DNA from: Raoultibacter timonensis
GTDB lineage: Bacteria; Actinomycetota; Coriobacteriia; Coriobacteriales; Eggerthellaceae
DNA length: 64,000 bases
Reading direction: 5' to 3'
Assembly (NCBI RefSeq): GCF_900240215.1
Contig: NZ_LT964679.1
Coordinates: 2,645,322-2,709,321 of the forward strand
A program made the position numbers and the translations under genes. Shown here piece by piece: positions 1 through 64,000 of the stretch. The first letter of the stretch is position 1. Every line of letters starts with the position of its first letter. A model generated the notes under the pieces. The model saw only the letters and a program-made list of their open reading frames with translations, made no database searches and was not told the DNA's origin.

Positions 1-2032
1 CGCCGAAGCCGCCGCCCCCGCCGCCCGAGAACCCGCCGCCGAAACCGCCGCCGCTGCTGAAGCTTCCTTCCGCAGCCGACATGGCCGCTTGCGCCGTGCT
101 CACCGTATTGGCGATCGAGGTTTGGAACAGATCGCTTGCCGCCGGCATCGCGGTGCCATGCACGCCGTACGAGGTGCTGTACCAGAACCACCACGGTACA
201 TACCCGCTCGAATACATCATGCCGTCGTCCTGGAACAGCTCCGGCACTTTGAGCTCGAGCGCCTTGATGACCTCGCGTGCAATACCGAAAATGAAAGCAT
301 AGACCATGAACTCGCCCCACACCTTCACGTCGGTAGGCGGACGCTCGTCGAGCGACGAGAAGTCCTTGAGCCAGTTACGCAGCGCTTTGCACTTCGCATC
401 GAGCGTGCTCCCCTCCTGGCTTCTTCGGGGCATGTAGTTCGCGATCACCAGCAGCGCAATCACCGCTGGCACCACGAAGACGAGGGGGATGAAGTTCTGC
501 ATCAGCACAGCCAAGCCCACGCCGATCACGCCGAACGCGATCGCAATGCCGAGGATGAGCCACTGGTAGCGCTCTCCCTTCGCTTCGAAGAAATCGCGCT
601 TGTTCACGGCGGCCGTCACGATGCCCTGCCACGTGGTAAGGGCGTCGACGAACTCTTCGGGGTTATCTTTACCGTACTGCTGGATGGTGCCGAACCACAG
701 CGAGTCGGAACCGCGGGCAACCTTGTTGAACAGGATGTCCATAGCCGCAAGGTCGATCGGATCGGTCAGCGCGTCGGCAACGGCCGGCACCCGCGTGAGA
801 TAGTAATCATCGACGGTCTTCGTACGACCGAACGAAGCCGGCTGCTCGTAGCTGCCCTTGTTGATCTGAATCGCACCCTTATGGGAAAGGTGCATGAGCG
901 TTGCCGTGAGATCGTCGTTGTTCTCGCGGTTCCACCGCCACAGCCTGGCCATTACAACCGGATGGTCTTGCGGCGACGGAACATCGCGCCAGTACTCTTC
1001 CGTAAACGCAGGCTTATGCTCGCGACCGTACTTGAAGTATGCGCGCAGTGCCCATGCGATAAGCAGCACTGCGATGATGCCGAAACCGATAACGAAAGCG
1101 AGCGAGAGAATCCTGTTGCGGTTCGCGTCATCGGACCAGGTTTGCTCCTCCTTCAAAATGGTATCGAGATGGTTCTGCTCCCTGTGGGCAAGCGCAGCTT
1201 CGCCCTTGAGGTTCGTAAGCCATTCGACGGGAAACGCAACGCGCGCTTCGGCGTACTGACCGGAATTGACCTTGGGCGTCGTATACACGACCGAACCGTC
1301 GGCGTTGATCGTAAGCGATCCGTCAAGCGGACCGTGGCCCCATGCTCGCACGTTTTCACCCGCTACGACCGCGGTGTCTTGGGGTACCGGCAGAGAAAGC
1401 GTCATCGTAACGTTCTCGGAGGCAACTTCCCACTGGTCTCCGATGTACATCCAGTTCAAATCGGCGATGTCCTTATAGGCGACCACCCCGTTTTCGATGG
1501 CGTAATCGAGTGTGATGATCATCTTCTCGTCCGACGCATGGAAAAACACGTAGACGGAATCCTTCGGCGAATCGACCGAGTACGCATCGGTACCAGGACC
1601 GCCCGCTTCACGCCATTCGAGGTTGAACGATGTCTCGCTCAGCTGCACGGTTTCGCCCGTCGGCATACCGTCTTCCCCCACCTTGGTGAGGCTCACGCCG
1701 TTGACCTTGAGGCTGCCGTTATCGGGAATGCTATCGAACGTCCACCATACCGCAGTAAAATCACCGTCGAAATCGAACGTCCGTTGCTCGACGACCTCCA
1801 GCGACCCATCGGTGGTTGCATCGGCGGTTATGTCGACCTTCGGACAGGTGTAGCTTTTCGCCTCAGCCTGAGCAGGCGTTGCCGCCAGCATGGCAAGCGT
1901 CAGACACGCCATGGAGAAAACGAGCAGCGCTGCCTTCTTCAGGCCGAAATGGCGACCATCGCGGACCGCAATCGAGTCGATAGCTGCCCTGATATCGTTC
2001 GATCCCAATTGCGAACGGCTCGTGTTTTGCAC
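1..2032 (-). CDS. DUF2207 family membrane protein (C-terminus cut by window edge)
   Basis: The reverse strand is open from position 2032 to the window edge, so the C-terminus is missing. The protein has an N-terminal signal or anchor segment (after about residue 30), an extracellular beta-rich domain, a membrane segment near residue 260, a cytoplasmic region, two more membrane segments, and ends in a Ser/Gly-rich tail typical of DUF2207 proteins. A GTG at 2032 lies six bases after a perfect AGGAGG; the in-frame ATG at 2038 abuts that AGGAGG with no spacing, so GTG is the better start. Function is not known for the family. DUF2207 genes are often next to lemA, and a lemA lies 4 kb away at 6078-6632 on the same strand. 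Confidence 0.85.
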   Translation of the reverse strand, partial: MQNTSRSQLGSNDIRAAIDSIAVRDGRHFGLKKAALLVFSMACLTLAMLAATPAQAEAKSYTCPKVDITADATTDGSLEVVEQRTFDFDGDFTAVWWTFDSIPDNGSLKVNGVSLTKVGEDGMPTGETVQLSETSFNLEWREAGGPGTDAYSVDSPKDSVYVFFHASDEKMIITLDYAIENGVVAYKDIADLNWMYIGDQWEVASENVTMTLSLPVPQDTAVVAGENVRAWGHGPLDGSLTINADGSVVYTTPKVNSGQYAEARVAFPVEWLTNLKGEAALAHREQNHLDTILKEEQTWSDDANRNRILSLAFVIGFGIIAVLLIAWALRAYFKYGREHKPAFTEEYWRDVPSPQDHPVVMARLWRWNRENNDDLTATLMHLSHKGAIQINKGSYEQPASFGRTKTVDDYYLTRVPAVADALTDPIDLAAMDILFNKVARGSDSLWFGTIQQYGKDNPEEFVDALTTWQGIVTAAVNKRDFFEAKGERYQWLILGIAIAFGVIGVGLAVLMQNFIPLVFVVPAVIALLVIANYMPRRSQEGSTLDAKCKALRNWLKDFSSLDERPPTDVKVWGEFMVYAFIFGIAREVIKALELKVPELFQDDGMMYSSGYVPWWFWYSTSYGVHGTAMPAASDLFQTSIANTVSTAQAAMSAAEGSFSSGGGFGGGFSGGGGGGFG

Positions 2033-2095
2033 GTTCATCCTCCTTGCAAGATGAGGGTGGTCACGGTATCATTGCAAACCGCACCTGTATTTCGC

Positions 2096-2186
2096 GGAGA
2101 GCTGACCGAGAGGCCGAAGGTGCTCGCCTGCTAAGCGAGTACACGCCACAAGCGTGTCCGGGGTTCGAATCCCCGGCTCTCCGCCA
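2096..2186 (+). tRNA. tRNA-Ser (GCT anticodon)
   Basis: The acceptor stem GGAGAGC pairs with GCTCTCC. The anticodon loop CTGCTAA gives anticodon GCT, a long variable arm typical of class II tRNA follows, and the T loop is GTTCGAATC. CCA is encoded. It lies on the strand opposite to the DUF2207 gene and starts about 60 bases upstream of that gene's start. Confidence 0.97.
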
Positions 2187-2200
2187 CTTACACCAGCAAA

Positions 2201-2235
2201 CGGCACCTGCATGCATCATGCGGGTGCCGTTTTTC
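2201..2235 (+). terminator. Intrinsic terminator of tRNA-Ser(GCT)
   Basis: CGGCACC and GGTGCCG pair (extended by GC-rich ends), followed by TTTTT. It lies 15 bases after the tRNA. Confidence 0.85.
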
Positions 2236-2307
2236 TGTTACGGCTCTTGTGCATTGTACACTAGCAATAGGTGGCAGCCGCACGATATGCCGCGAGCGAT
2301 ATAAACC

Positions 2308-2392
2308 TGTAGCATTATTTTGCTACAACATTTGCGCGCGGATTCACGTGATCCGCGGTATTCTTGCTATATGTTATCGTTTTTCTTATATT
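2308..2392 (+). promoter_or_regulatory. Promoter with two inverted repeats upstream of GGDEF gene
   Basis: A sigma70-type pair is visible: TTGCTA at 2364-2369, a 17-base spacer, and TATATT at 2387-2392, placing the start site near 2399. Upstream lie two perfect 7-base inverted repeats: TGTAGCA/TGCTACA at 2308-2327 and CGCGGAT/ATCCGCG at 2337-2357, the latter centred on CACGTG. Their position just upstream of the -35 suits activator or repressor sites; no family is assigned. Confidence 0.6.
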
Positions 2393-2429
2393 ATAGCCTT
2401 ACATAACAATATCGTGACGGGCGGGTGCA

Positions 2430-3602
2430 ATGCCGCAATTCGGCAGCCATAGAAGCAGGGTTGATTTCCAGGTGTCGATCATCGTAGCGGCGCTCGTTAC
2501 CCTTTCGTTCATCTGCGTGTTCTCCTTCACCTACTCGGTTACCTACAACAACATGATCGACACGCTGAAAGCGCGGACCGACAGCATCTATTCCTTTATC
2601 GAAGGCAAGATCGACAAGTCGACGTTCAAATCGATCAACTCGGCAGGCGACGCGTCGTCGGATCAGTACCTCGAAACCAAGCAACAGCTCGAGACGGTTC
2701 GGGAATCAACGGGAGTCCGCTACCTCTACACCGCGAAACAAGCCGATGACGGCAGCCTCATCTACGTTGTCGACGGGCTGCCGAGCGACAGCGACGATTT
2801 CCGCCACCCAGGCGACGAGATCGAAGGTGAAATCGTGTCCGAGCTCGAACGGGCGCTCGCGGACGAGCGGGTTTATCCGACCGACATCAAAGATACGGGT
2901 TGGGGCTACGTCTTCGTTTCCTACTACCCCATCCATGAGAACGGCCAGGTTATCGGTGCAATCGGGATCGAGTTCGATGCCGATGCGCAATACCGTGCTT
3001 TTCAAATGGTACGAATCGGCACACCGCTCATCGGCATCGTCTTCGGCTTGGCCGCCATCGTTATCGCACGCTTCCTCTTCCGCCGGATATCGAACCCGGC
3101 CTTCAAGGATCTTGCGAATACCGATTACCTTACTTCGTTCAAGAACCGCAACGCGTTCGACCTCGATCTCTCCAACTGGGAGGACGGCGCAGAAGCGCTC
3201 CAAGGTGTTTTCGTCGTGGATCTCGATCGCCTGAAAAACGTCAACGACGACTACGGCCACTCGTTCGGAGACGAGTACATTTGCGCAGCCGCCGACGCCC
3301 TCGGGCAGACGTTCGGCCCCGAAGACATCGTCTACCGCATCGGAGGCGACGAGTTCGCCATCCTCTGTTCGACCCTCGACGACGACAGGGCGAGCAGCGT
3401 TATCGCCTCGCTGCAAAGCGCCGCTTCATCTATGCAGCTCGGCCATGGAGCACGCCTTTCGCTCTCGGTCGGCTACGCTATCCGCCGCGACGGCGAAACG
3501 ATCAGCGACGTTGTGAGGCGCGCCGATATATCGATGTACGAGATGAAGCGCGAGCATCACGAACGGTGCGCCCGAGCTCCCCGGCAAACGGGAATCGACT
3601 AG
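2430..3602 (+). CDS. Membrane diguanylate cyclase (GGDEF domain) with extracytoplasmic sensor
   Basis: A 390-residue protein. A membrane segment at about residues 14-37 is followed by an extracytoplasmic sensor region (about 40-190), a second membrane segment at about 193-213, and a C-terminal GGDEF domain. The signature Gly-Gly-Asp-Glu-Phe is intact within YRIGGDEFAIL, so cyclic-di-GMP synthesis from two GTP is expected. The usual RxxD inhibitory site five residues before the signature is not present, so product inhibition may be absent. It converges on the hybrid kinase gene. The ribosome site is weak, but this ATG directly precedes the membrane helix. The inducing ligand is unknown. Confidence 0.9.
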   Translation: MPQFGSHRSRVDFQVSIIVAALVTLSFICVFSFTYSVTYNNMIDTLKARTDSIYSFIEGKIDKSTFKSINSAGDASSDQYLETKQQLETVRESTGVRYLYTAKQADDGSLIYVVDGLPSDSDDFRHPGDEIEGEIVSELERALADERVYPTDIKDTGWGYVFVSYYPIHENGQVIGAIGIEFDADAQYRAFQMVRIGTPLIGIVFGLAAIVIARFLFRRISNPAFKDLANTDYLTSFKNRNAFDLDLSNWEDGAEALQGVFVVDLDRLKNVNDDYGHSFGDEYICAAADALGQTFGPEDIVYRIGGDEFAILCSTLDDDRASSVIASLQSAASSMQLGHGARLSLSVGYAIRRDGETISDVVRRADISMYEMKREHHERCARAPRQTGID

Positions 3603-3614
3603 CATCCCGCACGC

Positions 3615-3661
3615 GGCGCAACCGCCCGTCAGTCCGGCATGGCGCAGCCGCCCATCAGTCC
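3615..3661. repeat. Imperfect tandem repeat between convergent genes
   Basis: Two 21-base copies, at 3615-3635 and 3641-3661, differ at two positions and have a 26-base period. The second copy overlaps the stop codon of the hybrid kinase gene, so it looks like a small tandem duplication of that gene's 3' end. Confidence 0.6.
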
Positions 3662-5937
3662 TGCAGCAGATACTTTCGAAGGATTCGGTTGAGCTCGGCA
3701 AAATCGATCGGCTTGGTTGCGTACCCGTCCATGCCCGCCTCTTTCGCACGGTGCCGGTCTTCGGTAAACGCATTCGCCGACATAGCTACGATGGGAGGCC
3801 TGACCCGCCCGCTCTTAAGAGCCTCGGCGCATATGATGCGCGATGCTTCGAGTCCGTCCATCTTCGGCATCTGCACGTCCATGAAGATAAGCTGGTAGTG
3901 CCCCTCGGGCGCATTGCGCACTTTTTCGACGGCTTCCCGTCCGTCCCACGCGCATTCGACAATGGCGCCGGTCTGTTCGATAACCTCTTGCGCAATCTCC
4001 ATGTTGAGCTCGTTATCCTCAACCAAGAGCACGCGCTTCCCCGAGCAGTCGAGCGTCTGCTCGCGCTCCGCAACCCGATTTGCGCCGTCCGTATCGCCGC
4101 ATACGCTTTTCATCGCGTAGTAGAGCTTCGAGCGAAACAGCGGCTTGGAGAGAAACGCCGTCACGCCGGCCTCAAGCGCTTCCTCCTCGATCTCGGACCA
4201 GTCGTACGCGCTCAGAAGCACGATCGGCGTCTTGTCGCCAATCTCCCGGCGAATGCAACGGATGGTCTCCAAACCGTCCATGCCGGGCATCACCCAGTCA
4301 ACGATGATGGTGTGGTAATCGCGACCCATGCGATGGGCGCCCACGACCAGCTGCACGGCATCTTCGCCCGACTGGGTGCAATCCCCCGCAATTCCGATGC
4401 TTGCAAGCATCTCCACGGTGTTCTCGCAGATATCGGGATCGTCGTCGACAAGGAGCACCTTGGCGTCGGCCAAATCGATCAGATCGAACTCCTCCTCGAT
4501 ATCGACGACATCGAGCGGCACTTCGACGATGAAGCGAGATCCTGCGCCCAGCTCGCTTTCGACTGAAATCGTGCCTCCCATCATGTCGACGATGCTCTTC
4601 GTGATGGACATCCCGAGCCCGGTTCCCTCGACTTTGCTCGTCGTCGAGTTCCTCTCGCGCTCGAAAGGATCGAATATCCTGCTCGCGAACTCCTGCGTCA
4701 TGCCGATTCCGTCATCTTCCACGACGAACCTGATCATACGGCGATTTATGGCTTCGACAGGAAGCTCGGCAACCACGACGCGAACGTTTCCGCCTGCGGG
4801 GGTGTATTTGATCGCGTTTCCCACAAGGTTGAGCAGTATCTGGTTGATGCGCATGGCATCCCCCACCATCGTTTCACGATCGACGTTGCCCACAACCACA
4901 TCAAGGCCGAGCTGTTTGGCTTTAGCCTGCGGCTGAATGATGGTAACGATGCCGTTGATGAGCTCGGGAAACGAAAACGCCTCGTTGTTGAGGGCTATAC
5001 GGCCGTTTTCGATCATGCTCATGTCGAGCACATCGTTGATGAGCCCGAGCAAATGCTTCGAAGATACGGTGATCTTGCCCAGGCACTCCCGCACCCTGTC
5101 GGTCTCATCGAGATGGGTGCCCGCAATCGCTGTAAGCCCGATGATCGCGTTGAGCGGGGTACGGATATCGTGCGACATGTTGGAAAGGAACTGCGACTTG
5201 GCCGCATTCGCATCCTGCGCCGCCTTTAAAGCGTCTTCCAGGTTACGCTGCAGCTTTTCGCGCTGCCTGCGTTTCTTTCCCAAGAGCACCAGATAGAATA
5301 CCAGCGCCCCCAGTACCGCTGCCATGAGGATGGAAGCGGATACGATGGTTCTGAAAATAACCTGATCGGCAACCTCGTACAGCGTATCGAACGATGCCGA
5401 GGCATCGTCGAGGATGGCCGTGTTGCGCTCGAAAAGAGCAGTAAGCAGCGGCGAAACGGTCTCTTCGACGTACGCATCGATATCCTCGTCGGGAACATCG
5501 GCGTCCCGGCACATTTCGAGCAGTTCGTTTTGCGCGTCAACCAGTTTGCGATAGCCGGACTGCAGCTCTTCCATATCGCCGTTTTGGAACAGCGCCCGAT
5601 CGGCTATGAACTGGATCTTTTCCGAAATGCGCTCGTCAATCTCGGCATACGAGCGCTCAACCCCCTCGACGGCTTGGTCGGTCCTCACATACGCCAAACG
5701 CTCCGAAAGCGTTTGGAGCTGGCCGAGCGCCGTCTCAACCTGACCGGCGGCTACCGAAACGGGATAGGGGTGTTCTTTGATGAGAACGATTTGCTTGCCG
5801 ATTTCGCTCATGTTGAACAGGGTCGTTCCGTAAAAACCGACAAGAAGGAGAACGACGAGAACAGCGGTGATGGCGGAAAGCGTTCTGGAGATTTCCCAAC
5901 GCTCATCCGTAGTTCGAGAGTTAGTGGAAGGTTCCAT
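3655..5937 (-). CDS. Hybrid sensor histidine kinase with two receiver domains
   Basis: A 760-residue kinase. Membrane segments at about 23-43 and 194-219 enclose a helical extracytoplasmic sensor region. HisKA follows with the phosphoacceptor in MSHDIRTPLN (His256), then a HATPase domain with the N box (NLVGNAIKYT), the G1 motif (DDGIGM) and the G2 motif (GTGLGMS). Two receiver domains come next, each with a phosphoacceptor Asp (VDWVMPGMDG and MDVQMPKMDG). No DNA-binding or Hpt domain is present, so it must signal to another protein. No clear ribosome site precedes the ATG. It is an orphan kinase; the neighbouring GGDEF protein has no receiver domain. Confidence 0.93.
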   Translation of the reverse strand: MEPSTNSRTTDERWEISRTLSAITAVLVVLLLVGFYGTTLFNMSEIGKQIVLIKEHPYPVSVAAGQVETALGQLQTLSERLAYVRTDQAVEGVERSYAEIDERISEKIQFIADRALFQNGDMEELQSGYRKLVDAQNELLEMCRDADVPDEDIDAYVEETVSPLLTALFERNTAILDDASASFDTLYEVADQVIFRTIVSASILMAAVLGALVFYLVLLGKKRRQREKLQRNLEDALKAAQDANAAKSQFLSNMSHDIRTPLNAIIGLTAIAGTHLDETDRVRECLGKITVSSKHLLGLINDVLDMSMIENGRIALNNEAFSFPELINGIVTIIQPQAKAKQLGLDVVVGNVDRETMVGDAMRINQILLNLVGNAIKYTPAGGNVRVVVAELPVEAINRRMIRFVVEDDGIGMTQEFASRIFDPFERERNSTTSKVEGTGLGMSITKSIVDMMGGTISVESELGAGSRFIVEVPLDVVDIEEEFDLIDLADAKVLLVDDDPDICENTVEMLASIGIAGDCTQSGEDAVQLVVGAHRMGRDYHTIIVDWVMPGMDGLETIRCIRREIGDKTPIVLLSAYDWSEIEEEALEAGVTAFLSKPLFRSKLYYAMKSVCGDTDGANRVAEREQTLDCSGKRVLLVEDNELNMEIAQEVIEQTGAIVECAWDGREAVEKVRNAPEGHYQLIFMDVQMPKMDGLEASRIICAEALKSGRVRPPIVAMSANAFTEDRHRAKEAGMDGYATKPIDFAELNRILRKYLLQD

Positions 5938-5944
5938 ATAATAA

Positions 5945-6056
5945 GACTGCTTTCATCTCTGACCTTTCTGAATATGATACCGCTAAGATCGTGTTATCAG
6001 GCGAACGAATTCTATCCGTTACCTGCAGCGGATCAGGTCAATCGATGAAAGCAGTC
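5945..6056. repeat. 13-base inverted repeat around the kinase/lemA intergenic gap
   Basis: GACTGCTTTCATC at 5945-5957 recurs as its exact reverse complement at 6044-6056, 86 bases apart. The pair spans almost the whole gap between the hybrid kinase start and the lemA stop. The long spacing makes a hairpin terminator unlikely; a regulatory pair or recombination scar is possible. Confidence 0.45.
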
Positions 6057-6077
6057 CGAATCGGAACGCTTCTTTAC

Positions 6078-6632
6078 TTAAAACTGCACCTTCGGCGCGG
6101 TCTCGGCACCAGCGACCGCATCGAAGCTGTCGCGAGCCTTGAAGCCCATCATGCCGGCGAAGAGCACCGCCGGGAACGTCTGGATGGCGGTGTTGAACTT
6201 CATGACCGTATCGTTGTAGCTCTGGCGCATGTACGAGATCTTATCCTCGGTATTCGAGAGTTCGCTTTGCAGTTGCTGGAAGTTAACGTTGGCCTTAAGG
6301 TCGGGGTATGCCTCAGCGACGGCGAACAGGCTCTTGAGTGCTCCCGTGAGCATATTGTCTGCCTGCATCTTGCCTTCGCGGCTCGTTGCGCCCATAACCG
6401 CGCTGCGGGCAGCCGTGACCTGCTCGAGCGTTCCCTGCTCGTGCGACGCGTAGCCCTTGACCGTTTCGACCAAATTGGGAATGAGGTCGAGGCGGCGCTG
6501 CAGCTGAACGTCGATCTGCGCCCACGCGTTATCGACCATGTTGCGCAGCTTCACGAGGTTGTTGTACAGGGAGATAATCGCAATCACGAGGATGACGACG
6601 ATCACCAATACGACAATCAATGCAATTTCCAT
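6078..6632 (-). CDS. lemA: LemA family protein
   Basis: A 184-residue protein of normal LemA length. One N-terminal membrane helix (residues 2-24) with a very short outside end is followed by a helical coiled domain carrying the family signatures: VDNAWAQIDVQLQRRLDLIPNLVETVKGYA and a conserved C-terminal AIQTFPAVLFAGMMGF-type segment. A ribosome site GGAG lies just before the ATG. The role of LemA is not established; it is often encoded with TPM/DUF2207 membrane proteins, and a DUF2207 gene lies at the left edge. The intervening kinase, GGDEF and tRNA genes break the usual adjacency. Confidence 0.93.
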   Translation of the reverse strand: MEIALIVVLVIVVILVIAIISLYNNLVKLRNMVDNAWAQIDVQLQRRLDLIPNLVETVKGYASHEQGTLEQVTAARSAVMGATSREGKMQADNMLTGALKSLFAVAEAYPDLKANVNFQQLQSELSNTEDKISYMRQSYNDTVMKFNTAIQTFPAVLFAGMMGFKARDSFDAVAGAETAPKVQF

Positions 6633-6754
6633 GGTTCTCCTTACTGGTTGGTGGGCCTATTCTACCACGCATGCTCACGCGCTCTCTCATGCGCGGGCTC
6701 GGGAACCCTCTCCCAAGAGAAATCGTCAACGCATCGTAACCTTGCATGCCGCAT

Positions 6755-6799
6755 AAAACAAAAAGAGGCGCGCAGCCGGTCGAAAGACCGATGCGCGCC
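6755..6799 (-). terminator. Intrinsic terminator of rubredoxin/ferredoxin operon
   Basis: Read on the minus strand, GGCGCGCA/TGCGCGCC arms (6792-6799 with 6767-6774) enclose an inner CGGTC/GACCG stem, followed by TCTTTTTGTTTT. It lies 115 bases beyond the ferredoxin stop codon. Confidence 0.85.
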
Positions 6800-6913
6800 C
6801 GAGCAAACGCCGCAACGCCGGCGCAATCCCAACAAGCGGCTCAAAGCCGACGTCGACGCGGAGCCCGGCGGCGGTATCGGCGAGGCAAAAGGCAAGGGGA
6901 AGCGGCAGCGAAC

Positions 6914-7414
6914 CTACAGCGAGTCCAGCAGCTCCCGAACGGCCTCTTGCGGAAATTCTCCGTCGCTCCGCTCCTCGTCGAGCATGAAGCGAAGCAGTTC
7001 GCGCGCTTCGCTGCTCTGCGGGATCATGTAGCGCGATTCGCGGTAGAGGTCTTCTGCCGAAATGCGCGCCGACATCGCAATCGCTTTGGCAAGCGTGCGA
7101 AGTTCTGCGCTTTCGGCCGATTCGGTCAAAGAGGTTGCCGCCGCCTCAAGTTCCGTCTTGCTTTTCGCAAGCGCCATGAGCTTCTCGACTACCGCATCGG
7201 TTTTTGGCTGCGGTTCGGGATAGCTCCGATACATAAGCGAGAGGGCGCCCGACGGACACGCATCGACGCACAAACGGCAGCCGCTTATACATTTCGTTGC
7301 ATCCACCTGGCCGTTTTCCGTATCGGTCGCGCCCGTGGGGCACACGAACAGGCACAGGCAATCCTTCGTGCAAAGAGCGATGTTGCGCGAAGCGTAGGTT
7401 TCGGGTGCGTACAT
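6914..7414 (-). CDS. Dicluster 4Fe-4S ferredoxin-like protein
   Basis: A 166-residue protein. The N-terminal half has two ferredoxin cysteine clusters, with the first spaced Cys-x3-Cys-x-Cys-x3-Cys-Pro and the second Cys-x3-Cys-x2-Cys-x3-Cys-Pro, so both deviate from the standard CxxCxxCxxxCP. The C-terminal half is helical and without known motifs. The ATG at 7414 is two bases after the upstream gene's stop and has a GGGGG ribosome site. As last gene of an operon with a rubredoxin-domain protein and rubredoxin, it is likely an electron carrier in oxygen or peroxide detoxification. Confidence 0.8.
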   Translation of the reverse strand: MYAPETYASRNIALCTKDCLCLFVCPTGATDTENGQVDATKCISGCRLCVDACPSGALSLMYRSYPEPQPKTDAVVEKLMALAKSKTELEAAATSLTESAESAELRTLAKAIAMSARISAEDLYRESRYMIPQSSEARELLRFMLDEERSDGEFPQEAVRELLDSL

Positions 7415-7416
7415 GG

Positions 7417-7875
7417 CTACCCCCTGACTTTCACGATTTTTGATTTGGGCACCTTGCAAATGGGACACACATCGGGCGGATTGTCCCCCACGAAGACGAA
7501 GCCGCAAATCTCGCACACGTACACGTTTGTGCCCTCGATGAGCGCATCGCCTTGACGCTCATAGCGCTTCAGCAGCGAATCGAGCAGCGCCGTCGCCTTC
7601 TGCGACCACGTGAGGGCACGAAGTGCGCCCCGATCGTGATCGGCATGGGCTTGATCGAACGCAGGGCCGAAGCCCGAATCAAGATCGCCTTTGACAACGG
7701 CCTCAATGGTTTTCAAATCGGCGCCGTCGGCACCGTCGGCTTTGCCCGCATGGTAATCGGCAAGTTCGACAAACCGCTTCTGCTGCTCGAACAGCTGTTG
7801 TTTTTCGCACGCTTTGGCAAGATTAGAGCATAGAGCACTCAACTCCCTGCGAGAGAGCTCTTTCATAGCATCCAT
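7417..7875 (-). CDS. Rubrerythrin-related protein with C-terminal rubredoxin domain
   Basis: A 152-residue protein. A helical N-terminal region of about 110 residues precedes a rubredoxin-type iron site: Cys-Glu-Ile-Cys-Gly and Cys-Pro-Ile-Cys in the last 35 residues. The helical part is shorter than in rubrerythrin and I do not see the usual paired ExxH diiron motifs, so peroxidase activity is doubtful. AGGAG lies six bases before the ATG at 7875. It sits between rubredoxin and ferredoxin genes on the same strand. Confidence 0.82.
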   Translation of the reverse strand: MDAMKELSRRELSALCSNLAKACEKQQLFEQQKRFVELADYHAGKADGADGADLKTIEAVVKGDLDSGFGPAFDQAHADHDRGALRALTWSQKATALLDSLLKRYERQGDALIEGTNVYVCEICGFVFVGDNPPDVCPICKVPKSKIVKVRG

Positions 7876-7902
7876 GATGATCTCCTGATGGAAGGGGTTG
7901 GG

Positions 7903-8061
7903 TTATTCTTCCTCGAACATGTCTTTACCGGCACCGCACAAAGGACAGACCCAATCGTCGGGCAGATCTTCCCACTTCGTTCCGGGTTCGATGCCGTTCT
8001 CGGGATCGCCCGCTTCCTCGTCGTACACGTAACCGCAAATAGAGCATACGTACTTCTTCAT
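7903..8061 (-). CDS. Rubredoxin
   Basis: A 52-residue protein with the complete rubredoxin fold signature: [20 protein letters not shown] near the start and [12 protein letters not shown] near the end, giving four Fe ligands. This ATG is chosen because it gives the canonical rubredoxin N-terminus and has GAGAGG just upstream. It is a small one-electron carrier and first gene of the operon, directly downstream of the promoter at 8099-8130. Confidence 0.95.
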
Positions 8062-8098
8062 GGGAACCTCTCTCGTCTGACGCTGATCCATTGTTAGC

Positions 8099-8130
8099 AT
8101 TATAGGCTTATTGATACTTTATATCAATAA
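8099..8130 (-). promoter_or_regulatory. Promoter and palindromic operator of the rubredoxin operon
   Basis: On the minus strand a -35 TTGATA (8127-8122), exactly 17 bases, then a perfect -10 TATAAT (8104-8099). A perfect 9-base inverted repeat TTATTGATA/TATCAATAA (8108-8130, 5-base spacer) covers the -35 and most of the spacer, the classic placement of a repressor site. The half-sites do not match the PerR or FNR spacing. Confidence 0.8.
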
Positions 8131-8388
8131 GATAATTTCCTCCGCATGCAAGTGGGCCGCATCGTCGATGCAGGGCCGCGATAGCATCGCACGGCTAGCT
8201 TCGGTAGGCGACCGCGATGCGCTGCACCGCTTGCCGCAAGCGTATAGGTCGAGCATGGGCGCCCCGTCGCCTCGATGCGGTTCGGCAAAACGCGCTGCAT
8301 CGTTTTCTGTAGTTGTTCGGTTCATTCGCCCGAAGAGAAAAGCGCATGCTAGCATGATGCGCCAAGCTAACGAAAGGAACTCAAACGC

Positions 8389-9072
8389 ATGACAGAAGTC
8401 CGATCGATCAAAGAACTGCGCAGCCAGAGCAAAGCGGGAAAGCTCTCGATCATAGCGCTTCTTTTCCTCCCCCTCATCGGATTGCTCTGCCTGTTCTGGC
8501 CCGAAGAATCGGCCCGCTACCTTCCCTACGTACTCGGCGCCGTCATGATCCTCTCGGGCGCTGCCGGCATCGTCGTCGCTGCCGGCAAAGAGCTTAAGGG
8601 CCGCGGCGAAGACGGCGGGAAGTTCGCCGCCGCCAAACGAGACGAGAACCGCGAAGCAACCGAGCCGTACCTCGGCAGGGAAGAAACGATCGAAACGGCC
8701 GACGTAGGGGAGGAAGGGCACCGAAGCAGCCGTTCGGTCGGAACGGCGATCGTCATGTGCGTGCTCGGCGGGGTCATCCTCGTGCACGGATCGTCGTCGA
8801 TCAGCTTCGTCGGCGTCATGTGGGGCTTGCTCGGCCTCTACAAAGCGGGCGAGGAGTTCGACGAGATAATCCACCGCATCAGAGGCGGCCATCGGTTCGT
8901 CTTCAAACTCGCGTTCTCCATCTTCGAACTCGTGCTTGCGGTGCTGCTCATCCTGCACCCGTTCGCCAACATCGACCACCATATGATCCTGCTCGGGCTC
9001 GAGCTCATCACCTACCCGTTCAAGATCGATCGAGCCGACAGCGGCAAGTTCACCCTCGAAGCCGAAGCGTAG
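8389..9072 (+). CDS. HdeD/DUF308-like membrane protein
   Basis: A 227-residue protein with about six hydrophobic helices arranged as two groups (about 20-60 and 115-205) separated by a charged linker of about 50 residues. The helix pattern resembles HdeD/DUF308 proteins, whose role is unclear (acid resistance in E. coli). AAAGGAA precedes the ATG. It stands alone, convergent with ispE. The 250 bases upstream hold no gene and no obvious repeat. Confidence 0.65.
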   Translation: MTEVRSIKELRSQSKAGKLSIIALLFLPLIGLLCLFWPEESARYLPYVLGAVMILSGAAGIVVAAGKELKGRGEDGGKFAAAKRDENREATEPYLGREETIETADVGEEGHRSSRSVGTAIVMCVLGGVILVHGSSSISFVGVMWGLLGLYKAGEEFDEIIHRIRGGHRFVFKLAFSIFELVLAVLLILHPFANIDHHMILLGLELITYPFKIDRADSGKFTLEAEA

Positions 9073-9099
9073 CAGCTCGCGCTACCGAACGAAGCGAAT

Positions 9100-9150
9100 C
9101 CGGTGCGCCCGATCGACGCAAGCCCGTTTCCGCCGGATCGGACGCACCGG
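9100..9150. terminator. Bidirectional hairpin between DUF308-like gene and ispE
   Basis: 15-base arms at 9100-9114 and 9136-9150 pair with one mismatch. There is no strong T run on either side. Its location between convergent genes suggests a shared terminator. Confidence 0.55.
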
Positions 9151-9212
9151 TTCCCGCAGGCTTGCGGCACTGAAAGCCGTGCCGATCGCGTAGCCGACCG
9201 ATGGCTTCGAGG

Positions 9213-10226
9213 CTAGCGGGGAATCGCTGAAACTTTGGCCGAGCTGAACGCGGTTGCGCGCGCCCACCAACCACGATTGCGGGCAGCAGCGACAATGCGA
9301 CACGCATCGTCGAACGTCGCGCAGATCGCAAAAGCCGACGAACCGCTTCCCGACATGAGCGAATTCTCGACACCGTCTTGGGCCGCAATCCAGCCGAGCA
9401 TTTCGGCAAGCTCGGGCATCAGGGATTCCGAGGCCGCCGTAAGGTTGTTGCACAGCGGCACTTCTTCGGCGCGGGAAGCCTCAAGAGCGCGTACGTGCGC
9501 CTCGGGATCGATCGTCACGGGGCTCTCGTCGAAAGCGGCGTACGCGGCCGATGTAGAAACGCCTCCTTCGGGTTTAACGAGCACGACGGTTTTCCTCATG
9601 GGCTCAAGCGCATGATGGAACACCTCGCCGGTTCCCGTCAGACAGGTGCAGCCGCCGTGCAGGAAGAACGCCACATCGGCGCCCAGCTCGCTTGCGGCTT
9701 CGAGCACCTCGGGCGATTCGGGGTCTACGCCCCACAGCTTCGCCGCACCGATAAGCGATGCGGCAGCATCGGACGAACCTCCGCCGAGACCGGCTTCGTG
9801 GGGAATATGCTTTTCGATACGCACCGAAATCAGCTCGTCACCCACATGGGCGATCTTGCGTGCCAGAAGATCGACAGCCTTGTACACGATATTGTCTTCG
9901 GAAGCGACAACCAGCGGCTCGATCCCCTCGCGCGCATAGCAGGAAACCTCGATGCGCAATCCACCCCCGTCTTGCTTCACGCGATCCATATGGAGCACGT
10001 CATGAAGCGCCAAAGCATGCATGACCGTGGTCGCCTCGTGGTAGCCGTCGGCGCGCCTTCCCCCGATGTTGAGATACAGGTTCACCTTTGCGGGAGCGAT
10101 GAGCTTGACCATGCCCCCCTTCTCGAAGACGGCTAGCGGATCGGCGACAACCATGGGGGCGTTTGCAGCCGCACGCGCACTCGATTCTGACATGGCATGT
10201 TCAGGCGGGGTCGTAGTTTCGTTCAT
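9213..10226 (-). CDS. ispE: 4-diphosphocytidyl-2-C-methyl-D-erythritol kinase
   Basis: GHMP kinase of the non-mevalonate (MEP) isoprenoid pathway; it phosphorylates CDP-methylerythritol with ATP. Signatures seen: APAKVNLYL near the N-terminus, the ATP loop PHEAGLGGGSSDAAASL, and the C-terminal SGSGSSAF motif. The ATG at 10226 overlaps the tadA stop as ATGA, pointing to translational coupling. It gives 337 residues with about 40 extra N-terminal residues. An internal ATG at 10112 (MVKLIAPAKVNL) has a strong AAGGGGGG just upstream and matches the usual family start, so it may be the true start. Confidence 0.95.
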   Translation of the reverse strand: MNETTTPPEHAMSESSARAAANAPMVVADPLAVFEKGGMVKLIAPAKVNLYLNIGGRRADGYHEATTVMHALALHDVLHMDRVKQDGGGLRIEVSCYAREGIEPLVVASEDNIVYKAVDLLARKIAHVGDELISVRIEKHIPHEAGLGGGSSDAAASLIGAAKLWGVDPESPEVLEAASELGADVAFFLHGGCTCLTGTGEVFHHALEPMRKTVVLVKPEGGVSTSAAYAAFDESPVTIDPEAHVRALEASRAEEVPLCNNLTAASESLMPELAEMLGWIAAQDGVENSLMSGSGSSAFAICATFDDACRIVAAARNRGWWARATAFSSAKVSAIPR

Positions 10227-10720
10227 AGCTTCTTTTTCTTCCTTTTGTTTGCAAAAAACGTGCTCAGCAGGGACGCGCACTCGTCTTCGCGCACCCCGGC
10301 CACAACCTCGAACGTATGGTTCAAACGCTCGTCCTCGTTCACCCGATACAGCGTACCGAGCGCGCCCGCCTTCGGGTCGGGTGCGCCATACACGCAGCGG
10401 TCGACGCGAGCCTGGTGCATAAGGCCCGCGCACATGATGCATGGTTCGAGCGTCACGTACACCGTGCAGCCGGTAAGCCGCCACACCCCGAGCGCTTCGG
10501 CAGCCGCCTTCATGGCGAGAAACTCGGCATGCCCGGCTGGATCCTGAGTACTTTCGCGCAGATTGCATGCTGAGGCGATAACGCGCGGTTCGGCAAGCGG
10601 CCGACGCGTTGCGGGATCGATCGGTGCATACACGACGACGGCTCCTATCGGAACCTCATCGAGATGCTCGGCGATACGCGCTTGCTCGATCGCAAGCCCC
10701 ATGTACTCTTCATCGGTCAT
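10223..10720 (-). CDS. tadA: tRNA-specific adenosine deaminase
   Basis: A 165-residue zinc deaminase that converts the wobble adenosine of tRNA-Arg(ACG) to inosine. A tRNA-Arg(ACG) is encoded at 47013-47089. Motifs: HAEF (zinc His and catalytic Glu) and PCIMCAG (zinc cysteines), with VYGAPDPKAGALGT near the end. It ends in a Lys-rich tail. The ATG is about seven bases downstream of a TATAAT, so the transcript may be leaderless; no ribosome site is seen. It is co-transcribed with ispE. Confidence 0.94.
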   Translation of the reverse strand: MTDEEYMGLAIEQARIAEHLDEVPIGAVVVYAPIDPATRRPLAEPRVIASACNLRESTQDPAGHAEFLAMKAAAEALGVWRLTGCTVYVTLEPCIMCAGLMHQARVDRCVYGAPDPKAGALGTLYRVNEDERLNHTFEVVAGVREDECASLLSTFFANKRKKKKL

Positions 10721-10727
10721 GAGCCGT

Positions 10728-10733
10728 ATTATA
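10728..10733 (-). promoter_or_regulatory. -10 element abutting tadA start (possible leaderless transcript)
   Basis: A perfect TATAAT on the minus strand lies seven bases before the tadA ATG at 10720, so transcription would begin at or next to the start codon. No good -35 element is seen. Confidence 0.5.
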
Positions 10734-10815
10734 AGGCAATCGGACTCCGAACAGCCCCCTTCCGAACCCCTTGTGCAACCGCCCACGAAAAGCGCAGGAA
10801 CGCACTGGCCGAAGA

Positions 10816-11739
10816 TCAATGTTCGGCTCTGTCGAAGAAAGCATCCAGTTCGCCCTGTTTGCCGTAAGGTGCAAGCAGTTTTTTCGCTACCATGCGGGCC
10901 ATCGGACGCAAAGCGGGACTGAACACGAACATCGAATCCATCTCGATCGGAGCATTGACAAGCGGCCTCATGCACACTTGATCGGTAACGAGCGCCTTGG
11001 CGTATTCGGTTTGAATGATGAAGCAGTCTTCGCTTGTCGATACCTGAGCGAGCATGAGATTTTTATCATGGATGAGCAGCTCCACGTTTATCCCGTAGTT
11101 CCTGAACGCGGTCTCGTACAGTCGTCCCTTATAAGGGCTTGTCTGGATTACGGTTTTTCCCAGAAGATCGGTTTCGAAGTCGATGCACTTCTTCGCAGCG
11201 AGAGGATCACCCGCCGAAAGCAGGATCGAAAGGCTGTCGTCGCACAGCTTAATCGATGGAATTCCCAGATCATCAGGCGGCTTTACAGAAAACGCAAACT
11301 CCATTTCCCCAGCAGCAATAGCCTCCCAGAACGCGTCGTGGTCCCCATCGACCACCTCGATTCCGATCCTCGCATCGTCTTGAAAGCTTGCCAAAAGCTC
11401 GCGCTTTTCCCTGTACCCCACATACATGCTCAAAAGCCCGATGCGCACAAGCTCCCGTTCCGTCTTCCCGATCTCGCGAATGTCGGCCACACAGGTATCC
11501 CAAAGCCGATCTTCCTCATGGAGGTAGCGCAGCAAGATCCTGCCCGCCCGCGTAAGCTCAACGCCCTTTTTGCCCCGGACGAACAATTGGGCATCCAGCT
11601 GCTTCTCCAGCCTCTTCATGCTTTTCGACAAACCCTGCCGAGAAAGGTACAGCGCACGAGCGGCTTGTGTAATGGTACCCGCCGAGCAGAGCGTGCAAAA
11701 ATACCTCTTCTGGTCCGGATCCATGCGAAACTTTGCCAT
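10816..11739 (-). CDS. LysR family transcriptional regulator
   Basis: A 307-residue regulator. An N-terminal winged HTH is visible (GTITQAARALYLSRQGLSKSMKRLE with the typical LTRAG wing), followed by a periplasmic-binding-like effector domain. The ATG at 11739 is preceded by GGGAG at six-base spacing. It is transcribed divergently from flavoprotein 1 at 12053, which it probably controls in response to that enzyme's substrate. Confidence 0.92.
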   Translation of the reverse strand: MAKFRMDPDQKRYFCTLCSAGTITQAARALYLSRQGLSKSMKRLEKQLDAQLFVRGKKGVELTRAGRILLRYLHEEDRLWDTCVADIREIGKTERELVRIGLLSMYVGYREKRELLASFQDDARIGIEVVDGDHDAFWEAIAAGEMEFAFSVKPPDDLGIPSIKLCDDSLSILLSAGDPLAAKKCIDFETDLLGKTVIQTSPYKGRLYETAFRNYGINVELLIHDKNLMLAQVSTSEDCFIIQTEYAKALVTDQVCMRPLVNAPIEMDSMFVFSPALRPMARMVAKKLLAPYGKQGELDAFFDRAEH

Positions 11740-12052
11740 AGTCATCTCCCTCGCCCATGGCGGTTGTACATCCCCAACGCCAGTCGTCGCGCCAAGCGAA
11801 CCACCGACCCGTTTCCCAATGCCCCAGTATAGGCAAACGCTTCCAAACCACAAGACCATGCGGATTGAGCATTGTTCCCCCCGCGTCAAATCGTCCAATC
11901 CGAAACGCTTTGATCAGGTGTTATCTCCATACGCAAACCTTGAGTTGACGCTTCGTGGCATACAAGAGTTTCTTTTCGGGGCATTGCGCCGAACGTATAG
12001 TGCCGAGTATCGCGAGCCGTGAAGCTCGCATCGCAAGAGGAAGGGAACAGCA

Positions 12053-13633
12053 ATGGGAAATCTTACTCGTAGGGATCTGTTGAAGGGCTTGGGCATCGGC
12101 TCGGTCATGGTCGCCTCGGCAGGAGCGCTCTCCGCGTGCACGCCTGCCGGCAAAGCGACAGGCGGCAACGCCGGCGCTGCATCGGGGTCCGCCGATTCGG
12201 TTGCCTATCAGTACGCCAAGCGCAAAAGCGACGTGACAAGCATGACGCAGTCCGAAGCCGACGTGCTGGTCATCGGTGGCGGCGGAGCTGGTCTCTGCGC
12301 AGCGCTGAGCGCTTCGGAGCAGGGAGCAAAGGTTACTATCTGCGAAAAGATGAGCGTACTCGGCGGCGCAACGATGCTCTCAAGCGGAAAGATCCCCGCC
12401 GTCGGTACCAAGCAGCAAACCGATATGGGCGAGGCAGACAGCGTTGGGGCCTGCGTGATCGACATCATGCGGCCGAGCAACTACAGCGTCCGCCCCGATC
12501 TCGTGTACACGGTAACCGAACAATCGAAGGATATCATCGAGTGGACCGAATCACATGGAGCCGTATGGACGATCGACGAGGCGCTCTACTACGGTCAGAC
12601 GGCGCATCGCATGCATACGACTAACGATGCGGGCAAGGGACTGACCGACGCGTTGATCGCCAGCATGGAAGCCGATCAAAACGTCACCGAAATGCTTTCC
12701 TGCGAAATACTCGGCCTTGTCCTGGCCGACGACGACGATTCCGTCATAGGAGCTTATGGAAAAAACGGCAAGGAAGAGATTGCCATCTTCGCTAAAAACA
12801 CCGTACTCGCTTCGAGCGGCTTCGCCAACAACCCCGACATGCTCGCCCAATACTGCCCCGAAGCCGTCGATGCGGTCAAGGTGGTCGCGCCCGGCGCAAC
12901 CGGCGAGGGCATCCTTTGGGCGCAGGAGCTCGGTGCAGAACTGCAGAACATGGGCGCGTACCAAGGCCACGCGTTTCACGGCGTAGACAACAGCCAAACG
13001 CTTGAACAGGGCGTTGCCAACAACGGCGGCATCATCGTGAACCAGGAGGGTAACCGCTTCATGAGCGAATACGGCGGGTATTCGGAGCTTTCGCCCCACG
13101 TGCTCGCCCAAACCGATCACATTGCGTACCTGTGCTTCACCGATGCCCAAATCGAGAAAAGCGTGAAGTACGCAGGCTGGGAAGAGGAAGGCATCGTGTT
13201 CAAAGGGGCAACCGCCAGCGAGCTCGCAACCGCCATCGGCGCCGATGCGGCAACCTTTGAAAAGACGATCGCAGAATACCAAGCCGCCATCGAAAAAGGC
13301 GAGGACAAGTTCAACCGATCCCATCTACCTTCAGGTTTCGACGGTCCCTACTATGCGGTCAAGATCACCGGCGAAATCCGCCATACGCAAGGCGGCATGT
13401 CCACCGACGTTGCCGGTCACGTAGTGCGGCCTGACAAGAGCCTGATCAAAGGACTGTACGCAGCGGGTGGCTGCACGGAAGGCTTCTCTTCGCGCGGAGG
13501 CGCCGCGTACATGAGCGGCAACGGCCTTATCCAAGCGCTCGTATTCGGCAAGATCGCCGGAGCGGCAGCGGCAACCGAAGACAAGGAATCCGCGGCACTC
13601 GTCGAATGGAAGAAGAGCGAGATCGACGCGTAA
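12053..13633 (+). CDS. Tat-exported lipoprotein FAD reductase, fumarate-reductase-like (flavoprotein 1)
   Basis: A 526-residue flavoprotein. The N-terminus has a twin-arginine motif (RRDLLKG), a hydrophobic stretch and a lipobox ending in Cys at about residue 29. The FAD Rossmann motif is VIGGGGAGLCAALSA. The C-terminal region keeps His-Thr-Gln-Gly-Gly at about residue 444, matching the substrate-binding His-Thr-x-Gly-Gly of fumarate/urocanate reductases, and a FAD-binding end (GGCTEGFSSRGGAAYMSGNG). It has no heme domain, so electrons must come from a separate cytochrome. It is probably a respiratory reductase of an alkene-type acceptor outside the membrane. A divergent LysR gene lies upstream. 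Confidence 0.9.
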   Translation: MGNLTRRDLLKGLGIGSVMVASAGALSACTPAGKATGGNAGAASGSADSVAYQYAKRKSDVTSMTQSEADVLVIGGGGAGLCAALSASEQGAKVTICEKMSVLGGATMLSSGKIPAVGTKQQTDMGEADSVGACVIDIMRPSNYSVRPDLVYTVTEQSKDIIEWTESHGAVWTIDEALYYGQTAHRMHTTNDAGKGLTDALIASMEADQNVTEMLSCEILGLVLADDDDSVIGAYGKNGKEEIAIFAKNTVLASSGFANNPDMLAQYCPEAVDAVKVVAPGATGEGILWAQELGAELQNMGAYQGHAFHGVDNSQTLEQGVANNGGIIVNQEGNRFMSEYGGYSELSPHVLAQTDHIAYLCFTDAQIEKSVKYAGWEEEGIVFKGATASELATAIGADAATFEKTIAEYQAAIEKGEDKFNRSHLPSGFDGPYYAVKITGEIRHTQGGMSTDVAGHVVRPDKSLIKGLYAAGGCTEGFSSRGGAAYMSGNGLIQALVFGKIAGAAAATEDKESAALVEWKKSEIDA

Positions 13634-13700
13634 AAGTAGGTGGTTCGACGTAGTTTTCCCACCGCGCCCTCGGGGATCCGCCATCGCAAACGCGGCGAAA

Positions 13701-13740
13701 GGAACGGCCTGTCAGCCGCATCGGCTCGACAGGCCGTTCC
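13701..13740 (+). terminator. Hairpin downstream of flavoprotein 1
   Basis: 13-base arms GGAACGGCCTGTC and its complement close the hairpin, with an inner GCCG/CGGC stem. No T run follows. It lies 68 bases past the stop codon. Confidence 0.6.
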
Positions 13741-13808
13741 ATCAAGAGCAGATAGTACGCGCTTGGGCGAATAAGCAGCGAACTGGTCGCCTTTGCCAAC
13801 GCGCACCA

Positions 13809-13864
13809 ATTGTCGGCCTAAAAACACGGTTTTTGAGACAAAACCGTGTTTTTAGGCCGACAAT
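13809..13864. repeat. Perfect 25-base inverted repeat with 6-base loop
   Basis: Arms at 13809-13833 and 13840-13864 are exact complements. Each contains GGCCTAAAAACACGG or its complement. It lies in a 400-base gene-free stretch (13634-14035) between flavoprotein 1 and tRNA-Ser. It may be a bidirectional terminator or a cruciform site; the rest of that stretch shows nothing else. Confidence 0.85.
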
Positions 13865-14035
13865 GTGTTTTACGCGCCCATGTGCAAGGCTCGCGGGATT
13901 CGGCGCAAGGCAGGCCGAGGTCTCGTCGTTCGGCGAGATTCCTGCCCCAAGCTTCATTTCTGTGCTATCCTAGTGCCGCGCTTTTCGCGTAGATCGCCCT
14001 GCGGGCGCTAGCCGAGACGCGCACGCGCTAACAGC

Positions 14036-14123
14036 GGAGGAATGGCCGAGTGGTTGAAGGCGGCAGTCTTGAAAACTGTTGTGCCGCAAGGTACCGTGGG
14101 TTCGAATCCTACTTCCTCCGCCA
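14036..14123 (+). tRNA. tRNA-Ser (TGA anticodon)
   Basis: The acceptor stem GGAGGAA pairs with TTCCTCC. The anticodon loop CTTGAAA gives TGA, there is a long variable arm, the T loop is GTTCGAATC, and CCA is encoded. Confidence 0.97.
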
Positions 14124-14134
14124 GAAAAACCGCA

Positions 14135-14166
14135 GGCCGCAGACGTGATCCTGTCTGCGGCCTTTT
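14135..14166 (+). terminator. Intrinsic terminator of tRNA-Ser(TGA)
   Basis: A 10-base stem GGCCGCAGAC / GTCTGCGGCC with an 8-base loop is followed by TTTT. Confidence 0.9.
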
Positions 14167-14263
14167 GCTTTGCCGGATGGTGCCACGGCACCGCGAGAAA
14201 GTTCCAACCAGCTCGGCTCGCTCATCGAAAGCATCGCGATTCGAGTCTGCGCCCAGCACACGT

Positions 14264-17227
14264 TCACTCGGCTTGATCGCTCTTACGCGACCTTCTGCGT
14301 GCACTCAACAAAAGAGCTAGAACGAACGCAGCTCCTCCGATGATCAGCAGCCAATAGGGCTGCTGATCGGATTCGACCTCGGTGATCGGCGGCGCATTGT
14401 AGGTGTTCGTCACGGTTAGAACGTTGTACGAACCGCCCTGCCCATCGATAAGGTCGTCGGTCAAGTCGACATCCCAGATGCCGTCGTCGCTGCCCGGATT
14501 CCCCGAATGGGCCCGCCCGATAGGCGCACCGTTCAACTCGTACGAAACGCGAATGGACTTCAAACCCGGCGCTTCGTTCGCGCCGAATACCGTTTTGTAG
14601 TAGTAGGTGATCTTGTTGTCCGCCTCCCCGTTGCTCGGCGTATAGTACCAATCGGATAGGGAGTTGCTGCCACTGTAGCCCGTCGCAGGATCCCATACGG
14701 CAAACCACAGGCCGAATGTCCGTGTGTAGTCGAAGAACTCGGTATCTCCAGCCGCCACGTTCCTGATGACGATATCGGTTTTATACGCTGCGTAAAACTC
14801 GACGAGGGGGAATGCAGTCGTCAAAACGTCTCCCCCGATTGACCAGGTTTCGTCTGCAACCTTGATGTCGCTACCGTCGACCCGGGGAACCTCGGCTCCC
14901 GTCCATCCGGCGAAGGCATATCGATCGAGCGCGTAGTCGATCGTCGCCCCGTCGAAGGCAACGGCGTTTTGCCGTTTCACCGTGGCCGTAACGCCCCCGA
15001 GCGATCTGAAGGGAACCTCCTGCACGAAATAGGCCACCGTGTTTGATGCGCTGCTTTCTCCCCCGTTCCCATGGTAGGCGACGGTGTAGCTGAAGTAGCT
15101 GATGTCGTAATTGTTGAGCGGATGACTCCGTCCCGCAGGCACCGTACCCGACGGAGCGTCCGAGGAGCTCAGGGCTCTCGAGCACGGATACACGGACGAA
15201 TCGGCAGCGACATCGTCGGCAGGAACGCGATACGCCCCCGCAGTGTTCCCCGTGAACGAAACCGTCGATGCATCTACCGTCAGGTTGTTCAGGAAAACGG
15301 TGAAGATCGCACCGCCGTTTGCAGAAGCGGTATTGCCCGACATGGTCGAATTGGCAATGCCGACGCGTACGCCAGCACCTGCATCTTGGTCGACAAAGAT
15401 TGCGCCACCGCTTCCGACGGCCCGATCGTCTCCGATGGAGGCGCCGGGATCGGTTGCGCTGCAGTTCGTAATATCCGTACCGTTTATTTGCAGGTCGACC
15501 GTACCGGCAAGGTTGATGCCGCCGCCCCAGCCACCGTACCAGCCGAGACCCCGCGCCGAGCAGTTCTCGATGCTTCCTCCGAACAGTTTGATGACGGCGC
15601 TTTCCGTTGCCAGAATACCGCCTCCGGAGTCTTTGGTGTAGCATCCGTCGATTATGCCGCCCGTCATAGTAAACGTGTTCGAGGCCATCAGGTAAACGCC
15701 GCCGCCCCCGATGTCGGAACTGTTGGTTTTGATGCTTCCGCTCGTGAACTCGATGCTCGACGGTACCCCGTAATCGCCGCTGGCAACACCGCCGCCATGG
15801 CCGTTCAGCCTTGAGGAGGTCGCCGACGTAGCCCTGTTGTTCGAGATCATAGCACCCTCGATCTTCAGGCTGGAGCCGTCGTCGACGTACACGCCGCCGC
15901 CTCGCGAGCCCCACTCCGTAATCGAGGCCGCTTGGTTCGAATCGACCAAGGCGCCGCCGCCGAGCGTGATCGCCGTTCCTCCCCCGCCGAATATTCCGCC
16001 ACCATGCCGACCCGTATTGCCCGACACCGTTGCCGTGCCGCTCACGCTCATCGTCGCGCCGTACGCGCCGATGCCGCCGCCAAACCCGTTTTCGCCTTGG
16101 TTCTGCTGCTCGTTGTATGCCACGCTGTCCATGATCGATCCGCCCGTAAAACTGAGCGTCGATCCCCAGCCGAGCCCCACAGCGCCGCCGACTGCAGCGG
16201 TGCAGCCGGTAATCGTTCCCGCGGTAAACGCAAATCGCGCGTTCGCATCGACGTAAATCCCGCCGCCGGACCTGCCGTCGAGCGTATCGGTACGACAGTT
16301 CTCGATACGGGCCCCCGAGAGCGTGAGGGTATCGCCCCCGAAGAACACGCCGCCGCCGTGGCCTCCACGGAAGTACCCGCCGCTGCCATCCCCGGTGGCC
16401 CGACTGTTCGATATCGTACCGCTCTTCAGCTCCAGCTTGTTCGATGGCGTATAGTCGTCGATGCTGATTGCACCGCCGCTTTGCGCCGTTACGCAGTTGG
16501 TGAACGTCGCGCCGTTGAGGACGATCGTGCAGTTGTAGTTATCGTTCACGTAGTTGGGCGCGCTGCCGCCCGTGCCGATGGACAGTCCCCCACCCCTTCC
16601 GGCTCCGTCGATGGTAAGGCCGGCGTTGAAGGTTATCGTCTGCGCGTGGTCTGCGGTTCCGTACGATAAGAAATGCCGGGCAGATCCCTCCCAGCCGCTG
16701 TCAGCCGCAGGACCGGCCCACGTCAGATTCCACGACCCCCCCTCGGCAACGAACACCGAGCTCCTGTTCCAGGGAAGCGCGATGACTTCGGTGAAGACGA
16801 TGTCGTTTTTGATCACGAAGGTGATCGTATCGCCTTGCGCGGTCGACGAGTCGGTGTCGGCAACCGCCGCTTTCAAATCGCTGAAGCTCGTGATGGCATA
16901 GCTCTTGCTGGCAAGCGTGCTTACGCCCCCATCGGGAGTCGCCGCCTCGCCATTCTGTGCCGGGTCCTGCGGTAGCGCCCCCGGCCCGTCAGAGCCATCC
17001 GAAACCTGCCCGTCCGACTCCGATCCATCGCCCGAGCCCGTATCGGGCTCGCCTGCCTCCGCGTGCTCGGACGATTCTTCCACAGTAGCATCTGCCCCAA
17101 GCGCGATCAGCGCTTCGCTTTGGTTCATCTCTTCGGCTATCCCCGCATACGGAACAGCCGCCACGGACAAGCAAACCGCAAGCAGTGCCACAGCTGTTTT
17201 CTTGGTAACCGTATTAAGCAATCTCAT
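14264..17227 (-). CDS. Large surface adhesin with parallel beta-helix repeats, last gene of pilus locus
   Basis: A 987-residue protein. A signal peptide (residues 1-31) and an acidic Ser/Gly/Asp-rich stretch precede about 550 residues of irregular beta-helix repeats rich in GGGI/GGAI and Asn-Cys steps (pectin-lyase-like fold). Two C-terminal beta domains follow, including one with a DLTDDLIDGQGGSYNVLTVTNTY type strand. The end has a membrane helix and a basic tail. A sorting signal is not canonical: at the expected place stands PPITE (about 946-950) rather than xPxTG. The ATG overlaps the preceding stop as ATGA. By position and size it is a likely tip or companion adhesin. Confidence 0.85.
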   Translation of the reverse strand: MRLLNTVTKKTAVALLAVCLSVAAVPYAGIAEEMNQSEALIALGADATVEESSEHAEAGEPDTGSGDGSESDGQVSDGSDGPGALPQDPAQNGEAATPDGGVSTLASKSYAITSFSDLKAAVADTDSSTAQGDTITFVIKNDIVFTEVIALPWNRSSVFVAEGGSWNLTWAGPAADSGWEGSARHFLSYGTADHAQTITFNAGLTIDGAGRGGGLSIGTGGSAPNYVNDNYNCTIVLNGATFTNCVTAQSGGAISIDDYTPSNKLELKSGTISNSRATGDGSGGYFRGGHGGGVFFGGDTLTLSGARIENCRTDTLDGRSGGGIYVDANARFAFTAGTITGCTAAVGGAVGLGWGSTLSFTGGSIMDSVAYNEQQNQGENGFGGGIGAYGATMSVSGTATVSGNTGRHGGGIFGGGGTAITLGGGALVDSNQAASITEWGSRGGGVYVDDGSSLKIEGAMISNNRATSATSSRLNGHGGGVASGDYGVPSSIEFTSGSIKTNSSDIGGGGVYLMASNTFTMTGGIIDGCYTKDSGGGILATESAVIKLFGGSIENCSARGLGWYGGWGGGINLAGTVDLQINGTDITNCSATDPGASIGDDRAVGSGGAIFVDQDAGAGVRVGIANSTMSGNTASANGGAIFTVFLNNLTVDASTVSFTGNTAGAYRVPADDVAADSSVYPCSRALSSSDAPSGTVPAGRSHPLNNYDISYFSYTVAYHGNGGESSASNTVAYFVQEVPFRSLGGVTATVKRQNAVAFDGATIDYALDRYAFAGWTGAEVPRVDGSDIKVADETWSIGGDVLTTAFPLVEFYAAYKTDIVIRNVAAGDTEFFDYTRTFGLWFAVWDPATGYSGSNSLSDWYYTPSNGEADNKITYYYKTVFGANEAPGLKSIRVSYELNGAPIGRAHSGNPGSDDGIWDVDLTDDLIDGQGGSYNVLTVTNTYNAPPITEVESDQQPYWLLIIGGAAFVLALLLSARRRSRKSDQAE

Positions 17228-17976
17228 GTGACACCACCTTCCGATTCATCTTTTCGGCGGCGAAGCTTCCTACCGACTATGATGAAAAAGAGCGACAGAA
17301 GCGCTACGAGTGAGAACAGAAGAGCGAGCTCGAGCACGTCGTCCCCCGTTATGGGAAACCCTGCACCGAACACGTTCGAGCCGCCGCCCTGCCCACCCGA
17401 AGCACCGGGGTCGTGAGGATCGAGCGGATCCGCCGGATCATCGGGATCGTGAGGATCGACGGGCGGCTCAGGAGGCTTTGAGGGGCTATAGGTGTGCGCA
17501 AACGCGAGGCTCTCCTCTTTGTAGCCGTTCGAGTTCTCGTACACCGTCTGCATTTCCAAACCGCCGGGCTGATCGAAGCGCACCACGTTATTGCGAATCT
17601 TGTAGTACGTGGTGTCGAGCGCGATATCGGGCTGCTCGCTTGCGGCGGTTGTCACGGTAAGCCGATATTCGTATATCCGCACCGCGCGGTATTCGATGGT
17701 GGGCGCCACGAACACGTCGTTGTCGGCGATGGCGAACTGGTAGCTTGCATCGTCGGTCGGCATGGGGTAGCTGGGATCGAGCGGCTCGAGCGTATACGTG
17801 ACGGTATAGCTTTCATCCGCCGGCAAGCCTTCTATCGTTTGGTATACCGGCATATCAAAGCTAACCGAATCAGCGGCGAATGCCCGCACAGGTGCCGCGC
17901 ACGCAAGCAACAGCGTGCCCAGGGCAAGCGCGAAGGCAATGCCGAGCAATCCCTGTATGTGAGCAGCTTTAGTCAC
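17224..17976 (-). CDS. Small FctB-like pilin/anchor subunit with sortase signal
   Basis: A 250-residue protein with a GTG start overlapping the end of the sortase gene by 8 bases. A signal peptide (1-35) precedes one domain resembling the streptococcal pilin isopeptide-linkage fold (YEYRLTVT and DTTYYKIRNNVVR strands). A Pro/Asp repeat (PPEPPVDPHDPDDPADPLDPHDP) follows, then a Gly-rich linker and a cell-wall sorting region: FPITG at about 207-211, a hydrophobic helix and a basic tail. A proline-rich stalk before the sorting signal is typical of pilus base subunits that attach to the wall. Confidence 0.82.
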   Translation of the reverse strand: MTKAAHIQGLLGIAFALALGTLLLACAAPVRAFAADSVSFDMPVYQTIEGLPADESYTVTYTLEPLDPSYPMPTDDASYQFAIADNDVFVAPTIEYRAVRIYEYRLTVTTAASEQPDIALDTTYYKIRNNVVRFDQPGGLEMQTVYENSNGYKEESLAFAHTYSPSKPPEPPVDPHDPDDPADPLDPHDPGASGGQGGGSNVFGAGFPITGDDVLELALLFSLVALLSLFFIIVGRKLRRRKDESEGGVT

Positions 17977-18922
17977 GTTTCGTCTGTGCTTCTTTCCTTT
18001 TTCTCTCCCGCCTCTTTATCGCGTAGATAAGGAGCGAGACCACGATGATCACGATCACGCAAAGCGCGACGAGGGCAAGATCGTGTGGGAACCTGTCGAA
18101 CAGATCGCCCAACCCCGATCCCCTGTTTTCAGAGGCGAAGGAGTTCTCGAAGCGATCGTCGCTCAACTTCCCCACGAGCAGATGCCTGCCGTTCGTCGGC
18201 TCGGAAGCGCAGGTGCTCAGCACCACGAGCCGGTCGTCGGCGCCTATCTCGATATCCCGACTGTGGTAGGCAATCGAGTACACGTAATCGATATAGGCCC
18301 GCTTCTCGCCTTCGGATTCGACGTAGGGGTTGTACAGTTTTTCGTCGTAAGCGTCTCCGAGCACATAAGCGAAGAGCTCTATCCCGTAGTACCGGTCGGT
18401 GGCGGAGGTGTAGATCTCTCCGTATGCGTGGCTCTCGAAAAACTCCGCGCTTTCAAACTTGTCGATATCGCCGAACATCGCACTTTCATCCATATGGTGC
18501 CCGTACAGAATGCTGTTGAAGTCCGACAGATCCCGGCTGTTTCGATAGTCCAGATAGATCGCCCCCGCTATCGAAGGCGAATCGTACACGCTCGTATTCA
18601 CGTACTTGAAGTTGTTATCGGTTTGTGCCACCGGGTAGTCGATACCCGTACCGAACACCCCCACCCAACCGAACACTTCAGAATTTTTCTGCTGCAGCTC
18701 GGCGAACGAAGCCGTATCGTGGGGCTTGTACTGTTCGTACTGGACGGAGTTTGCACCCTTGATTATCCGTCCGTTGTCGTACACGACATACGAGGCGCAA
18801 AGCAGTACGAGAACGAGAACGATCAAGAACAGATTGTCGAAGGCGGCGTCAACCGCGCGGAGGACCTTCAAGCCTCCGCTTCGACGCTCGACGCCCTCAT
18901 TGTTCACGTACTGCTTTGCCAT
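17969..18922 (-). CDS. Class B sortase (pilus polymerising type)
   Basis: A 317-residue transpeptidase. Membrane helices at about 31-48 and 280-300 enclose a sortase domain. The catalytic triad residues are visible: His in LYGHHM (about 142), Cys in LSTC (238) and Arg in NGRH (246). The class B features GAIYLDYRN and the extended helix region are present. It would cleave sorting signals of the adjacent pilins and join them through isopeptide bonds. AGAGGAA precedes the ATG. It lies between two putative substrates, as in streptococcal FCT-type pilus loci. Confidence 0.92.
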   Translation of the reverse strand: MAKQYVNNEGVERRSGGLKVLRAVDAAFDNLFLIVLVLVLLCASYVVYDNGRIIKGANSVQYEQYKPHDTASFAELQQKNSEVFGWVGVFGTGIDYPVAQTDNNFKYVNTSVYDSPSIAGAIYLDYRNSRDLSDFNSILYGHHMDESAMFGDIDKFESAEFFESHAYGEIYTSATDRYYGIELFAYVLGDAYDEKLYNPYVESEGEKRAYIDYVYSIAYHSRDIEIGADDRLVVLSTCASEPTNGRHLLVGKLSDDRFENSFASENRGSGLGDLFDRFPHDLALVALCVIVIIVVSLLIYAIKRRERKRKEAQTKRD

Positions 18923-18995
18923 GGTTGTTCCTCTAAAGAAAGATCGGCGGGATTAGCTCTTGCCGGCATATCCCGCCTTCCGATCCTTCTCGTGC

Positions 18996-20333
18996 CTAGT
19001 CTTCTTCGGCCTGGCGCCGAGCCCTGCTCACGAAGTAGAATCCAATACCGATGCATGCAGCGAGCCCAATGAGGATCAGCGGCATGTTGTCGAGAACGAC
19101 ACCGGTAATGCTGATATTGGTGCGCTCGTTGGTGATGGTTACCGTGTTGTCGCTGTCTGCCGCCACGAATTCATCTTTGTAGGTGACATCCGATCCGGTC
19201 GACACCTCGTACACCGAAACGGAAGCGGCACCGGGATTGCCCGTGACGCCGGAAATGTCGGACGCCTTCGTGTACTGCGTCAGGGAATCGGTTTCGCTCA
19301 CCTTGTACGTGGTTCCCAGCGGAAGGTTCCTGAAGTAGATGGTTTCGTTATGCCCGATGGGCGTGGACGGAATGGAGCCTTCGGTTGCACCTGCGGCGAA
19401 CGGAATCTTGCTCCATCCAGAGGTAACCTCCGTACCGCCGCTGCCGTCGGACCACAGGGTTCCATCCTCGTCGAAGACGTAGGTGTTCGGCGCGACGATG
19501 TACTCGACGTCGAAAGCACCTTCGGCGGCCTTCGGCAAGGTGAAGCTCACATCGAAGGGGAACTTCAGGGTGAAGTCGGCCCAATCGCCGGTGATGACGT
19601 TGGCGGTCTTCAGCGTTACCGGAACGGTGTATTCGTTCTTGAAGGTGAATCCGTTCGCAACCTTGGGTGCCGCATCCTCCAAAACGTTGTCAGCGCTTAC
19701 CTTTGCGTCGTCGTTATCCGCATTCGGATTGGAGATCGCGTCGGTCAACTCGAAAACGGTGACGGCGTACACGACGGTGCCCGCGGGGTTCCCGCTTGCG
19801 TTCACGTTCTTCACCCATACGCGCATCTGGTATTTCTGCTCGGAGTAGGCCATACCCTCGGTATCGGTACCGGACGGCGCCTGGTCGGAAGGCTTGACCT
19901 CGACGACCTCGTAGATGTACTCGCCGGCATGCGGGTAGCTGTTGGTCACGCTACCCGTAATGTTGCCCGAAAGCACCTTGTTCACTTCGCCTGCGGTCAG
20001 GCTGGAGAACTGCGCCGTTGTCGAGAGCGTCCGGACATCTTTGTAGGTGTCTGTCGACACGGCCCCCGAGTGATCGGCCACGTCCGTCAGCGTTGCGACG
20101 AACTGGTATTCCTCGCCTAGGAGCTTGGTCGTGTCGGCGCCTGCGGGCACATCCAGGTGCTTGCTGATCCACGCTCCGGCCAGGGTGCCCTGGACGGTCT
20201 CGGAGCCCGATCCATCGCCGTTCTTCGGAATTTCTTCCGCGAAGGCCACGCTCGCCATTCCTGTCAACGACAGCGCAAGCGCCACCACTGCGGCCAATGC
20301 CGTACTCGCTACTTTCTGTCTTACTCTTGCCAT
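18996..20333 (-). CDS. Major pilin, FctA (Spy0128-like) type
   Basis: A 445-residue protein. A signal peptide ends at about residue 32 (AFAEE). Two pilin isopeptide-linkage domains follow, with the E-box-like strand HAGEYIYEVVEV and SEQKYQMRVWVKN in the first and a second domain from about residue 225. The end carries ISITG (407-411), a membrane helix and a basic tail, which is the sorting signal in a form (xxITG) shared with the neighbouring small subunit. AGAGGAAAGG precedes the ATG. It is likely the polymer-forming shaft subunit, stabilised by internal Lys-Asn bonds. Confidence 0.88.
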   Translation of the reverse strand: MARVRQKVASTALAAVVALALSLTGMASVAFAEEIPKNGDGSGSETVQGTLAGAWISKHLDVPAGADTTKLLGEEYQFVATLTDVADHSGAVSTDTYKDVRTLSTTAQFSSLTAGEVNKVLSGNITGSVTNSYPHAGEYIYEVVEVKPSDQAPSGTDTEGMAYSEQKYQMRVWVKNVNASGNPAGTVVYAVTVFELTDAISNPNADNDDAKVSADNVLEDAAPKVANGFTFKNEYTVPVTLKTANVITGDWADFTLKFPFDVSFTLPKAAEGAFDVEYIVAPNTYVFDEDGTLWSDGSGGTEVTSGWSKIPFAAGATEGSIPSTPIGHNETIYFRNLPLGTTYKVSETDSLTQYTKASDISGVTGNPGAASVSVYEVSTGSDVTYKDEFVAADSDNTVTITNERTNISITGVVLDNMPLILIGLAACIGIGFYFVSRARRQAEED

Positions 20334-20374
20334 TGCCTTTCCTCTCTTTGCGACGTTCTTTCCGATGCTTCCTG

Positions 20375-20974
20375 CTAGATGTTTCTCGTTCTCATGACAA
20401 ACACTGTTTTTCCAACAATGATGTTCTCCTTCACGGGGCCGTACATGCGGCTGTCGAGCGACTCCGCCCGGTTATCGCCGAGCAAAAACACTTCGCCCGG
20501 CCCGAGCGTAACGGGGAAATCGATGCCGCCTTCATAGAGAAGCGTCTCTGCGCCCGTGCTGCCGACATTGCCGCTGATGCTTCGCTCCTGCTGCAGCTTG
20601 CCGTTTATCTCAAGGCCCCCCTCGGTTATGTTCACGGTATCTCCTTCAACGGCTACCACCCTTCTGAGCTGGATGTTTTCTTCGTACTCGACAGCAACGA
20701 CATCTCCGGAGGTGTAATCGTGATCCAAGCGGTAAAACAACAGTAAATCGCCGCTTTTCAGGGAAGGGTTCATCGAGTTGTCCTCCACTTTCGCAATGCC
20801 AAAAACGAAAACGAGGGCGAGAAGAACCACGAGCGCAACCAGTGCAACCTTGAGTATCAAGTACAGCACTTCGAGCAGAAGCTTGTTGCGTTTCGGCTTG
20901 CGTTGCGTCCGCCGATCGGCTTCCCCGCTTTCAGTGCCTGTCGTTTGCCTAGTGGTGCCGTCCAGTTCAATCAC
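20375..20974 (-). CDS. Signal peptidase I-like protein (SipA type) with altered catalytic lysine
   Basis: A 199-residue membrane protein. One helix (about 33-60) is followed by the type I signal peptidase domain. The nucleophile box is kept (NSMNPSL, Ser67) and so is the GDNRAESLDSRMYGPV box. The catalytic-lysine box reads RRVVAVEGD, with Arg104 where active enzymes have Lys. Streptococcal SipA proteins of FCT pilus loci lack catalytic residues and act as assembly chaperones, so the same role is inferred. The GTG start is the only usual start codon before an upstream stop; AAGG abuts it. It is first gene of the pilus operon. Confidence 0.85.
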   Translation of the reverse strand: MIELDGTTRQTTGTESGEADRRTQRKPKRNKLLLEVLYLILKVALVALVVLLALVFVFGIAKVEDNSMNPSLKSGDLLLFYRLDHDYTSGDVVAVEYEENIQLRRVVAVEGDTVNITEGGLEINGKLQQERSISGNVGSTGAETLLYEGGIDFPVTLGPGEVFLLGDNRAESLDSRMYGPVKENIIVGKTVFVMRTRNI

Positions 20975-21379
20975 CCTTCGAAACCAGGAGCCGAGAATGC
21001 CGGGCGACGGCTAGCGGGAGCAAGCTCTCTGCTTCTTCGGGTGCCTATATTAGTAATAAATTACAATATTAGGAACCGGTCTACCCCTGCTGCAGGCAAA
21101 CCGTGGTGGGCGTATCGAAGGAGCGGAGCGCTCTCGCTCTCAAACTCAGTGTGCTTCCGTTTTATGGAATCCGAGTATACCTATCAAAATGGTAGGAAGA
21201 TACTTAATTATGCAATTCCTTACCTTCTTCACAATTATAACGAGACAGATCATCGGATAGGATTTTACGGAAACACCTTTCGCCCAATGCACGACGAAGC
21301 CCCGGCCAGGTTACCGACCGGAGCTTCGCCATGCGTATGCTTATGTAGCGGAGGTTGTCCGAGAACTCGAAAGAACCTT
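20975..21379 (-). promoter_or_regulatory. AT-rich region upstream of the pilus operon
   Basis: A 405-base gene-free stretch, clearly lower in GC at 21038-21075 and 21175-21265. The first patch has an imperfect inverted repeat (CCTA...TAGG, 21044-21073). It includes a possible minus-strand TAATAT with TTCCTA 17 bases upstream. No coding potential is seen. It probably carries the pilus promoter and the end of the cytochrome transcript. Confidence 0.4.
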
Positions 21380-21997
21380 CTATAGACTCGCCCCGCCGAC
21401 GGTCCATCCGAGGCCAGGGGCCATCGCAGCCGCCTCTTCGTGGCATTGCCCGCAATACAGGTCGGAAGGCCCGTGGGCGCTGTGGCAGGTGCCGCATGCG
21501 ATATCACCGTGGCGGTTCTGATGGGGGTTGAACGCGAGGCCGTCGGTCAGCGCCTCGAGTCCTGCGCGGTCCATGTCGTGGCACGCCTCGTTCAGACAGA
21601 AGGTTTCGTCGTACTCCATCTTCGGAAGCGGATCCTTGAAGTCGCCCGACACCCATTTGATGCCCTCGGCTATCTGCTCGTCGATCTTCGGCTCGTGGCA
21701 CTGCAGGCAGGTGTAGCCCTCCCGCGCATGGGCTGTCACCATGAGCGATTCGTCGCCCGACTCATAGCTCTCGACGTAGGGGTCCATGGGGCTGTGACAG
21801 ATCGCGTTGCAGAAGGCGGGGCTCTCGTGCCACACCCAGAACCCAGCGCCCGCGGCCACGAGCACTACGGCTACCACGCCTGCGACAACGGGCCACTTCC
21901 TGCGCTTCTTCTTCGCGACGGGCTCGACCCGATCGCCTTCCAATATGGCATCGCTGCCGCTCAACGCCTCGTCGGCGGCTGTTTTCTCGTCTTCCAT
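21380..21997 (-). CDS. Membrane-anchored multiheme (pentaheme) c-type cytochrome, NapC/NrfH-like
   Basis: A 205-residue protein. A cytoplasmic acidic/basic N-terminus and one membrane helix (about 35-56) precede a heme domain. There are five heme-binding sites: Cys63-x3-Cys67-His, CLQCH (97-101), Cys134-x4-Cys139-His, CGTCH (168-172) and CGQCH (182-186). Two have non-standard CX3CH and CX4CH spacing. An AGGAGG ribosome site precedes the ATG. It is downstream of flavoprotein 2 on the same strand and probably passes electrons from menaquinol to that enzyme. Confidence 0.9.
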   Translation of the reverse strand: MEDEKTAADEALSGSDAILEGDRVEPVAKKKRRKWPVVAGVVAVVLVAAGAGFWVWHESPAFCNAICHSPMDPYVESYESGDESLMVTAHAREGYTCLQCHEPKIDEQIAEGIKWVSGDFKDPLPKMEYDETFCLNEACHDMDRAGLEALTDGLAFNPHQNRHGDIACGTCHSAHGPSDLYCGQCHEEAAAMAPGLGWTVGGASL

Positions 21998-22033
21998 TGC
22001 ATCCTCCTATCGGGATTGTTCACGTTCAGCGGC

Positions 22034-22067
22034 TGCGGGACCGTCGGGCAGCTCCGACGGTCCCGCA
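22034..22067 (-). terminator. Hairpin between flavoprotein 2 and its cytochrome gene
   Basis: 12-base perfect arms (22034-22045, 22056-22067), 10-base loop and no T run. Inside an operon this fits partial termination or mRNA stabilisation, which would set the flavoprotein to cytochrome ratio. Confidence 0.6.
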
Positions 22068-22123
22068 TGGTTTCCCGTCATGCGAGGGGCACGCGGGGGC
22101 ACGCGAACCGCGGGTGGTTACTC

Positions 22124-23692
22124 CTACGCTTCGTCCCAGTTGTCGAGCTTGGCCATTTCTTGCACGCACTTTCGACCGAACGACATCGAGCCGCCGAAAC
22201 TGCAGCCCGAAGCATTGATGGGGCGGCGCGTGCCGGGCACGATGCCCATGTTGCAGAAGTCCGAAATGTTGCCTGCGAGATACAGGCCGGGAATCACGTT
22301 GCCGAACACGTCGACCGCCTGCAGGTGATCCTCCTGCCAGCGCTTGAGCCCGCCGTAGGTGGAGCTGACAACGCTTGTGGTCTTGAAGGCGTAGTACGGC
22401 GGCGTCGTCAGGGCGACGGGCGCCGCTCCGGTCCCGGAAAGATGCGCGCGGCCGAATGCGCTATCGACACCCGACCCTTCAATATCGGCGTTGTACTGGT
22501 TCATCGTTGCAACGAACGCATCGGCGGGAATGTCCATTTGCGCAGCGAGATCCTCGAGCGTGTCGGCCTGCACCATAAGCCCCGTCTCGATGATCTTGCT
22601 CATCGAATAGTATCCCGATTCGTTTTCGGAGCAAGCTTCGGCAATGGGTTCGTCCCACACTTGCCAGCAGATGTTCTCGGGCTGCAAAAGCAGTTCGGAC
22701 CAAACGTTGGTGTAGCCCTGCGCCTCGTTGACGAAACGCTCGCCCTCGAGATTCACGAGCACGGCCCCCTGGTGGTACATCGCGCAGGCATCGCCCGTCT
22801 GCCCATCGGGATTCTGTACGGTAAGCATGCCGCAGTAGCTCAAATGGCGCGGGTCGGCGCCAAGAGCCATCGCCATCGTGATGCCCTGGCCAAGCTGGCC
22901 GAGCGACCCGTTGAACACCGTCATGTCCTCGACCGCAGGTCCGAAGTTCCACTCGTTGAGCATAGTCTTGTTGCGTCCGTATCCACCCGAGCACAAGAGC
23001 ACTGCTTTTTTCGCCTTGAGGTATTGCGTGGACCCGTTCTGTTCGATCTCGACACCGAGTATGCGCTTGGTCTCGGGGTTTTGGATAATGCGTGTCACAA
23101 GGGTGTTCAGGCGAATATCGGCACCCGCAGCCTGCGCATTTTGGTTGAGCGTGTTAATAAGCTCGCCCGGAGTCACATGATGCTCGCGCGGACGGGAATG
23201 GCCGTTCGATTGCAAAAGGCCCGATGCCTCGAACACGACGCCCATGCTGGTCAGCCAATCGTACATATCGCCGCCGTTGAGGTCGCACAGCATGCGCACG
23301 TAGCCCTCGTCGTAGTCAGTGGCAAACCATGCGCACAAATCCTCGAACATCTGGTCGGGAGAATCGTCGATGCCAAGCTCTGCCTGCAGCGGCGAACCCG
23401 GAATGGCGATACCGCCGTTGCAGATGGCGCTGTTGCCGCCGACCATCGCCTGCGACTCGCAGATGATAATGCTCACGCCCTGCGTCTGCGCCTCGATGCC
23501 CGCAGCAAGACCGGCACCGCCCGCCCCGATGGCAATGATGTCGGCTTCGTCGTCCCACTGCTCGGGAACTCCCGTGCCCGTCGATGCCGAAGCCGACGCC
23601 TGACCCGAGCCGCACCCGGCAAGACCCGCCATTGCCGCCAAACCCCCGACGGCGATGCCGCCTTTAATGAAATCGCGACGATTCAGTTCCAT
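22124..23692 (-). CDS. Tat-exported lipoprotein FAD reductase (flavoprotein 2)
   Basis: A 522-residue flavoprotein from the ATG at 23692 (an ATG at 23704 is the alternative). Tat motif NRRDFIKG, lipobox LAGC and FAD motif IAIGAGGAGLAAG are present. At the position of the fumarate reductase His-Thr-x-Gly-Gly it reads SSTYGG, so the substrate-binding His is missing and the substrate is probably not fumarate. The end, CSFGGSMSFGRKC, departs from flavoprotein 1. It forms an operon with the pentaheme cytochrome and is followed upstream by a same-strand LuxR gene at 23947. Confidence 0.9.
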   Translation of the reverse strand: MELNRRDFIKGGIAVGGLAAMAGLAGCGSGQASASASTGTGVPEQWDDEADIIAIGAGGAGLAAGIEAQTQGVSIIICESQAMVGGNSAICNGGIAIPGSPLQAELGIDDSPDQMFEDLCAWFATDYDEGYVRMLCDLNGGDMYDWLTSMGVVFEASGLLQSNGHSRPREHHVTPGELINTLNQNAQAAGADIRLNTLVTRIIQNPETKRILGVEIEQNGSTQYLKAKKAVLLCSGGYGRNKTMLNEWNFGPAVEDMTVFNGSLGQLGQGITMAMALGADPRHLSYCGMLTVQNPDGQTGDACAMYHQGAVLVNLEGERFVNEAQGYTNVWSELLLQPENICWQVWDEPIAEACSENESGYYSMSKIIETGLMVQADTLEDLAAQMDIPADAFVATMNQYNADIEGSGVDSAFGRAHLSGTGAAPVALTTPPYYAFKTTSVVSSTYGGLKRWQEDHLQAVDVFGNVIPGLYLAGNISDFCNMGIVPGTRRPINASGCSFGGSMSFGRKCVQEMAKLDNWDEA

Positions 23693-23946
23693 AGTAGATT
23701 CCATCCCTTCTTGCTTCCTTGGTTTCTTCTATCGGCTCCACCAAACGGACTCTAAGCCGACGGATGAAGCGATGGCCGAACCATAGCAGCAGAGACAAAA
23801 CGCCCTGTACCCACGAACCGTGTGTTTTTCGAAACCCCATCCACACGAAGCGGGGGGATGGATGCGTTTTCGCAGATGGATTGCTTTGTTTCCAAGAGCA
23901 CCAAAGCGGGAGTTTCCCAACCGCCAACGCGTTGGGCCACGGGCGA

Positions 23947-25329
23947 TCAGATTGCAAGCAGGTCGAGGAGCTCTTGGCGATTGTGGACATCGAGTTTCGC
24001 GTACAGCGTTTTCGCATACCCGCGAACGGTGTTCTCGGAGATCATGAGATGTTCGGCGATATAGCGCTTCGAGCGCCCCTTGCAGATGAGCTGCATGGTT
24101 TCGAGCTCTCGCTTGGTGAGCCCGTGCTGGTCGGCGAGCACCTCGCATCGGCGGTCTATCCTGTCGAAGTCTTGCAGGGGAACCTCGTCGGGGTTCCCTT
24201 CGGGAAACAGCCGTACGTCGGCATCGTCTTTGAAGTTGAAAACGACGACGGTGCTTACGGTTAAGAGCGCGATCAGGTTGATGATGAACGAGTCGGAATA
24301 CGTGTTGAACGTTCCGAGCTGATCGGCCAAGACCATACCGACGCTCAACGCGATCACATACGGCGCAAACCCGGCGCCGAATACGACGAACGGATGCAGG
24401 GAGGTGCGCGGAGCGAGAGCGCACAAGGAGAAGAACAGGAGGATGACCATCACGTAGCGCGCGAAATCGAATACGACGAACGACACGAATGCACTGTCGC
24501 GGAAGTTCGACGCGACAACCATAGCGAGCAGAACGAACGCCATGGCGATCTGGCAGAGAAAGCTGATGCTTACCCGTTTGTACGAATATCGGATCAGGGC
24601 GAGGAACAAAACGGGGAACGCGGTCTTGATGATCAGGTTGACGCCGATGTACAGCAAATCGCTGTGGATTCCCTCGTTGTTAACCCTGAACAACCCCATG
24701 ACCAAGCCGTACACCGCAAGCTCAATGACGACGAGAACGAGTCCGGTCCTTTTCTTCGATATGGGTTCTTGCGTCGACTTCGCCGGCTCCTCCGGCTGAA
24801 TGTGAGCCTGCGCCTTTCGGCACATGAATACCGCCAGCAGGGGCAACGGCACGGTAAGGACAAGGGACACGTCGAGGGGAAGCACTTCGAAAGGAAAGCG
24901 GATCGCCGGTACAAGCGCAAACGAAACGAGCAGGTAGCTCGCCATCCTCTTCAGGTCTATCGTGCTGAAGAGAGCGGCATACTGCAGGTAGCACCAAACA
25001 AGGCCCGACCCGCCAAGCACTGCACCGATCGGCAGAGCGGCAGCTCCCAATACGCTTTCACCGTAGCGGACGAGAAGCGGCGCAAGGCACATAGCGCCTG
25101 CAAACAACCACGAGAGCGACCGAGGAGACCCACCGCCGTTGCCCCTCATCCTGAAAAACACGATGGCGGAAACAGCAGCGGTAACCCCTTGGGCCACGTA
25201 GAACACCTCGAAGGAAACGGGAGCCGATCGGTCGAGCGTCTGCAGCATGAACCATAGCCATATCTGCGGACACACCAGCCCGAGAAACCATATGTCCTTG
25301 GCGATTTCGCGAACCAACCGAAAATTCAA
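23947..25329 (-). CDS. Membrane-bound LuxR-type regulator A
   Basis: A 460-residue protein with about twelve hydrophobic helices, a short linker and a C-terminal LuxR/GerE HTH (LTKRELETMQLICKGRSKRYIAEHLMISENTVRGYAKTLYAKL, split here by the HTH turn). The start is a TTG at 25329: AAAGGGG lies six bases before it and a minus-strand TATACT at 25353-25358 gives a short leader; homologous regulators here begin at the same point. It is probably an activator of the flavoprotein 2/cytochrome operon downstream on the same strand, with the membrane part sensing a small molecule. Confidence 0.87.
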   Translation of the reverse strand: MNFRLVREIAKDIWFLGLVCPQIWLWFMLQTLDRSAPVSFEVFYVAQGVTAAVSAIVFFRMRGNGGGSPRSLSWLFAGAMCLAPLLVRYGESVLGAAALPIGAVLGGSGLVWCYLQYAALFSTIDLKRMASYLLVSFALVPAIRFPFEVLPLDVSLVLTVPLPLLAVFMCRKAQAHIQPEEPAKSTQEPISKKRTGLVLVVIELAVYGLVMGLFRVNNEGIHSDLLYIGVNLIIKTAFPVLFLALIRYSYKRVSISFLCQIAMAFVLLAMVVASNFRDSAFVSFVVFDFARYVMVILLFFSLCALAPRTSLHPFVVFGAGFAPYVIALSVGMVLADQLGTFNTYSDSFIINLIALLTVSTVVVFNFKDDADVRLFPEGNPDEVPLQDFDRIDRRCEVLADQHGLTKRELETMQLICKGRSKRYIAEHLMISENTVRGYAKTLYAKLDVHNRQELLDLLAI

Positions 25330-25352
25330 GCTCGACCCCTTTCGTCCGTCAC

Positions 25353-25358
25353 AGTATA
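25353..25358 (-). promoter_or_regulatory. -10 element of regulator A
   Basis: TATACT on the minus strand, about 24 bases before the proposed TTG start. A good -35 is not seen. The 357-base gap 25330-25687 between the divergent regulators holds no other clear feature. Confidence 0.4.
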
Positions 25359-25687
25359 CAGGGAAACGTGAGGATGCCGCTCGAAAGCGCAGAGGGCGGC
25401 GGGAGCACCTTCTGATGCACGACAAAGGGACCCCTGGGTAAAACCATAGATGCAGATCGGCAACTGTACCCTGTTGCACAACAATACTAGGCACTGGTCG
25501 ACGATTGTTTGTTTGCCAATCCCCCGTTCCCAACCACTGCGTTTCCTTTAGCACTCCTGATTCCGGTTTTAGAAACACCCCGTCCTCAGAAACACCCGCT
25601 TCAAGAAAGCGTACACACCGAGCTTATCCGATCGCATGTCCGCAAACAAAGTACGAACGAGCCATACGCCGAAACCCCTATGTTACA

Positions 25688-27148
25688 ATGCCGAGCAGCC
25701 ATCAAGCAGGCGCGTGGTCAGGAGGAACCATCAAGCTGCTTTCCAAGAACAAACATCTTGCTTCGCTCTTTTGCGCACTCGGGTTCAGTATTTACTGGAC
25801 TTGGCTGCTATTCGTCCTGCTCACAGGATTTTTCTCGAGTGCCCAATCTTCCCCCGTCTTCGACAGTGCATGGTTTTGGTCGACGCTCGGCCACATTGCC
25901 ACCCTCGCCATGCTCGGTGCCCTGTCGAAACAGTATTCCCCCTACTCGAACAATAGGGCTATCCTGTTCGGATCGCCGCTTGTATCCATGCTCGGGTTTG
26001 CCATGATCCTTTACGCGAACGTTCTCGGCAGCGGATTGAACGGTGCTTTGATTTTCGGTGCCATAACCGTCGGGGTCGGAACAAGCGGGCAGCTTGTCTG
26101 TTGGTGCGAACTTTATTCGTCGCTCTACAGCAACAACAAGAAGCGCCTGATCCTCTCGATTGGCGTCATCGTTTCAGAAATCGTCTTTCTCGCTCTTGCC
26201 GTGCTCCCGCGGCCGGCAATGGTCGCCTCACTCTTTGTCTTACCGCTACTGTCGGCCCTCTGCGTGCACCTCGGCCTGAAGAAAAGCACTATCGAACCGC
26301 ACAGGGAAAGCTCGGATGAGGGGAGGCTCTCTTTACGATTCGCTCTGTTCTGCCTTGTGTATTCCATACCTCTCGGGTTCTTCCAGGTAAGATTTTTGTT
26401 CGGCTCAAACGATACCGTCTTGAGCTGGATCACGACTATTGCTTTCTCGTTCGCATTTCTTCTGGTCATTGTTGCGATCGATGGTTACATGGCGAGCAAG
26501 CGCGATACCTCGCTCATCCCGAAATCGGTCATCCCCTTTGCAATCGGGGGGTTGCTCCTCATTGCTACGTTCGGTGATGAGCGGGCCGCCGTTTCGGGAA
26601 TTCTCGTATACTCCGCACAGCAGCTTCTCACCATACTGCTCTATTCCGAGTTTGCTAAAATCGCTCACAACGGCCGTACGAGTCCGGCAAAAATCTTCGC
26701 ACTCGGCGTATGCCTCACTGACGGCGGCTTCATCCTCGGCATGCTCGTCGGCGAAATATCCATCACCTTTCTCGGGAGTTTCTACCTCGAATTAACGCTT
26801 GGCGTCGTGTATATCGTCGCGTTGGCCGGCTTTTTGCTCCTATCCCGGTTTCCCTCGGAATCGATTTCGAACGAAGACGACACAAGCGGCCGAGCAAATG
26901 CGAAAGCACCTTCAAGTTTGTCGACTGCCATGCAGAGCAAAATCGATCGAGCCGTAGCCGAGTATTCTCTCACCGTTCGCGAAACCGAAATGCTCAGCTA
27001 CATACTCCGCGGAAAAAGCGTCCCGGCCATCGCTTCAGAGACGTACCTTTCGCGCAATACCGTCAAAACGCACATTGTGCACATCTATCAGAAAATCAAC
27101 GTGCACAGCCGCGACGAACTCATTGCCTTTATCGAGAACCTCGACTGA
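25688..27148 (+). CDS. Membrane-bound LuxR-type regulator B
   Basis: About 486 residues from the ATG at 25688. Twelve or so hydrophobic helices precede the C-terminal HTH (LTVRETEMLSYILRGKSVPAIA then LSRNTVKTHIVHIYQKI). The start is uncertain: a perfect AGGAGG at 25720-25725 lies four bases before an in-frame ATC at 25730 and ten bases before CTG at 25736, and the membrane domain begins just after. Upstream codons in the same frame show no conserved character. GC is lower than in its neighbours. It precedes flavoprotein 3 by 200 bases on the same strand, which it likely controls. Confidence 0.82.
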   Translation: MPSSHQAGAWSGGTIKLLSKNKHLASLFCALGFSIYWTWLLFVLLTGFFSSAQSSPVFDSAWFWSTLGHIATLAMLGALSKQYSPYSNNRAILFGSPLVSMLGFAMILYANVLGSGLNGALIFGAITVGVGTSGQLVCWCELYSSLYSNNKKRLILSIGVIVSEIVFLALAVLPRPAMVASLFVLPLLSALCVHLGLKKSTIEPHRESSDEGRLSLRFALFCLVYSIPLGFFQVRFLFGSNDTVLSWITTIAFSFAFLLVIVAIDGYMASKRDTSLIPKSVIPFAIGGLLLIATFGDERAAVSGILVYSAQQLLTILLYSEFAKIAHNGRTSPAKIFALGVCLTDGGFILGMLVGEISITFLGSFYLELTLGVVYIVALAGFLLLSRFPSESISNEDDTSGRANAKAPSSLSTAMQSKIDRAVAEYSLTVRETEMLSYILRGKSVPAIASETYLSRNTVKTHIVHIYQKINVHSRDELIAFIENLD

Positions 27149-27194
27149 CGTCACTTTCGTAAACGCAGGTCAAAGCTATATCACCTCATTTGTA

Positions 27195-27213
27195 TGAGAC
27201 GAAAAACGCCTCA
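27195..27213 (+). promoter_or_regulatory. Inverted repeat upstream of flavoprotein 3
   Basis: TGAGACG-AAAAA-CGCCTCA, 7-base arms with one mismatch, in the 199-base gap before flavoprotein 3. A candidate regulator site. Confidence 0.4.
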
Positions 27214-27347
27214 ATGGTATGAATACGGCCTTCTTGTTGCACGGCATAGTTCTCGGTAGACCCCATTCGGAAACGTCTTGCGGACATACAACCGACCGAC
27301 GCTTTCGGACGCATCGGGAAGAGAACAAAGAACAAGAAGGAGCGAAC

Positions 27348-28898
27348 ATGAAAAAGGGAATCGACAGAAGGCAGTTCGTGGGGGGAGCCGGCATTCTCGC
27401 TGCAGCTGGCATGGTTGGCATGCTAGCTGGATGCTCGCAACCGCAGGCAAACGGAACCGGCGGCGATAAGGCAGTCGACACCCAACCGGCCCCGCAGAAC
27501 ATCAGCGAAACGCATGATTGCGACATTCTCGTTATCGGCTCGGGCGCAGCGGGTCTCGCCGCTGCCGTGCAGGCAAGCGAGCTCGGGGCAAACACGATCT
27601 GCATCGAAAGCCAATCCATACCCGGCGGCAACATGAACGGCGTTGAGGGATGTTTTGGCGTTGGCTCGCGTATGCAGCAAAAGGAAGGCATCGACGTGGA
27701 TCCCGGCACAGTTATCCGCCTCGAGATCGAACAGAGTCAATACCGCTGCAGCGGTCCGGGATACGTTGACATGGTTCACAATTCCGGCGAAAACATCGAC
27801 TGGCTTTTAGACAATGGCGTCACGTTCGGACAGGTTGATGTCGACAAAGGCGACATTTTGGTATTTCACCGTTTCGCGAAAGGATCGGGCGGCAAAGACT
27901 ACGTTCCCGCAATGGTGGCAGCAGCCGAGAAAAACGGCGTCACGTTCCTGTACGACACGGAAGGAACGGGGCTCATAAAAGCAGACGACGGATCGATAGT
28001 CGGAGCGTACGCCGAAACAAAGAGCGGCGGCACGATTCAGATCAACGCCAAAAGCGTTATCATCGCTACGGGCGGCTTTGCCGACAACGAGGAATACATG
28101 GCTGCATGCGGACTCGAACCCCAAAGCTATGTGATCGGCGGCGTTCCCGGTCACGACGGCTTAGGCCACCAGATGGGCATTGAAGCCGGCGTGCGCGACA
28201 ACCGCGGCAATTCGGCCATGCTTGCCGCCCTCAAAGTGCCCACCACTCCCGGCTACTACGAGAACGGCAAGTTCGATTTCGTCATCGGCGTTGCGGCTCC
28301 GTTTGCCGTTTGGGTGAACGAAAAGGGAGAGCGTTTCATCAACGAGGATTTCACCGCCGTGAACGCCATGTCCATGACGTTGCCCATCTGGCGCAACGAG
28401 CGGACGTACATCGTGATGGACACGCCGATGCTGAACGCGTTCCTGAATGGCGACAGCGATGCGCAAAAGCAACTCGAAGACGCCATCGCAGAAGGCGAAA
28501 TCCTACAGGCCGATACCCTCGACGAGCTCGCCGTCAATGCGAACATCGACTCCAAAACCTTTGTCGCAACCATTGACCGCTACAACGGATTCGTCGAATC
28601 GGGAACCGATCTCGACTATGGGAAATCATCTGAAATCATGATGTCCCTCGAGAGCGGACCGTTCTACGCAATCCACGTGATTCCCCAAGTGAACACTTCC
28701 ATCGGCTCACTGCAAACCGATCGTACCTTCCACGCAGTGAACGAGGATTACGAGCCGATCGAGGGGCTCTACGTAGTGGGCGTTGAGGGGGCTATGCTCT
28801 GGAACAACATCTACACCATCAACGTTTCGGGGGGCTGCAACGCCAACAACGTGAACTCTGGCCGTGTTGCCGCGCGTGACGCATTCGAGAATCTGTAA
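27348..28898 (+). CDS. Tat-exported lipoprotein FAD reductase (flavoprotein 3)
   Basis: A 516-residue flavoprotein with AAGGAG before its ATG. Tat motif DRRQFVGG, lipobox LAGC (about residue 29) and FAD motif VIGSGAAGLAAAVQA. The C-terminal part reads VNTSIGSLQTD where fumarate reductases have His-Thr-x-Gly-Gly, so both the His and the Gly pair are changed. It ends GGCNANNVNSGRVAARDAF, very like flavoprotein 5, indicating the two are closer to each other than to flavoproteins 1, 2 and 4. The substrate is unknown. Confidence 0.9.
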   Translation: MKKGIDRRQFVGGAGILAAAGMVGMLAGCSQPQANGTGGDKAVDTQPAPQNISETHDCDILVIGSGAAGLAAAVQASELGANTICIESQSIPGGNMNGVEGCFGVGSRMQQKEGIDVDPGTVIRLEIEQSQYRCSGPGYVDMVHNSGENIDWLLDNGVTFGQVDVDKGDILVFHRFAKGSGGKDYVPAMVAAAEKNGVTFLYDTEGTGLIKADDGSIVGAYAETKSGGTIQINAKSVIIATGGFADNEEYMAACGLEPQSYVIGGVPGHDGLGHQMGIEAGVRDNRGNSAMLAALKVPTTPGYYENGKFDFVIGVAAPFAVWVNEKGERFINEDFTAVNAMSMTLPIWRNERTYIVMDTPMLNAFLNGDSDAQKQLEDAIAEGEILQADTLDELAVNANIDSKTFVATIDRYNGFVESGTDLDYGKSSEIMMSLESGPFYAIHVIPQVNTSIGSLQTDRTFHAVNEDYEPIEGLYVVGVEGAMLWNNIYTINVSGGCNANNVNSGRVAARDAFENL

Positions 28899-28910
28899 GC
28901 AAAGTACGAA

Positions 28911-28951
28911 TCCCTGAGCCGTCATCGTATTACGACGGCTCAGGGAATTTT
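28911..28951 (+). terminator. Intrinsic terminator of flavoprotein 3
   Basis: 13-base perfect arms TCCCTGAGCCGTC / GACGGCTCAGGGA (28911-28923, 28934-28946), then ATTTT. Confidence 0.85.
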
Positions 28952-28966
28952 CGCCACTACGCCAAT

Positions 28967-28986
28967 TATAGAACATATGTTCTATA
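28967..28986 (+). promoter_or_regulatory. LexA-like (SOS) box upstream of the AlbA_2 gene
   Basis: A perfect 20-base palindrome whose core GAACATATGTTC (28971-28982) fits the Gram-positive and actinobacterial LexA consensus GAAC-N4-GTTC. A TATACT -10-like hexamer follows at 28994-28999, so bound LexA would cover the promoter. Confidence 0.65.
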
Positions 28987-29147
28987 AATATGCTATACTT
29001 ATACCTTGAGTCAAAGCAAGCGCTGCATGCTCACTCATATCACCCGCGCTCACGTTGAAGCAGCCCATGACGATTGATCCCTGTCGTCACCTTACGCTTG
29101 CAAGGCCCTCGTATTGTTCACGCAGAGGAACCGAGGGAGTGCTTTTC

Positions 29148-30221
29148 ATGATATACGACAAAATCGCTGAAACCGACCAATGCGGGTTCAAGCAAGAACT
29201 TGAAACGGGAAAACCGAAGAGCTGGCTAAAAACCGTATGCGCTTTTGCGAACGGTCATGGAGGCGTGATCGTTTTTGGCGTGCGGAACGATATCGAAACA
29301 TACAGCTTCGATATCGTTAAAGCGACCTACTACGACCGGCCGCACAAGCCCTTCGAGAGCGAAGACTTCGTTTCGTTCGGCCTCGCAACGCGCCAGGGAA
29401 AGCTTACCAATGCCGGCATTTTAATGGCCGACCAATGGATACTCCGACAAAACAGAATATTCTGCACCCGATGGAACGGGCAAACCAAAGCATCTTCGAT
29501 AAAGGATGCACTCGATGACCACGAGTACGAAGGATGCCTGCTACGATTGTTGAATAGAGGAAAAGATTTCGTCGAGACCCATAACGAAATCGGATGGACG
29601 AAAACCCCTGACAGCCGGATCGAAGAACCAAGCTATGCACCGCGTGCGGTTGAAGAAGCGATGGTCAATGCCCTCATCCATCGTGATTATCTCAACGGCG
29701 GAGCTGAAGTGACGATCTTCGTATACGACGATCGTCTGGAAATCACTTCGCCAGGCAGCAAAGTCGACGGTCCCCTTCCCCCTGAGGTCGATGTTACAAA
29801 AATCACAAGCCAACGGAGAAACCCTATCATCGCCGATCTGTTTCAAAGACTCGGTTTTATGGAGCGCCGCGGAAGCGGCTTGAGAAAGATTCGCGAGGAA
29901 ACAGCACGGTGCGCAAACTATCGGGAAGAATTCCTACCGCTTTTCATTGATGACGGACATACGTTTACCGTCATTCTGAAAAACATGAACTACCAGAGCA
30001 AAAGTAAACCCGACCAAGTGACTGACCAAGTCAAGAGAATGCTTGATGTTCTTGGCTGCGATTCGTTATCAGCGCTAGAAATAATGGAGAGACTTAGCCT
30101 ATCGCATCGTCCCTCGTTCCGAACAACGTATCTCGTTCCTGCCCTCAATCTCGGCCTTATCGAGCGCACTATTCCCGACAAACCCAACAGCCGCCTGCAA
30201 AAATACCGAAGGATACGTTAG
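29148..30221 (+). CDS. AlbA_2-domain (RecG-like) ATP-binding/HTH regulator with shortened N-terminal domain
   Basis: A 357-residue protein. The start of an AlbA_2 (Schlafen-type) domain is present (FKQELETGKPKSWLKTVCAFANGHGG, then VFGV), but the sequence jumps from VFGVRND to the region preceding LTNAGILMAD. Compared with my recollection of the family, about 70-80 residues are missing, in frame. The middle has the conserved ALIHRDYL and ERRGSGLRKI motifs (HATPase_c_4 domain), and the C-terminus has a winged-HTH-like end. GAGGGAG precedes the ATG. GC is visibly lower than its neighbours, suggesting transfer. A LexA-like box lies upstream. Confidence 0.85.
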   Translation: MIYDKIAETDQCGFKQELETGKPKSWLKTVCAFANGHGGVIVFGVRNDIETYSFDIVKATYYDRPHKPFESEDFVSFGLATRQGKLTNAGILMADQWILRQNRIFCTRWNGQTKASSIKDALDDHEYEGCLLRLLNRGKDFVETHNEIGWTKTPDSRIEEPSYAPRAVEEAMVNALIHRDYLNGGAEVTIFVYDDRLEITSPGSKVDGPLPPEVDVTKITSQRRNPIIADLFQRLGFMERRGSGLRKIREETARCANYREEFLPLFIDDGHTFTVILKNMNYQSKSKPDQVTDQVKRMLDVLGCDSLSALEIMERLSLSHRPSFRTTYLVPALNLGLIERTIPDKPNSRLQKYRRIR

Positions 30222-30248
30222 CGGCACCGTGCGCACCCAACACTACCC

Positions 30249-30290
30249 AAGGTCGCGATCGCCCGTAACAGCGATCGCGACCTTGTTCCT
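30249..30290. terminator. Bidirectional terminator
   Basis: 14-base perfect arms AAGGTCGCGATCGC and its complement (30249-30262, 30271-30284), 8-base loop, then GTTCCTTT on the plus strand. It lies between convergent genes. Confidence 0.8.
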
Positions 30291-30329
30291 TTCAAGAAGA
30301 ACCTGGGCGAGCCCGCAGGCTCGAAGCCC

Positions 30330-31415
30330 TTACGAAACGGTGAACAGGAGCGTCGCCGCGAGAGGCGATACGTTTCCGTCAGCGGTTTTGGCACGCACAG
30401 TCATCTCGTAGTCACCCGTCTGCTCGAACGAAGTCGTAAACTGCCAGTTCACCCACTTGTCGGCCGTTGCGCCCTCGGTTTCGCACGTAGTCCAGGTGCG
30501 TCCGCCGTCGAAGGTGAACTCGATCGCCGTAATCGGACTGCCCAGATCGTCGGCAACTCCCTCGAAGGTTATCTCGTCGCCCGCGGCGAACGTGCACCCG
30601 TCGGCATAGTTCATGATGTTAATTTTGTTGCGGTAGCACGGATCGGCCTCTTGCACCTCGGGCACCGACTCTTCGCGCGTCAGCTCGATATCGGTGATAT
30701 TGCGCGTGAAATACCGCGCAACCGTTTCGGGCATCCACAGCTGCAAGCTCGAACCTTCGGTGGCCGTGGTCAGCTCCTGCCCGTTTACTTGGTACACGAG
30801 CATCGCGTTCTTCTCAAGCGCATAGCGCAAAGGAAGCGGTTGCCCGAAGCCGTCGGCGCCGTAGGCCGTAATCGTGTTCACGCCTTCCTCGAGATCCGCC
30901 ATCTCCACGATGGAGGAAAGCGGCACGCCGAGCACGGCCGCCTGGCCGAGAGGGGCGCCCGTCGCACACGAGCAGGCCATGAGGGTTTCCTCGCTCGCAT
31001 CCTCGGCGAGCTCGCTCACGTCTATCGTGAGGTTCTTCTCGATATGGCCGCCCACGTTAACGTAGTAGCTGGCTACCCCCTCGGCATCGGTCGTCAGCTC
31101 GACGGCGGGCTTCGAGCACATCGAGGTCAACGCCGCCCCGAATACGTTGAACAGCTCGTCGTTCGGTGTCGTTCCCAACTGGTTGAACACGAAGGTTCCC
31201 TGGACGTCCGAAGCCCGTACGTATCCCGACTCGTCTTCCAAATCAAGCCATGATGCATCGATGGTGTTGCCGTTGCTGGTATGGATCGTCCCCTCTGGGG
31301 CGCCCGAAGCATCGGCGGCACTCGGGTGCAGAGCGCTCAGGGCGAACCCCGACCCCGATAACAGCAGCATCGCTCCGGCAGCTCCAGCCAGCATTCCGCG
31401 GTTTCTTTTGTTCAT
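30330..31415 (-). CDS. Exported sulfite-oxidase-fold protein (module 1, second gene)
   Basis: A 361-residue protein from the ATG at 31415 (ATG 31421 and GTG 31424 are alternatives). A signal peptide covers residues 1-35. A molybdopterin-oxidoreductase (sulfite oxidase) type domain follows: MACSCATGAPLGQAAVLGVPLSSI lies where such enzymes hold the Mo-ligand Cys. The C-terminus is the Ig-like dimerisation domain (FTFDGGRTWTTCETEGATADKWVNWQF). No heme motif is present. It is 15 bases downstream of its partner, so the two are co-transcribed and probably form a complex. The substrate is unknown. Confidence 0.85.
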   Translation of the reverse strand: MNKRNRGMLAGAAGAMLLLSGSGFALSALHPSAADASGAPEGTIHTSNGNTIDASWLDLEDESGYVRASDVQGTFVFNQLGTTPNDELFNVFGAALTSMCSKPAVELTTDAEGVASYYVNVGGHIEKNLTIDVSELAEDASEETLMACSCATGAPLGQAAVLGVPLSSIVEMADLEEGVNTITAYGADGFGQPLPLRYALEKNAMLVYQVNGQELTTATEGSSLQLWMPETVARYFTRNITDIELTREESVPEVQEADPCYRNKINIMNYADGCTFAAGDEITFEGVADDLGSPITAIEFTFDGGRTWTTCETEGATADKWVNWQFTTSFEQTGDYEMTVRAKTADGNVSPLAATLLFTVS

Positions 31416-31430
31416 CGTCATCACCCTCGC

Positions 31431-33092
31431 TTATTTCTCGTCCGCGGAGGTTGCATCCGCGCTCCGATCGACCTTGATGATCTCGTCGTCGGAAGGCATC
31501 TCGTCTTTGGCGTTGACCAGCACCTCGTGCGCTTTGTAGCTCACATCGCCATCGACGGTGGTGCCGCGAACGCTTAGAACGTATGCGCCCTCTTGCTCGG
31601 GCGTGAAGGTGAAGTTCCACCAGATCCACTTCGCCGTGTCCACATCGCCGACGTCGTAGGACGTCCACGTTTCGCCGTTATCCATGGAGAATTCGATAGT
31701 CTTCATCTGGCGGTCGAAGGCGTCGGCGTACCCGCTGAACGTAAAGGGCTTGCCGTTTTCGATGATGAGCCCCTCGGGAACGTCGCATATGGTGACGTTC
31801 GGGCGGTTCACATGTTCTCCTTCTTGGTTGACCTGGCCGCATATGCGCTCGTCCATAACGTCGGACGACACGTGGTATCCGCTGATCTGCTTTGAGAAGA
31901 TCTGCGCATCATAGGTTTCCTGCCAATGCGTTACCGGGAACCCGCGACGGGCATCGAGGTACTCCCCGCCCATCTTGTACACCAGGTACCCGTTATCGAG
32001 GGCCGAAAGGTCGAACCCGCTGCGCGAGGATCCGTCTGCGCGGATCACGCGAACGCTGTTCGTACCTTCCGTATAGCCGCCCGCTTTTTCGATGAGCCAG
32101 CTTACCGGGATGCCGGTAATCTCAACCTGGCCGATGCCGCCACCGCCGATGGGATTGAGCTCGCACACCATTTTGGAAGGCTTCGTCACCACGACGCCCG
32201 CCTCTTCCGCTTCCTTCACCAGATCGGGAAGCTTCGCCGTAAAGGGCTTGTTCACGTTGCCGTCGATGGTGATCTCCCACTCGTCGAACATGCTCTGAGG
32301 CAGGTCGATGTCGAGTCCCGCCGGGCTACAGGCGTAGCGCATGTGATCGTAGTATCCGTGGACGAAATCGTAGCTGTACAGCTCGTCCATGTTCTGCACC
32401 TTGTCCTGCGTAAGCGAGAATTCGCCTTCGACGTTTTCCACCTTGTTGATGCCCTGCAAAGCCTCGTGCTTCACGTTATCCCATAGCTGCATGCCGTTCC
32501 CATCGCCCGTCGAATCGTGGCACGATTGGCACGTACCGAAAAAGCCCTCGGTAAACTTCGGGTTGTTGCGCGTATTGAAATGGATGCTGTGCATAAGCCG
32601 TCCGAAATCGTCCCCGTTGTCCCGATGGCATGAGATGCACTGGTTCACATCGCTGTACGTTCCCAGCGCATCGTTGTCGATGACTGCATGCTTGTACTCC
32701 ATCGACTTTATCGTCGAGTTCAGATCAACATGGCACCCGTTGCAGCCGCGGTTGTCGGCATCGAGGTAAAAGGTGTTGTAGGAAATGGTCCAACTCTGCT
32801 GCATCCAGTGCGGGCACTCGTATTCGGTCGGCGTGCGCTGCACCAACTGGCCGTTGGGGTACTCGAGGATCTTCGGGGCGTAATCCTCGGCGATCTGATC
32901 CCACTTGTCGTAGTTTTCGATAATGTACTCTTTGCCGGGATACTGCACATCCCCGTCCGGTTCGCCGCCCCGAACTATCTCGTCGGCCGTCGAAGCGGAA
33001 TCGGCAGCCAGTGCCGGCGCAACCCCGCACGCAACGATGAGCGCGCAAACGCTCAGTATTCCCGCAATCGCGCTCAAGCGCTTTCTTTTCAT
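31431..33092 (-). CDS. Triheme cytochrome fused to sulfite-oxidase-fold molybdoprotein (module 1, first gene)
   Basis: A 553-residue exported protein. A signal sequence (with a possible lipobox Cys at 22) precedes a triheme c-type cytochrome domain: CNGCH (117-121), CISCH (152-156) and CQSCH (188-192). A molybdopterin-binding sulfite-oxidase-type domain follows, in which Cys310 (MVCELNP) stands at the expected Mo-ligand site and ITGIPVSWLIEKAGG is conserved. The C-terminal domain is the Ig-like dimerisation domain (SMDNGETWTSYDV). Electrons could flow directly between the Mo site and the hemes. Sulfite or another oxoanion is possible but not shown. Confidence 0.88.
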   Translation of the reverse strand: MKRKRLSAIAGILSVCALIVACGVAPALAADSASTADEIVRGGEPDGDVQYPGKEYIIENYDKWDQIAEDYAPKILEYPNGQLVQRTPTEYECPHWMQQSWTISYNTFYLDADNRGCNGCHVDLNSTIKSMEYKHAVIDNDALGTYSDVNQCISCHRDNGDDFGRLMHSIHFNTRNNPKFTEGFFGTCQSCHDSTGDGNGMQLWDNVKHEALQGINKVENVEGEFSLTQDKVQNMDELYSYDFVHGYYDHMRYACSPAGLDIDLPQSMFDEWEITIDGNVNKPFTAKLPDLVKEAEEAGVVVTKPSKMVCELNPIGGGGIGQVEITGIPVSWLIEKAGGYTEGTNSVRVIRADGSSRSGFDLSALDNGYLVYKMGGEYLDARRGFPVTHWQETYDAQIFSKQISGYHVSSDVMDERICGQVNQEGEHVNRPNVTICDVPEGLIIENGKPFTFSGYADAFDRQMKTIEFSMDNGETWTSYDVGDVDTAKWIWWNFTFTPEQEGAYVLSVRGTTVDGDVSYKAHEVLVNAKDEMPSDDEIIKVDRSADATSADEK

Positions 33093-33379
33093 GGTCTCCT
33101 CCTTTTCTCGTCATGTGCGGGTTCGGTATCCCTGCACTTCTTCTCCCTTCCTGCTAGCTCACTTCCGCACATGCTTGCGCTCATGGTAAGAACGGACGCG
33201 CATGCGCACCATCAACGCGTTCGGGTGAAATGGTTCGACGGGGGTGTTCGGGCATCCCCCATACCGGTTGATATGATGACCTTAAGCCTCACCCCTCGTC
33301 GCCTTCGCGTATAATGGTCTCGCCGTGGGGGCGGCATGTCGGATACAGCATGGTGCACGGCAGGGAAAGGGGGAAGGCA

Positions 33380-34975
33380 ATGGTTCGTACGCGACGCATC
33401 AACCGTTGCGCTCTTCTTGCCTCCTTGGGGCTGTCCGTCAACCTGATCTGGTGCACGCTCGCAGGCCATGCGATGGGGTTTTCGGCAACGCCCGACGAAC
33501 TGGGCCTCCCCGTTAATTCCCGGCTTTTCTTCCTGCTCGGCATTTTCGCTGTGGGAGCGGCTTTCGTAGTCGTGCCCCGCATCCTGCGCGAGCACGATCG
33601 CCCGCTTACCTACGTGCTGCCGTTCGCCTCGTCGGTCGGTACCGCCTGCTTTGCCCTCGCTGCGCGGCAGAGCCTGTTTCCGCCGGCCGTTCTGGCCGTT
33701 GTGGGGCTCGTCGTTTTCGGTATAGGGTATTTCTGGATCGTCGCGCGCTACAACCTCTTGCTTGCAAGAACGCAGACCTTCGCCTGCGCCGCTTGGTGCA
33801 TCGTTGCAGCGCTCGCCGTCGAATCGCTCGTACTGCCGTTCTTCGAGGCGTTCGTGCCGCCGATTTTCCAGATCGTCACCGCCATAGCGCTGCCGCTCGT
33901 TTCGGCGCTTTTGTTCGAGGGAACGAGGAGGGCCGCCATTGTTTCCTCTGCCGCGGAAACCGATGGTGCCCTATCCGAAGACCGGGCACAGCGTGCGGGC
34001 TTCCCATCGCAACCGCGCACGACGTCCGGCGACTGGAAAAGCCTGCTGGTTCTCGTGATAAGCGTGTCGGTTCTGCTCGCCACGGTTCGATCGTTCAGCT
34101 CGATCGGGCTGTGGGGTGCAAGCCCCACAGCGGGCATCGACGTTGCCGTGAGCCTTCTCTGCTGGGCAGGATCGACCGCATTGCTTGCGCTGTTCGCCGC
34201 CGTCGCCCTGGTCAAGACGGCTCGATGGAACCTGAAAACGCGCTTCCAGCCGGCCATCCTCGTCGTCATATGCGGGCTTTTCCTCGTTGCAGCCCAGCAA
34301 TCGCCCGCCGAAGCGAGCGCACCGCTCGTCAACGAGCTCATGAGGCTCGACGATTCGTGCGCCCATGTGCTGTTCTGGGTAGTGGTTATCGCGACCATCG
34401 ATGCGCTTCCTATGCCGTCGTACCGCGTCGTGGGGATCGCGGCCATCGCCTATGCAGCATGCTCGATGCTGTGGGTGCTTCTCCTCGGCAGCGGTACGCT
34501 CGTGAACGGCGTGATCGCACTTGTCATCGTTTATGTGCTCACAGTTGTGGCCATGCATAGCGAATGGCTGGGAGCCGCGCGCGAAAGCGAGGGAGCCGCG
34601 CCTTCTCATCCCGCAAACCCCGATCGGCCATCGGGCTTCGGGCAAGCGGGCGCACCCCTCGGCACCGAGGAGCGCACCGCTTTCGCCCATGAGAGAACGG
34701 CTTCGCTTTCCGGCAGGCAGGTATCGCAGATCATCACGAGCCGCTGCCAGAGCCTTGCCGTAGAGCGCAGGCTCTCCCCGCGTGAAACCGAGGTGTTCAT
34801 CCTGTTGGCCCAGGGGCGCACGCGCGCGCTGATCCAAGAAGAGCTCGTGCTGGCCGAGAATACCGTGAAGACGCACATCGCCCATATCTACGCGAAGCTC
34901 GACGTGAACAACCGGCAGGACATGATGGATCTGGTGCTAGGCGCGTCGAGCGACGGCAAGACCCCGAACGCATAG
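33380..34975 (+). CDS. Membrane-bound LuxR-type regulator C (module 1)
   Basis: A 531-residue protein. About twelve membrane helices precede a C-terminal HTH (LSPRETEVFILLAQGRTRALIQ and AENTVKTHIAHIYAKLDV). The ATG at 33380 has AAAGGGGGAAGG upstream and starts the helix region. It is divergent from the module 1 enzyme genes. It is clearly a paralogue of regulator D: both begin with the same SLGLSVNLIWCTLAGH-type segment and share GTACFALA and the HTH. Confidence 0.9.
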   Translation: MVRTRRINRCALLASLGLSVNLIWCTLAGHAMGFSATPDELGLPVNSRLFFLLGIFAVGAAFVVVPRILREHDRPLTYVLPFASSVGTACFALAARQSLFPPAVLAVVGLVVFGIGYFWIVARYNLLLARTQTFACAAWCIVAALAVESLVLPFFEAFVPPIFQIVTAIALPLVSALLFEGTRRAAIVSSAAETDGALSEDRAQRAGFPSQPRTTSGDWKSLLVLVISVSVLLATVRSFSSIGLWGASPTAGIDVAVSLLCWAGSTALLALFAAVALVKTARWNLKTRFQPAILVVICGLFLVAAQQSPAEASAPLVNELMRLDDSCAHVLFWVVVIATIDALPMPSYRVVGIAAIAYAACSMLWVLLLGSGTLVNGVIALVIVYVLTVVAMHSEWLGAARESEGAAPSHPANPDRPSGFGQAGAPLGTEERTAFAHERTASLSGRQVSQIITSRCQSLAVERRLSPRETEVFILLAQGRTRALIQEELVLAENTVKTHIAHIYAKLDVNNRQDMMDLVLGASSDGKTPNA

Positions 34976-35008
34976 CCGGCTCGACCCGCCGTTCCCCGCA
35001 GCAGCCGT

Positions 35009-36229
35009 CTACCCCGCCCGCGCGACAACGCCGGAACTGCTGTCGGCTATCTTGCCCTCGATGCGCTCCCGATCGGCTCCCTCGGCAATCGTCGGCTGGT
35101 AGTTATTGCGCTCACTGTCAGACGAGATGAGGCAAGGAATCACCTCGACCGCATCATCGGTTTCGATGCCCTCTTCGCTCAATGTAAACGTCTGCTGGAA
35201 GATATAGCAGTCGGGGTCTCCGAGCGTTCGGCTGCCGCCGTAGCAGAAATTGCCCAAACCGTACACGATGTAGCGGCCGTTGTACTTCTCGTAGCCCTGC
35301 AGCACGTGCTGGTGCGAACCGACAACCACCGTCGCACCCGCATCGATGGCGATATGCGCAAGCTCGATTTGCTCGTCGGTCGGATCGTACTCGCGCATGG
35401 TGCCCCAGTGCATGAACACGATGATGATCTGCGCTCCCGCATCCTGGGCTGCGTGGATGCTCGTCGTCACCTGATCCTGTATGCCAAGACCGAGGCTCAG
35501 CATATTCGCGCCGATCAATGCAACCTTCACGCCTTTCACATCCTCGTAGGCCACGATCTCGTCGCCGAACGCGGTCACGCCCGCATCGGCGAGCGCGGCG
35601 AGTGTATCACCGCGACTGTTCCATCCGTAATCGTAGATGTGGTTGTTTGAGACGGAGGTTGCCTCCACACTGCTGCGCGAGAAGATTTCGGCATAGGACG
35701 GATCCCCCTTATAAGCGTACTCCTTATCCTCGCGCGTCGTTGCCGTGGTGAGTACGCCCTCGCAATTCGCCACCGTCAAGTCATCTGCTTCGAAGATGCT
35801 CTTCACGTTGGCGAAGAAGTAGTCGGGGCCTTCCGTATCGTAGATGCCCGTGAAGCTCGAGGCGTAGTCGAAGCTCTCCTCGGTGCCGAGCGTGCAATCG
35901 CCCGCAAACGTGATGGTGATACGGGTCGGCTCGACCTCGGGCTCTGGAGCCTCGAACGCCTCTTCGGACACTGCGAGCGAATCGGTGCCCGAAGCAGAAC
36001 CGCCCGCATGCGGTGCGGCGCTTTGCACCAACGCGTAGGCACCGGCAGCACCTCCGACAGCAAGTACGCACAGCACAAGGAGCGCTATCACCGTCGGCGA
36101 GCGGCGCGAGGATGCGCTTCGCGCGCGATACGGCTGCGGCTCGCGAAAGCCCGCAGCTGTCGGACGGCTCGCTCGATAGCCGCCTCGGCGGGGGGTGGGG
36201 CGCTTTGCTGGACGCTGCGGAGTCGGCAT
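35009..36229 (-). CDS. CapA/PgsA-family metallophosphatase-like surface protein
   Basis: A 406-residue protein. A basic cytoplasmic N-terminus and one membrane helix (about 46-70) precede a CapA-type calcineurin-like domain with ITFAGDCTLG, VANCEGVLT, SVSNNHIYDYG, FMHWG and VGSHQHVLQG. Related proteins are in poly-gamma-glutamate synthesis loci, but no pgsBC genes are nearby, so that role is not supported here. GAGG lies six bases before the ATG at 36229, which is preferred to the in-frame TTG at 36235. It stands between the two heme/Mo modules. Confidence 0.88.
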   Translation of the reverse strand: MPTPQRPAKRPTPRRGGYRASRPTAAGFREPQPYRARSASSRRSPTVIALLVLCVLAVGGAAGAYALVQSAAPHAGGSASGTDSLAVSEEAFEAPEPEVEPTRITITFAGDCTLGTEESFDYASSFTGIYDTEGPDYFFANVKSIFEADDLTVANCEGVLTTATTREDKEYAYKGDPSYAEIFSRSSVEATSVSNNHIYDYGWNSRGDTLAALADAGVTAFGDEIVAYEDVKGVKVALIGANMLSLGLGIQDQVTTSIHAAQDAGAQIIIVFMHWGTMREYDPTDEQIELAHIAIDAGATVVVGSHQHVLQGYEKYNGRYIVYGLGNFCYGGSRTLGDPDCYIFQQTFTLSEEGIETDDAVEVIPCLISSDSERNNYQPTIAEGADRERIEGKIADSSSGVVARAG

Positions 36230-36727
36230 AGGCAACCTCGAGTAGTAATCCTTGAATCAATTCCCCCTCATGCAGAAGGCTGCATACAGGGGGATGCTTC
36301 TCGCATTCCCATCATATCCGAAGTTCTCCATGGGCACTCGGATAGCTTGGCCAAAGCTGAAAAAAATGTTCCCTGTTGCATTTTTAGGAACCAAAAAGTG
36401 TTCTAAATCGCATTTTTCGAAACTTAGCAGAATCTCCGACCGCAAACAAGGAGCCGCGGCCAGCGCCGCACAACGCCGGGCAACGTTTTCGGCGTTTTCC
36501 ATCGCCGCAGGTCAATCCACATCCTCCGTTTCGACCGATGCCATGTTTTCGCAAATGGTTCGTCTCGACGATGGTGCGGCTTTCCCGCCCACCCTATGCT
36601 GGCCGAGCGTTATCCACCGATCGGCCTTGCGCGAGCGCGCGGGGTAGCGGTAGCTGCGGGGTAATTCGAGTACCGCCCGATCGATACGTACGCAAAGCAA
36701 GGACGAAGAAGAGAAAGGAAGGGAACC
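36230..36727 (+). other. Gene-free stretch upstream of module 2
   Basis: 498 bases with no convincing gene. A low-GC patch at 36358-36425 has paired GTTCC/GGAAC and GAAC/GTTC elements around runs of A and T, and may carry regulatory sites for module 2. Nothing else is seen. Confidence 0.4.
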
Positions 36728-38527
36728 ATGCGCACACAGAGCAAGCTCATCGTGGCAACGATGTGCGCCATGCTCGGCGTTGCCGGCATCGCGGGCTGCG
36801 CGCCGAAGGCGAACGAATCGGCAACCGCCAACGAACAGAGCCAGGCGCAGACCGAAGAGGCAACCGAGTATACCGACGAGCAGAAGGCCATCATCGCCGG
36901 AGAAGAGGGGGCAACCTACGACGACATTTCGCTCGACGCCTATCCGGGAAAGGATTATCTGGACGGCCTGCACGAGATGTGGGATTCGAAAGCCGAAGAG
37001 TACGTGCCCGAAATTCGCACCCTGCCCGACGGGCAGATGGTGCAGCGCACCCCGAGCGAACTCGTCGAGCGGGCGCGCCAGGGCATGACGCCGTACAACA
37101 TCTACCGCCTCAACAACGACAACCGCGGATGCAACAGCTGCCATGCCGACCTCAACAAGGTGCTCGAGAACCTCTCGCAGACCATGCATCCCTCGCCGAA
37201 CAGCGAGATCCTCAACGCCGAAATGACCGTGGATCAGTGCCTGTTCTGCCACACCTATTCGCCGGGCTACATCCCCACGCAGTACGAGTTCGGCACGCTC
37301 ATGCACAACGTGCACTACGGCATCGAATACGCCGACGAGTTCGAAGACGAGTACAAGGGCAACTGCTATTCTTGCCACGATGCGACCAACGACGGCTTGG
37401 GCATGATGCTGTGGGATGAAACCAAATTCGAGCGGCTGCGCGGAGTGACCAAGGTCGAGAACGTCGAAGGCGAATTCTCCATCGATCAGGATACGATCAT
37501 GGAACAGGAAGACATGTTCAACATGGACGCCTGGAACCGTCTGTACGATCGCATGCGATCAGGCGCCGAATACGCCGACACCCCGATGCCCGAAAGCCTC
37601 TTCGAGAGCTGGCCCATCACGGTCGATGGCGAAGTGAACGAGCCCTACACCGCCATGCTCCCCGATCTCGTGAAGGAAGCCGAAGATGCGGGCGTTGTGG
37701 TAACGAAGGTTTCGAAGGAAGTCTGCAACTGGAACGGAACCGGTGCGGGCAGCGTGAGCAACGTCGAGATTACCGGCATCCCCGTAAGCTGGCTCATCGA
37801 AAAGGCCGGCGGATACAAAGAGGGCGTCGATATCAACGGCGTTCGCGTCATGCGCGCCGACGGCTCCTCCAAGCGCGCCATGCCGCTCGACAAGGTCGAT
37901 GGCAACGAGGCGTTCCTCGTCTACGAGATCAACGGCGAGCGCTTGACCGCTGCGAACGGATTTCCCTGCACGAACTGGTGCGAGGGAGTCGATCCCGAGG
38001 TCAACTCCAAGCAGATGAACGAGTACAAGGTGGTCACCGACGCGCCCGACTTCAACGACCACGTGTACGAATTCGAACATCATGACGGCAACCCCAACGG
38101 CTGGATCGACGCGGAGGGCAATTGGACGAACAAGCCCAATGCGACCATCCTCGACGTACCCGAAGGCCTCATCATCAAAAACGGCGAGCCCTACACGTTC
38201 CACGGATACGTCGACGCCTACGACGAGAGGATCGCAAGCGTCGAATTCTCGATGGACTTCGGCAAAACCTGGACTACGTTCGACCTTGGCGAGACCGACG
38301 TGAACAAGCTCATCTGGTTCGACTTTACCTGGACCCCGCAGGAAGAAAGCGCCTACTGCCTGCAGATACGCGCAACCACCGAAACAGGGCTTGTAAGCCC
38401 GTACACCCAGACGGTCATGGTCAACGCGAAAGACACCATGCCCGAAACCGATGAGACCACCGTTATCGAAACCGCAGCCCTCGTAGCTCCGAAGGCGACC
38501 GTCGAAGCTACCAAGGAAGGAGAGTAG
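36728..38527 (+). CDS. Triheme cytochrome fused to sulfite-oxidase-fold molybdoprotein (module 2, first gene)
   Basis: A 599-residue lipoprotein (lipobox AGIAGC, Cys24). After an acidic linker comes a triheme domain: CNSCH (135-139), CLFCH (171-175) and CYSCH (213-217). The molybdopterin domain has the presumed Mo-ligand Cys333 (EVCNWNG) and ITGIPVSWLIEKAGG, identical to module 1 over that stretch. The C-terminal Ig-like domain includes SMDFGKTWTTFDL. GGAAGGG precedes the ATG. It is a full-length paralogue of the module 1 protein, with longer N- and C-terminal linkers. Confidence 0.88.
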   Translation: MRTQSKLIVATMCAMLGVAGIAGCAPKANESATANEQSQAQTEEATEYTDEQKAIIAGEEGATYDDISLDAYPGKDYLDGLHEMWDSKAEEYVPEIRTLPDGQMVQRTPSELVERARQGMTPYNIYRLNNDNRGCNSCHADLNKVLENLSQTMHPSPNSEILNAEMTVDQCLFCHTYSPGYIPTQYEFGTLMHNVHYGIEYADEFEDEYKGNCYSCHDATNDGLGMMLWDETKFERLRGVTKVENVEGEFSIDQDTIMEQEDMFNMDAWNRLYDRMRSGAEYADTPMPESLFESWPITVDGEVNEPYTAMLPDLVKEAEDAGVVVTKVSKEVCNWNGTGAGSVSNVEITGIPVSWLIEKAGGYKEGVDINGVRVMRADGSSKRAMPLDKVDGNEAFLVYEINGERLTAANGFPCTNWCEGVDPEVNSKQMNEYKVVTDAPDFNDHVYEFEHHDGNPNGWIDAEGNWTNKPNATILDVPEGLIIKNGEPYTFHGYVDAYDERIASVEFSMDFGKTWTTFDLGETDVNKLIWFDFTWTPQEESAYCLQIRATTETGLVSPYTQTVMVNAKDTMPETDETTVIETAALVAPKATVEATKEGE

Positions 38528-38532
38528 GCCCC

Positions 38533-39606
38533 ATGACGAAAACCACCAACAGGATCATGGCCGGCATGGCAGGGGCGGTGCTCCTCGCTTCTGGTGCGGG
38601 TGCCGCCTTCGCAGGCCTCACCCCGGCCGTCGCCGAATCCGACACGCAGCCGACGGGCACCGTGCATTCGGTTGCCGACTACGACATCCGCAGCTCATGG
38701 CTCGCACAAGACGAAGGCTACACGCAGGTTGCCGACGTTCGGGGAACGTTCGACTTCGACCAGGAAGGAGTAACGCCCAACGACGAGCTGTTCAACGTGT
38801 TCGGAACCGCGATCCTCTCGATGTGCTCCAAGCCGGCAGCCGAGCTCGAGGCCGAGCAAACCGGCGTAGCGAACTACTACATCAACGTGGGCGGCAACGT
38901 CCAGAAGAGCTTCACGCTCGACCTGTCCGAACTCGAAGACGACGAGCAAGAGATGCTCATGGGATGCTCCTGTGCCACCGGCTCGCCGTTCGGGCAGGCT
39001 TCGGTCATCGGCATACCGCTCGCTTCGGTCGTCGGCATGGCAGAACTCGAAGAGGACGTGAACACCGTCACTGCGTACGGCGCCGACGGGTTCGGCCAGC
39101 CGCTGCCACTTCAGTACGCGCTCGACAAGAACGCGCTTCTGGTATACAAGGTCAACGATCAGGAACTAAGGTCTTCGGAAGGATCGAGCATACAGCTCTG
39201 GATGCCCGAAACAGTGGCACGCTACTTCACGCGCAACATCGCGTCCATCGAGCTTACGCGCGAGGATTCCGTGCCCGGCGTACAGCAGGTCGACCCCACC
39301 TACCGTAACAAGATCGAGATCAAGAACTCCTCCGATGGCTGCACGTTCAGAGCGGGCGACGACATCACGTTCGAAGGCGTCGCCGACGACTGCGGCAGCC
39401 CCGTCACGGCGATCGAGTTCTCTTTCGACGACGGCCGCACCTGGACCGTCTGCGACACGGAAGGCGCCACCGCCGACAAGTGGGTGAATTGGAGGTTCAC
39501 CACAAGCTTCGACGAGGCGGGCGACTACCAGATGACCGTGCGGGCCCGCACCGCAGACGGCGTGGTATCGCCGCTTTCCGCGAGCCTCACGTTCGAGGTC
39601 GTATAA
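38533..39606 (+). CDS. Exported sulfite-oxidase-fold protein (module 2, second gene)
   Basis: A 357-residue protein closely similar to the module 1 second gene: MGCSCATGSPFGQASVIGIPLASVV, YGADGFGQPLPL, LWMPETVARYFTRNI and DGRTWTVCDTEGATADKWVNW. The signal peptide is 1-33. AAGGAG precedes the ATG and the gap to the upstream gene is 5 bases, so it is co-transcribed. It lacks heme motifs and probably pairs with the upstream fusion protein. Confidence 0.86.
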   Translation: MTKTTNRIMAGMAGAVLLASGAGAAFAGLTPAVAESDTQPTGTVHSVADYDIRSSWLAQDEGYTQVADVRGTFDFDQEGVTPNDELFNVFGTAILSMCSKPAAELEAEQTGVANYYINVGGNVQKSFTLDLSELEDDEQEMLMGCSCATGSPFGQASVIGIPLASVVGMAELEEDVNTVTAYGADGFGQPLPLQYALDKNALLVYKVNDQELRSSEGSSIQLWMPETVARYFTRNIASIELTREDSVPGVQQVDPTYRNKIEIKNSSDGCTFRAGDDITFEGVADDCGSPVTAIEFSFDDGRTWTVCDTEGATADKWVNWRFTTSFDEAGDYQMTVRARTADGVVSPLSASLTFEVV

Positions 39607-39644
39607 ACGGAGCCGCTTAGGGCGCGCAAAGCGCACCCCGCCAC

Positions 39645-39740
39645 CGCCCGCAGGCCCGAGGGTGCCTGCGGGCGCAGAACTCCCACCCTTGCATATCGCA
39701 CGTCGGGCACCGGCTCCGCCCGACGTGCGATACTGTTTCC
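39645..39740 (+). terminator. Two consecutive hairpins after module 2
   Basis: First hairpin: 11-base arms at 39645-39655 and 39664-39674. Second: 15-base perfect arms at 39694-39708 and 39718-39732, followed by CTGTTTCC. Double hairpin terminator of the module 2 operon. Confidence 0.75.
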
Positions 39741-39882
39741 AGCGAATGCCCAAGCACCCGAGCGCTACCGCGCGACCCGACGTGCGGGCGCCGGGCGGCA
39801 TTCGTTATCGGGCCCCGCGGTCGCCGAACCTCCCTCGGTGCGCTATACTGCACAGTGATTTTAGGGGGATGAAAGCGAAGCG

Positions 39883-41403
39883 ATGAACACCGACCGCCGT
39901 ACCATGCTTATCTGTGCAACGTTTTCCGCGCTGGGGCTTTCGCTCAATCTGCTGTGGTGCACGCTCATGGGCCATACCCCTGGATTTCTGCTCTCATCGC
40001 TGAGTTTGGGCGAGATGGTCAACGCCCGCACGTTCTGGTTGCTGGGCATCCTGCTCATCAGCATTCTGTTCGTCGCGCTCCCCCGACAGATATCCGAACG
40101 AGACCGCAGCCTCGCCTACGTGATGCCCGTGCTTTCGGCAGTGGGAACCGCCTGCTTCGCCCTCTCGTTCAACCAGAGCTTCTTCGATCCCACCGTTCTT
40201 GCAACGACCGGACTTACCGTTGCAGGCCTCGGTTACTTTTGGTTCGTATCCCGCTATGTCGCCCTCCTCGCAAAGACGCAAGGGTTCTCTGTCGTGGTCT
40301 GGTGCATCGTCGCCGCCTTCCCGCTGCGTCAGCTAGCGAGCCTCGGGCTCGATAGCTTCCTCGATCCGTCGCAACAGGTTATGGTTGCCATCGCGCTGCC
40401 GTTCCTGTCGGCATTGTTCCTCGGATTCGCGCGGATCACCGCACGCAAAGCATCGCAGGGCGAAGAATCCGAGTTCGACGCAACCGACGCTTCGGCCCCG
40501 CAGCCGACAGCCGAAGCGCTCGGTCGGCCAAAAACCCTTCGCCACGCGCAAGGTGCAAACGATATGGTTATCGTGCTTGTCATCGCAGGCGTGCTGCTTG
40601 CCATGGTGCGTATCTTCGGCCCATCGGGCGCATGGGGCGATTCCAACACCACCTACTTCGACAGCCTCGGCCGCATTCCCGCCATCTCGGTGCTTACGAT
40701 CTGCCTCGCGCTGTTCGCTTTGCTCACGCTCTTGCTCATGGTGAGAAAACCTGTATCGATCCGCTTTCAGCTGCCCATCCTCGTAGTGATCGCAGGCCTG
40801 TTCGTCGTAGTCATCCGCTCCCAGCTCGGTGATTCTTCCTCCGCGGTTTTACTCGACAGCATTGTGCAGGCGAACGATCCGTTCGCGCATCTGCTGTTCT
40901 GGTCGGTTATCGCAGCCGCTTTGACGGCGCTCGACATGCCCGAGAACCGCATCATCGGCATTCCCGGACTCGTATATGCGGCGAGCTCTATCGTCTGGGT
41001 GGTGTTCTTGCGCGGTAGCGCCGTCATCGAAACAGCTGTCATCCTCGTCGTCGTAGCGATCGTGATGAACCGTTCATGGTTCTCGGGCCTTCTCAAAGGA
41101 CGCGACGGGGCTGCCGATGTCGAATCGGCGGATGAGCCGGAAGATTCCGCCTCGAGGCTGGCTCAAACCATTACCGAGCGCTGCCAGGAGGTTGCATCGG
41201 AGCACGGGCTCTCGCCTCGAGAAGCCGAGGTATTCCTGCTGCTCGCCCAAGGCCGCACTTGCTCGTTCATTCAAGACGAGCTCGTGCTAGCCGAGAGCAC
41301 CGTGAAAACGCACATGTCCCATATCTACGCCAAGATGGATGTAAGCGGGCGGCAGGGCATGATGGACCTCGTGTTCGGGGAATCCGCACGGGAGAAACCG
41401 TAG
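39883..41403 (+). CDS. Membrane-bound LuxR-type regulator D (module 2)
   Basis: A 506-residue paralogue of regulator C, with about twelve membrane helices and a C-terminal HTH (LSPREAEVFLLLAQGRTCSFIQ, AESTVKTHMSHIYAKMDV). A TATACT lies at 39844-39849. The ATG overlaps the stop of a five-codon reading frame at 39869-39886 (MKAKR) that sits directly after AGGGGG, so translation may be coupled to a leader. It follows the module 2 enzymes in the same direction, whereas regulator C is divergent. Confidence 0.9.
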   Translation: MNTDRRTMLICATFSALGLSLNLLWCTLMGHTPGFLLSSLSLGEMVNARTFWLLGILLISILFVALPRQISERDRSLAYVMPVLSAVGTACFALSFNQSFFDPTVLATTGLTVAGLGYFWFVSRYVALLAKTQGFSVVVWCIVAAFPLRQLASLGLDSFLDPSQQVMVAIALPFLSALFLGFARITARKASQGEESEFDATDASAPQPTAEALGRPKTLRHAQGANDMVIVLVIAGVLLAMVRIFGPSGAWGDSNTTYFDSLGRIPAISVLTICLALFALLTLLLMVRKPVSIRFQLPILVVIAGLFVVVIRSQLGDSSSAVLLDSIVQANDPFAHLLFWSVIAAALTALDMPENRIIGIPGLVYAASSIVWVVFLRGSAVIETAVILVVVAIVMNRSWFSGLLKGRDGAADVESADEPEDSASRLAQTITERCQEVASEHGLSPREAEVFLLLAQGRTCSFIQDELVLAESTVKTHMSHIYAKMDVSGRQGMMDLVFGESAREKP

Positions 41404-41438
41404 AACGCACCGATCGCCTGGGCGCCTCGAATCCCCGC

Positions 41439-42260
<822 letters not shown>

Positions 42261-42336
42261 CTATCATCCGAGCGCTTTGCAAACGCGAAGATCCGCGATC
42301 CATTGACGATCCGTAGCGGGACGGTTGACGATGCGT

Positions 42337-42807
42337 CTAAATTCGTCGCGCATATCCTCGATCGGCCCCGAAAGCCTCGGCGGCTCTGCCCACGTGCGCG
42401 CGGACCGTTCGCAGCGCCCGTAGATCCTCCCCCGATCGACGCGCCGACAGAAGGCCGTCGCCGTTGCCGAGAACCTGAAAGCGGTCGCAGCAGACATCCC
42501 TTCCCCGCTCGGTCAGATACACTACCTTGCGCCTCTTGTCGTCGCTCTCCCCCGAGATTGCAGCGTACCCGCCTTCAGCCAGCCCCGCGAGAACCGATGA
42601 GGCGTACTGCGAAGTCACTCCGAGCGCTTCGGCTATCTCGCCGATGGACGGAGGAGCCCCGGAAGAGCAGAGCAGCAGCAGCACCGCGAGCTCGTATCCT
42701 TTGAACCCGTCGTATTTCGATCTGAGCAGTATGCCGATCCGTGCATGGATGTCGAACATTTCCCAAAGCAGGCTTGCATCGATACGCTTTTGTTCGGCGG
42801 GTTCCAT
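42337..42807 (-). CDS. MarR family transcriptional regulator
   Basis: A 156-residue regulator. A winged HTH is visible in the middle (PPSIGEIAEALGVTSQYASSVL, then GGYAAISGESDDKRRKVVYLTERG). TAGGAG precedes the ATG. It probably controls the downstream glucose dehydrogenase (gap 112 bases). The 285 bases upstream (42808-43092) hold no other feature. Confidence 0.88.
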   Translation of the reverse strand: MEPAEQKRIDASLLWEMFDIHARIGILLRSKYDGFKGYELAVLLLLCSSGAPPSIGEIAEALGVTSQYASSVLAGLAEGGYAAISGESDDKRRKVVYLTERGRDVCCDRFQVLGNGDGLLSARRSGEDLRALRTVRAHVGRAAEAFGADRGYARRI

Positions 42808-43092
42808 ACGCTCTCCTATCGTTTCCGTTTATACAAAGATACGCGCAGCACGGCGCGGCGCAGTATCCCGCACCAGAGCGAGCCGACGGTACCTTGGGTT
42901 TCTTTCCTTAGACAATAAGACGGATAAAACGCGCTTTTCTCGTCACCAAAACGCCCACGAAACCGCAGGTTCACCGTATCTCCATAGCAGGGAGGGATTT
43001 ACCTAAATTACTGACAATCCAGATTACGCGCGCGGTTTTGCCCCAACGGCGCCCGACGGCCGTACCGCTCGAGTACGCCCGAGCAGCTTGCG

Positions 43093-44073
43093 TTACGAAA
43101 CGACCGGCAGTTCCTTTTCCTTCGCAGGAGCCAGCTTGAAAGCGAGCACAACGAGTCCGGCAACGACCGCAGCGCACAAGAGCGTAATGCCGATCAAGGG
43201 AGCCATTGCCTGCGAGGAGAGAAAGCCCCGACCGATCACCGCCGTAAGCACAACCGTCGAGTTGATGCCCGCATGCAGGAGAAACGGAGCCCAGAACGTC
43301 TTGTACCGCTCGTACACGAACGCAAGCAGCAACCCGTAGAAGAAGGCCGTCACACCCTGCGTCACGTTGCCGTGGGCAAGCGTGAACACGAGTGCCGAAA
43401 GCAAGCCTGCGGAGACCGGAGCCATCCACTCACGAAGACGGCTGTACAGCAGAACGCGAAACACCAGCTCCTCAACCGCAGGCCCAATCACTCCGATGAC
43501 AAGCACCGAAATAAAGGGACTCGCCGAAAACACGAGCTCCTGCGTTCCATCGTCGCCGAACCCGGTCAGCTCGAACAAGCTTATCGCGCAAAGCGCCGTG
43601 GCGATGCCCATCGCGAAGCATAAAAGAAGCTTTCCGAAACCAGGCAGGCGGTATTCCTTCCAAGCGCCTTTCGCCCTCAGTCGGTTGCCGTCCATGATGC
43701 GAAAGGCGATCAGGAACGGAACGGCCACCACCTGGGAGGCGACCGTGCCCAGCAGCACCAACCAAACGAATTCGTAGCCTCCGGCCATGGTGCGAAACAT
43801 CGGGCTTCCCACCATTGCGGATGCCATCACGATACCGGCAAGCACCTGTACGCCGAAGATGAGGAGCACCGGGTAAGCCGCGCGCCACAGACGAACGCCG
43901 ATCCCGTCGGGCTTAGAAGCAGGAACGGGATAAGCCTGCGGGACGGGCGGTTGCGTACCGTAGCCAGGTTGCTGATAGGGTTGCTGATAGGGTTGCTGCT
44001 GGCAGAGCGGCTGCTCAGAAGGCTGCGGCTGTTGAGCCGGATGGAAAGCGGGCTGCGGATGCTCATCGTTCAT
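43093..44073 (-). CDS. CPBP family intramembrane metalloprotease
   Basis: A 326-residue protein. The Gln/Pro-rich N-terminus contains a small tandem repeat (QQPYQQPYQQPGYG). About eight membrane helices carry the CPBP (CAAX protease/bacteriocin-processing) motifs: EELVFR, FTLAHGN and LLHAGIN. The ATG at 44073 has GGAG nine bases upstream and is preferred to the ATG at 44088. Its substrate is unknown. Confidence 0.9.
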   Translation of the reverse strand: MNDEHPQPAFHPAQQPQPSEQPLCQQQPYQQPYQQPGYGTQPPVPQAYPVPASKPDGIGVRLWRAAYPVLLIFGVQVLAGIVMASAMVGSPMFRTMAGGYEFVWLVLLGTVASQVVAVPFLIAFRIMDGNRLRAKGAWKEYRLPGFGKLLLCFAMGIATALCAISLFELTGFGDDGTQELVFSASPFISVLVIGVIGPAVEELVFRVLLYSRLREWMAPVSAGLLSALVFTLAHGNVTQGVTAFFYGLLLAFVYERYKTFWAPFLLHAGINSTVVLTAVIGRGFLSSQAMAPLIGITLLCAAVVAGLVVLAFKLAPAKEKELPVVS

Positions 44074-44180
44074 GGAAATCAACTCCATCGTCTGTTTTCA
44101 TCAGTATACCCGACTTGCCGCCGAGGAATCCGCTGCCTCCTCGCCGAGCTTTTCAGAAAGATGCGCTGCGATTTCGCTCG

Positions 44181-45089
44181 CTATACCAAATACCGCGCAA
44201 GCTTCGCCTTCTGCTCGTCGGTCTTTTCCAGACAGGCGAGAAACCGATCGACGGGCACGTAGTCGATGACAAGGTCGAACCCGCGCTTCTCGAACAGATC
44301 GTACACGGGACGCGCCGTCCTGATGAAATCGAAGAATTCGAGCCGTTCGGTAGCAAGCCACGCCTCGTACTTCTTCTCGTAAGGAGCGAGCAGCGACGTA
44401 TCGCGCACCTCCCAGATGCAATTGACAAGCTTGATCGACGAAGCCTCTTCGTTTTCGAGATTGGTATAGATGGCAAGCAGGTGTTTCGCCATCTGCAAAG
44501 CATCGAACCGCGAGAACCTCGTCTTACGCGAGCCCTTCCAATTCGGATCGCCCTTGACAAGACCGTTGAACAGCTCGATGAACACGGCGGCGTCTTCTTT
44601 GGGAATAAGGTAGCGATCGGGGTCGAGATACGAAACGCGCAGCATCTTCATCCACCCGAGCATCCACTCGGCCATCTTCATCTCGCAGTACACGACCGCA
44701 TTCTTGTTCTCGGCGAGCAAGCGGGCATCGAGGTTCGCCTTGTTGGGGTTGCCCTGCAGCGTGGGCAATTGATATTCGTAGTTGATCGAATACCGGCCCT
44801 TCGGGGCAAGCATCGAGTCGACGATGCGCACGCGATGGTTTCCCAGCAGGTTGAACGTCATGGCCGAAGACGATCTGAGCGCACGCATCTTCTCACCAAG
44901 CTCGACGCCCACCCCTTGCGCATATTCGCGCAGGTGGCATTCCGCCATGGTATCGACCAGATTGTCCTCGAGATGCGCGACGTAGTACGGGGCCATGGCG
45001 TCGCTCTCGCATCCGCCGAACTCGCAGCTTCCGTTTGTTTCCTCGAACCGCTTCTTGATAAGCTCGATCACCGTTGTGGGAAAATCCAT
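44181..45089 (-). CDS. Putative restriction-endonuclease-like protein (PGN_0703-like)
   Basis: A 302-residue protein of which I recognise only a family resemblance: ALRSSSAMTFNLLG near residue 77 and an E-x-K core (YCEMKMAEW) resemble PGN_0703-type putative nucleases of the PD-(D/E)XK fold. Several cysteines lie near the N-terminus. No methyltransferase is nearby, so a restriction role is not supported. The ATG at 45089 has GGAAG five bases upstream; the in-frame GTG at 45101 is the alternative. Confidence 0.6.
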   Translation of the reverse strand: MDFPTTVIELIKKRFEETNGSCEFGGCESDAMAPYYVAHLEDNLVDTMAECHLREYAQGVGVELGEKMRALRSSSAMTFNLLGNHRVRIVDSMLAPKGRYSINYEYQLPTLQGNPNKANLDARLLAENKNAVVYCEMKMAEWMLGWMKMLRVSYLDPDRYLIPKEDAAVFIELFNGLVKGDPNWKGSRKTRFSRFDALQMAKHLLAIYTNLENEEASSIKLVNCIWEVRDTSLLAPYEKKYEAWLATERLEFFDFIRTARPVYDLFEKRGFDLVIDYVPVDRFLACLEKTDEQKAKLARYLV

Positions 45090-45186
45090 AGCCTCTTCCA
45101 CTCGTTTTCGCTTCTAGCATCGCTGAGATTGGCATCGCTTTTTCGGCTCCAGCGCTGAATACTTGCCGCCCGATCGGGTATCATAT

Positions 45187-45213
45187 GCAAAAGGCCCCCT
45201 GATCGGGGGCCTT
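45187..45213 (-). terminator. Intrinsic terminator of citrate synthase
   Basis: Minus strand: 9-base perfect arms AAGGCCCCC / GGGGGCCTT with a 5-base loop, then TTTTGC. It lies 12 bases beyond the stop. Confidence 0.85.
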
Positions 45214-45224
45214 GGGTTCTGCTC

Positions 45225-46574
45225 TTAGCGCTCGTCGATCGACTTGTAGGGGCGCTTGCCCGAATGGGTGGTCTTGTACGCAGGGCGGATGATGCGTTTG
45301 CCCGATACGATTTCCTCGAAACGGTGCGCCGCCCAGCCGGCCATGCGCGCGCAGGCGAACAGCGGCGTAAACAGATCCTCGGGGATGCCCATCATCGAAT
45401 ACACGAAGCCGGAGTACATGTCCACGTTGGCGCACATGTCCTTGTTCGTGCCCTTCTCCTTGAGGATGACCTCGGGAGCCAAGCGCTCGATGTTCTTCAA
45501 CAGCTCGAACTCGGCTTCGTATTCGGTACCCACCGCCAAACGCTCGGCGAACTTCTTGAGGATAACCGCACGCGGATCGGAGATCGTGTAGACCGCATGA
45601 CCCATGCCGTACACGAGACCCGTGCGATCGAAGGCCTCTTTGTTGACGATCTTCGCAAGGTAATCGGCAACCTGGCCCTCGTCGGACCAATCCTGCACGT
45701 TCTCCTTGATTTCCTGCTGCATGGCGAGCACCTGGTGGTTCGCGCCGCCGTGCTTCCAACCCTTGAGCGACCCGATGGCCGCAGCGTAGGTGGAGTACGC
45801 GTCGGTATCGGCCGAGGTGACCACGCGCGTGGTGAACGTCGAATTGTTGCCGCCACCGTGCTCGGCGTGCAAACACAGCATGACGTCGAGCATGCGGGCC
45901 TCGTCGGGCGTGAACTGACGGTCGGGACGCAGCATCGACAGAATGGTCTCCGCGGTCGACTGGCCGGGAATAAAGCGGTGCATGATCATCGAGCCGTTGT
46001 TGTACTTGGCCTGCTGCGCGTAGTAGGCCAGCACCATGATGCGGGGTACGCGCGAGATGAGCGAGATGGCCGTATGGATCTCGTGCTGCGGAGCGCGGTC
46101 TTCCGCGTTCTCGTCGAAAGCGTAGAGGAGCAGGATCGAACGCGCGAGAAGGTTCATGATATCGGGCGGCGTGTTGCGCATGATGAGCGATGCGGTGAAC
46201 CCGTCGGGCAGCTCGCGTTCGGCATCGATCACCGAAACGAAGCGGGCGAGCTGTTCTTTGGTCGGCAGCTCTCCCATCAGCAGCAGGTACGACACCTCTT
46301 CGAAGCTGAAGCGCCGATCGCTCGAATCGTCTTCGAGCAGATCGTAGAGATCGTACCCGCGATAGCGAAGCTGCCCCTCGTCGGGGGTCTTCACCCCGTC
46401 GGACACGACGTAGCCGTGCACGTTTGCGATGTTCGTGATGCCGGCGATAACGCCCGTGCCGTCCGGATTGCGCAACCCGCGCTTCACCTCGTATTGCTCG
46501 AAGAACTCAGGTGCAATGGAATTGACCTTCTGGAAGTTCTCGTAGAGCGCGAACTTTTTCTCTTCGTCGTTCAT
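45225..46574 (-). CDS. gltA: Citrate synthase
   Basis: A 449-residue enzyme condensing oxaloacetate and acetyl-CoA. Seen: LRYRGYDLYDLL near the N-terminus, catalytic His in LHAEHGGGNNSTF and in YGMGHAVYTISDPRA, the GGANHQVL loop, and the C-terminal GWAAHRFEEI with RIIRPAYK. It is longer than classic bacterial citrate synthase by an N-terminal helical extension of about 45 residues. AAAGGGG precedes the ATG. In Coriobacteriia it probably feeds glutamate synthesis through a partial TCA cycle. Confidence 0.94.
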   Translation of the reverse strand: MNDEEKKFALYENFQKVNSIAPEFFEQYEVKRGLRNPDGTGVIAGITNIANVHGYVVSDGVKTPDEGQLRYRGYDLYDLLEDDSSDRRFSFEEVSYLLLMGELPTKEQLARFVSVIDAERELPDGFTASLIMRNTPPDIMNLLARSILLLYAFDENAEDRAPQHEIHTAISLISRVPRIMVLAYYAQQAKYNNGSMIMHRFIPGQSTAETILSMLRPDRQFTPDEARMLDVMLCLHAEHGGGNNSTFTTRVVTSADTDAYSTYAAAIGSLKGWKHGGANHQVLAMQQEIKENVQDWSDEGQVADYLAKIVNKEAFDRTGLVYGMGHAVYTISDPRAVILKKFAERLAVGTEYEAEFELLKNIERLAPEVILKEKGTNKDMCANVDMYSGFVYSMMGIPEDLFTPLFACARMAGWAAHRFEEIVSGKRIIRPAYKTTHSGKRPYKSIDER

Positions 46575-46962
46575 CCAAACCCCTTTCTGATTGCAGGACG
46601 AGCAGCGCGAGCCGTTCACGTGCGATCCGGTGCATCCGCGGCGATGCGGATCCGAACCGCCGTACCAGCCGAATCGATCACCCCGATTTCGACTGCACGA
46701 TCTCAAACGCCCTGTGTGCGGCGTCTCCCCTGATGCCAATATGATCGGTGTACGATGGGAGCCCTTGGGATATATCGGACTATTGTAGCGTCCCGAGAAC
46801 CGTTCGCCTATATCAAACCGCGCGTTTTTCGGGAAAGGGTCTTACCGATGCGCGGGAGTGCATAGTCCACGATGCGCATCGACCTTGTTTATAGAAAAAA
46901 CCCGCCGTCTGAAAGGGGGAAACACGTAAAGCAAACATTTTGCATCATTTTTGAAAAACCCT

Positions 46963-46991
46963 TTGACAATTCTATGCAATACTGGCAGAAT
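46963..46991 (+). promoter_or_regulatory. Promoter of tRNA-Arg(ACG)
   Basis: A perfect -35 TTGACA (46963-46968), a 17-base spacer and CAGAAT (46986-46991) place the start about 15 bases before the tRNA. It sits in an AT-rich patch; the rest of the 438-base gap 46575-47012 shows nothing clear. Confidence 0.75.
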
Positions 46992-47012
46992 AATCGAGCT
47001 GTTGAAATACAT

Positions 47013-47089
47013 GCGCCGTTACCTCAGCTGGATAGAGGGACTGACTACGAATCAGTACGTCGGGGGTTCGAATCCCTCACGGCGCACCA
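47013..47089 (+). tRNA. tRNA-Arg (ACG anticodon)
   Basis: 77 bases with encoded CCA. Acceptor GCGCCGT pairs with ACGGCGC. The anticodon stem CTGAC... loop gives ACG, and the T loop is GTTCGAATC. Its wobble A is the TadA substrate. Confidence 0.97.
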
Positions 47090-47102
47090 CTTAAACACTC
47101 AG

Positions 47103-47126
47103 ACGAACCTTCGGGTTCGTTTTTTG
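47103..47126 (+). terminator. Intrinsic terminator of tRNA-Arg
   Basis: ACGAACC-TTCG-GGTTCGT followed by TTTTT. Confidence 0.9.
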
Positions 47127-47460
47127 TTTTACGCTTCACGTCTTATACGATTTCCTGCCCCTATCGCGGAGACGGCATGCACCCTTTGAGCGCACCTCAT
47201 CGTTCATGCACGTTCTGATCCGTACCCGAAATCCGAGCTATGCCACACGTGCATCACGCGTTGCAGCCAACTCGAAAAATCCCGCAGTAGTTTTTAGCAT
47301 TTCTCCTTCGCCATCAGGCATATCGCAGAACCGCAACGCCGAGAGATCCGCTTCGACGAAGCCGTCGCAGCGGATCGTGCGTCCCCGGGGCTTGACCTTC
47401 GACATGGTTCAAGCTGTACCGTGGGGCAGGCTAAACCAGCTAGGGAACAGGAGGCTCATT

Positions 47461-49173
47461 ATGAGAAAGCTGGGCAACGAGGGAACGCAGGGATACGAGA
47501 CCGGGCTAAGCGGAGGCATCGACCGCCGCAACTTCTTGAAAGGTGCCGCGCTGTCCGCTCTCGGCGTAGCATCGGTCGGCGCGCTCGCCGCCTGCTCGCC
47601 GCAGGCTTCGCCTGACGACGCGGCCGTTTCGGACATCGCCGAGGAAGACGCACCGTTCGAAGCCGAGGAGACGGTAGACACCGACGTCGTCATCGTCGGC
47701 TGCGGTGCCGCCGGGTTCATGGCCGCACTGCGCGCATCGAAAGGCGGCGCCAGCGTCGTGGTGCTCGAAAAAGGCGACAACATGACCGCCCCGAACGGCA
47801 TCTACGTGTCCGGCCCCTTCGCCGTCGGCACAGACGTGCTGAAAAATAAAGAAGGCGGCACCACGCTCACCGTGGACGATGCGTTCTACCACGTTATGGA
47901 GTACTCGCACTGGACGCCCAATCCCGCGCTCATGCGCCGCTGCCTGGAAACGTCGGCCGACGCCGTCGCGCAGCTCGAAGAGATCGGCTACACGTTCGAA
48001 GAGAAGAACTTCCGCTTCGAGACCCCGTTCATCGGCGAGAAGGGCGGCTTCCACGCCATCACGAACGCCTCCGAGGAGCGCGCGGCAATGTGGGAGCAGG
48101 CGCTGACAGACAATGGCATAGACGTGCGGTTCTCTACGGCGCTCGTATCGCTGGCTACGGATGACAACGGCACCGTCACCGGGGTAAACGCCGTGGAAAA
48201 GGGGAAGAAGAACATCGCCTTCAACGCTAAAGCCGTCATCCTTGCGGCAGGAGGCTACCTGGGCAACCGCGACCTGCAGGAACGATTCCTGCACACGCGC
48301 AAGCTCAATGTGGCGCGCGGGGGCGAATCCATCTGCACGGGAGACACCATCGTCGCTGCCGAAAAGGTAGGTGCAGCGTTGGAGAAGACGTTCGGATACT
48401 GCCCTTGCGAGTACGGTGGCACGCACGCAAACGCGTCCCGCCCCGCCAAGCAGGACAAGTTCGATCAGAACTACGCGTTCAAATTCGGCCTGTACGGCTG
48501 CCTGCTCGTAGACGCCGAAGGCAAGCGCTTCATCAACGAGGGGCTGCTGTGCGACTACCCGATGAGCTACGGTTCCGAGCAGATCCTCAAGAACTCCCCA
48601 TGGTACGCCGTGGTCGACCAGGCCTACGTCGATGCAATGGCAACCGAAGGCCTGTACAACTACACCACCGCCAAGGGAGCAACCGAGGACACTTGGTTCA
48701 TCGGGAACTACTTCAAGGACCGCTTCCTGGACAACCTGCCTGCCGACATCGAGGAGGGCATCGCCGAGGGCTGGTGCTTCAAAGCCGACACGCTCGAGGA
48801 GCTGGCAGAGCATTTCGGGCTGGACGAACTCCCCGAGACGGTGGAGCGCTACAACGGATACTGCGAAGCCGGCACCGACGGCGAGTTCGGAGCCAACCCG
48901 TGGTACCTCTCTCCCGTAGCTACCCCGCCCTTCTACGTCACGGAGAACGAACCCAGCGCATGGAGCACGTTCGGCGGCGTGCGCATCGACGACTGCTGCC
49001 GCGTGCTGTCCGCCGAGACGAACGACCCCATCCCCGGCCTGTACGCCGCCGGCACGGATGCGGGCAGCCTGTACTACTCGCCCTACTACGACATTCCCGG
49101 CTACTGCTACGGACTGTGCATCGATTCCGGCTACATCGCAGCCGAGGAGGCCGTAGCCTCGCTCAAGGCGTAA
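47461..49173 (+). CDS. Tat-exported lipoprotein FAD reductase (flavoprotein 4)
   Basis: A 570-residue flavoprotein with AGGAGG before its ATG. It has a longer N-terminus than the others before the Tat motif (DRRNFLKG at about 22) and lipobox LAAC. FAD motif VIVGCGAAGFMAALRA. Where fumarate reductases have His-Thr-x-Gly-Gly it reads WSTFGGV, so the His is lost. The region FGYCPCEYGGTHANAS and the tail GSLYYSPYYDIPGYCYGLC mark it as a separate subgroup. It converges on a MerR gene; an upstream regulator is not present. Confidence 0.88.
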   Translation: MRKLGNEGTQGYETGLSGGIDRRNFLKGAALSALGVASVGALAACSPQASPDDAAVSDIAEEDAPFEAEETVDTDVVIVGCGAAGFMAALRASKGGASVVVLEKGDNMTAPNGIYVSGPFAVGTDVLKNKEGGTTLTVDDAFYHVMEYSHWTPNPALMRRCLETSADAVAQLEEIGYTFEEKNFRFETPFIGEKGGFHAITNASEERAAMWEQALTDNGIDVRFSTALVSLATDDNGTVTGVNAVEKGKKNIAFNAKAVILAAGGYLGNRDLQERFLHTRKLNVARGGESICTGDTIVAAEKVGAALEKTFGYCPCEYGGTHANASRPAKQDKFDQNYAFKFGLYGCLLVDAEGKRFINEGLLCDYPMSYGSEQILKNSPWYAVVDQAYVDAMATEGLYNYTTAKGATEDTWFIGNYFKDRFLDNLPADIEEGIAEGWCFKADTLEELAEHFGLDELPETVERYNGYCEAGTDGEFGANPWYLSPVATPPFYVTENEPSAWSTFGGVRIDDCCRVLSAETNDPIPGLYAAGTDAGSLYYSPYYDIPGYCYGLCIDSGYIAAEEAVASLKA

Positions 49174-49192
49174 ACAACCTTGCCGCCCGCCC

Positions 49193-49220
49193 GCTGCCCG
49201 CAGGCGGCCGGGCGGGCAGC
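49193..49220. terminator. GC-rich hairpin between flavoprotein 4 and MerR gene
   Basis: GCTGCCCG / CGGGCAGC arms with inner GC pairing, located between convergent stops. No T run. Confidence 0.5.
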
Positions 49221-49234
49221 GAGCCTTCCGCTTT

Positions 49235-50032
49235 CTACCTCACCGGCACGAACAGCGTCTCGATATCGCTTCCATTGCCGTCCAGATTCAGGAAAGACGG
49301 GAACAGGATCACGTTTCCCCGCAGCTCGTAGCCGTGATCGTCCAGGTAATCGAACAGATCCGAAAACGTCTCCTTTCGTACGCTTTCCTCCCTCGTCACG
49401 CAGCGCCGAAACCGTACGCACTTCCCCAGGCACAGATGCTCGACGTGGGCAAGGTCGGCTTCCTTCAACCGATGCCCCTCGCTCTCGGGCATCGCGATGA
49501 TGTAGCTGGGGTCGATCGAATCCCCAGGCGCGTCGAAGTCGTCTTTGTCGATGATGCGCGCGCAGCTCGTGACGCTGAGCATATCGTAGAAAAGCGCGAT
49601 CTCCCGTTCGCGATCGACCGCCACACCGAAGTCCAGGCCTGCCGACGCCCTCACATACAGCTGGTCAGGCGTATCCATCAAGGTGAAGTCGGATCGGCCT
49701 CCCCCGTCGATCAGCTCAAGGGCCCCTCCTATCTTCGCCAGCCGATAGCGCAGCAGGTCGGCTTCGTGGAGCAGCGCCTCCCTCTGATCCTCTAGCGAGC
49801 GCCTGAACTCTTCGGTGCCTTGCCTGGCATCGAGCATTGCCACAGCCCGCTCGACGGTGAATCCGTATTGGAGCAACACGCGGAACGCGTTCGAGCGAAA
49901 CGCGTCTTCCGGCGAAAACACGCGGTAGCCGTTATCATCGCGAAGCGCAGACAGCAGGCCGTGTTTCTCGTAAAACCTGATCTTCGACGGCGGAAGCCCG
50001 GTCATCGCAGCAAATTCTTTGATGCGGTACAT
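49235..50032 (-). CDS. MerR family transcriptional regulator
   Basis: A 265-residue regulator. The N-terminal MerR HTH (MYRIKEFAAMTGLPPSKIRFYEKHGLL, then the GYRVFSPED wing) is followed by a coiled dimerisation helix (about 75-115) and a C-terminal ligand-binding domain similar in layout to GyrI-like domains, with several cysteines. AAAGGG precedes the ATG. It lies between flavoproteins 4 and 5 and could regulate either. Confidence 0.88.
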   Translation of the reverse strand: MYRIKEFAAMTGLPPSKIRFYEKHGLLSALRDDNGYRVFSPEDAFRSNAFRVLLQYGFTVERAVAMLDARQGTEEFRRSLEDQREALLHEADLLRYRLAKIGGALELIDGGGRSDFTLMDTPDQLYVRASAGLDFGVAVDREREIALFYDMLSVTSCARIIDKDDFDAPGDSIDPSYIIAMPESEGHRLKEADLAHVEHLCLGKCVRFRRCVTREESVRKETFSDLFDYLDDHGYELRGNVILFPSFLNLDGNGSDIETLFVPVR

Positions 50033-50203
50033 GGGAACCCTTTCCTCGCAGCAACCCCTTCCCTCGCGCACAGAATACCACAGAGAGGGCCAGGTGGAAC
50101 CCCACCTTTCTGACTGCGCATGCCGTTGCCGCGCGGGAGTCCAGGCACATGCACGGCTCGCAATGCCAACCCAGTCCTCAGCGAAGCCCCCGCAAGACAA
50201 AGA

Positions 50204-50235
50204 GCCGACCCCGAAGCTGCCAGTTCGGGGTCGGC
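50204..50235 (-). terminator. Hairpin terminator of flavoprotein 5
   Basis: 12-base perfect arms GCCGACCCCGAA / TTCGGGGTCGGC with an 8-base loop; on the minus strand it is followed by TCTTT. The flank CGGCCTAAAAAC is also found in the inverted repeat at 13809-13864. Confidence 0.75.
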
Positions 50236-50304
50236 CTAAAAACGCCATGCGGTTATCCGCCGAGTGCGGTAGAACGGCGCGCCGCCCCGCCGCACTACGA
50301 AGTT

Positions 50305-51891
50305 CTAGCTTGCAAGGTATTCGTGCGCGTGGTTCGCCGCCGTGCGACCGGAGTTTACGTTGTTGCCGTTGCACGTGCCGCCAACGTTGATGGTGTAGAT
50401 GTTGCGGTACAGCATGCAGCCGTCGGTGCCGACCGCGTACAAGCCGGCGATAGGCTCCTTGTTCTGATCCACCACCTGAGCATTGATGTCGCATTCGATT
50501 CCGCCAACCGACATCAGGAAGTACTGGTTGAGCTTGGCCATGTAGAACGGCGGCGTGGAGATGGGCACCATGGCCTCGGCCGGTTTTCCGAAATCGGCGT
50601 CAGCCCCCTTCTCGCACAGCTCGTTGTACCGATCGACGCTCGCCTGCAAGGCTGCGGCGTCCACGCCGAAGTACGCGGCCAGCTCGGCAACGGTATCGGC
50701 CTTGCACAGATCGTCTTCGGGATCGGTGTCTACGAACTCCAGCATATCGGGATCCCCCGCCAAGCCCGCCTCGAGGATGGCGCGATCGAACACCGAGTAC
50801 ATGGCGCGATGGGTCATGGCCGGCACGCACTGCATCTCGAAGTTGTCTTTTGCGAAGTCCTCGCAAATGAATCGCTCGCCGTCTTCGTTCACCCATAGCT
50901 GCGCCCCGCCGGTGCCGAACATTCCCGCGCCGCAGAACACCGAGGTGAACGTATCGGCCTTCCATGCAAAGGTATCCCCTCGCCCGCAAATGTTCGTGCT
51001 GTTGAACGTCGAGTTGTTCACAAAGCTGCGCGCACCCACGTCAAACGCCATTTTCAACCCGTCGCCGTTGTGGCCGGGCGTCCCGCCATAGACGATGTTG
51101 TCCCAGTTCCATCCGCGCTCTTCCATGAGCTCCTGGTTCTGCGCGAAACCGCCCGTCGCCAGGATGACGGCCTTCGCATTGATCCGCAGCGTGTTGCCGT
51201 CGGAGTCCTCGGCGAAAAGCCCGGCGACTTTCCCGTCTGACATGATCAGCTGCTTCGCGGAGGTCTCCAGGCGCACGTCGACGCCGAGCTCTTCGGCACG
51301 GGCCGTCATGTGCGGAACGTACCCGACGCTTGCCACATCGCCTTCGAACCAATGGAAGCAGCTCACGATGCCCGAACCCAGATAGTCGTCGACCATGCCC
51401 GAAAACTTCACGCCCTGCTCGATAAGCCATTCCACGTTGTCGCCCGATGCGTTTATGAACCGGTTCCACAAGGCGCCGTTCGTCACCATCTGGGCTTCTT
51501 CCATCTCCGTCTGGATGATTTCGACCGGCGTAACCTCGATGCCGGCCTCCTTCTGCAGCTGCGTGCCCACGGCGAAGATGCCCTCTACGCCGATGCCGTT
51601 TCCTCCCGTCGTGTTCGTCGCCTCGATCCCAACGACCCTATCTCCGTTGTTGGCGGCTTGCACGGCCGCAGCGAGACCCGACATGCCCAGGCCCACAACG
51701 ACGATGTCGGCGTCGATGGTCTCGGCGATCTCGCCGGGCTCGTAGGTCGACGAGCCTTCATCGCTTCCTTTCGCAACGGGCTTATCCTCCGAACCGGCAG
51801 GACTGCACCCGGCAAGCCCCGCCACCCCCAAGGCGGCGCCCGCTGCCGTCAGCCCGAGAAAGCCCCTGCGCGACATATTCTTCTTTCCCAT
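50305..51891 (-). CDS. Tat-exported lipoprotein FAD reductase (flavoprotein 5)
   Basis: A 528-residue flavoprotein with GGGAGG before its ATG. Tat motif SRRGFLGL, lipobox LAGC (about residue 29) and FAD motif VVGLGMSGLAAAVQA. The catalytic region reads FLMSVGGIECD in place of the His-Thr-x-Gly-Gly of fumarate reductases. The end, GGTCNGNNVNSGRTAANHAHE, is close to flavoprotein 3. It is divergent from regulator E, which probably controls it. Confidence 0.9.
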   Translation of the reverse strand: MGKKNMSRRGFLGLTAAGAALGVAGLAGCSPAGSEDKPVAKGSDEGSSTYEPGEIAETIDADIVVVGLGMSGLAAAVQAANNGDRVVGIEATNTTGGNGIGVEGIFAVGTQLQKEAGIEVTPVEIIQTEMEEAQMVTNGALWNRFINASGDNVEWLIEQGVKFSGMVDDYLGSGIVSCFHWFEGDVASVGYVPHMTARAEELGVDVRLETSAKQLIMSDGKVAGLFAEDSDGNTLRINAKAVILATGGFAQNQELMEERGWNWDNIVYGGTPGHNGDGLKMAFDVGARSFVNNSTFNSTNICGRGDTFAWKADTFTSVFCGAGMFGTGGAQLWVNEDGERFICEDFAKDNFEMQCVPAMTHRAMYSVFDRAILEAGLAGDPDMLEFVDTDPEDDLCKADTVAELAAYFGVDAAALQASVDRYNELCEKGADADFGKPAEAMVPISTPPFYMAKLNQYFLMSVGGIECDINAQVVDQNKEPIAGLYAVGTDGCMLYRNIYTINVGGTCNGNNVNSGRTAANHAHEYLAS

Positions 51892-52140
51892 GTTGTTCCT
51901 CCCTCTTTGCTCTGTTTTCCTTCATCCTCGCGGCTTCGCAAAGGATCGCTTGGCCGATGAGGCTGCTTTCACCATGCGGCGACACGGAGGAAAAGTCATC
52001 GGAAGGATCGGGTGCGTTTCACAATCACCTGATACGGGTGAGGTTGTCGGCAGGAGTCGTGCGAGCCTAGGGGAAAGTTCTGAGATAATGGCGTCCTAGC
52101 ATTGTTTCGCAACCGACCATGAATGGGCATAGGCAGGCTT

Positions 52141-53679
52141 ATGGCAAAAGATCTCGGGTTCGAAAAAGGAATCTGCCTTCTTATCGGCATCGGGTCCTAT
52201 TGGGCTTGGGCAAGCGTGTCCATGGTCACGGCATCTTTGTGGCAGACGGGATCCGCCGACCTGAGCCATACTTCGTGGCTCGTGAACGTGGCGGCGCATT
52301 GCGTCAGCCTGCTTGCCTTCGCCGCCCTCGATACGAAAGCCTCTTTCGGCTTCCACGGCAAAACGGCTGCCGTACTGTTTCCGGCGATCGTCGTCGGTGG
52401 GACCGTGCTTCTTTCCGCCGGTTACGCAAGCGGGTCTTTCGAGCCGTTGGTATTCGCCGGATCGATCGTGTCGGGCATCGGAACGGCAGGCATGCTGATG
52501 CTGTGGTGCGAACCCTATGCCCGCTTGAGCCAAGTCAGCGAACAGCGGCTTATCCTAGGCGGCTCGATAGTGGTGGGCATGCTCGTCTCGCTGCTCATCC
52601 CCAACCTTCCCGATCTTGCCGCCATAGGCGCAACGCTGTTGCTCCCCGTCGTCACATCGCTCTGCGTAATCCATATCAAGGATCTCGATTCGCCGAATCG
52701 CGCAGCCTCCCAACGATCCGACTCCGAAACGCCTGCCGCGCACGACGAAGATCAGCGTATCGGCATGGTTCCTTCGTTTCGCAAGATAGTGCGCCAGCAA
52801 GGCAAACGCAACGTCGCAAGCCTTTTCGCCTGCTGCTTCATTCTGGCTCTGCCTGCGGGGCTGTTTCAAAACCTGCACACCTACACGGAGGCGGGCGATG
52901 GCTCTTCGGCGTGGAATACCATTTTGTCATGCGTCTGCATGCTGGTCGTGGTAGCTATCTGCCTTGATTACTACTTCATGGAGAAGCGCGGCACCTATGT
53001 GTTCTCGCGGTTGGTCATACCCCTTATCGCGGGGGGATTGCTCGTCATTCCGTCGTTTACCGTCGGCGGAAACGCCGCCTTCCCGGGCTTCGAATCGTGG
53101 GCGGGCGTGCTCACGCTTACGGGATACCACCTGTTTCTCGCCTACACCTACACCGAATTCGGCTTGATGGCATCGGAGGCGCAGGTGCCAGCGCGCCGCG
53201 TATTCGCATGGGGAACGAGCGCCATCGACATAGGGCTCATCGCGGGCACTGCGCTGGTGTCGGCCGTCCAGTATTTGTCGGGCGCGTGGGCGATGGGCAT
53301 CGTCTTCGGCGTCGTCTACCTGCTGCTGCTCGTCGGCATCCTGCTTTTCCCGAAGGTGTTCGAGAGCGTAGAGAACCGGGAGCGCGACAAAGCGGCGGCG
53401 CTGAGGCTGCAAAGGGAGGTCGGCAGAAGCGGAACGTCGGGTAACGATCCCTTGTTCGACATGGGCGCGCGCTGCGACGCTGTCGCAAAGCTTTACGGGC
53501 TCTCCGCACGCGAGAAGGACGTACTGGCGTACCTCTTGATGGGGCGCACGCTGCAATCCATCGGCAACGAGACGTTCCTGTCGTACAACACGGTAAAAAC
53601 CCACGTCAGCCACATCTACCAGAAAACGGGCGTGCACTCGCGCGACGAACTCATCGATCTGCTCGACGAGAGAGAGTAA
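52141..53679 (+). CDS. Membrane-bound LuxR-type regulator E
   Basis: A 512-residue protein from the ATG at 52141 (ATG 52123 is the alternative, neither with a strong ribosome site). About twelve membrane helices precede the C-terminal HTH (LSAREKDVLAYLLMGRTLQSIG, LSYNTVKTHVSHIYQKTGV). Its HTH end resembles regulator B (HSRDELI) more than C or D, which matches the closeness of flavoproteins 3 and 5. Divergent from flavoprotein 5. Confidence 0.9.
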   Translation: MAKDLGFEKGICLLIGIGSYWAWASVSMVTASLWQTGSADLSHTSWLVNVAAHCVSLLAFAALDTKASFGFHGKTAAVLFPAIVVGGTVLLSAGYASGSFEPLVFAGSIVSGIGTAGMLMLWCEPYARLSQVSEQRLILGGSIVVGMLVSLLIPNLPDLAAIGATLLLPVVTSLCVIHIKDLDSPNRAASQRSDSETPAAHDEDQRIGMVPSFRKIVRQQGKRNVASLFACCFILALPAGLFQNLHTYTEAGDGSSAWNTILSCVCMLVVVAICLDYYFMEKRGTYVFSRLVIPLIAGGLLVIPSFTVGGNAAFPGFESWAGVLTLTGYHLFLAYTYTEFGLMASEAQVPARRVFAWGTSAIDIGLIAGTALVSAVQYLSGAWAMGIVFGVVYLLLLVGILLFPKVFESVENRERDKAAALRLQREVGRSGTSGNDPLFDMGARCDAVAKLYGLSAREKDVLAYLLMGRTLQSIGNETFLSYNTVKTHVSHIYQKTGVHSRDELIDLLDERE

Positions 53680-53722
53680 AGCGGGCCGCAGACAGCTGAA
53701 TTGCATGAGCACCGCATACGGG

Positions 53723-53740
53723 CACAAGAAACATCTTGTG
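53723..53740 (+). terminator. Small hairpin after regulator E
   Basis: CACAAGA-AACA-TCTTGTG, perfect 7-base arms, 43 bases past the stop, no T run. The 304-base gap 53680-53983 has no gene. Confidence 0.4.
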
Positions 53741-53925
53741 TGTCGGAGAACAGAGCGGAACGCACGCTATCCGAGTACGAAACCCCGAAAGACTTGTAAG
53801 AAGATCGGCAAAGGAGTCGCCTAGAAGGCCCGAGAGCCGAAGCGTCCTTGCACACCTCGGAATAGCGCGATCCCCAGGAGAGCAAGAACCCACAGCCCCG
53901 CCTTCGCCAACAACGACCTCAGCAA

Positions 53926-53963
53926 AGCGGCGGCTCCCGACAACCTCGTCGGGAGCCGCCGCT
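53926..53963 (-). terminator. Hairpin terminator of the MacAB-type operon
   Basis: 16-base perfect arms (53926-53941 and 53948-53963) with a 6-base loop; minus-strand continuation is only TTT. It lies 20 bases past the permease stop. Confidence 0.75.
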
Positions 53964-53983
53964 CGCCTAGCCCCGAACTCGCC

Positions 53984-55144
53984 CTACTCCTGGCGCAACG
54001 CCACGACGGGATGCAGCTGCGACGCCCGATGCGCAGGAAAGATGCCGAACACGAGGCCGATGACCATGCTCGCACCCGCGGCAACGCAGACGACGGTCGG
54101 CGAAACGACGCAGGGGATGCCCGCGTACTCGGCCGCAGCGCAGAGCGCCATCCCAAGCAAGATGCCGAGCGCACCCCCGAGCAGACTCAGCACGAGCGCC
54201 TCGACGAGGAACTGGATCAGGATGTCGCCGCGCCGTGCGCCGAGCGCCTTCTTGATGCCGATTTCGCGAACGCGCTCCGCAACCGATACGAGCATGACGT
54301 TCATGACCCCGATGCCCGCAACCAGAAGCGAGATGCTCGCAATGCCGGCAAGAAGGAGCGTCATCGTCTCGTTCACCGTTCCCCCGGCGCCGAGTAGCTC
54401 GTCTTGGGTGTTCACGGAAAACATGGCTGGGGATATGCCCTTCTCGTTTTCGAGGTAATCCGAAACGGAGCCTTTAGCAAGTTGCACGGCATCGTCGCCC
54501 GCCGCCCGCACATAGAGCGTTTCTATCTTCCCGTCAGACCCCAACGTTCCGGCCGATTGATGCGGCACGAGCACGAGACCCTCGGTGTTGAGACCCATCG
54601 ATTCGCCCTTTTCCTCGAGCACCCCCACAACGGTGAACTCATCGCCCGCAAGCTTGATGGTACGCCCGAGGGCATCGGTCGTTCCGAAAAGATCGCGGGC
54701 GACGGCACCGCCGATTACGCACACCTTCGATTTGTTCTCCCGATCGACCGACGAAAGGTTGCGGCCCGCAGCAAGCTTGAGGTTTCGAACGTCGAGGTAA
54801 TGCTCGTCGGAGGCCTCGACCGCTGCGCGGTTCGACTTCTCGGTGCCGGCGCTTACAGAAGCGTTCAGATGCTTCGACGGCACTGCATCCGCCACGCCGG
54901 AGAGTGCCCGCACGTCGTCCATGTCGTCGTATCCGAGCGACCCTTCGAACAGGTACGCCGAGATGATATCGCCGCCGAGCGCCTTCATCTGTTCGGCAAC
55001 CTGCCGGTTCGATCCGTCGCTCATACCCACCAGCACGATGACCGACGAGATACCGATCACCAGCCCGAGCATCGTAAGCACCGTGCGCAGCTTGTTGCGG
55101 GCCACGTTCCTGGTGGCATCTTTGCCTATCTGCAGCCACTTCAT
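53984..55144 (-). CDS. ABC transporter permease, MacB type
   Basis: A 386-residue permease with four membrane helices: one at about 20-42, then a MacB-type periplasmic core domain (about 45-255), and three C-terminal helices (about 262-375). Typical segments are NKLRTVLTMLGLVIGISSVI, VREIGIKKALGARRGDIL and FPAHRASQLHPVVALRQE. The ATG overlaps the ATPase stop. It acts with the ATPase and adaptor in export of a peptide, lipid or drug. Confidence 0.93.
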   Translation of the reverse strand: MKWLQIGKDATRNVARNKLRTVLTMLGLVIGISSVIVLVGMSDGSNRQVAEQMKALGGDIISAYLFEGSLGYDDMDDVRALSGVADAVPSKHLNASVSAGTEKSNRAAVEASDEHYLDVRNLKLAAGRNLSSVDRENKSKVCVIGGAVARDLFGTTDALGRTIKLAGDEFTVVGVLEEKGESMGLNTEGLVLVPHQSAGTLGSDGKIETLYVRAAGDDAVQLAKGSVSDYLENEKGISPAMFSVNTQDELLGAGGTVNETMTLLLAGIASISLLVAGIGVMNVMLVSVAERVREIGIKKALGARRGDILIQFLVEALVLSLLGGALGILLGMALCAAAEYAGIPCVVSPTVVCVAAGASMVIGLVFGIFPAHRASQLHPVVALRQE

Positions 55145-55818
55145 ACGCGAACCGCCTCCTCGAAAAGCATGCCGTCGGCTATCGTCACCACGCGGCCCGC
55201 CTCGCGGGCAAGCTCGGGGTTGTGCGTAATGAATACGATCGTTTGACCCAGTTCGTTGAGCGTTTTGAGCATCGCCATGATCTCGGCGCTCGTCTTGGAA
55301 TCGAGCGATCCCGTCGGTTCGTCGGCAAGGAGGATATCGGGCGAGCCGACCAAGGCGCGCGCGATGGCCACGCGCTGCTGCTGGCCTCCCGACAGCTGGG
55401 AGGGCAAATGCTTTTCGCGTCCCCCGAGTCCGAGACGGGCAAGCATGTCGCGGGCAATCTTGTCGGCTTGACGGGCGCGCATGCCCCGGTAGATGAGCGG
55501 CACGCGCACGTTCTCTTCGGCACTCATCGATTTGAGCAGGTTGAAGTTCTGGAACACGAAGCCGATCTTGCGGTTACGCAAAGCGGCCAGACGGTTGTCG
55601 GACATGTGCGAGACGTCTTCGCCGCCGAGAAGGTAGGTTCCCTCGTCGGGCGTATCGAGCAATCCGATGATGTTCATGAGCGTCGATTTGCCCGATCCCG
55701 AGGGACCCACGATGGCAACGAATTCACCGCGCCGGACCGAGAAGTCGACGGCATCGAGCGCACGGATTTCATCATCGCCCATACGGTACAGCTTGGATAA
55801 ACGGGTTATGGAGATCAT
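55141..55818 (-). CDS. ABC transporter ATP-binding protein, MacB/LolD type
   Basis: A 225-residue ATPase. Walker [11 protein letters not shown] loop FQNFNLL, signature LSGGQQQR, Walker [14 protein letters not shown] and the H-loop THN are all intact. It overlaps the permease start by four bases (ATGA), indicating tight coupling. Confidence 0.95.
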
Positions 55819-55826
55819 GGCGCACC

Positions 55827-56726
55827 TCAGCCCTCAGCGGCACGGGACACGAAGCTGATACCGCCTCCGTCGATCGCCTCCGACGGCGCGGTCTCGTTCA
55901 CAACCACTTTATCGCCTTCGCTCAGATCGCCGACAACCTCGACCTTCGTTCCGTCGGACAGGCCCGTTTCCACCTCAACAGGTTCGAGCGAACCGTCGAC
56001 ATGCTGCACAAGCACGAAGTGGGTGCCGTCACCCCCGTCGTTTACGGCGCTCACGGGCACCGTGAGAACATCGTTCACCTCGCCCACCTTGATGCTCACG
56101 TTCGCCGACATGCCGATGAGCATGCTTCCGTCGTTGGGAATCTCGACGGTCACCTTGTACTTCGAGCCGGTCGCCTCGTAGGTGCCCACTTCGTTGATTT
56201 TCACGACCGTGCCCGCATGCACCGCCTCATCTTGAGCACCCAACTTCACTTCCACGTTCTGACCCACAGAAAGATCGGCGATCTCGGCTTCAGGCACCGC
56301 AAGCTCAACATGCATCGAATCAACCCGGGCGACTTCCACGTAGTGCTCTTCGGTCAGCTCGTCATACTCGTCTTCGGGAAGGCTCTTCCCCAATACAACC
56401 AGATCGTACGGTGCAACAAGCGGATCGCCATACGTGTATTCGACCAGAGGCGTACCGGCGGGAATGCGCTCGTTGAGCGGCACCTCTGACGATCTGAAGT
56501 AGCGCCATTTCGCCATTTCGAGCTTTTCGGTGTCGGCGGGCTTCACCTCGCCCGGGCCGGTAACCAGCTTTTCGATCGGGCCCTTCTCTACCCGTGCCGT
56601 TGGCATTTTCGGAGCCTCGACATCATCCGATGCCGCAGCGTCCTGCCCCACCAGCACGTACGCAATTCCACCCAAAGCGGCAACGAGCAGCGCTACGACA
56701 AGCACTTTCCCAATAGTTTTCACCAT
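55827..56726 (-). CDS. Periplasmic-adaptor-like (HlyD/MacA) efflux subunit
   Basis: A 299-residue protein with an N-terminal membrane anchor (residues 5-27). Adaptor features follow: a short lipoyl-like half (PIEKLVTGPGEVKP, then VVLGKSL), a beta-barrel with AGTVVKINEVGTYEATGSKYKVTVEI, and a membrane-proximal domain (GMSANVSIKVGEVNDVLTVPVSAV). The hairpin part is very short, as in Gram-positive relatives without an outer membrane. It lies 8 bases upstream of the ATPase gene. Confidence 0.88.
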   Translation of the reverse strand: MVKTIGKVLVVALLVAALGGIAYVLVGQDAAASDDVEAPKMPTARVEKGPIEKLVTGPGEVKPADTEKLEMAKWRYFRSSEVPLNERIPAGTPLVEYTYGDPLVAPYDLVVLGKSLPEDEYDELTEEHYVEVARVDSMHVELAVPEAEIADLSVGQNVEVKLGAQDEAVHAGTVVKINEVGTYEATGSKYKVTVEIPNDGSMLIGMSANVSIKVGEVNDVLTVPVSAVNDGGDGTHFVLVQHVDGSLEPVEVETGLSDGTKVEVVGDLSEGDKVVVNETAPSEAIDGGGISFVSRAAEG

Positions 56727-56777
56727 ATTCGATCTCTCTTTCTACCACGTTCGCTTCTTCTCGGCTTGCGCCTGAGG

Positions 56778-57032
56778 CTATTCGGCAGACTCATCGTCCG
56801 GCACCGGTCCGGCTCCATCGCTTGGAGTCTGGGTTATCGTAGGAGCCTCGCCGCTCGAGGGGTCTCCGTAGATGTACTCGCCCGGAGTTTCAGTCGGAAC
56901 GCCGGAATCAAGTACGTTTTGCTCATCTCCCTGCGCGCTGAGATTCTTGACCAGCACGAGCCCTGCGCCTAAAACGAGCAGCACGGCCAACACGATGACG
57001 AGATTCCTGAACGCTTTGCTTTTTGCATACAT
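56778..57032 (-). CDS. Small single-helix membrane protein, unknown
   Basis: An 84-residue protein. One membrane helix (about 9-28) is followed by an acidic, Pro/Ser/Thr-rich outside tail. It contains EYIYGDPSSGEAP, which resembles EYTYGDPLVAP in the downstream adaptor. AAGGAG precedes the ATG. First gene of the exporter operon; function not recognised. Confidence 0.7.
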   Translation of the reverse strand: MYAKSKAFRNLVIVLAVLLVLGAGLVLVKNLSAQGDEQNVLDSGVPTETPGEYIYGDPSSGEAPTITQTPSDGAGPVPDDESAE

Positions 57033-57115
57033 CGATTACTCCTTCTCTCGGTTTCGACGCTTCCGCATACTAGACAAACCAACCTTAAGGAAACGTGAAA
57101 CGGAGGCGCTCCTCC

Positions 57116-57154
57116 CATGGAGATATCTCCATGCCCGTTTAACCTTCGCTTAAC
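57116..57154. promoter_or_regulatory. Palindrome and direct repeat between exporter and two-component genes
   Basis: A perfect 18-base palindrome centred on GATATC (57116-57133) is followed by direct repeats TTTAAC-N5-CTTAAC (57138-57154), 11 bases apart, the usual spacing of OmpR-type response regulator sites. They lie in the 160-base divergent gap, well placed for the response regulator to control both directions. Confidence 0.6.
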
Positions 57155-57192
57155 GAAGCGGATGGTAGAATGAGCTCGAAGAAGGTGTGTGC

Positions 57193-57915
57193 ATGAAGAT
57201 TCTCATCGTCGAAGACGACCGCAACCTGTCGCATGCGATCAAGCGATGTCTCGCATCCTCCTACGTTTCGGACCAGGCGTTCGATGGAGCAGAGGGCTAC
57301 TTCCTTGCGAGCAAAGGCGTATACGACCTGATCATCCTCGACTTGATGCTGCCTGAAATGGACGGCTACACCGTGCTCGAGCGCCTTCGCGAGAACGGCG
57401 TGTTCACGCCCGTGCTCATCCTCACAGCGAAAGGCACGCTCGCCGATAAAGCCCACGGGTTCAGATCAGGCGGTGACGATTACCTCGTGAAGCCGTTCCA
57501 CCGAGACGAGCTGCTCATGCGCATCGAAGCGATCTTGCGCCGGACGATGGGACTGTACGAAACGAAAGATCTTGTGTTCAAAGAGCTTGTCATCTCGCGA
57601 TCGCGCCGAACCGTCGAAATAGCCGGGAAGCCGCTCGACCTCAAGGGCAAGCAGTTCGACGCGCTCGAATACCTGGTGAGCAACCGAGACCGGCTCGTCT
57701 CGAAAACGCAGCTGTTCGATCGCGTGTGGGGGTTTCTCTCCGACACCTCCTCGAACGTGGTCGCCGTGTACATGAGCGGCATCCGCAAGCAGCTGAAGCC
57801 TTTCGGCTACGACATCTACCTCAAGACGATCCGCGGGGTCGGCTACCTGTTTACGGAAAAGGACGTGCATGATGCAGAGGATACGAACCAAATCCACGTT
57901 GCCGACGGCGATTGA
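57193..57915 (+). CDS. OmpR-family response regulator
   Basis: A 240-residue protein. Receiver domain with phosphoacceptor Asp in LIILDLMLPEMDG and Lys in YLVKPF, then a winged-helix DNA-binding domain (KGKQFDALEYLVSNRDRLVSKTQLFDRVWG ... KTIRGVGYLF). The ATG at 57193 is preferred to the GTG at 57187 because it starts MKILIVEDD and has AAGG upstream. The kinase gene overlaps its 3' end by 47 bases. Confidence 0.95.
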   Translation: MKILIVEDDRNLSHAIKRCLASSYVSDQAFDGAEGYFLASKGVYDLIILDLMLPEMDGYTVLERLRENGVFTPVLILTAKGTLADKAHGFRSGGDDYLVKPFHRDELLMRIEAILRRTMGLYETKDLVFKELVISRSRRTVEIAGKPLDLKGKQFDALEYLVSNRDRLVSKTQLFDRVWGFLSDTSSNVVAVYMSGIRKQLKPFGYDIYLKTIRGVGYLFTEKDVHDAEDTNQIHVADGD

Positions 57916-59242
57916 GGGCGATCGCCTCAGGCGCGAATCGATACGCTACACCGCCCTGTTCTTCGTCGTGTTCGGGCTCATATTCGCCTTACTCGGCGTA
58001 TTCGTGTACCAAACGGTGAGCAGCAATATCTTCCAAGCGGTTGACGAGCAGCTTTCCGTTTCCAGCTTAGATGGCCCCGTCAATATATCCTCGTCCACCT
58101 ACGCGATTGGCGCGCCGGATGCCGAAGCGGTGACGGGAGACGAGTCCACCGCAAGCAACATCTCACTGAGCGAAAGCATCAGCGCCACCATCGAAAGCAA
58201 CCCCCAAACCATCTTTCTCACCCGCTCGAGCGACGGCACGCCCAACGATACGTACGGCATCTACGCCTCGTACCCCGAGTTTATCGAGAATCTGCCCTTC
58301 GATTCCAACGTGCTGAACACGCCGTATCTCGTCGAGCAGGACGGCCATCACTACCGCGCCATCAACTATCAGCTCGAAGGCGGCGAAAGCGGTGCTTCCT
58401 ACATGCAGGCCATCGCAAACGTCGATTCCGAAATCGCAATTCTCGACCAGTTCATCGCCATGCTCGTTGCCGGCCTCGTTGTTGCGCTCGCTATCTCCGC
58501 CGGCGCAAGCTATCTGCTGTCGCGCATGACGCTGCGGCCCATCGCGGACGCCTGGGCGAAGCAGACAGAATTCGTGCAGAACGCCTCACACGAGCTGCGC
58601 ACCCCGCTCACCGTCATCCGCACCACCCAGGAGCTGCTGCTCGACGACCCTCATGCGCGCATCGTCGATAAGTTCGAGGACATAACCCTGACGATCGAAG
58701 AGGCCGAGCGGCTCTCTCGGCTCACCGAGAGCCTACTGGTGCTTACCGCAACTGATGCGGGGCACCTTGATCTGGAGACGAGCAATGTCGACCTGCGCGA
58801 GCTCTGCACCGAGATCGTCTCGGCATACGGAGACATCGCGCTCATGCAGGAAAAAACGCTTGCGCTCGACGAGTGCGGCGATGCGACGGTGCGCGGCGAT
58901 CGCGACAAGCTTCGGCAGCTGCTCGCCATCCTGCTCGACAACGCGCTCAAGTACACGGGCGAAGGCGATGCCGTGCGTCTGAGCGTCGCATCGCAGGGAT
59001 CCGAGGCGGTCGTTACCGTGAAGGATACGGGCATCGGCATCGACGAGGGCGACCTCGAGCGCGTGTTCGACCGTTTCTACCGTGCCGATACGGCCAGGTC
59101 GCGCGAGACGGGAGGCTCCGGGCTCGGTCTTCCCATAGCCAAGGGAATCGCCGAAGCGCACGGCGGCACCATCCGCCTGGAGAACGTCGAGCCGAGGGGA
59201 ATCGCCGCCGTCGTGAGGCTGCCGAACAAAAAAAGAGGTTGA
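57869..59242 (+). CDS. Sensor histidine kinase partner of the OmpR-type regulator
   Basis: A 457-residue kinase. Membrane helices at about 28-50 and 190-212 enclose a sensor domain. HisKA follows (NASHELRTPLTVI), then HATPase with NALKYT, DTGIGI and GGSGLGLPIAKGI. The start ATG lies inside the regulator gene with AAAAGG upstream, so the pair is translationally coupled. Likely senses the compound exported by the divergent MacAB-type system. Confidence 0.95.
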   Translation: MMQRIRTKSTLPTAIEGDRLRRESIRYTALFFVVFGLIFALLGVFVYQTVSSNIFQAVDEQLSVSSLDGPVNISSSTYAIGAPDAEAVTGDESTASNISLSESISATIESNPQTIFLTRSSDGTPNDTYGIYASYPEFIENLPFDSNVLNTPYLVEQDGHHYRAINYQLEGGESGASYMQAIANVDSEIAILDQFIAMLVAGLVVALAISAGASYLLSRMTLRPIADAWAKQTEFVQNASHELRTPLTVIRTTQELLLDDPHARIVDKFEDITLTIEEAERLSRLTESLLVLTATDAGHLDLETSNVDLRELCTEIVSAYGDIALMQEKTLALDECGDATVRGDRDKLRQLLAILLDNALKYTGEGDAVRLSVASQGSEAVVTVKDTGIGIDEGDLERVFDRFYRADTARSRETGGSGLGLPIAKGIAEAHGGTIRLENVEPRGIAAVVRLPNKKRG

Positions 59243-59277
59243 TATCCCCCGAAGAGCACGGCACGTACCGGCATGAA

Positions 59278-59311
59278 GCGGGGCGAAACGCTGCGCTGCG
59301 CTTCGCCCCGC
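59278..59311. terminator. Hairpin between kinase and VOC gene
   Basis: 10-base perfect arms GCGGGGCGAA / TTCGCCCCGC, then CTTATCTT, between convergent stops. Confidence 0.65.
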
Positions 59312-59335
59312 CTTATCTTCGTGAAACTTCGTTGC

Positions 59336-59797
59336 CTACAGGCCCGAGATGTTGTCCTGCACGAGTTCGAAGCGCTCGCTTCCCGGCCCCCTGAAAAACG
59401 CGATGCGCATGTTCAGGCCCTTTGCGCTGCAGGTCTCGAACACCTCGCCTTCCAGGTCGCACGGGCGGTCGAAATCGAGCGACGGATCGAACGGCCCCGC
59501 TTCCATCTCAATGCCGTGCTCCAACAGATGGGCCACTGCCGCATCCATATCGGGAACGCGGAATGCCAGGTGGTTGAGCGAAACAGCAGCCGCTTCGAGG
59601 GGTGTTTTATCCTCCTGCTCCAAAAGCTCCACCACCGTGCCGCCGGGATGGCGCATCCACGCCATCTTCAGCGGCTTATCGCCCTCCATCGCAAGCGACT
59701 CGAATAGCAGCTCGAATCCCAGAACATCGGCATAAAACGCGATAGACGCTTCGATGTCTCTGCAGTATATGCCCGAATGCTGCGTGCTCAATTCCAT
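59336..59797 (-). CDS. VOC (glyoxalase/dioxygenase fold) family protein
   Basis: A 153-residue protein with one VOC module: HSGIYCRDIEASIAFYADVLGFEL at the start, TVVELLE, and LNHLAFRVPDMDAAVAHL in the second half. Metal ligands His8 and Glu near 58, His near 76 and Glu near 143 are plausible. AAGGTGGG precedes the ATG. It is 14 bases downstream of the iron-sulfur subunit, so it belongs to the molybdoenzyme operon and may act on the same aromatic compound or its product. Confidence 0.85.
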   Translation of the reverse strand: MELSTQHSGIYCRDIEASIAFYADVLGFELLFESLAMEGDKPLKMAWMRHPGGTVVELLEQEDKTPLEAAAVSLNHLAFRVPDMDAAVAHLLEHGIEMEAGPFDPSLDFDRPCDLEGEVFETCSAKGLNMRIAFFRGPGSERFELVQDNISGL

Positions 59798-59811
59798 GAA
59801 AGCCCACCTTC

Positions 59812-60633
59812 TTACGCGCGGTACAGGGCGATCGTCCCGACGTTCAGGTCTTTCTCGACCGTCGAGATGAAATCAGAAACGGTGCGGAGCAGGTATCCTT
59901 CCGCTTCGACCGTGATGCTGTAGTCGGCCGGCTCGATCTGGCGGAACCAGAAATCCCCGAAGTCGTCGGATTCGGTTTCCCTCGTCTGCCCGGTCGCAAG
60001 ATCGGTGAGGATGACCTTGGCGCCGATGATGACCTCTTCCTCCTCGAGATCGGCGATCTCGCCGCCGATGAAGCGCTTGGGAAGGTTCAGGTAGTACACG
60101 CTGGGGCCCGTACCGAATTCGGGGTGGAGCTTCTCGGCGGCATCGAGCTCGCCGACGAAGTCCTCGATATCGCCGAACCGCAGCGCGTCATGGGCGCACG
60201 CCTCGACGCAGCGCGGCACCGCCCAGCCGTCATCGAGCAAGTGAGCGCAACCGGTGCATTTCTGCGGGATGTCGAGCTCCTCGTTCCAGAACACCTTGTG
60301 ATACGGGCACGCCTCTACGATGGCCCTCTGGCCCTTCGCCTTCACGGGATCGATGACGACCAGTCCGTCATCGCGGCGGTACACGGCGCCGTCCTTGGCC
60401 GCAGCCATGCACGGTGCGTTTTCGCAATGCTGGCACATGATGGGCGTATAGGCGACGGTAACCTTCGGAACCTGGCCGCGCTCCTTCTCCTCGACGTTGA
60501 GCCATTGCTGGCCCACATCGGGCTGCGGCGCCGCATAGGGCATCCAATCGTTATCGCAATGCTCGTCCTTGCAAACCAGCTGGCAGCTGCGGCAGCCAAC
60601 GCACTTGGCTACATCGATGACAAAGGTCTTCAT
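59812..60633 (-). CDS. Iron-sulfur subunit of transhydroxylase-like molybdoenzyme
   Basis: A 273-residue protein. Ferredoxin cysteine clusters include CVGCRSCQLVC, CQHCENAPC, CTGCAHLL and a later CVEAC, as in DMSO-reductase-type B subunits. After about residue 190 comes an Ig-like beta domain (AKVILTDLATGQTRETES ... YSITVEAEGYLL). This combination and the length match the small subunit of Pelobacter pyrogallol-phloroglucinol transhydroxylase (about 274 residues, as I recall it). No signal peptide. GGGAGG precedes the ATG; the large subunit gene ends 4 bases upstream. Confidence 0.88.
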   Translation of the reverse strand: MKTFVIDVAKCVGCRSCQLVCKDEHCDNDWMPYAAPQPDVGQQWLNVEEKERGQVPKVTVAYTPIMCQHCENAPCMAAAKDGAVYRRDDGLVVIDPVKAKGQRAIVEACPYHKVFWNEELDIPQKCTGCAHLLDDGWAVPRCVEACAHDALRFGDIEDFVGELDAAEKLHPEFGTGPSVYYLNLPKRFIGGEIADLEEEEVIIGAKVILTDLATGQTRETESDDFGDFWFRQIEPADYSITVEAEGYLLRTVSDFISTVEKDLNVGTIALYRA

Positions 60634-60637
60634 AGGG

Positions 60638-63217
60638 CTACCTCCCTTCCTTGATGATGCAGGATTCGGCCACGTGACCTGTGTCCTTATCGTAGAACTT
60701 CGCAAACTCGACGGGGTACTGCTTGGCAAGCTCGAGCACGTCGACCTTGGCGATGTTGATCAAGAAGCTGTTCGTAACCTCGCCGGGGCAGTTCTTCGAC
60801 GTGGTGTTGGACGGGCAGATGAGGTTGTTCGCGCCGCCGCGGTCGAACTCGCCGATAACGATGCTGTCGACACGCGCACCGTGATCCTGGTACAGCGCAC
60901 CCGGAATCACACGTTCGCTCAGACGCACGCCGCCCAAAACAGCACCGCGCTCGTTGAATATCTTGCAGATGTCGCCGTCATGCAGGTTCAAGCGGCCAGC
61001 GTCCAACGGGTTGACCCAGATGGGTTCGTACAGATAGCCGTCGGGGCCTTTGACCTTGCAGGTCTCGAACTCGCGCATCCAGGTGTTATCATCGTTGTTC
61101 GCATGCACGCGCCAGCGGGGGTGGTTCGTGATGAGCAAAAACGGGTATTCCTTCGCGCGGGGGTGCAGCAGGCTCTCGGAGTGGGATTCCCCGTACGGCA
61201 CGAAGTGTGGAACCGGGGGACGCTCGACGTCGTCGGGATAGTGCTCGGCAAGCGCGGTTGAGTAGAACTCGATCTTGCCGGTAGGCGTAGACAGCGGCTC
61301 GCTATCGGGATCCTCGTACCACGGACGCATGTGCAGACGATCGTTCTCCCAATTCTCGGCGGTAGGAACGACGAAGTAGCCCTTCTCCATCCACTCTTCG
61401 TAGGTGAGGTACTTCTCGCATCCGGAGTTCTCGAAGCCCTTCTTGATGAGCTCTTCCTCGGTTCCCTCGGCGTACTGCTCGTACAGGCCGAGCTTCTTGG
61501 CCACCTCGCCCACGGCCTCCCAATCGGAAAGGGATTCGCCGACGTGGGGGACGGCCTGCTCTTCATGGAGGATCATGTTGTACTGACCGGAGAACAGGTC
61601 GGAGGAGATGTCGTTGACCTCGAGCTTCGTGGTGGTGGGAAGAATGATGTCGGCGAACAGGGCATCGTTTTCAAGCCACGGATGCTGCGCCACGATGAAC
61701 TGCAGGTTCGGATGGCGCAGTGCGCGCTGCATCTCGTTGCCGCCGTTCCAGCAGGTCTGCCAGCAGGGGCTGTCGGTCCAAATCATATGGATCTCGCCGG
61801 CGCCCGGCTGCGGGAAGTCCCACTCGATGAACTGGTCCTGGGCGGGCATGCCCGCGATTACGTGGCCGCCCGACCAATGGACCGGCGGGTTCATGATGGC
61901 CTGGGGAATGAGGGTCTTCGGGATGAAGTTCACCGGCTCGGTGAGCATGGCCCAGCCGTGGTACACGGAGTTCATATCGGGTTGCAGCTCGCAGCGCGGG
62001 AAGGGGTAGATGTCGTCGATTCCGAACAGGCCGACATCCATGAAGTTGATCTGCCCGGCACCGGGCTTTCCGAGCTGCTGCATGGTGAGCAGGCAGACTT
62101 CCAATCGGGCGGGTTCGCTCGAGTACGCGGCGCGGATGAGGCCGCCGCCCGCGCAGTGGCCGATCGACACGGCATGCTTCGCCCAGTAGCGGGCGAGCGC
62201 CTTGATCTGGCGCGCGGAAACGCCGGTGATGGGAGCGGCCCATGCCGGGGTCTTCGCAACGCCGTCCTCCCCGCCCAGAATGTAGCGCTCGAACCAGTCG
62301 AATCCGACGGAATGGGATTCGACCCATTCGCGATCGTAGAGGCCTTCCTTCATCCATACGTACGCGATGGCGCACTGCAGCGCGGCATCGGTGTTGGGAA
62401 GCACGGGAATCCACTTGTCGGCATGGGCTGCAGCGGCGTAGTTCAGGTCGGGCGTGATGAATATCTGCTTGATGCCGGCTTCGGTGAGAAAGCTTTCGAC
62501 TCGGCCGGGCATCATGCCGCCCCATCCCCACGGCGTAGTCTCGGGATCGCCCGACCACATGATCACGCAGTCGCCGTTCTCGGCGATATCCTTGAACAGG
62601 TTCTCGGTGTGAGCCTGCTTGCCGACGGGATCCATGCCCCAGATATGCTTGGCTCCCCAGGTCCAGCCTTCCCACGAATCGGGCTGACGGGCTTGCAGGG
62701 TATAGCCGCCCAAAAGGTCGAGGAGCTTGCCCGGGCAGCCGTGCGCAGCGTGGATGATCTTCGACTCGCCGTGGCCGTCGATCTGGGCCAGCACGGCGAA
62801 GGGACCGTATTCGGCGTAGATGCGCTTCAGCTCCGAGGCAACGATATCGGTTGCCTCATCCCAGCTGATGCGCACGTACTTGGCTTCGCCGCGGGTTTCG
62901 GGATGGCGCTCGCCGTTCGGATCCCAATCGACGCGCTTGAGCGGATAGGGCACGCGGTTCTTCGAGTAGACGCGTTTCTTGTAGGCGTACTGCAAAGGCG
63001 TCGGAAGCGTATGGGTCTTCGGTTCGAGCACAGCTCCGTTGCGAGCCGTGATCTTCCAGGGACGCATGCTCTCGTAATCGTATTTCTCGTCATAGTGCAT
63101 AGGGCGTATTCGCAGAATCTTCCCGTCCTTCACATCGACGGCAGCGGAGTTGGATCCCAATCCGAATCCGCATAGACCCAAAGATTTATATACCGTTTTG
63201 CCGCTGGTTTCCGGCAT
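60638..63217 (-). CDS. Molybdopterin enzyme large subunit, pyrogallol transhydroxylase / catechol dehydroxylase-like
   Basis: An 859-residue bis-MGD enzyme of the DMSO reductase family without Tat signal or N-terminal 4Fe-4S cysteines, so cytoplasmic. Asp180-Ser181-Trp182 (QPDSWEGW) and His149 (GHG) match, in order and near-identical spacing, the Asp, Mo-ligand Ser and His reported for Pelobacter transhydroxylase. Dinucleotide-binding stretches include MWSGDPETTPWG, LPNTD and WTDSPCWQTCWNG. Size also matches (about 875). Eggerthellaceae catechol dehydroxylases belong to the same family, so hydroxyl removal or transfer on a di- or trihydroxy aromatic is likely. AAGGAG precedes the ATG. Divergent from regulator F. 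Confidence 0.9.
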   Translation of the reverse strand: MPETSGKTVYKSLGLCGFGLGSNSAAVDVKDGKILRIRPMHYDEKYDYESMRPWKITARNGAVLEPKTHTLPTPLQYAYKKRVYSKNRVPYPLKRVDWDPNGERHPETRGEAKYVRISWDEATDIVASELKRIYAEYGPFAVLAQIDGHGESKIIHAAHGCPGKLLDLLGGYTLQARQPDSWEGWTWGAKHIWGMDPVGKQAHTENLFKDIAENGDCVIMWSGDPETTPWGWGGMMPGRVESFLTEAGIKQIFITPDLNYAAAAHADKWIPVLPNTDAALQCAIAYVWMKEGLYDREWVESHSVGFDWFERYILGGEDGVAKTPAWAAPITGVSARQIKALARYWAKHAVSIGHCAGGGLIRAAYSSEPARLEVCLLTMQQLGKPGAGQINFMDVGLFGIDDIYPFPRCELQPDMNSVYHGWAMLTEPVNFIPKTLIPQAIMNPPVHWSGGHVIAGMPAQDQFIEWDFPQPGAGEIHMIWTDSPCWQTCWNGGNEMQRALRHPNLQFIVAQHPWLENDALFADIILPTTTKLEVNDISSDLFSGQYNMILHEEQAVPHVGESLSDWEAVGEVAKKLGLYEQYAEGTEEELIKKGFENSGCEKYLTYEEWMEKGYFVVPTAENWENDRLHMRPWYEDPDSEPLSTPTGKIEFYSTALAEHYPDDVERPPVPHFVPYGESHSESLLHPRAKEYPFLLITNHPRWRVHANNDDNTWMREFETCKVKGPDGYLYEPIWVNPLDAGRLNLHDGDICKIFNERGAVLGGVRLSERVIPGALYQDHGARVDSIVIGEFDRGGANNLICPSNTTSKNCPGEVTNSFLINIAKVDVLELAKQYPVEFAKFYDKDTGHVAESCIIKEGR

Positions 63218-63494
63218 AGCTTCTCCTTCCTCAAGGCTTTCGTTCGCAGGATGCATCCCTACCGCTTTTCGCGCTCAGCGGAAGAAGGTTGCAATCGCCG
63301 TGCACCCCGCATATATTCGAACGCTTGTTTTTCGTGCGCTTTCAAAGCAAACGAATGAAAACGCCGCTCGCGTTGTCGCGAGACAAGAACGCGTCTTCCC
63401 CCTTTCGCCGCCTTGTGTAGTATTATGGTTGTCGGTGCTTTCGCTGAAGCCCGGTGCCATAGGCACGTCTGCCAGGACGGAACCTCGTTTGAGT

Positions 63495-63523
63495 GTATAG
63501 GCCGGAATTAAAACGGGCTATAC
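63495..63523. promoter_or_regulatory. Inverted repeat between molybdoenzyme operon and regulator F
   Basis: GTATAG at 63495-63500 and CTATAC at 63518-63523, extended by GCC/GGC-type bases, in the 375-base divergent gap. A plausible regulator F site. A second inverted repeat (CCTCAG/CTGAGG, 63542-63567) precedes the regulator start. Confidence 0.4.
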
Positions 63524-63592
63524 CTCGATTCGATTGAAAGACCTCAGACGCATACAGCATGCTGAGGTAGTTGCCGAGTCGAAGGGCGAACT

Positions 63593-64000
63593 ATGGAAGC
63601 CAAGAAACCGAAAGACACCCCCGCACGCAAAACCGCCTCATCCGTGCACGATACCGAGAAAAGACCCGTTTCAAATGCCCCCGTCCATACGCTGAGCCAA
63701 ACGGCCGACGACCCCATCGACACCGAGTCAAAACGGGAAAGCGAGCCTCCCTCATGGGCGCGCTACACCAACATCCCCTTCAGGCTTTTGGGCTATGGCG
63801 TCTTGATGGGATGGCATTTTCTGCTCATCTACTTTTCAACGGCGCTCGAGGCAACCGAACCAGATGCGTACGTGCTGCTCCTGCGGCAGCTCACGCTGAA
63901 CGCCGCCCTGGCAGTAACGTTTATCGGCCTCTCGCTGACCGGCCGTAAGCCGAATATGCTGAAACTGCTTCTTTCCCCGCTTGCGATAGCGGGAATAGCG
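63593..64000 (+). CDS. Membrane-bound regulator F, N-terminal part (cut by window end)
   Basis: The frame is open from the ATG at 63593 (GAAGGG six bases upstream) to the window end, 136 codons. A charged N-terminal tail of about 60 residues is followed by WARYTNIPFRLLGYGVLMGWHFLLIYF and further hydrophobic helices, the start of a membrane domain like those of regulators A-E. The HTH would lie beyond the window. It is divergent from the molybdoenzyme operon and is probably its inducer-sensing regulator. Confidence 0.65.
   Translation, partial: MEAKKPKDTPARKTASSVHDTEKRPVSNAPVHTLSQTADDPIDTESKRESEPPSWARYTNIPFRLLGYGVLMGWHFLLIYFSTALEATEPDAYVLLLRQLTLNAALAVTFIGLSLTGRKPNMLKLLLSPLAIAGIA

What the first reader, a model, noticed from the sequence alone, without database searches (positions are those of the whole stretch)
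14264..20974. Complete class-B-sortase pilus locus of FCT type in an actinobacterium
Gene order is signal-peptidase-like protein, FctA-type pilin, sortase B, small proline-stalk subunit, large beta-helix adhesin. This mirrors the core of the streptococcal T-antigen (FCT) loci (sipA-fctA-srtC2-fctB), which use a class B sortase. Most actinobacterial pili known to me use class C sortases with LPxTG pilins. Domain content is seen; assembly into a pilus is inferred.
Basis: partly seen in the sequence, partly recalled or inferred. Interest (0 to 1): 0.72.

Follow-up and report, generated by a model that had tools for sequence, protein, structure and literature searches.

The report
Class B sortase pilus operon
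A gut actinobacterium carries a full set of genes for a covalently linked hair-like pilus of the kind built by class B sortases in streptococci; the system is real, probably borrowed from a Bacillota-type lineage, and turns out to be fairly common in gut bacteria, so it is a new member of a known kind rather than a new kind.

Summary
In detail: five co-directional genes (14264-20974, minus strand) encode SipA-like protein, two-domain FctA-type pilin, class B sortase, small FctB-type base pilin and a large beta-helix surface protein. The pilin model's best PDB match is PitB of pneumococcal pilus islet 2, then Spy0128; the FctB-family profile hits streptococcal FctB (3klq); the sortase sits in a supported clade with the streptococcal pilus polymerase, apart from SrtB of S. 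aureus, B. anthracis and C. perfringens and from this genome's own second class B sortase. The SipA homologue has lost the catalytic lysine, as SipA-type chaperones do. The same core genes accompany 58 of 80 related sortases in Bacillota, Coriobacteriia and termite-gut Actinomycetota, so it is not an actinobacterial oddity. The window's version is closest to Ohessyouella and Enterococcus raffinosus, the latter with the identical five-gene order, and is missing at the same site in the one congeneric genome held: probable horizontal acquisition. Peculiarities: pilin domain 2 lacks its isopeptide lysine, and the adhesin's sorting signal reads PPITE instead of xxTG. Pilus formation itself remains inferred.

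The parts
20375..20974 (-). SipA-like signal-peptidase homologue, 199 aa, one N-terminal membrane helix; Ser67 kept, catalytic Lys site is Arg104 (predicted catalytically dead pilus chaperone)
   Evidence: Peptidase_S26 2.7e-29, sigpep_I_bact 2.2e-32; dyad check against 77 related proteins and the genome's own two housekeeping signal peptidases, which keep Ser and Lys
18996..20333 (-). FctA/PitB-type major pilin, 445 aa: signal peptide, FctA domain with isopeptide set K58/E145/N233, candidate linking lysine K211, second DUF7601/CnaB domain with E347/N402 but N245 in place of Lys, sorting signal SITGVVLDNMP + membrane helix + RARR tail
   Evidence: Pfam FctA and DUF7601 over cut-off; profile hits T18.1, PitB, Spy0128 at 5e-61 to 5e-34; column check; AF2 pLDDT 74.5, Foldseek best 4s3l 2.3e-20
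18999..19121 (-). C-terminal sorting signal of the pilin (SITG, membrane helix, basic tail)
   Evidence: same SITG in Ohessyouella and E. raffinosus pilins
17969..18922 (-). class B sortase, pilus-polymerase type, 317 aa, catalytic H142, C238, R246
   Evidence: TIGR03064 over cut-off; PDB 4y4q 4.5e-56, GAS Spy0129 3psq 3.4e-39; tree; residues
17224..17976 (-). FctB-type base pilin, 250 aa: Ig-like domain with invariant candidate acceptor K153, proline-rich stalk, sorting signal FPITGDD
   Evidence: family profile hits 8k6t FctB3 1.8e-15 and 3klq FctB 3.3e-15; alignment A5; TGD signature shared with other wall proteins of the genome
14264..17227 (-). large surface protein (putative tip adhesin), 987 aa, C-terminal PPITEVESDQQP + membrane helix + basic tail
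   Evidence: matches by BLAST to beta-helix adhesins of the same loci in E. raffinosus, Lacrimispora, Christensenella
15248..16912 (-). predicted right-handed parallel beta-helix domain of the surface protein (residues 106-660)
   Evidence: AF2 pLDDT mostly 80-96; recurrent GGG turns; Foldseek hits are generic beta-helices only, E at least 7.5e-3
14267..14392 (-). non-consensus sorting signal of the surface protein (PPIT-E instead of xxTG)
14134..14163 (.). bidirectional terminator-like hairpin that ends the operon
14036..14123 (+). tRNA-Ser(TGA) next to which the variable block lies; in the congeneric genome the same tRNA is followed shortly by the relative of gene 25505-27148

Best explanation
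This is an intact operon for a sortase-assembled pilus of the SipA/FctA/SrtB/FctB (class B sortase) kind. Proposed mechanism: all subunits are exported and held by their C-terminal membrane helices. The class B sortase cleaves the pilin signal SITG between T and G and joins the freed Thr to a lysine (probably K211) of the next pilin, making a covalent shaft; the SipA homologue, which has lost its catalytic lysine, acts as an assembly chaperone and not as a peptidase. The 250-aa FctB protein accepts the last shaft subunit through its conserved lysine (probably K153), ends polymerisation, and is handed by its FPITGDD signal to the genome's second, housekeeping-like class B sortase, which fixes the pilus to peptidoglycan. 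The beta-helix protein is the tip or surface adhesin. Shown: gene content, order, fold families, active-site residues, phylogeny, sorting-signal classes. Inferred: polymerisation, which lysine is used, chaperone role, anchoring by the second sortase, adhesin position and target. The locus was most likely acquired horizontally from a Bacillota-type lineage and is accessory in its genus.
For: Class B sortase inside a pilus-type clade that holds the GAS pilus polymerase (SH-aLRT 99 with 99 rows; bootstrap/SH-aLRT 100/98 with 48 rows), with triad H142/C238/R246. Pilin: FctA + DUF7601, PitB and Spy0128 as best folds, isopeptide residues K58/E145/N233 invariant in 21 of 21 and K211 lysine in 19 of 21. 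FctB profile hits 3klq and 8k6t. SipA: Lys replaced by Arg while the genome's own signal peptidases keep Ser-Lys. 58 of 80 related sortases have pilin, Sip and FctB beside them. FctB carries TGD, the signature of other wall-protein-like signals of this genome ([LM]AxTGD and similar), whereas the pilin carries TGV with DNMP like other pilins, which fits two sortases with separate jobs; the genome search found only two sortases. Horizontal origin: best relative Ohessyouella 58%; AU test rejects grouping with other Coriobacteriia pilus sortases, p = 3.4e-5; block missing beside the same tRNA in the congeneric genome.
Against: No expression or microscopy data. The adhesin's signal lacks the glycine at the cleavage site, so its incorporation is doubtful. 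Pilin domain 2 lacks the isopeptide lysine that 20 of 21 aligned pilins keep. No dedicated regulator of the RofA/Nra kind is adjacent. The genome is a draft (93% complete), so a further sortase could be missing; the congeneric genome has six. Composition of the operon does not differ clearly from its surroundings, so any transfer is not recent or came from a donor of similar GC.
Confidence: 0.87

Rival explanations
1. The operon is a decaying pilus locus: the genes are still open but key sites have been lost, so no functional adhesive pilus is made.
For: Adhesin signal PPITE lacks the cleavage glycine; domain-2 isopeptide lysine of the pilin replaced by Asn; absent from the congeneric genome and most of the family.
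Against: All five ORFs are full length without stops or frameshifts; sortase triad, pilin sorting signal, domain-1 isopeptide set and FctB lysine are intact.
Confidence: 0.08
2. The class B sortase only anchors the small surface proteins to the wall, as S. aureus SrtB anchors IsdC, and does not polymerise them.
For: Class B sortases are best known as wall-anchoring enzymes with NPQTN-type substrates (PMC5817068); no polymer has been shown here.
Against: The sortase lies in the pilus-polymerase clade and apart from anchoring SrtBs; SipA, FctA and FctB accompany it as in loci shown experimentally to make pili (PMC7900414, PMC4049620); an acceptor-lysine column is conserved in the pilins; the pilin signal is not NPQTN-like.
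Confidence: 0.04
3. The 199-aa protein is an active accessory signal peptidase that processes the pilins, not an inactive SipA-type chaperone.
For: Ser67 is retained, unlike GAS SipA, which has Asp48 (PMC4049620).
Against: The Lys general-base position is Arg104; only 2 of about 77 Sip-like ORFs collected from these loci keep Ser+Lys, and in both of those loci the Ser-Lys ORF is an additional gene beside a lysine-less one; the host's own two signal peptidases keep the dyad.
Confidence: 0.1

Closest known systems
Pilus locus of Enterococcus raffinosus DSM 5633 (L055) and N17 (L128), identified here by sequence
   Same: identical five-gene order sip, pilin, class B sortase, FctB, beta-helix adhesin; SITG/NITG pilin signal; sortase 46-50% identical; nearest neighbour after Ohessyouella in the tree
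   Different: FctB ends in LPSTG; adhesin signal VVTG is intact; pilin keeps both isopeptide lysines
Pilus locus of Ohessyouella blattaphilus PAL227 (L054)
   Same: closest sortase (58%), pilin (33% by BLAST) with DISITG signal, same sip-pilin-sortase order
   Different: contig data end just after the sortase, so FctB and adhesin cannot be compared; pilin keeps the domain-2 lysine
Streptococcus pyogenes FCT-2/3/4 loci (cpa-sipA-fctA-srtC-fctB)
   Same: sipA-fctA-srtC-fctB core order, class B sortase, inactive signal-peptidase homologue, small base pilin with proline-rich tail (PMC7900414, PMC4049620)
   Different: tip protein Cpa lies upstream there and is not a beta-helix protein; signals are EVPTG/QVPTG; base anchored by SrtA; FCT regulators present
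Streptococcus pneumoniae / S. oralis pilus islet 2 (sipA, pitB, srtG1)
   Same: PitB is the best fold match of the pilin; a signal peptidase homologue is required for PI-2 pili (PMC7900414)
   Different: different chromosomal setting; no beta-helix protein (from general knowledge of PI-2, not tested here)
Coriobacteriia loci in Olsenella sp. kh2p3, Olsenella profusa F0195, Tractidigestivibacter scatoligenes (L091, L109, L092)
   Same: same class, complete adhesin-sip-FctA-SrtB-FctB loci
   Different: adhesin upstream; different sortase subclade; pilin signal TPTG

Membership tests
SipA/FctA/SrtB/FctB (class B sortase) pilus loci | class B sortase of the pilus-polymerase clade, intact catalytic triad | tested here: met
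   TIGR03064 over cut-off; clade with 3psq, starred support; H142/C238/R246
SipA/FctA/SrtB/FctB (class B sortase) pilus loci | two-domain FctA-type shaft pilin with isopeptide domains | tested here: met
   FctA + DUF7601, PitB/Spy0128 fold; domain 1 residues complete, domain 2 lacks the Lys
SipA/FctA/SrtB/FctB (class B sortase) pilus loci | signal-peptidase-I homologue that has lost the Ser-Lys dyad | tested here: met
   Lys site is Arg104; Ser67 retained, so only one half is lost
SipA/FctA/SrtB/FctB (class B sortase) pilus loci | FctB-type base pilin with proline-rich stalk and a housekeeping-type sorting signal | tested here: met
   profile hit to 3klq/8k6t; FPITGDD
SipA/FctA/SrtB/FctB (class B sortase) pilus loci | gene order sip-fctA-srt-fctB, one operon | tested here: met
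   the gene set is conserved in 58 of 80 loci
SipA/FctA/SrtB/FctB (class B sortase) pilus loci | covalent polymer on the cell surface | not testable with these tools
   needs immunoblot or electron microscopy
S. pyogenes FCT region in the strict sense | cpa tip pilin upstream of sipA | tested here: not met
   upstream neighbours are cytochrome c and flavoprotein genes; the putative adhesin is downstream and beta-helical
S. pyogenes FCT region in the strict sense | (E/Q/V)(V/P)PTG signal on the shaft pilin | tested here: not met
   SITG; the consensus is from PMC3019223
class C sortase (SpaA-type) pili | class C sortase with LPXTG shaft pilin | tested here: not met
   the sortase is class B and the pilin has no LPXTG
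S. aureus-type wall-anchoring SrtB system | NPQTN-type substrate and grouping with SaSrtB/BaSrtB | tested here: not met

The most novel reading that the evidence does not exclude
In this organism the whole pilus is made and anchored by class B sortases alone: one class B enzyme polymerises SITG pilins and a second, housekeeping class B enzyme with [LM]AxTGD-type substrates fixes the FctB base to the wall, with no class A, C or E sortase taking part; and the beta-helix adhesin, whose signal lacks the cleavage glycine, is displayed by a route other than ordinary sortase cleavage.
Probability: 0.3. Interest if true: 0.5.

Novelty: new member of a known kind. Interest (0 to 1): 0.36.

Why it matters
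It shows that the class B sortase pilus, described in the held literature almost only from streptococci, has a far wider range: the same SipA-FctA-SrtB-FctB cassette is spread over gut Bacillota, Coriobacteriia and termite-gut Actinomycetota and appears to move between phyla. It gives natural variants for two open points of the streptococcal system: why a dead signal peptidase is needed (here the serine is kept and only the lysine is lost), and what the second isopeptide bond of the shaft pilin contributes (here it is predicted absent).

Tried and rejected
Considered and rejected: housekeeping SrtB system; class C pilus; active signal peptidase. A first sortase tree contained nine rows translated on the wrong strand and was discarded; searches are the corrected trees. 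The AU test on 99 rows did not finish and was repeated on 48 rows.
Full report
What is there. Five genes on the minus strand, 20974 down to 14264, form one tight operon: SipA-like protein, pilin, sortase, small proline-stalk protein, large beta-helix protein. Intergenic gaps are 41 and 73 bp, then overlaps of 8 and 4 bp, and a terminator-like hairpin follows at 14134-14163.

Sortase. It is a class B sortase (TIGR03064, 164.6 bits, cut-off 153.75) with H142, C238 and R246. Its best PDB relatives are 4y4q and the GAS pilus polymerase Spy0129 (3psq, 3.4e-39), well ahead of the other class B sortases at about 1e-25 to 1e-16. In a tree of 99 class B sortases, a clade of 74 with SH-aLRT 99 holds the window and 3psq and excludes SrtB of S. 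aureus, B. anthracis and C. perfringens and most class B sortases found elsewhere in this family, including this genome's own second sortase. A careful tree of 48 rows gives the same split (100/98). An earlier tree held nine wrongly oriented rows and is not used.

Pilin. FctA and DUF7601 domains are over the Pfam cut-offs. A 21-row family profile hits T18.1, PitB and Spy0128 at 5e-61 to 5e-34. The AF2 model (pLDDT 74.5) is closest to PitB of pneumococcal PI-2 (2.3e-20) and then Spy0128. Column checks: K58, E145 and N233, the expected isopeptide set of domain 1, are invariant in 21 of 21; K211, a candidate linking lysine just before that Asn, is lysine in 19 of 21; in domain 2, E347 and N402 are invariant but the lysine present in the 20 relatives is Asn245 in the window. 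So the second intramolecular bond is predicted absent. The assignment of K211 as the linking lysine is inference from its place relative to the streptococcal one.

Base pilin. The 250-aa protein alone is weakly recognised (TIGR03786, 7.7e-4, below cut-off), but the profile of 17 relatives hits FctB3 (8k6t, 1.8e-15) and GAS FctB (3klq, 3.3e-15). K153 is invariant in the family. Its signal FPITGDD shares TGD with other wall-protein-like C termini of the same genome (AATGDA, MARTGD, MAVTGD, LARTGD, LAKTGD, PRTGDG; one KVGD), whereas the pilin's SITGVVLDNMP has the TG-[IVL]...NxP form of the other pilins. That division fits polymerase and housekeeping substrates. The genome search found only two sortases, this one and a class B enzyme with a 432-aa open frame at G000:C1:1836979-1837659, so the second is the best candidate for the anchor. 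The genome is a draft (93% complete) and the congeneric genome has six sortases, so this is provisional.

SipA. In GAS SipA the catalytic Ser and Lys are Asp48 and Gly85, there is no peptidase activity, and the protein is essential for polymerisation (PMC4049620). In the window Ser67 is kept and the lysine is Arg104. Of about 77 Sip-like proteins from these loci, two keep Ser-Lys, while the genome's own two housekeeping signal peptidases keep it. This matches the inactive class.

Surface protein. Residues 106-660 are predicted as a right-handed beta-helix (pLDDT mostly 80-96); the rest is not resolved. Related beta-helix proteins occur at the same place in E. raffinosus and Christensenella, and upstream in Lacrimispora. 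Foldseek finds only generic beta-helix folds, so the ligand cannot be guessed. Its C terminus has the membrane helix and basic tail, but the signal reads PPIT-E (codon GAG). Among the surface proteins listed from related loci nearly all have a Gly after T, S or A (read by eye). How, or whether, it is joined to the pilus is open.

Range and origin. A profile scan of genome contigs found 562 class B relatives. Of the best 80, 58 have pilin, Sip and FctB together; they come from Lachnospiraceae, Oscillospiraceae, Enterococcus, Streptococcus, Coriobacteriia and termite-gut Propionibacteriaceae and Bifidobacteriaceae. Complete loci are present in Olsenella sp. kh2p3, O. profusa F0195 and Tractidigestivibacter scatoligenes. 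In 298 genomes of the class, 78 match the pilin profile; by my reading of the table about 30 have a full-length pilin, the rest single domains in larger proteins. Within the window's family the full-length cases there are G000, G010, G013 and G288. The window's sortase is sister to Ohessyouella (Lachnospiraceae, 58%), then E. raffinosus; holding the Coriobacteriia sortases together is rejected (AU p 3.4e-5). In the congeneric genome G001 the order ispE - tadA - tRNA-Ser(TGA) - relative of 25505-27148, with about 640 bp after the tRNA, leaves no room for the block 14.1-25.5 kb. Neither att-like repeats nor composition mark a recent element. Horizontal acquisition is therefore supported by phylogeny and patchiness, but not dated, and the direction of transfer is inferred from the surrounding Bacillota sequences.

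Compared with the known. [quoted passage not shown] The core is the same in kind, order, folds and active-site signatures. Differences: the adhesin is downstream and beta-helical, the pilin signal is SITG, there is no FCT-type regulator next to it, the likely anchor enzyme is class B, domain 2 lacks its lysine, and the adhesin signal is abnormal. It is a member of the class B sortase pilus kind, not of the FCT region in the strict sense. I found no paper on such loci in Coriobacteriia in the held library, which does not prove there is none.

Verdict. A real, intact-looking and largely ordinary class B sortase pilus operon in an unfamiliar host. Assembly into a pilus is likely but unproven.

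Noticed in passing
L118:7896-9869 and L111:121-2184 (Bifidobacteriaceae MAGs), L104:7980-9668 (Defluviitaleaceae MAG, runs to the contig end): Class B pilus sortase fused in one ORF to FctB-type base-pilin domains (two domains plus an LPFTG anchor in the Bifidobacteriaceae): an enzyme joined to the subunit that ends its own polymer.
   Followed up: partly
L037 / G038:C5 (same-family genome, stretch of 38% GC, 1.1 Mb, 75% complete): The pilus locus on this contig has in-frame TGA codons, seven in the sortase, two of them at columns that are Trp in most relatives, as if UGA is read as Trp in this organism or in a mis-binned contig.
   Followed up: partly
G000 genome, e.g. L147, L148, L150, L151, L160; second sortase L040:8776-10044: Other wall proteins of this genome end in [LM]AxTGD-like signals although the only other sortase found is class B; LAxTG signals are otherwise linked with class E sortases (general knowledge). 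A class B housekeeping sortase with LAxTG-type substrates would be unusual.
   Followed up: partly
window 10816-13633 and 14124-25500: Both sides of tRNA-Ser(TGA) hold blocks missing from the congeneric genome (LysR-like + flavoprotein on one side; pilus operon, Cgr1-like cytochrome, flavoprotein and LuxR-type gene on the other); no integrase or att repeat seen.
   Followed up: partly
window 13811-13862: Long, near-perfect hairpin (TGTCGGCCTAAAAACACGGTTTT...AAAACCGTGTTTTTAGGCCGACA) after the flavoprotein gene, probably a bidirectional terminator; it drew chance miRNA-family hits.
   Followed up: no
L036:7562-8227: In G010 the sip gene is divergent from the pilin-sortase-FctB-adhesin genes, so the sip position is not strictly fixed.
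   Followed up: no
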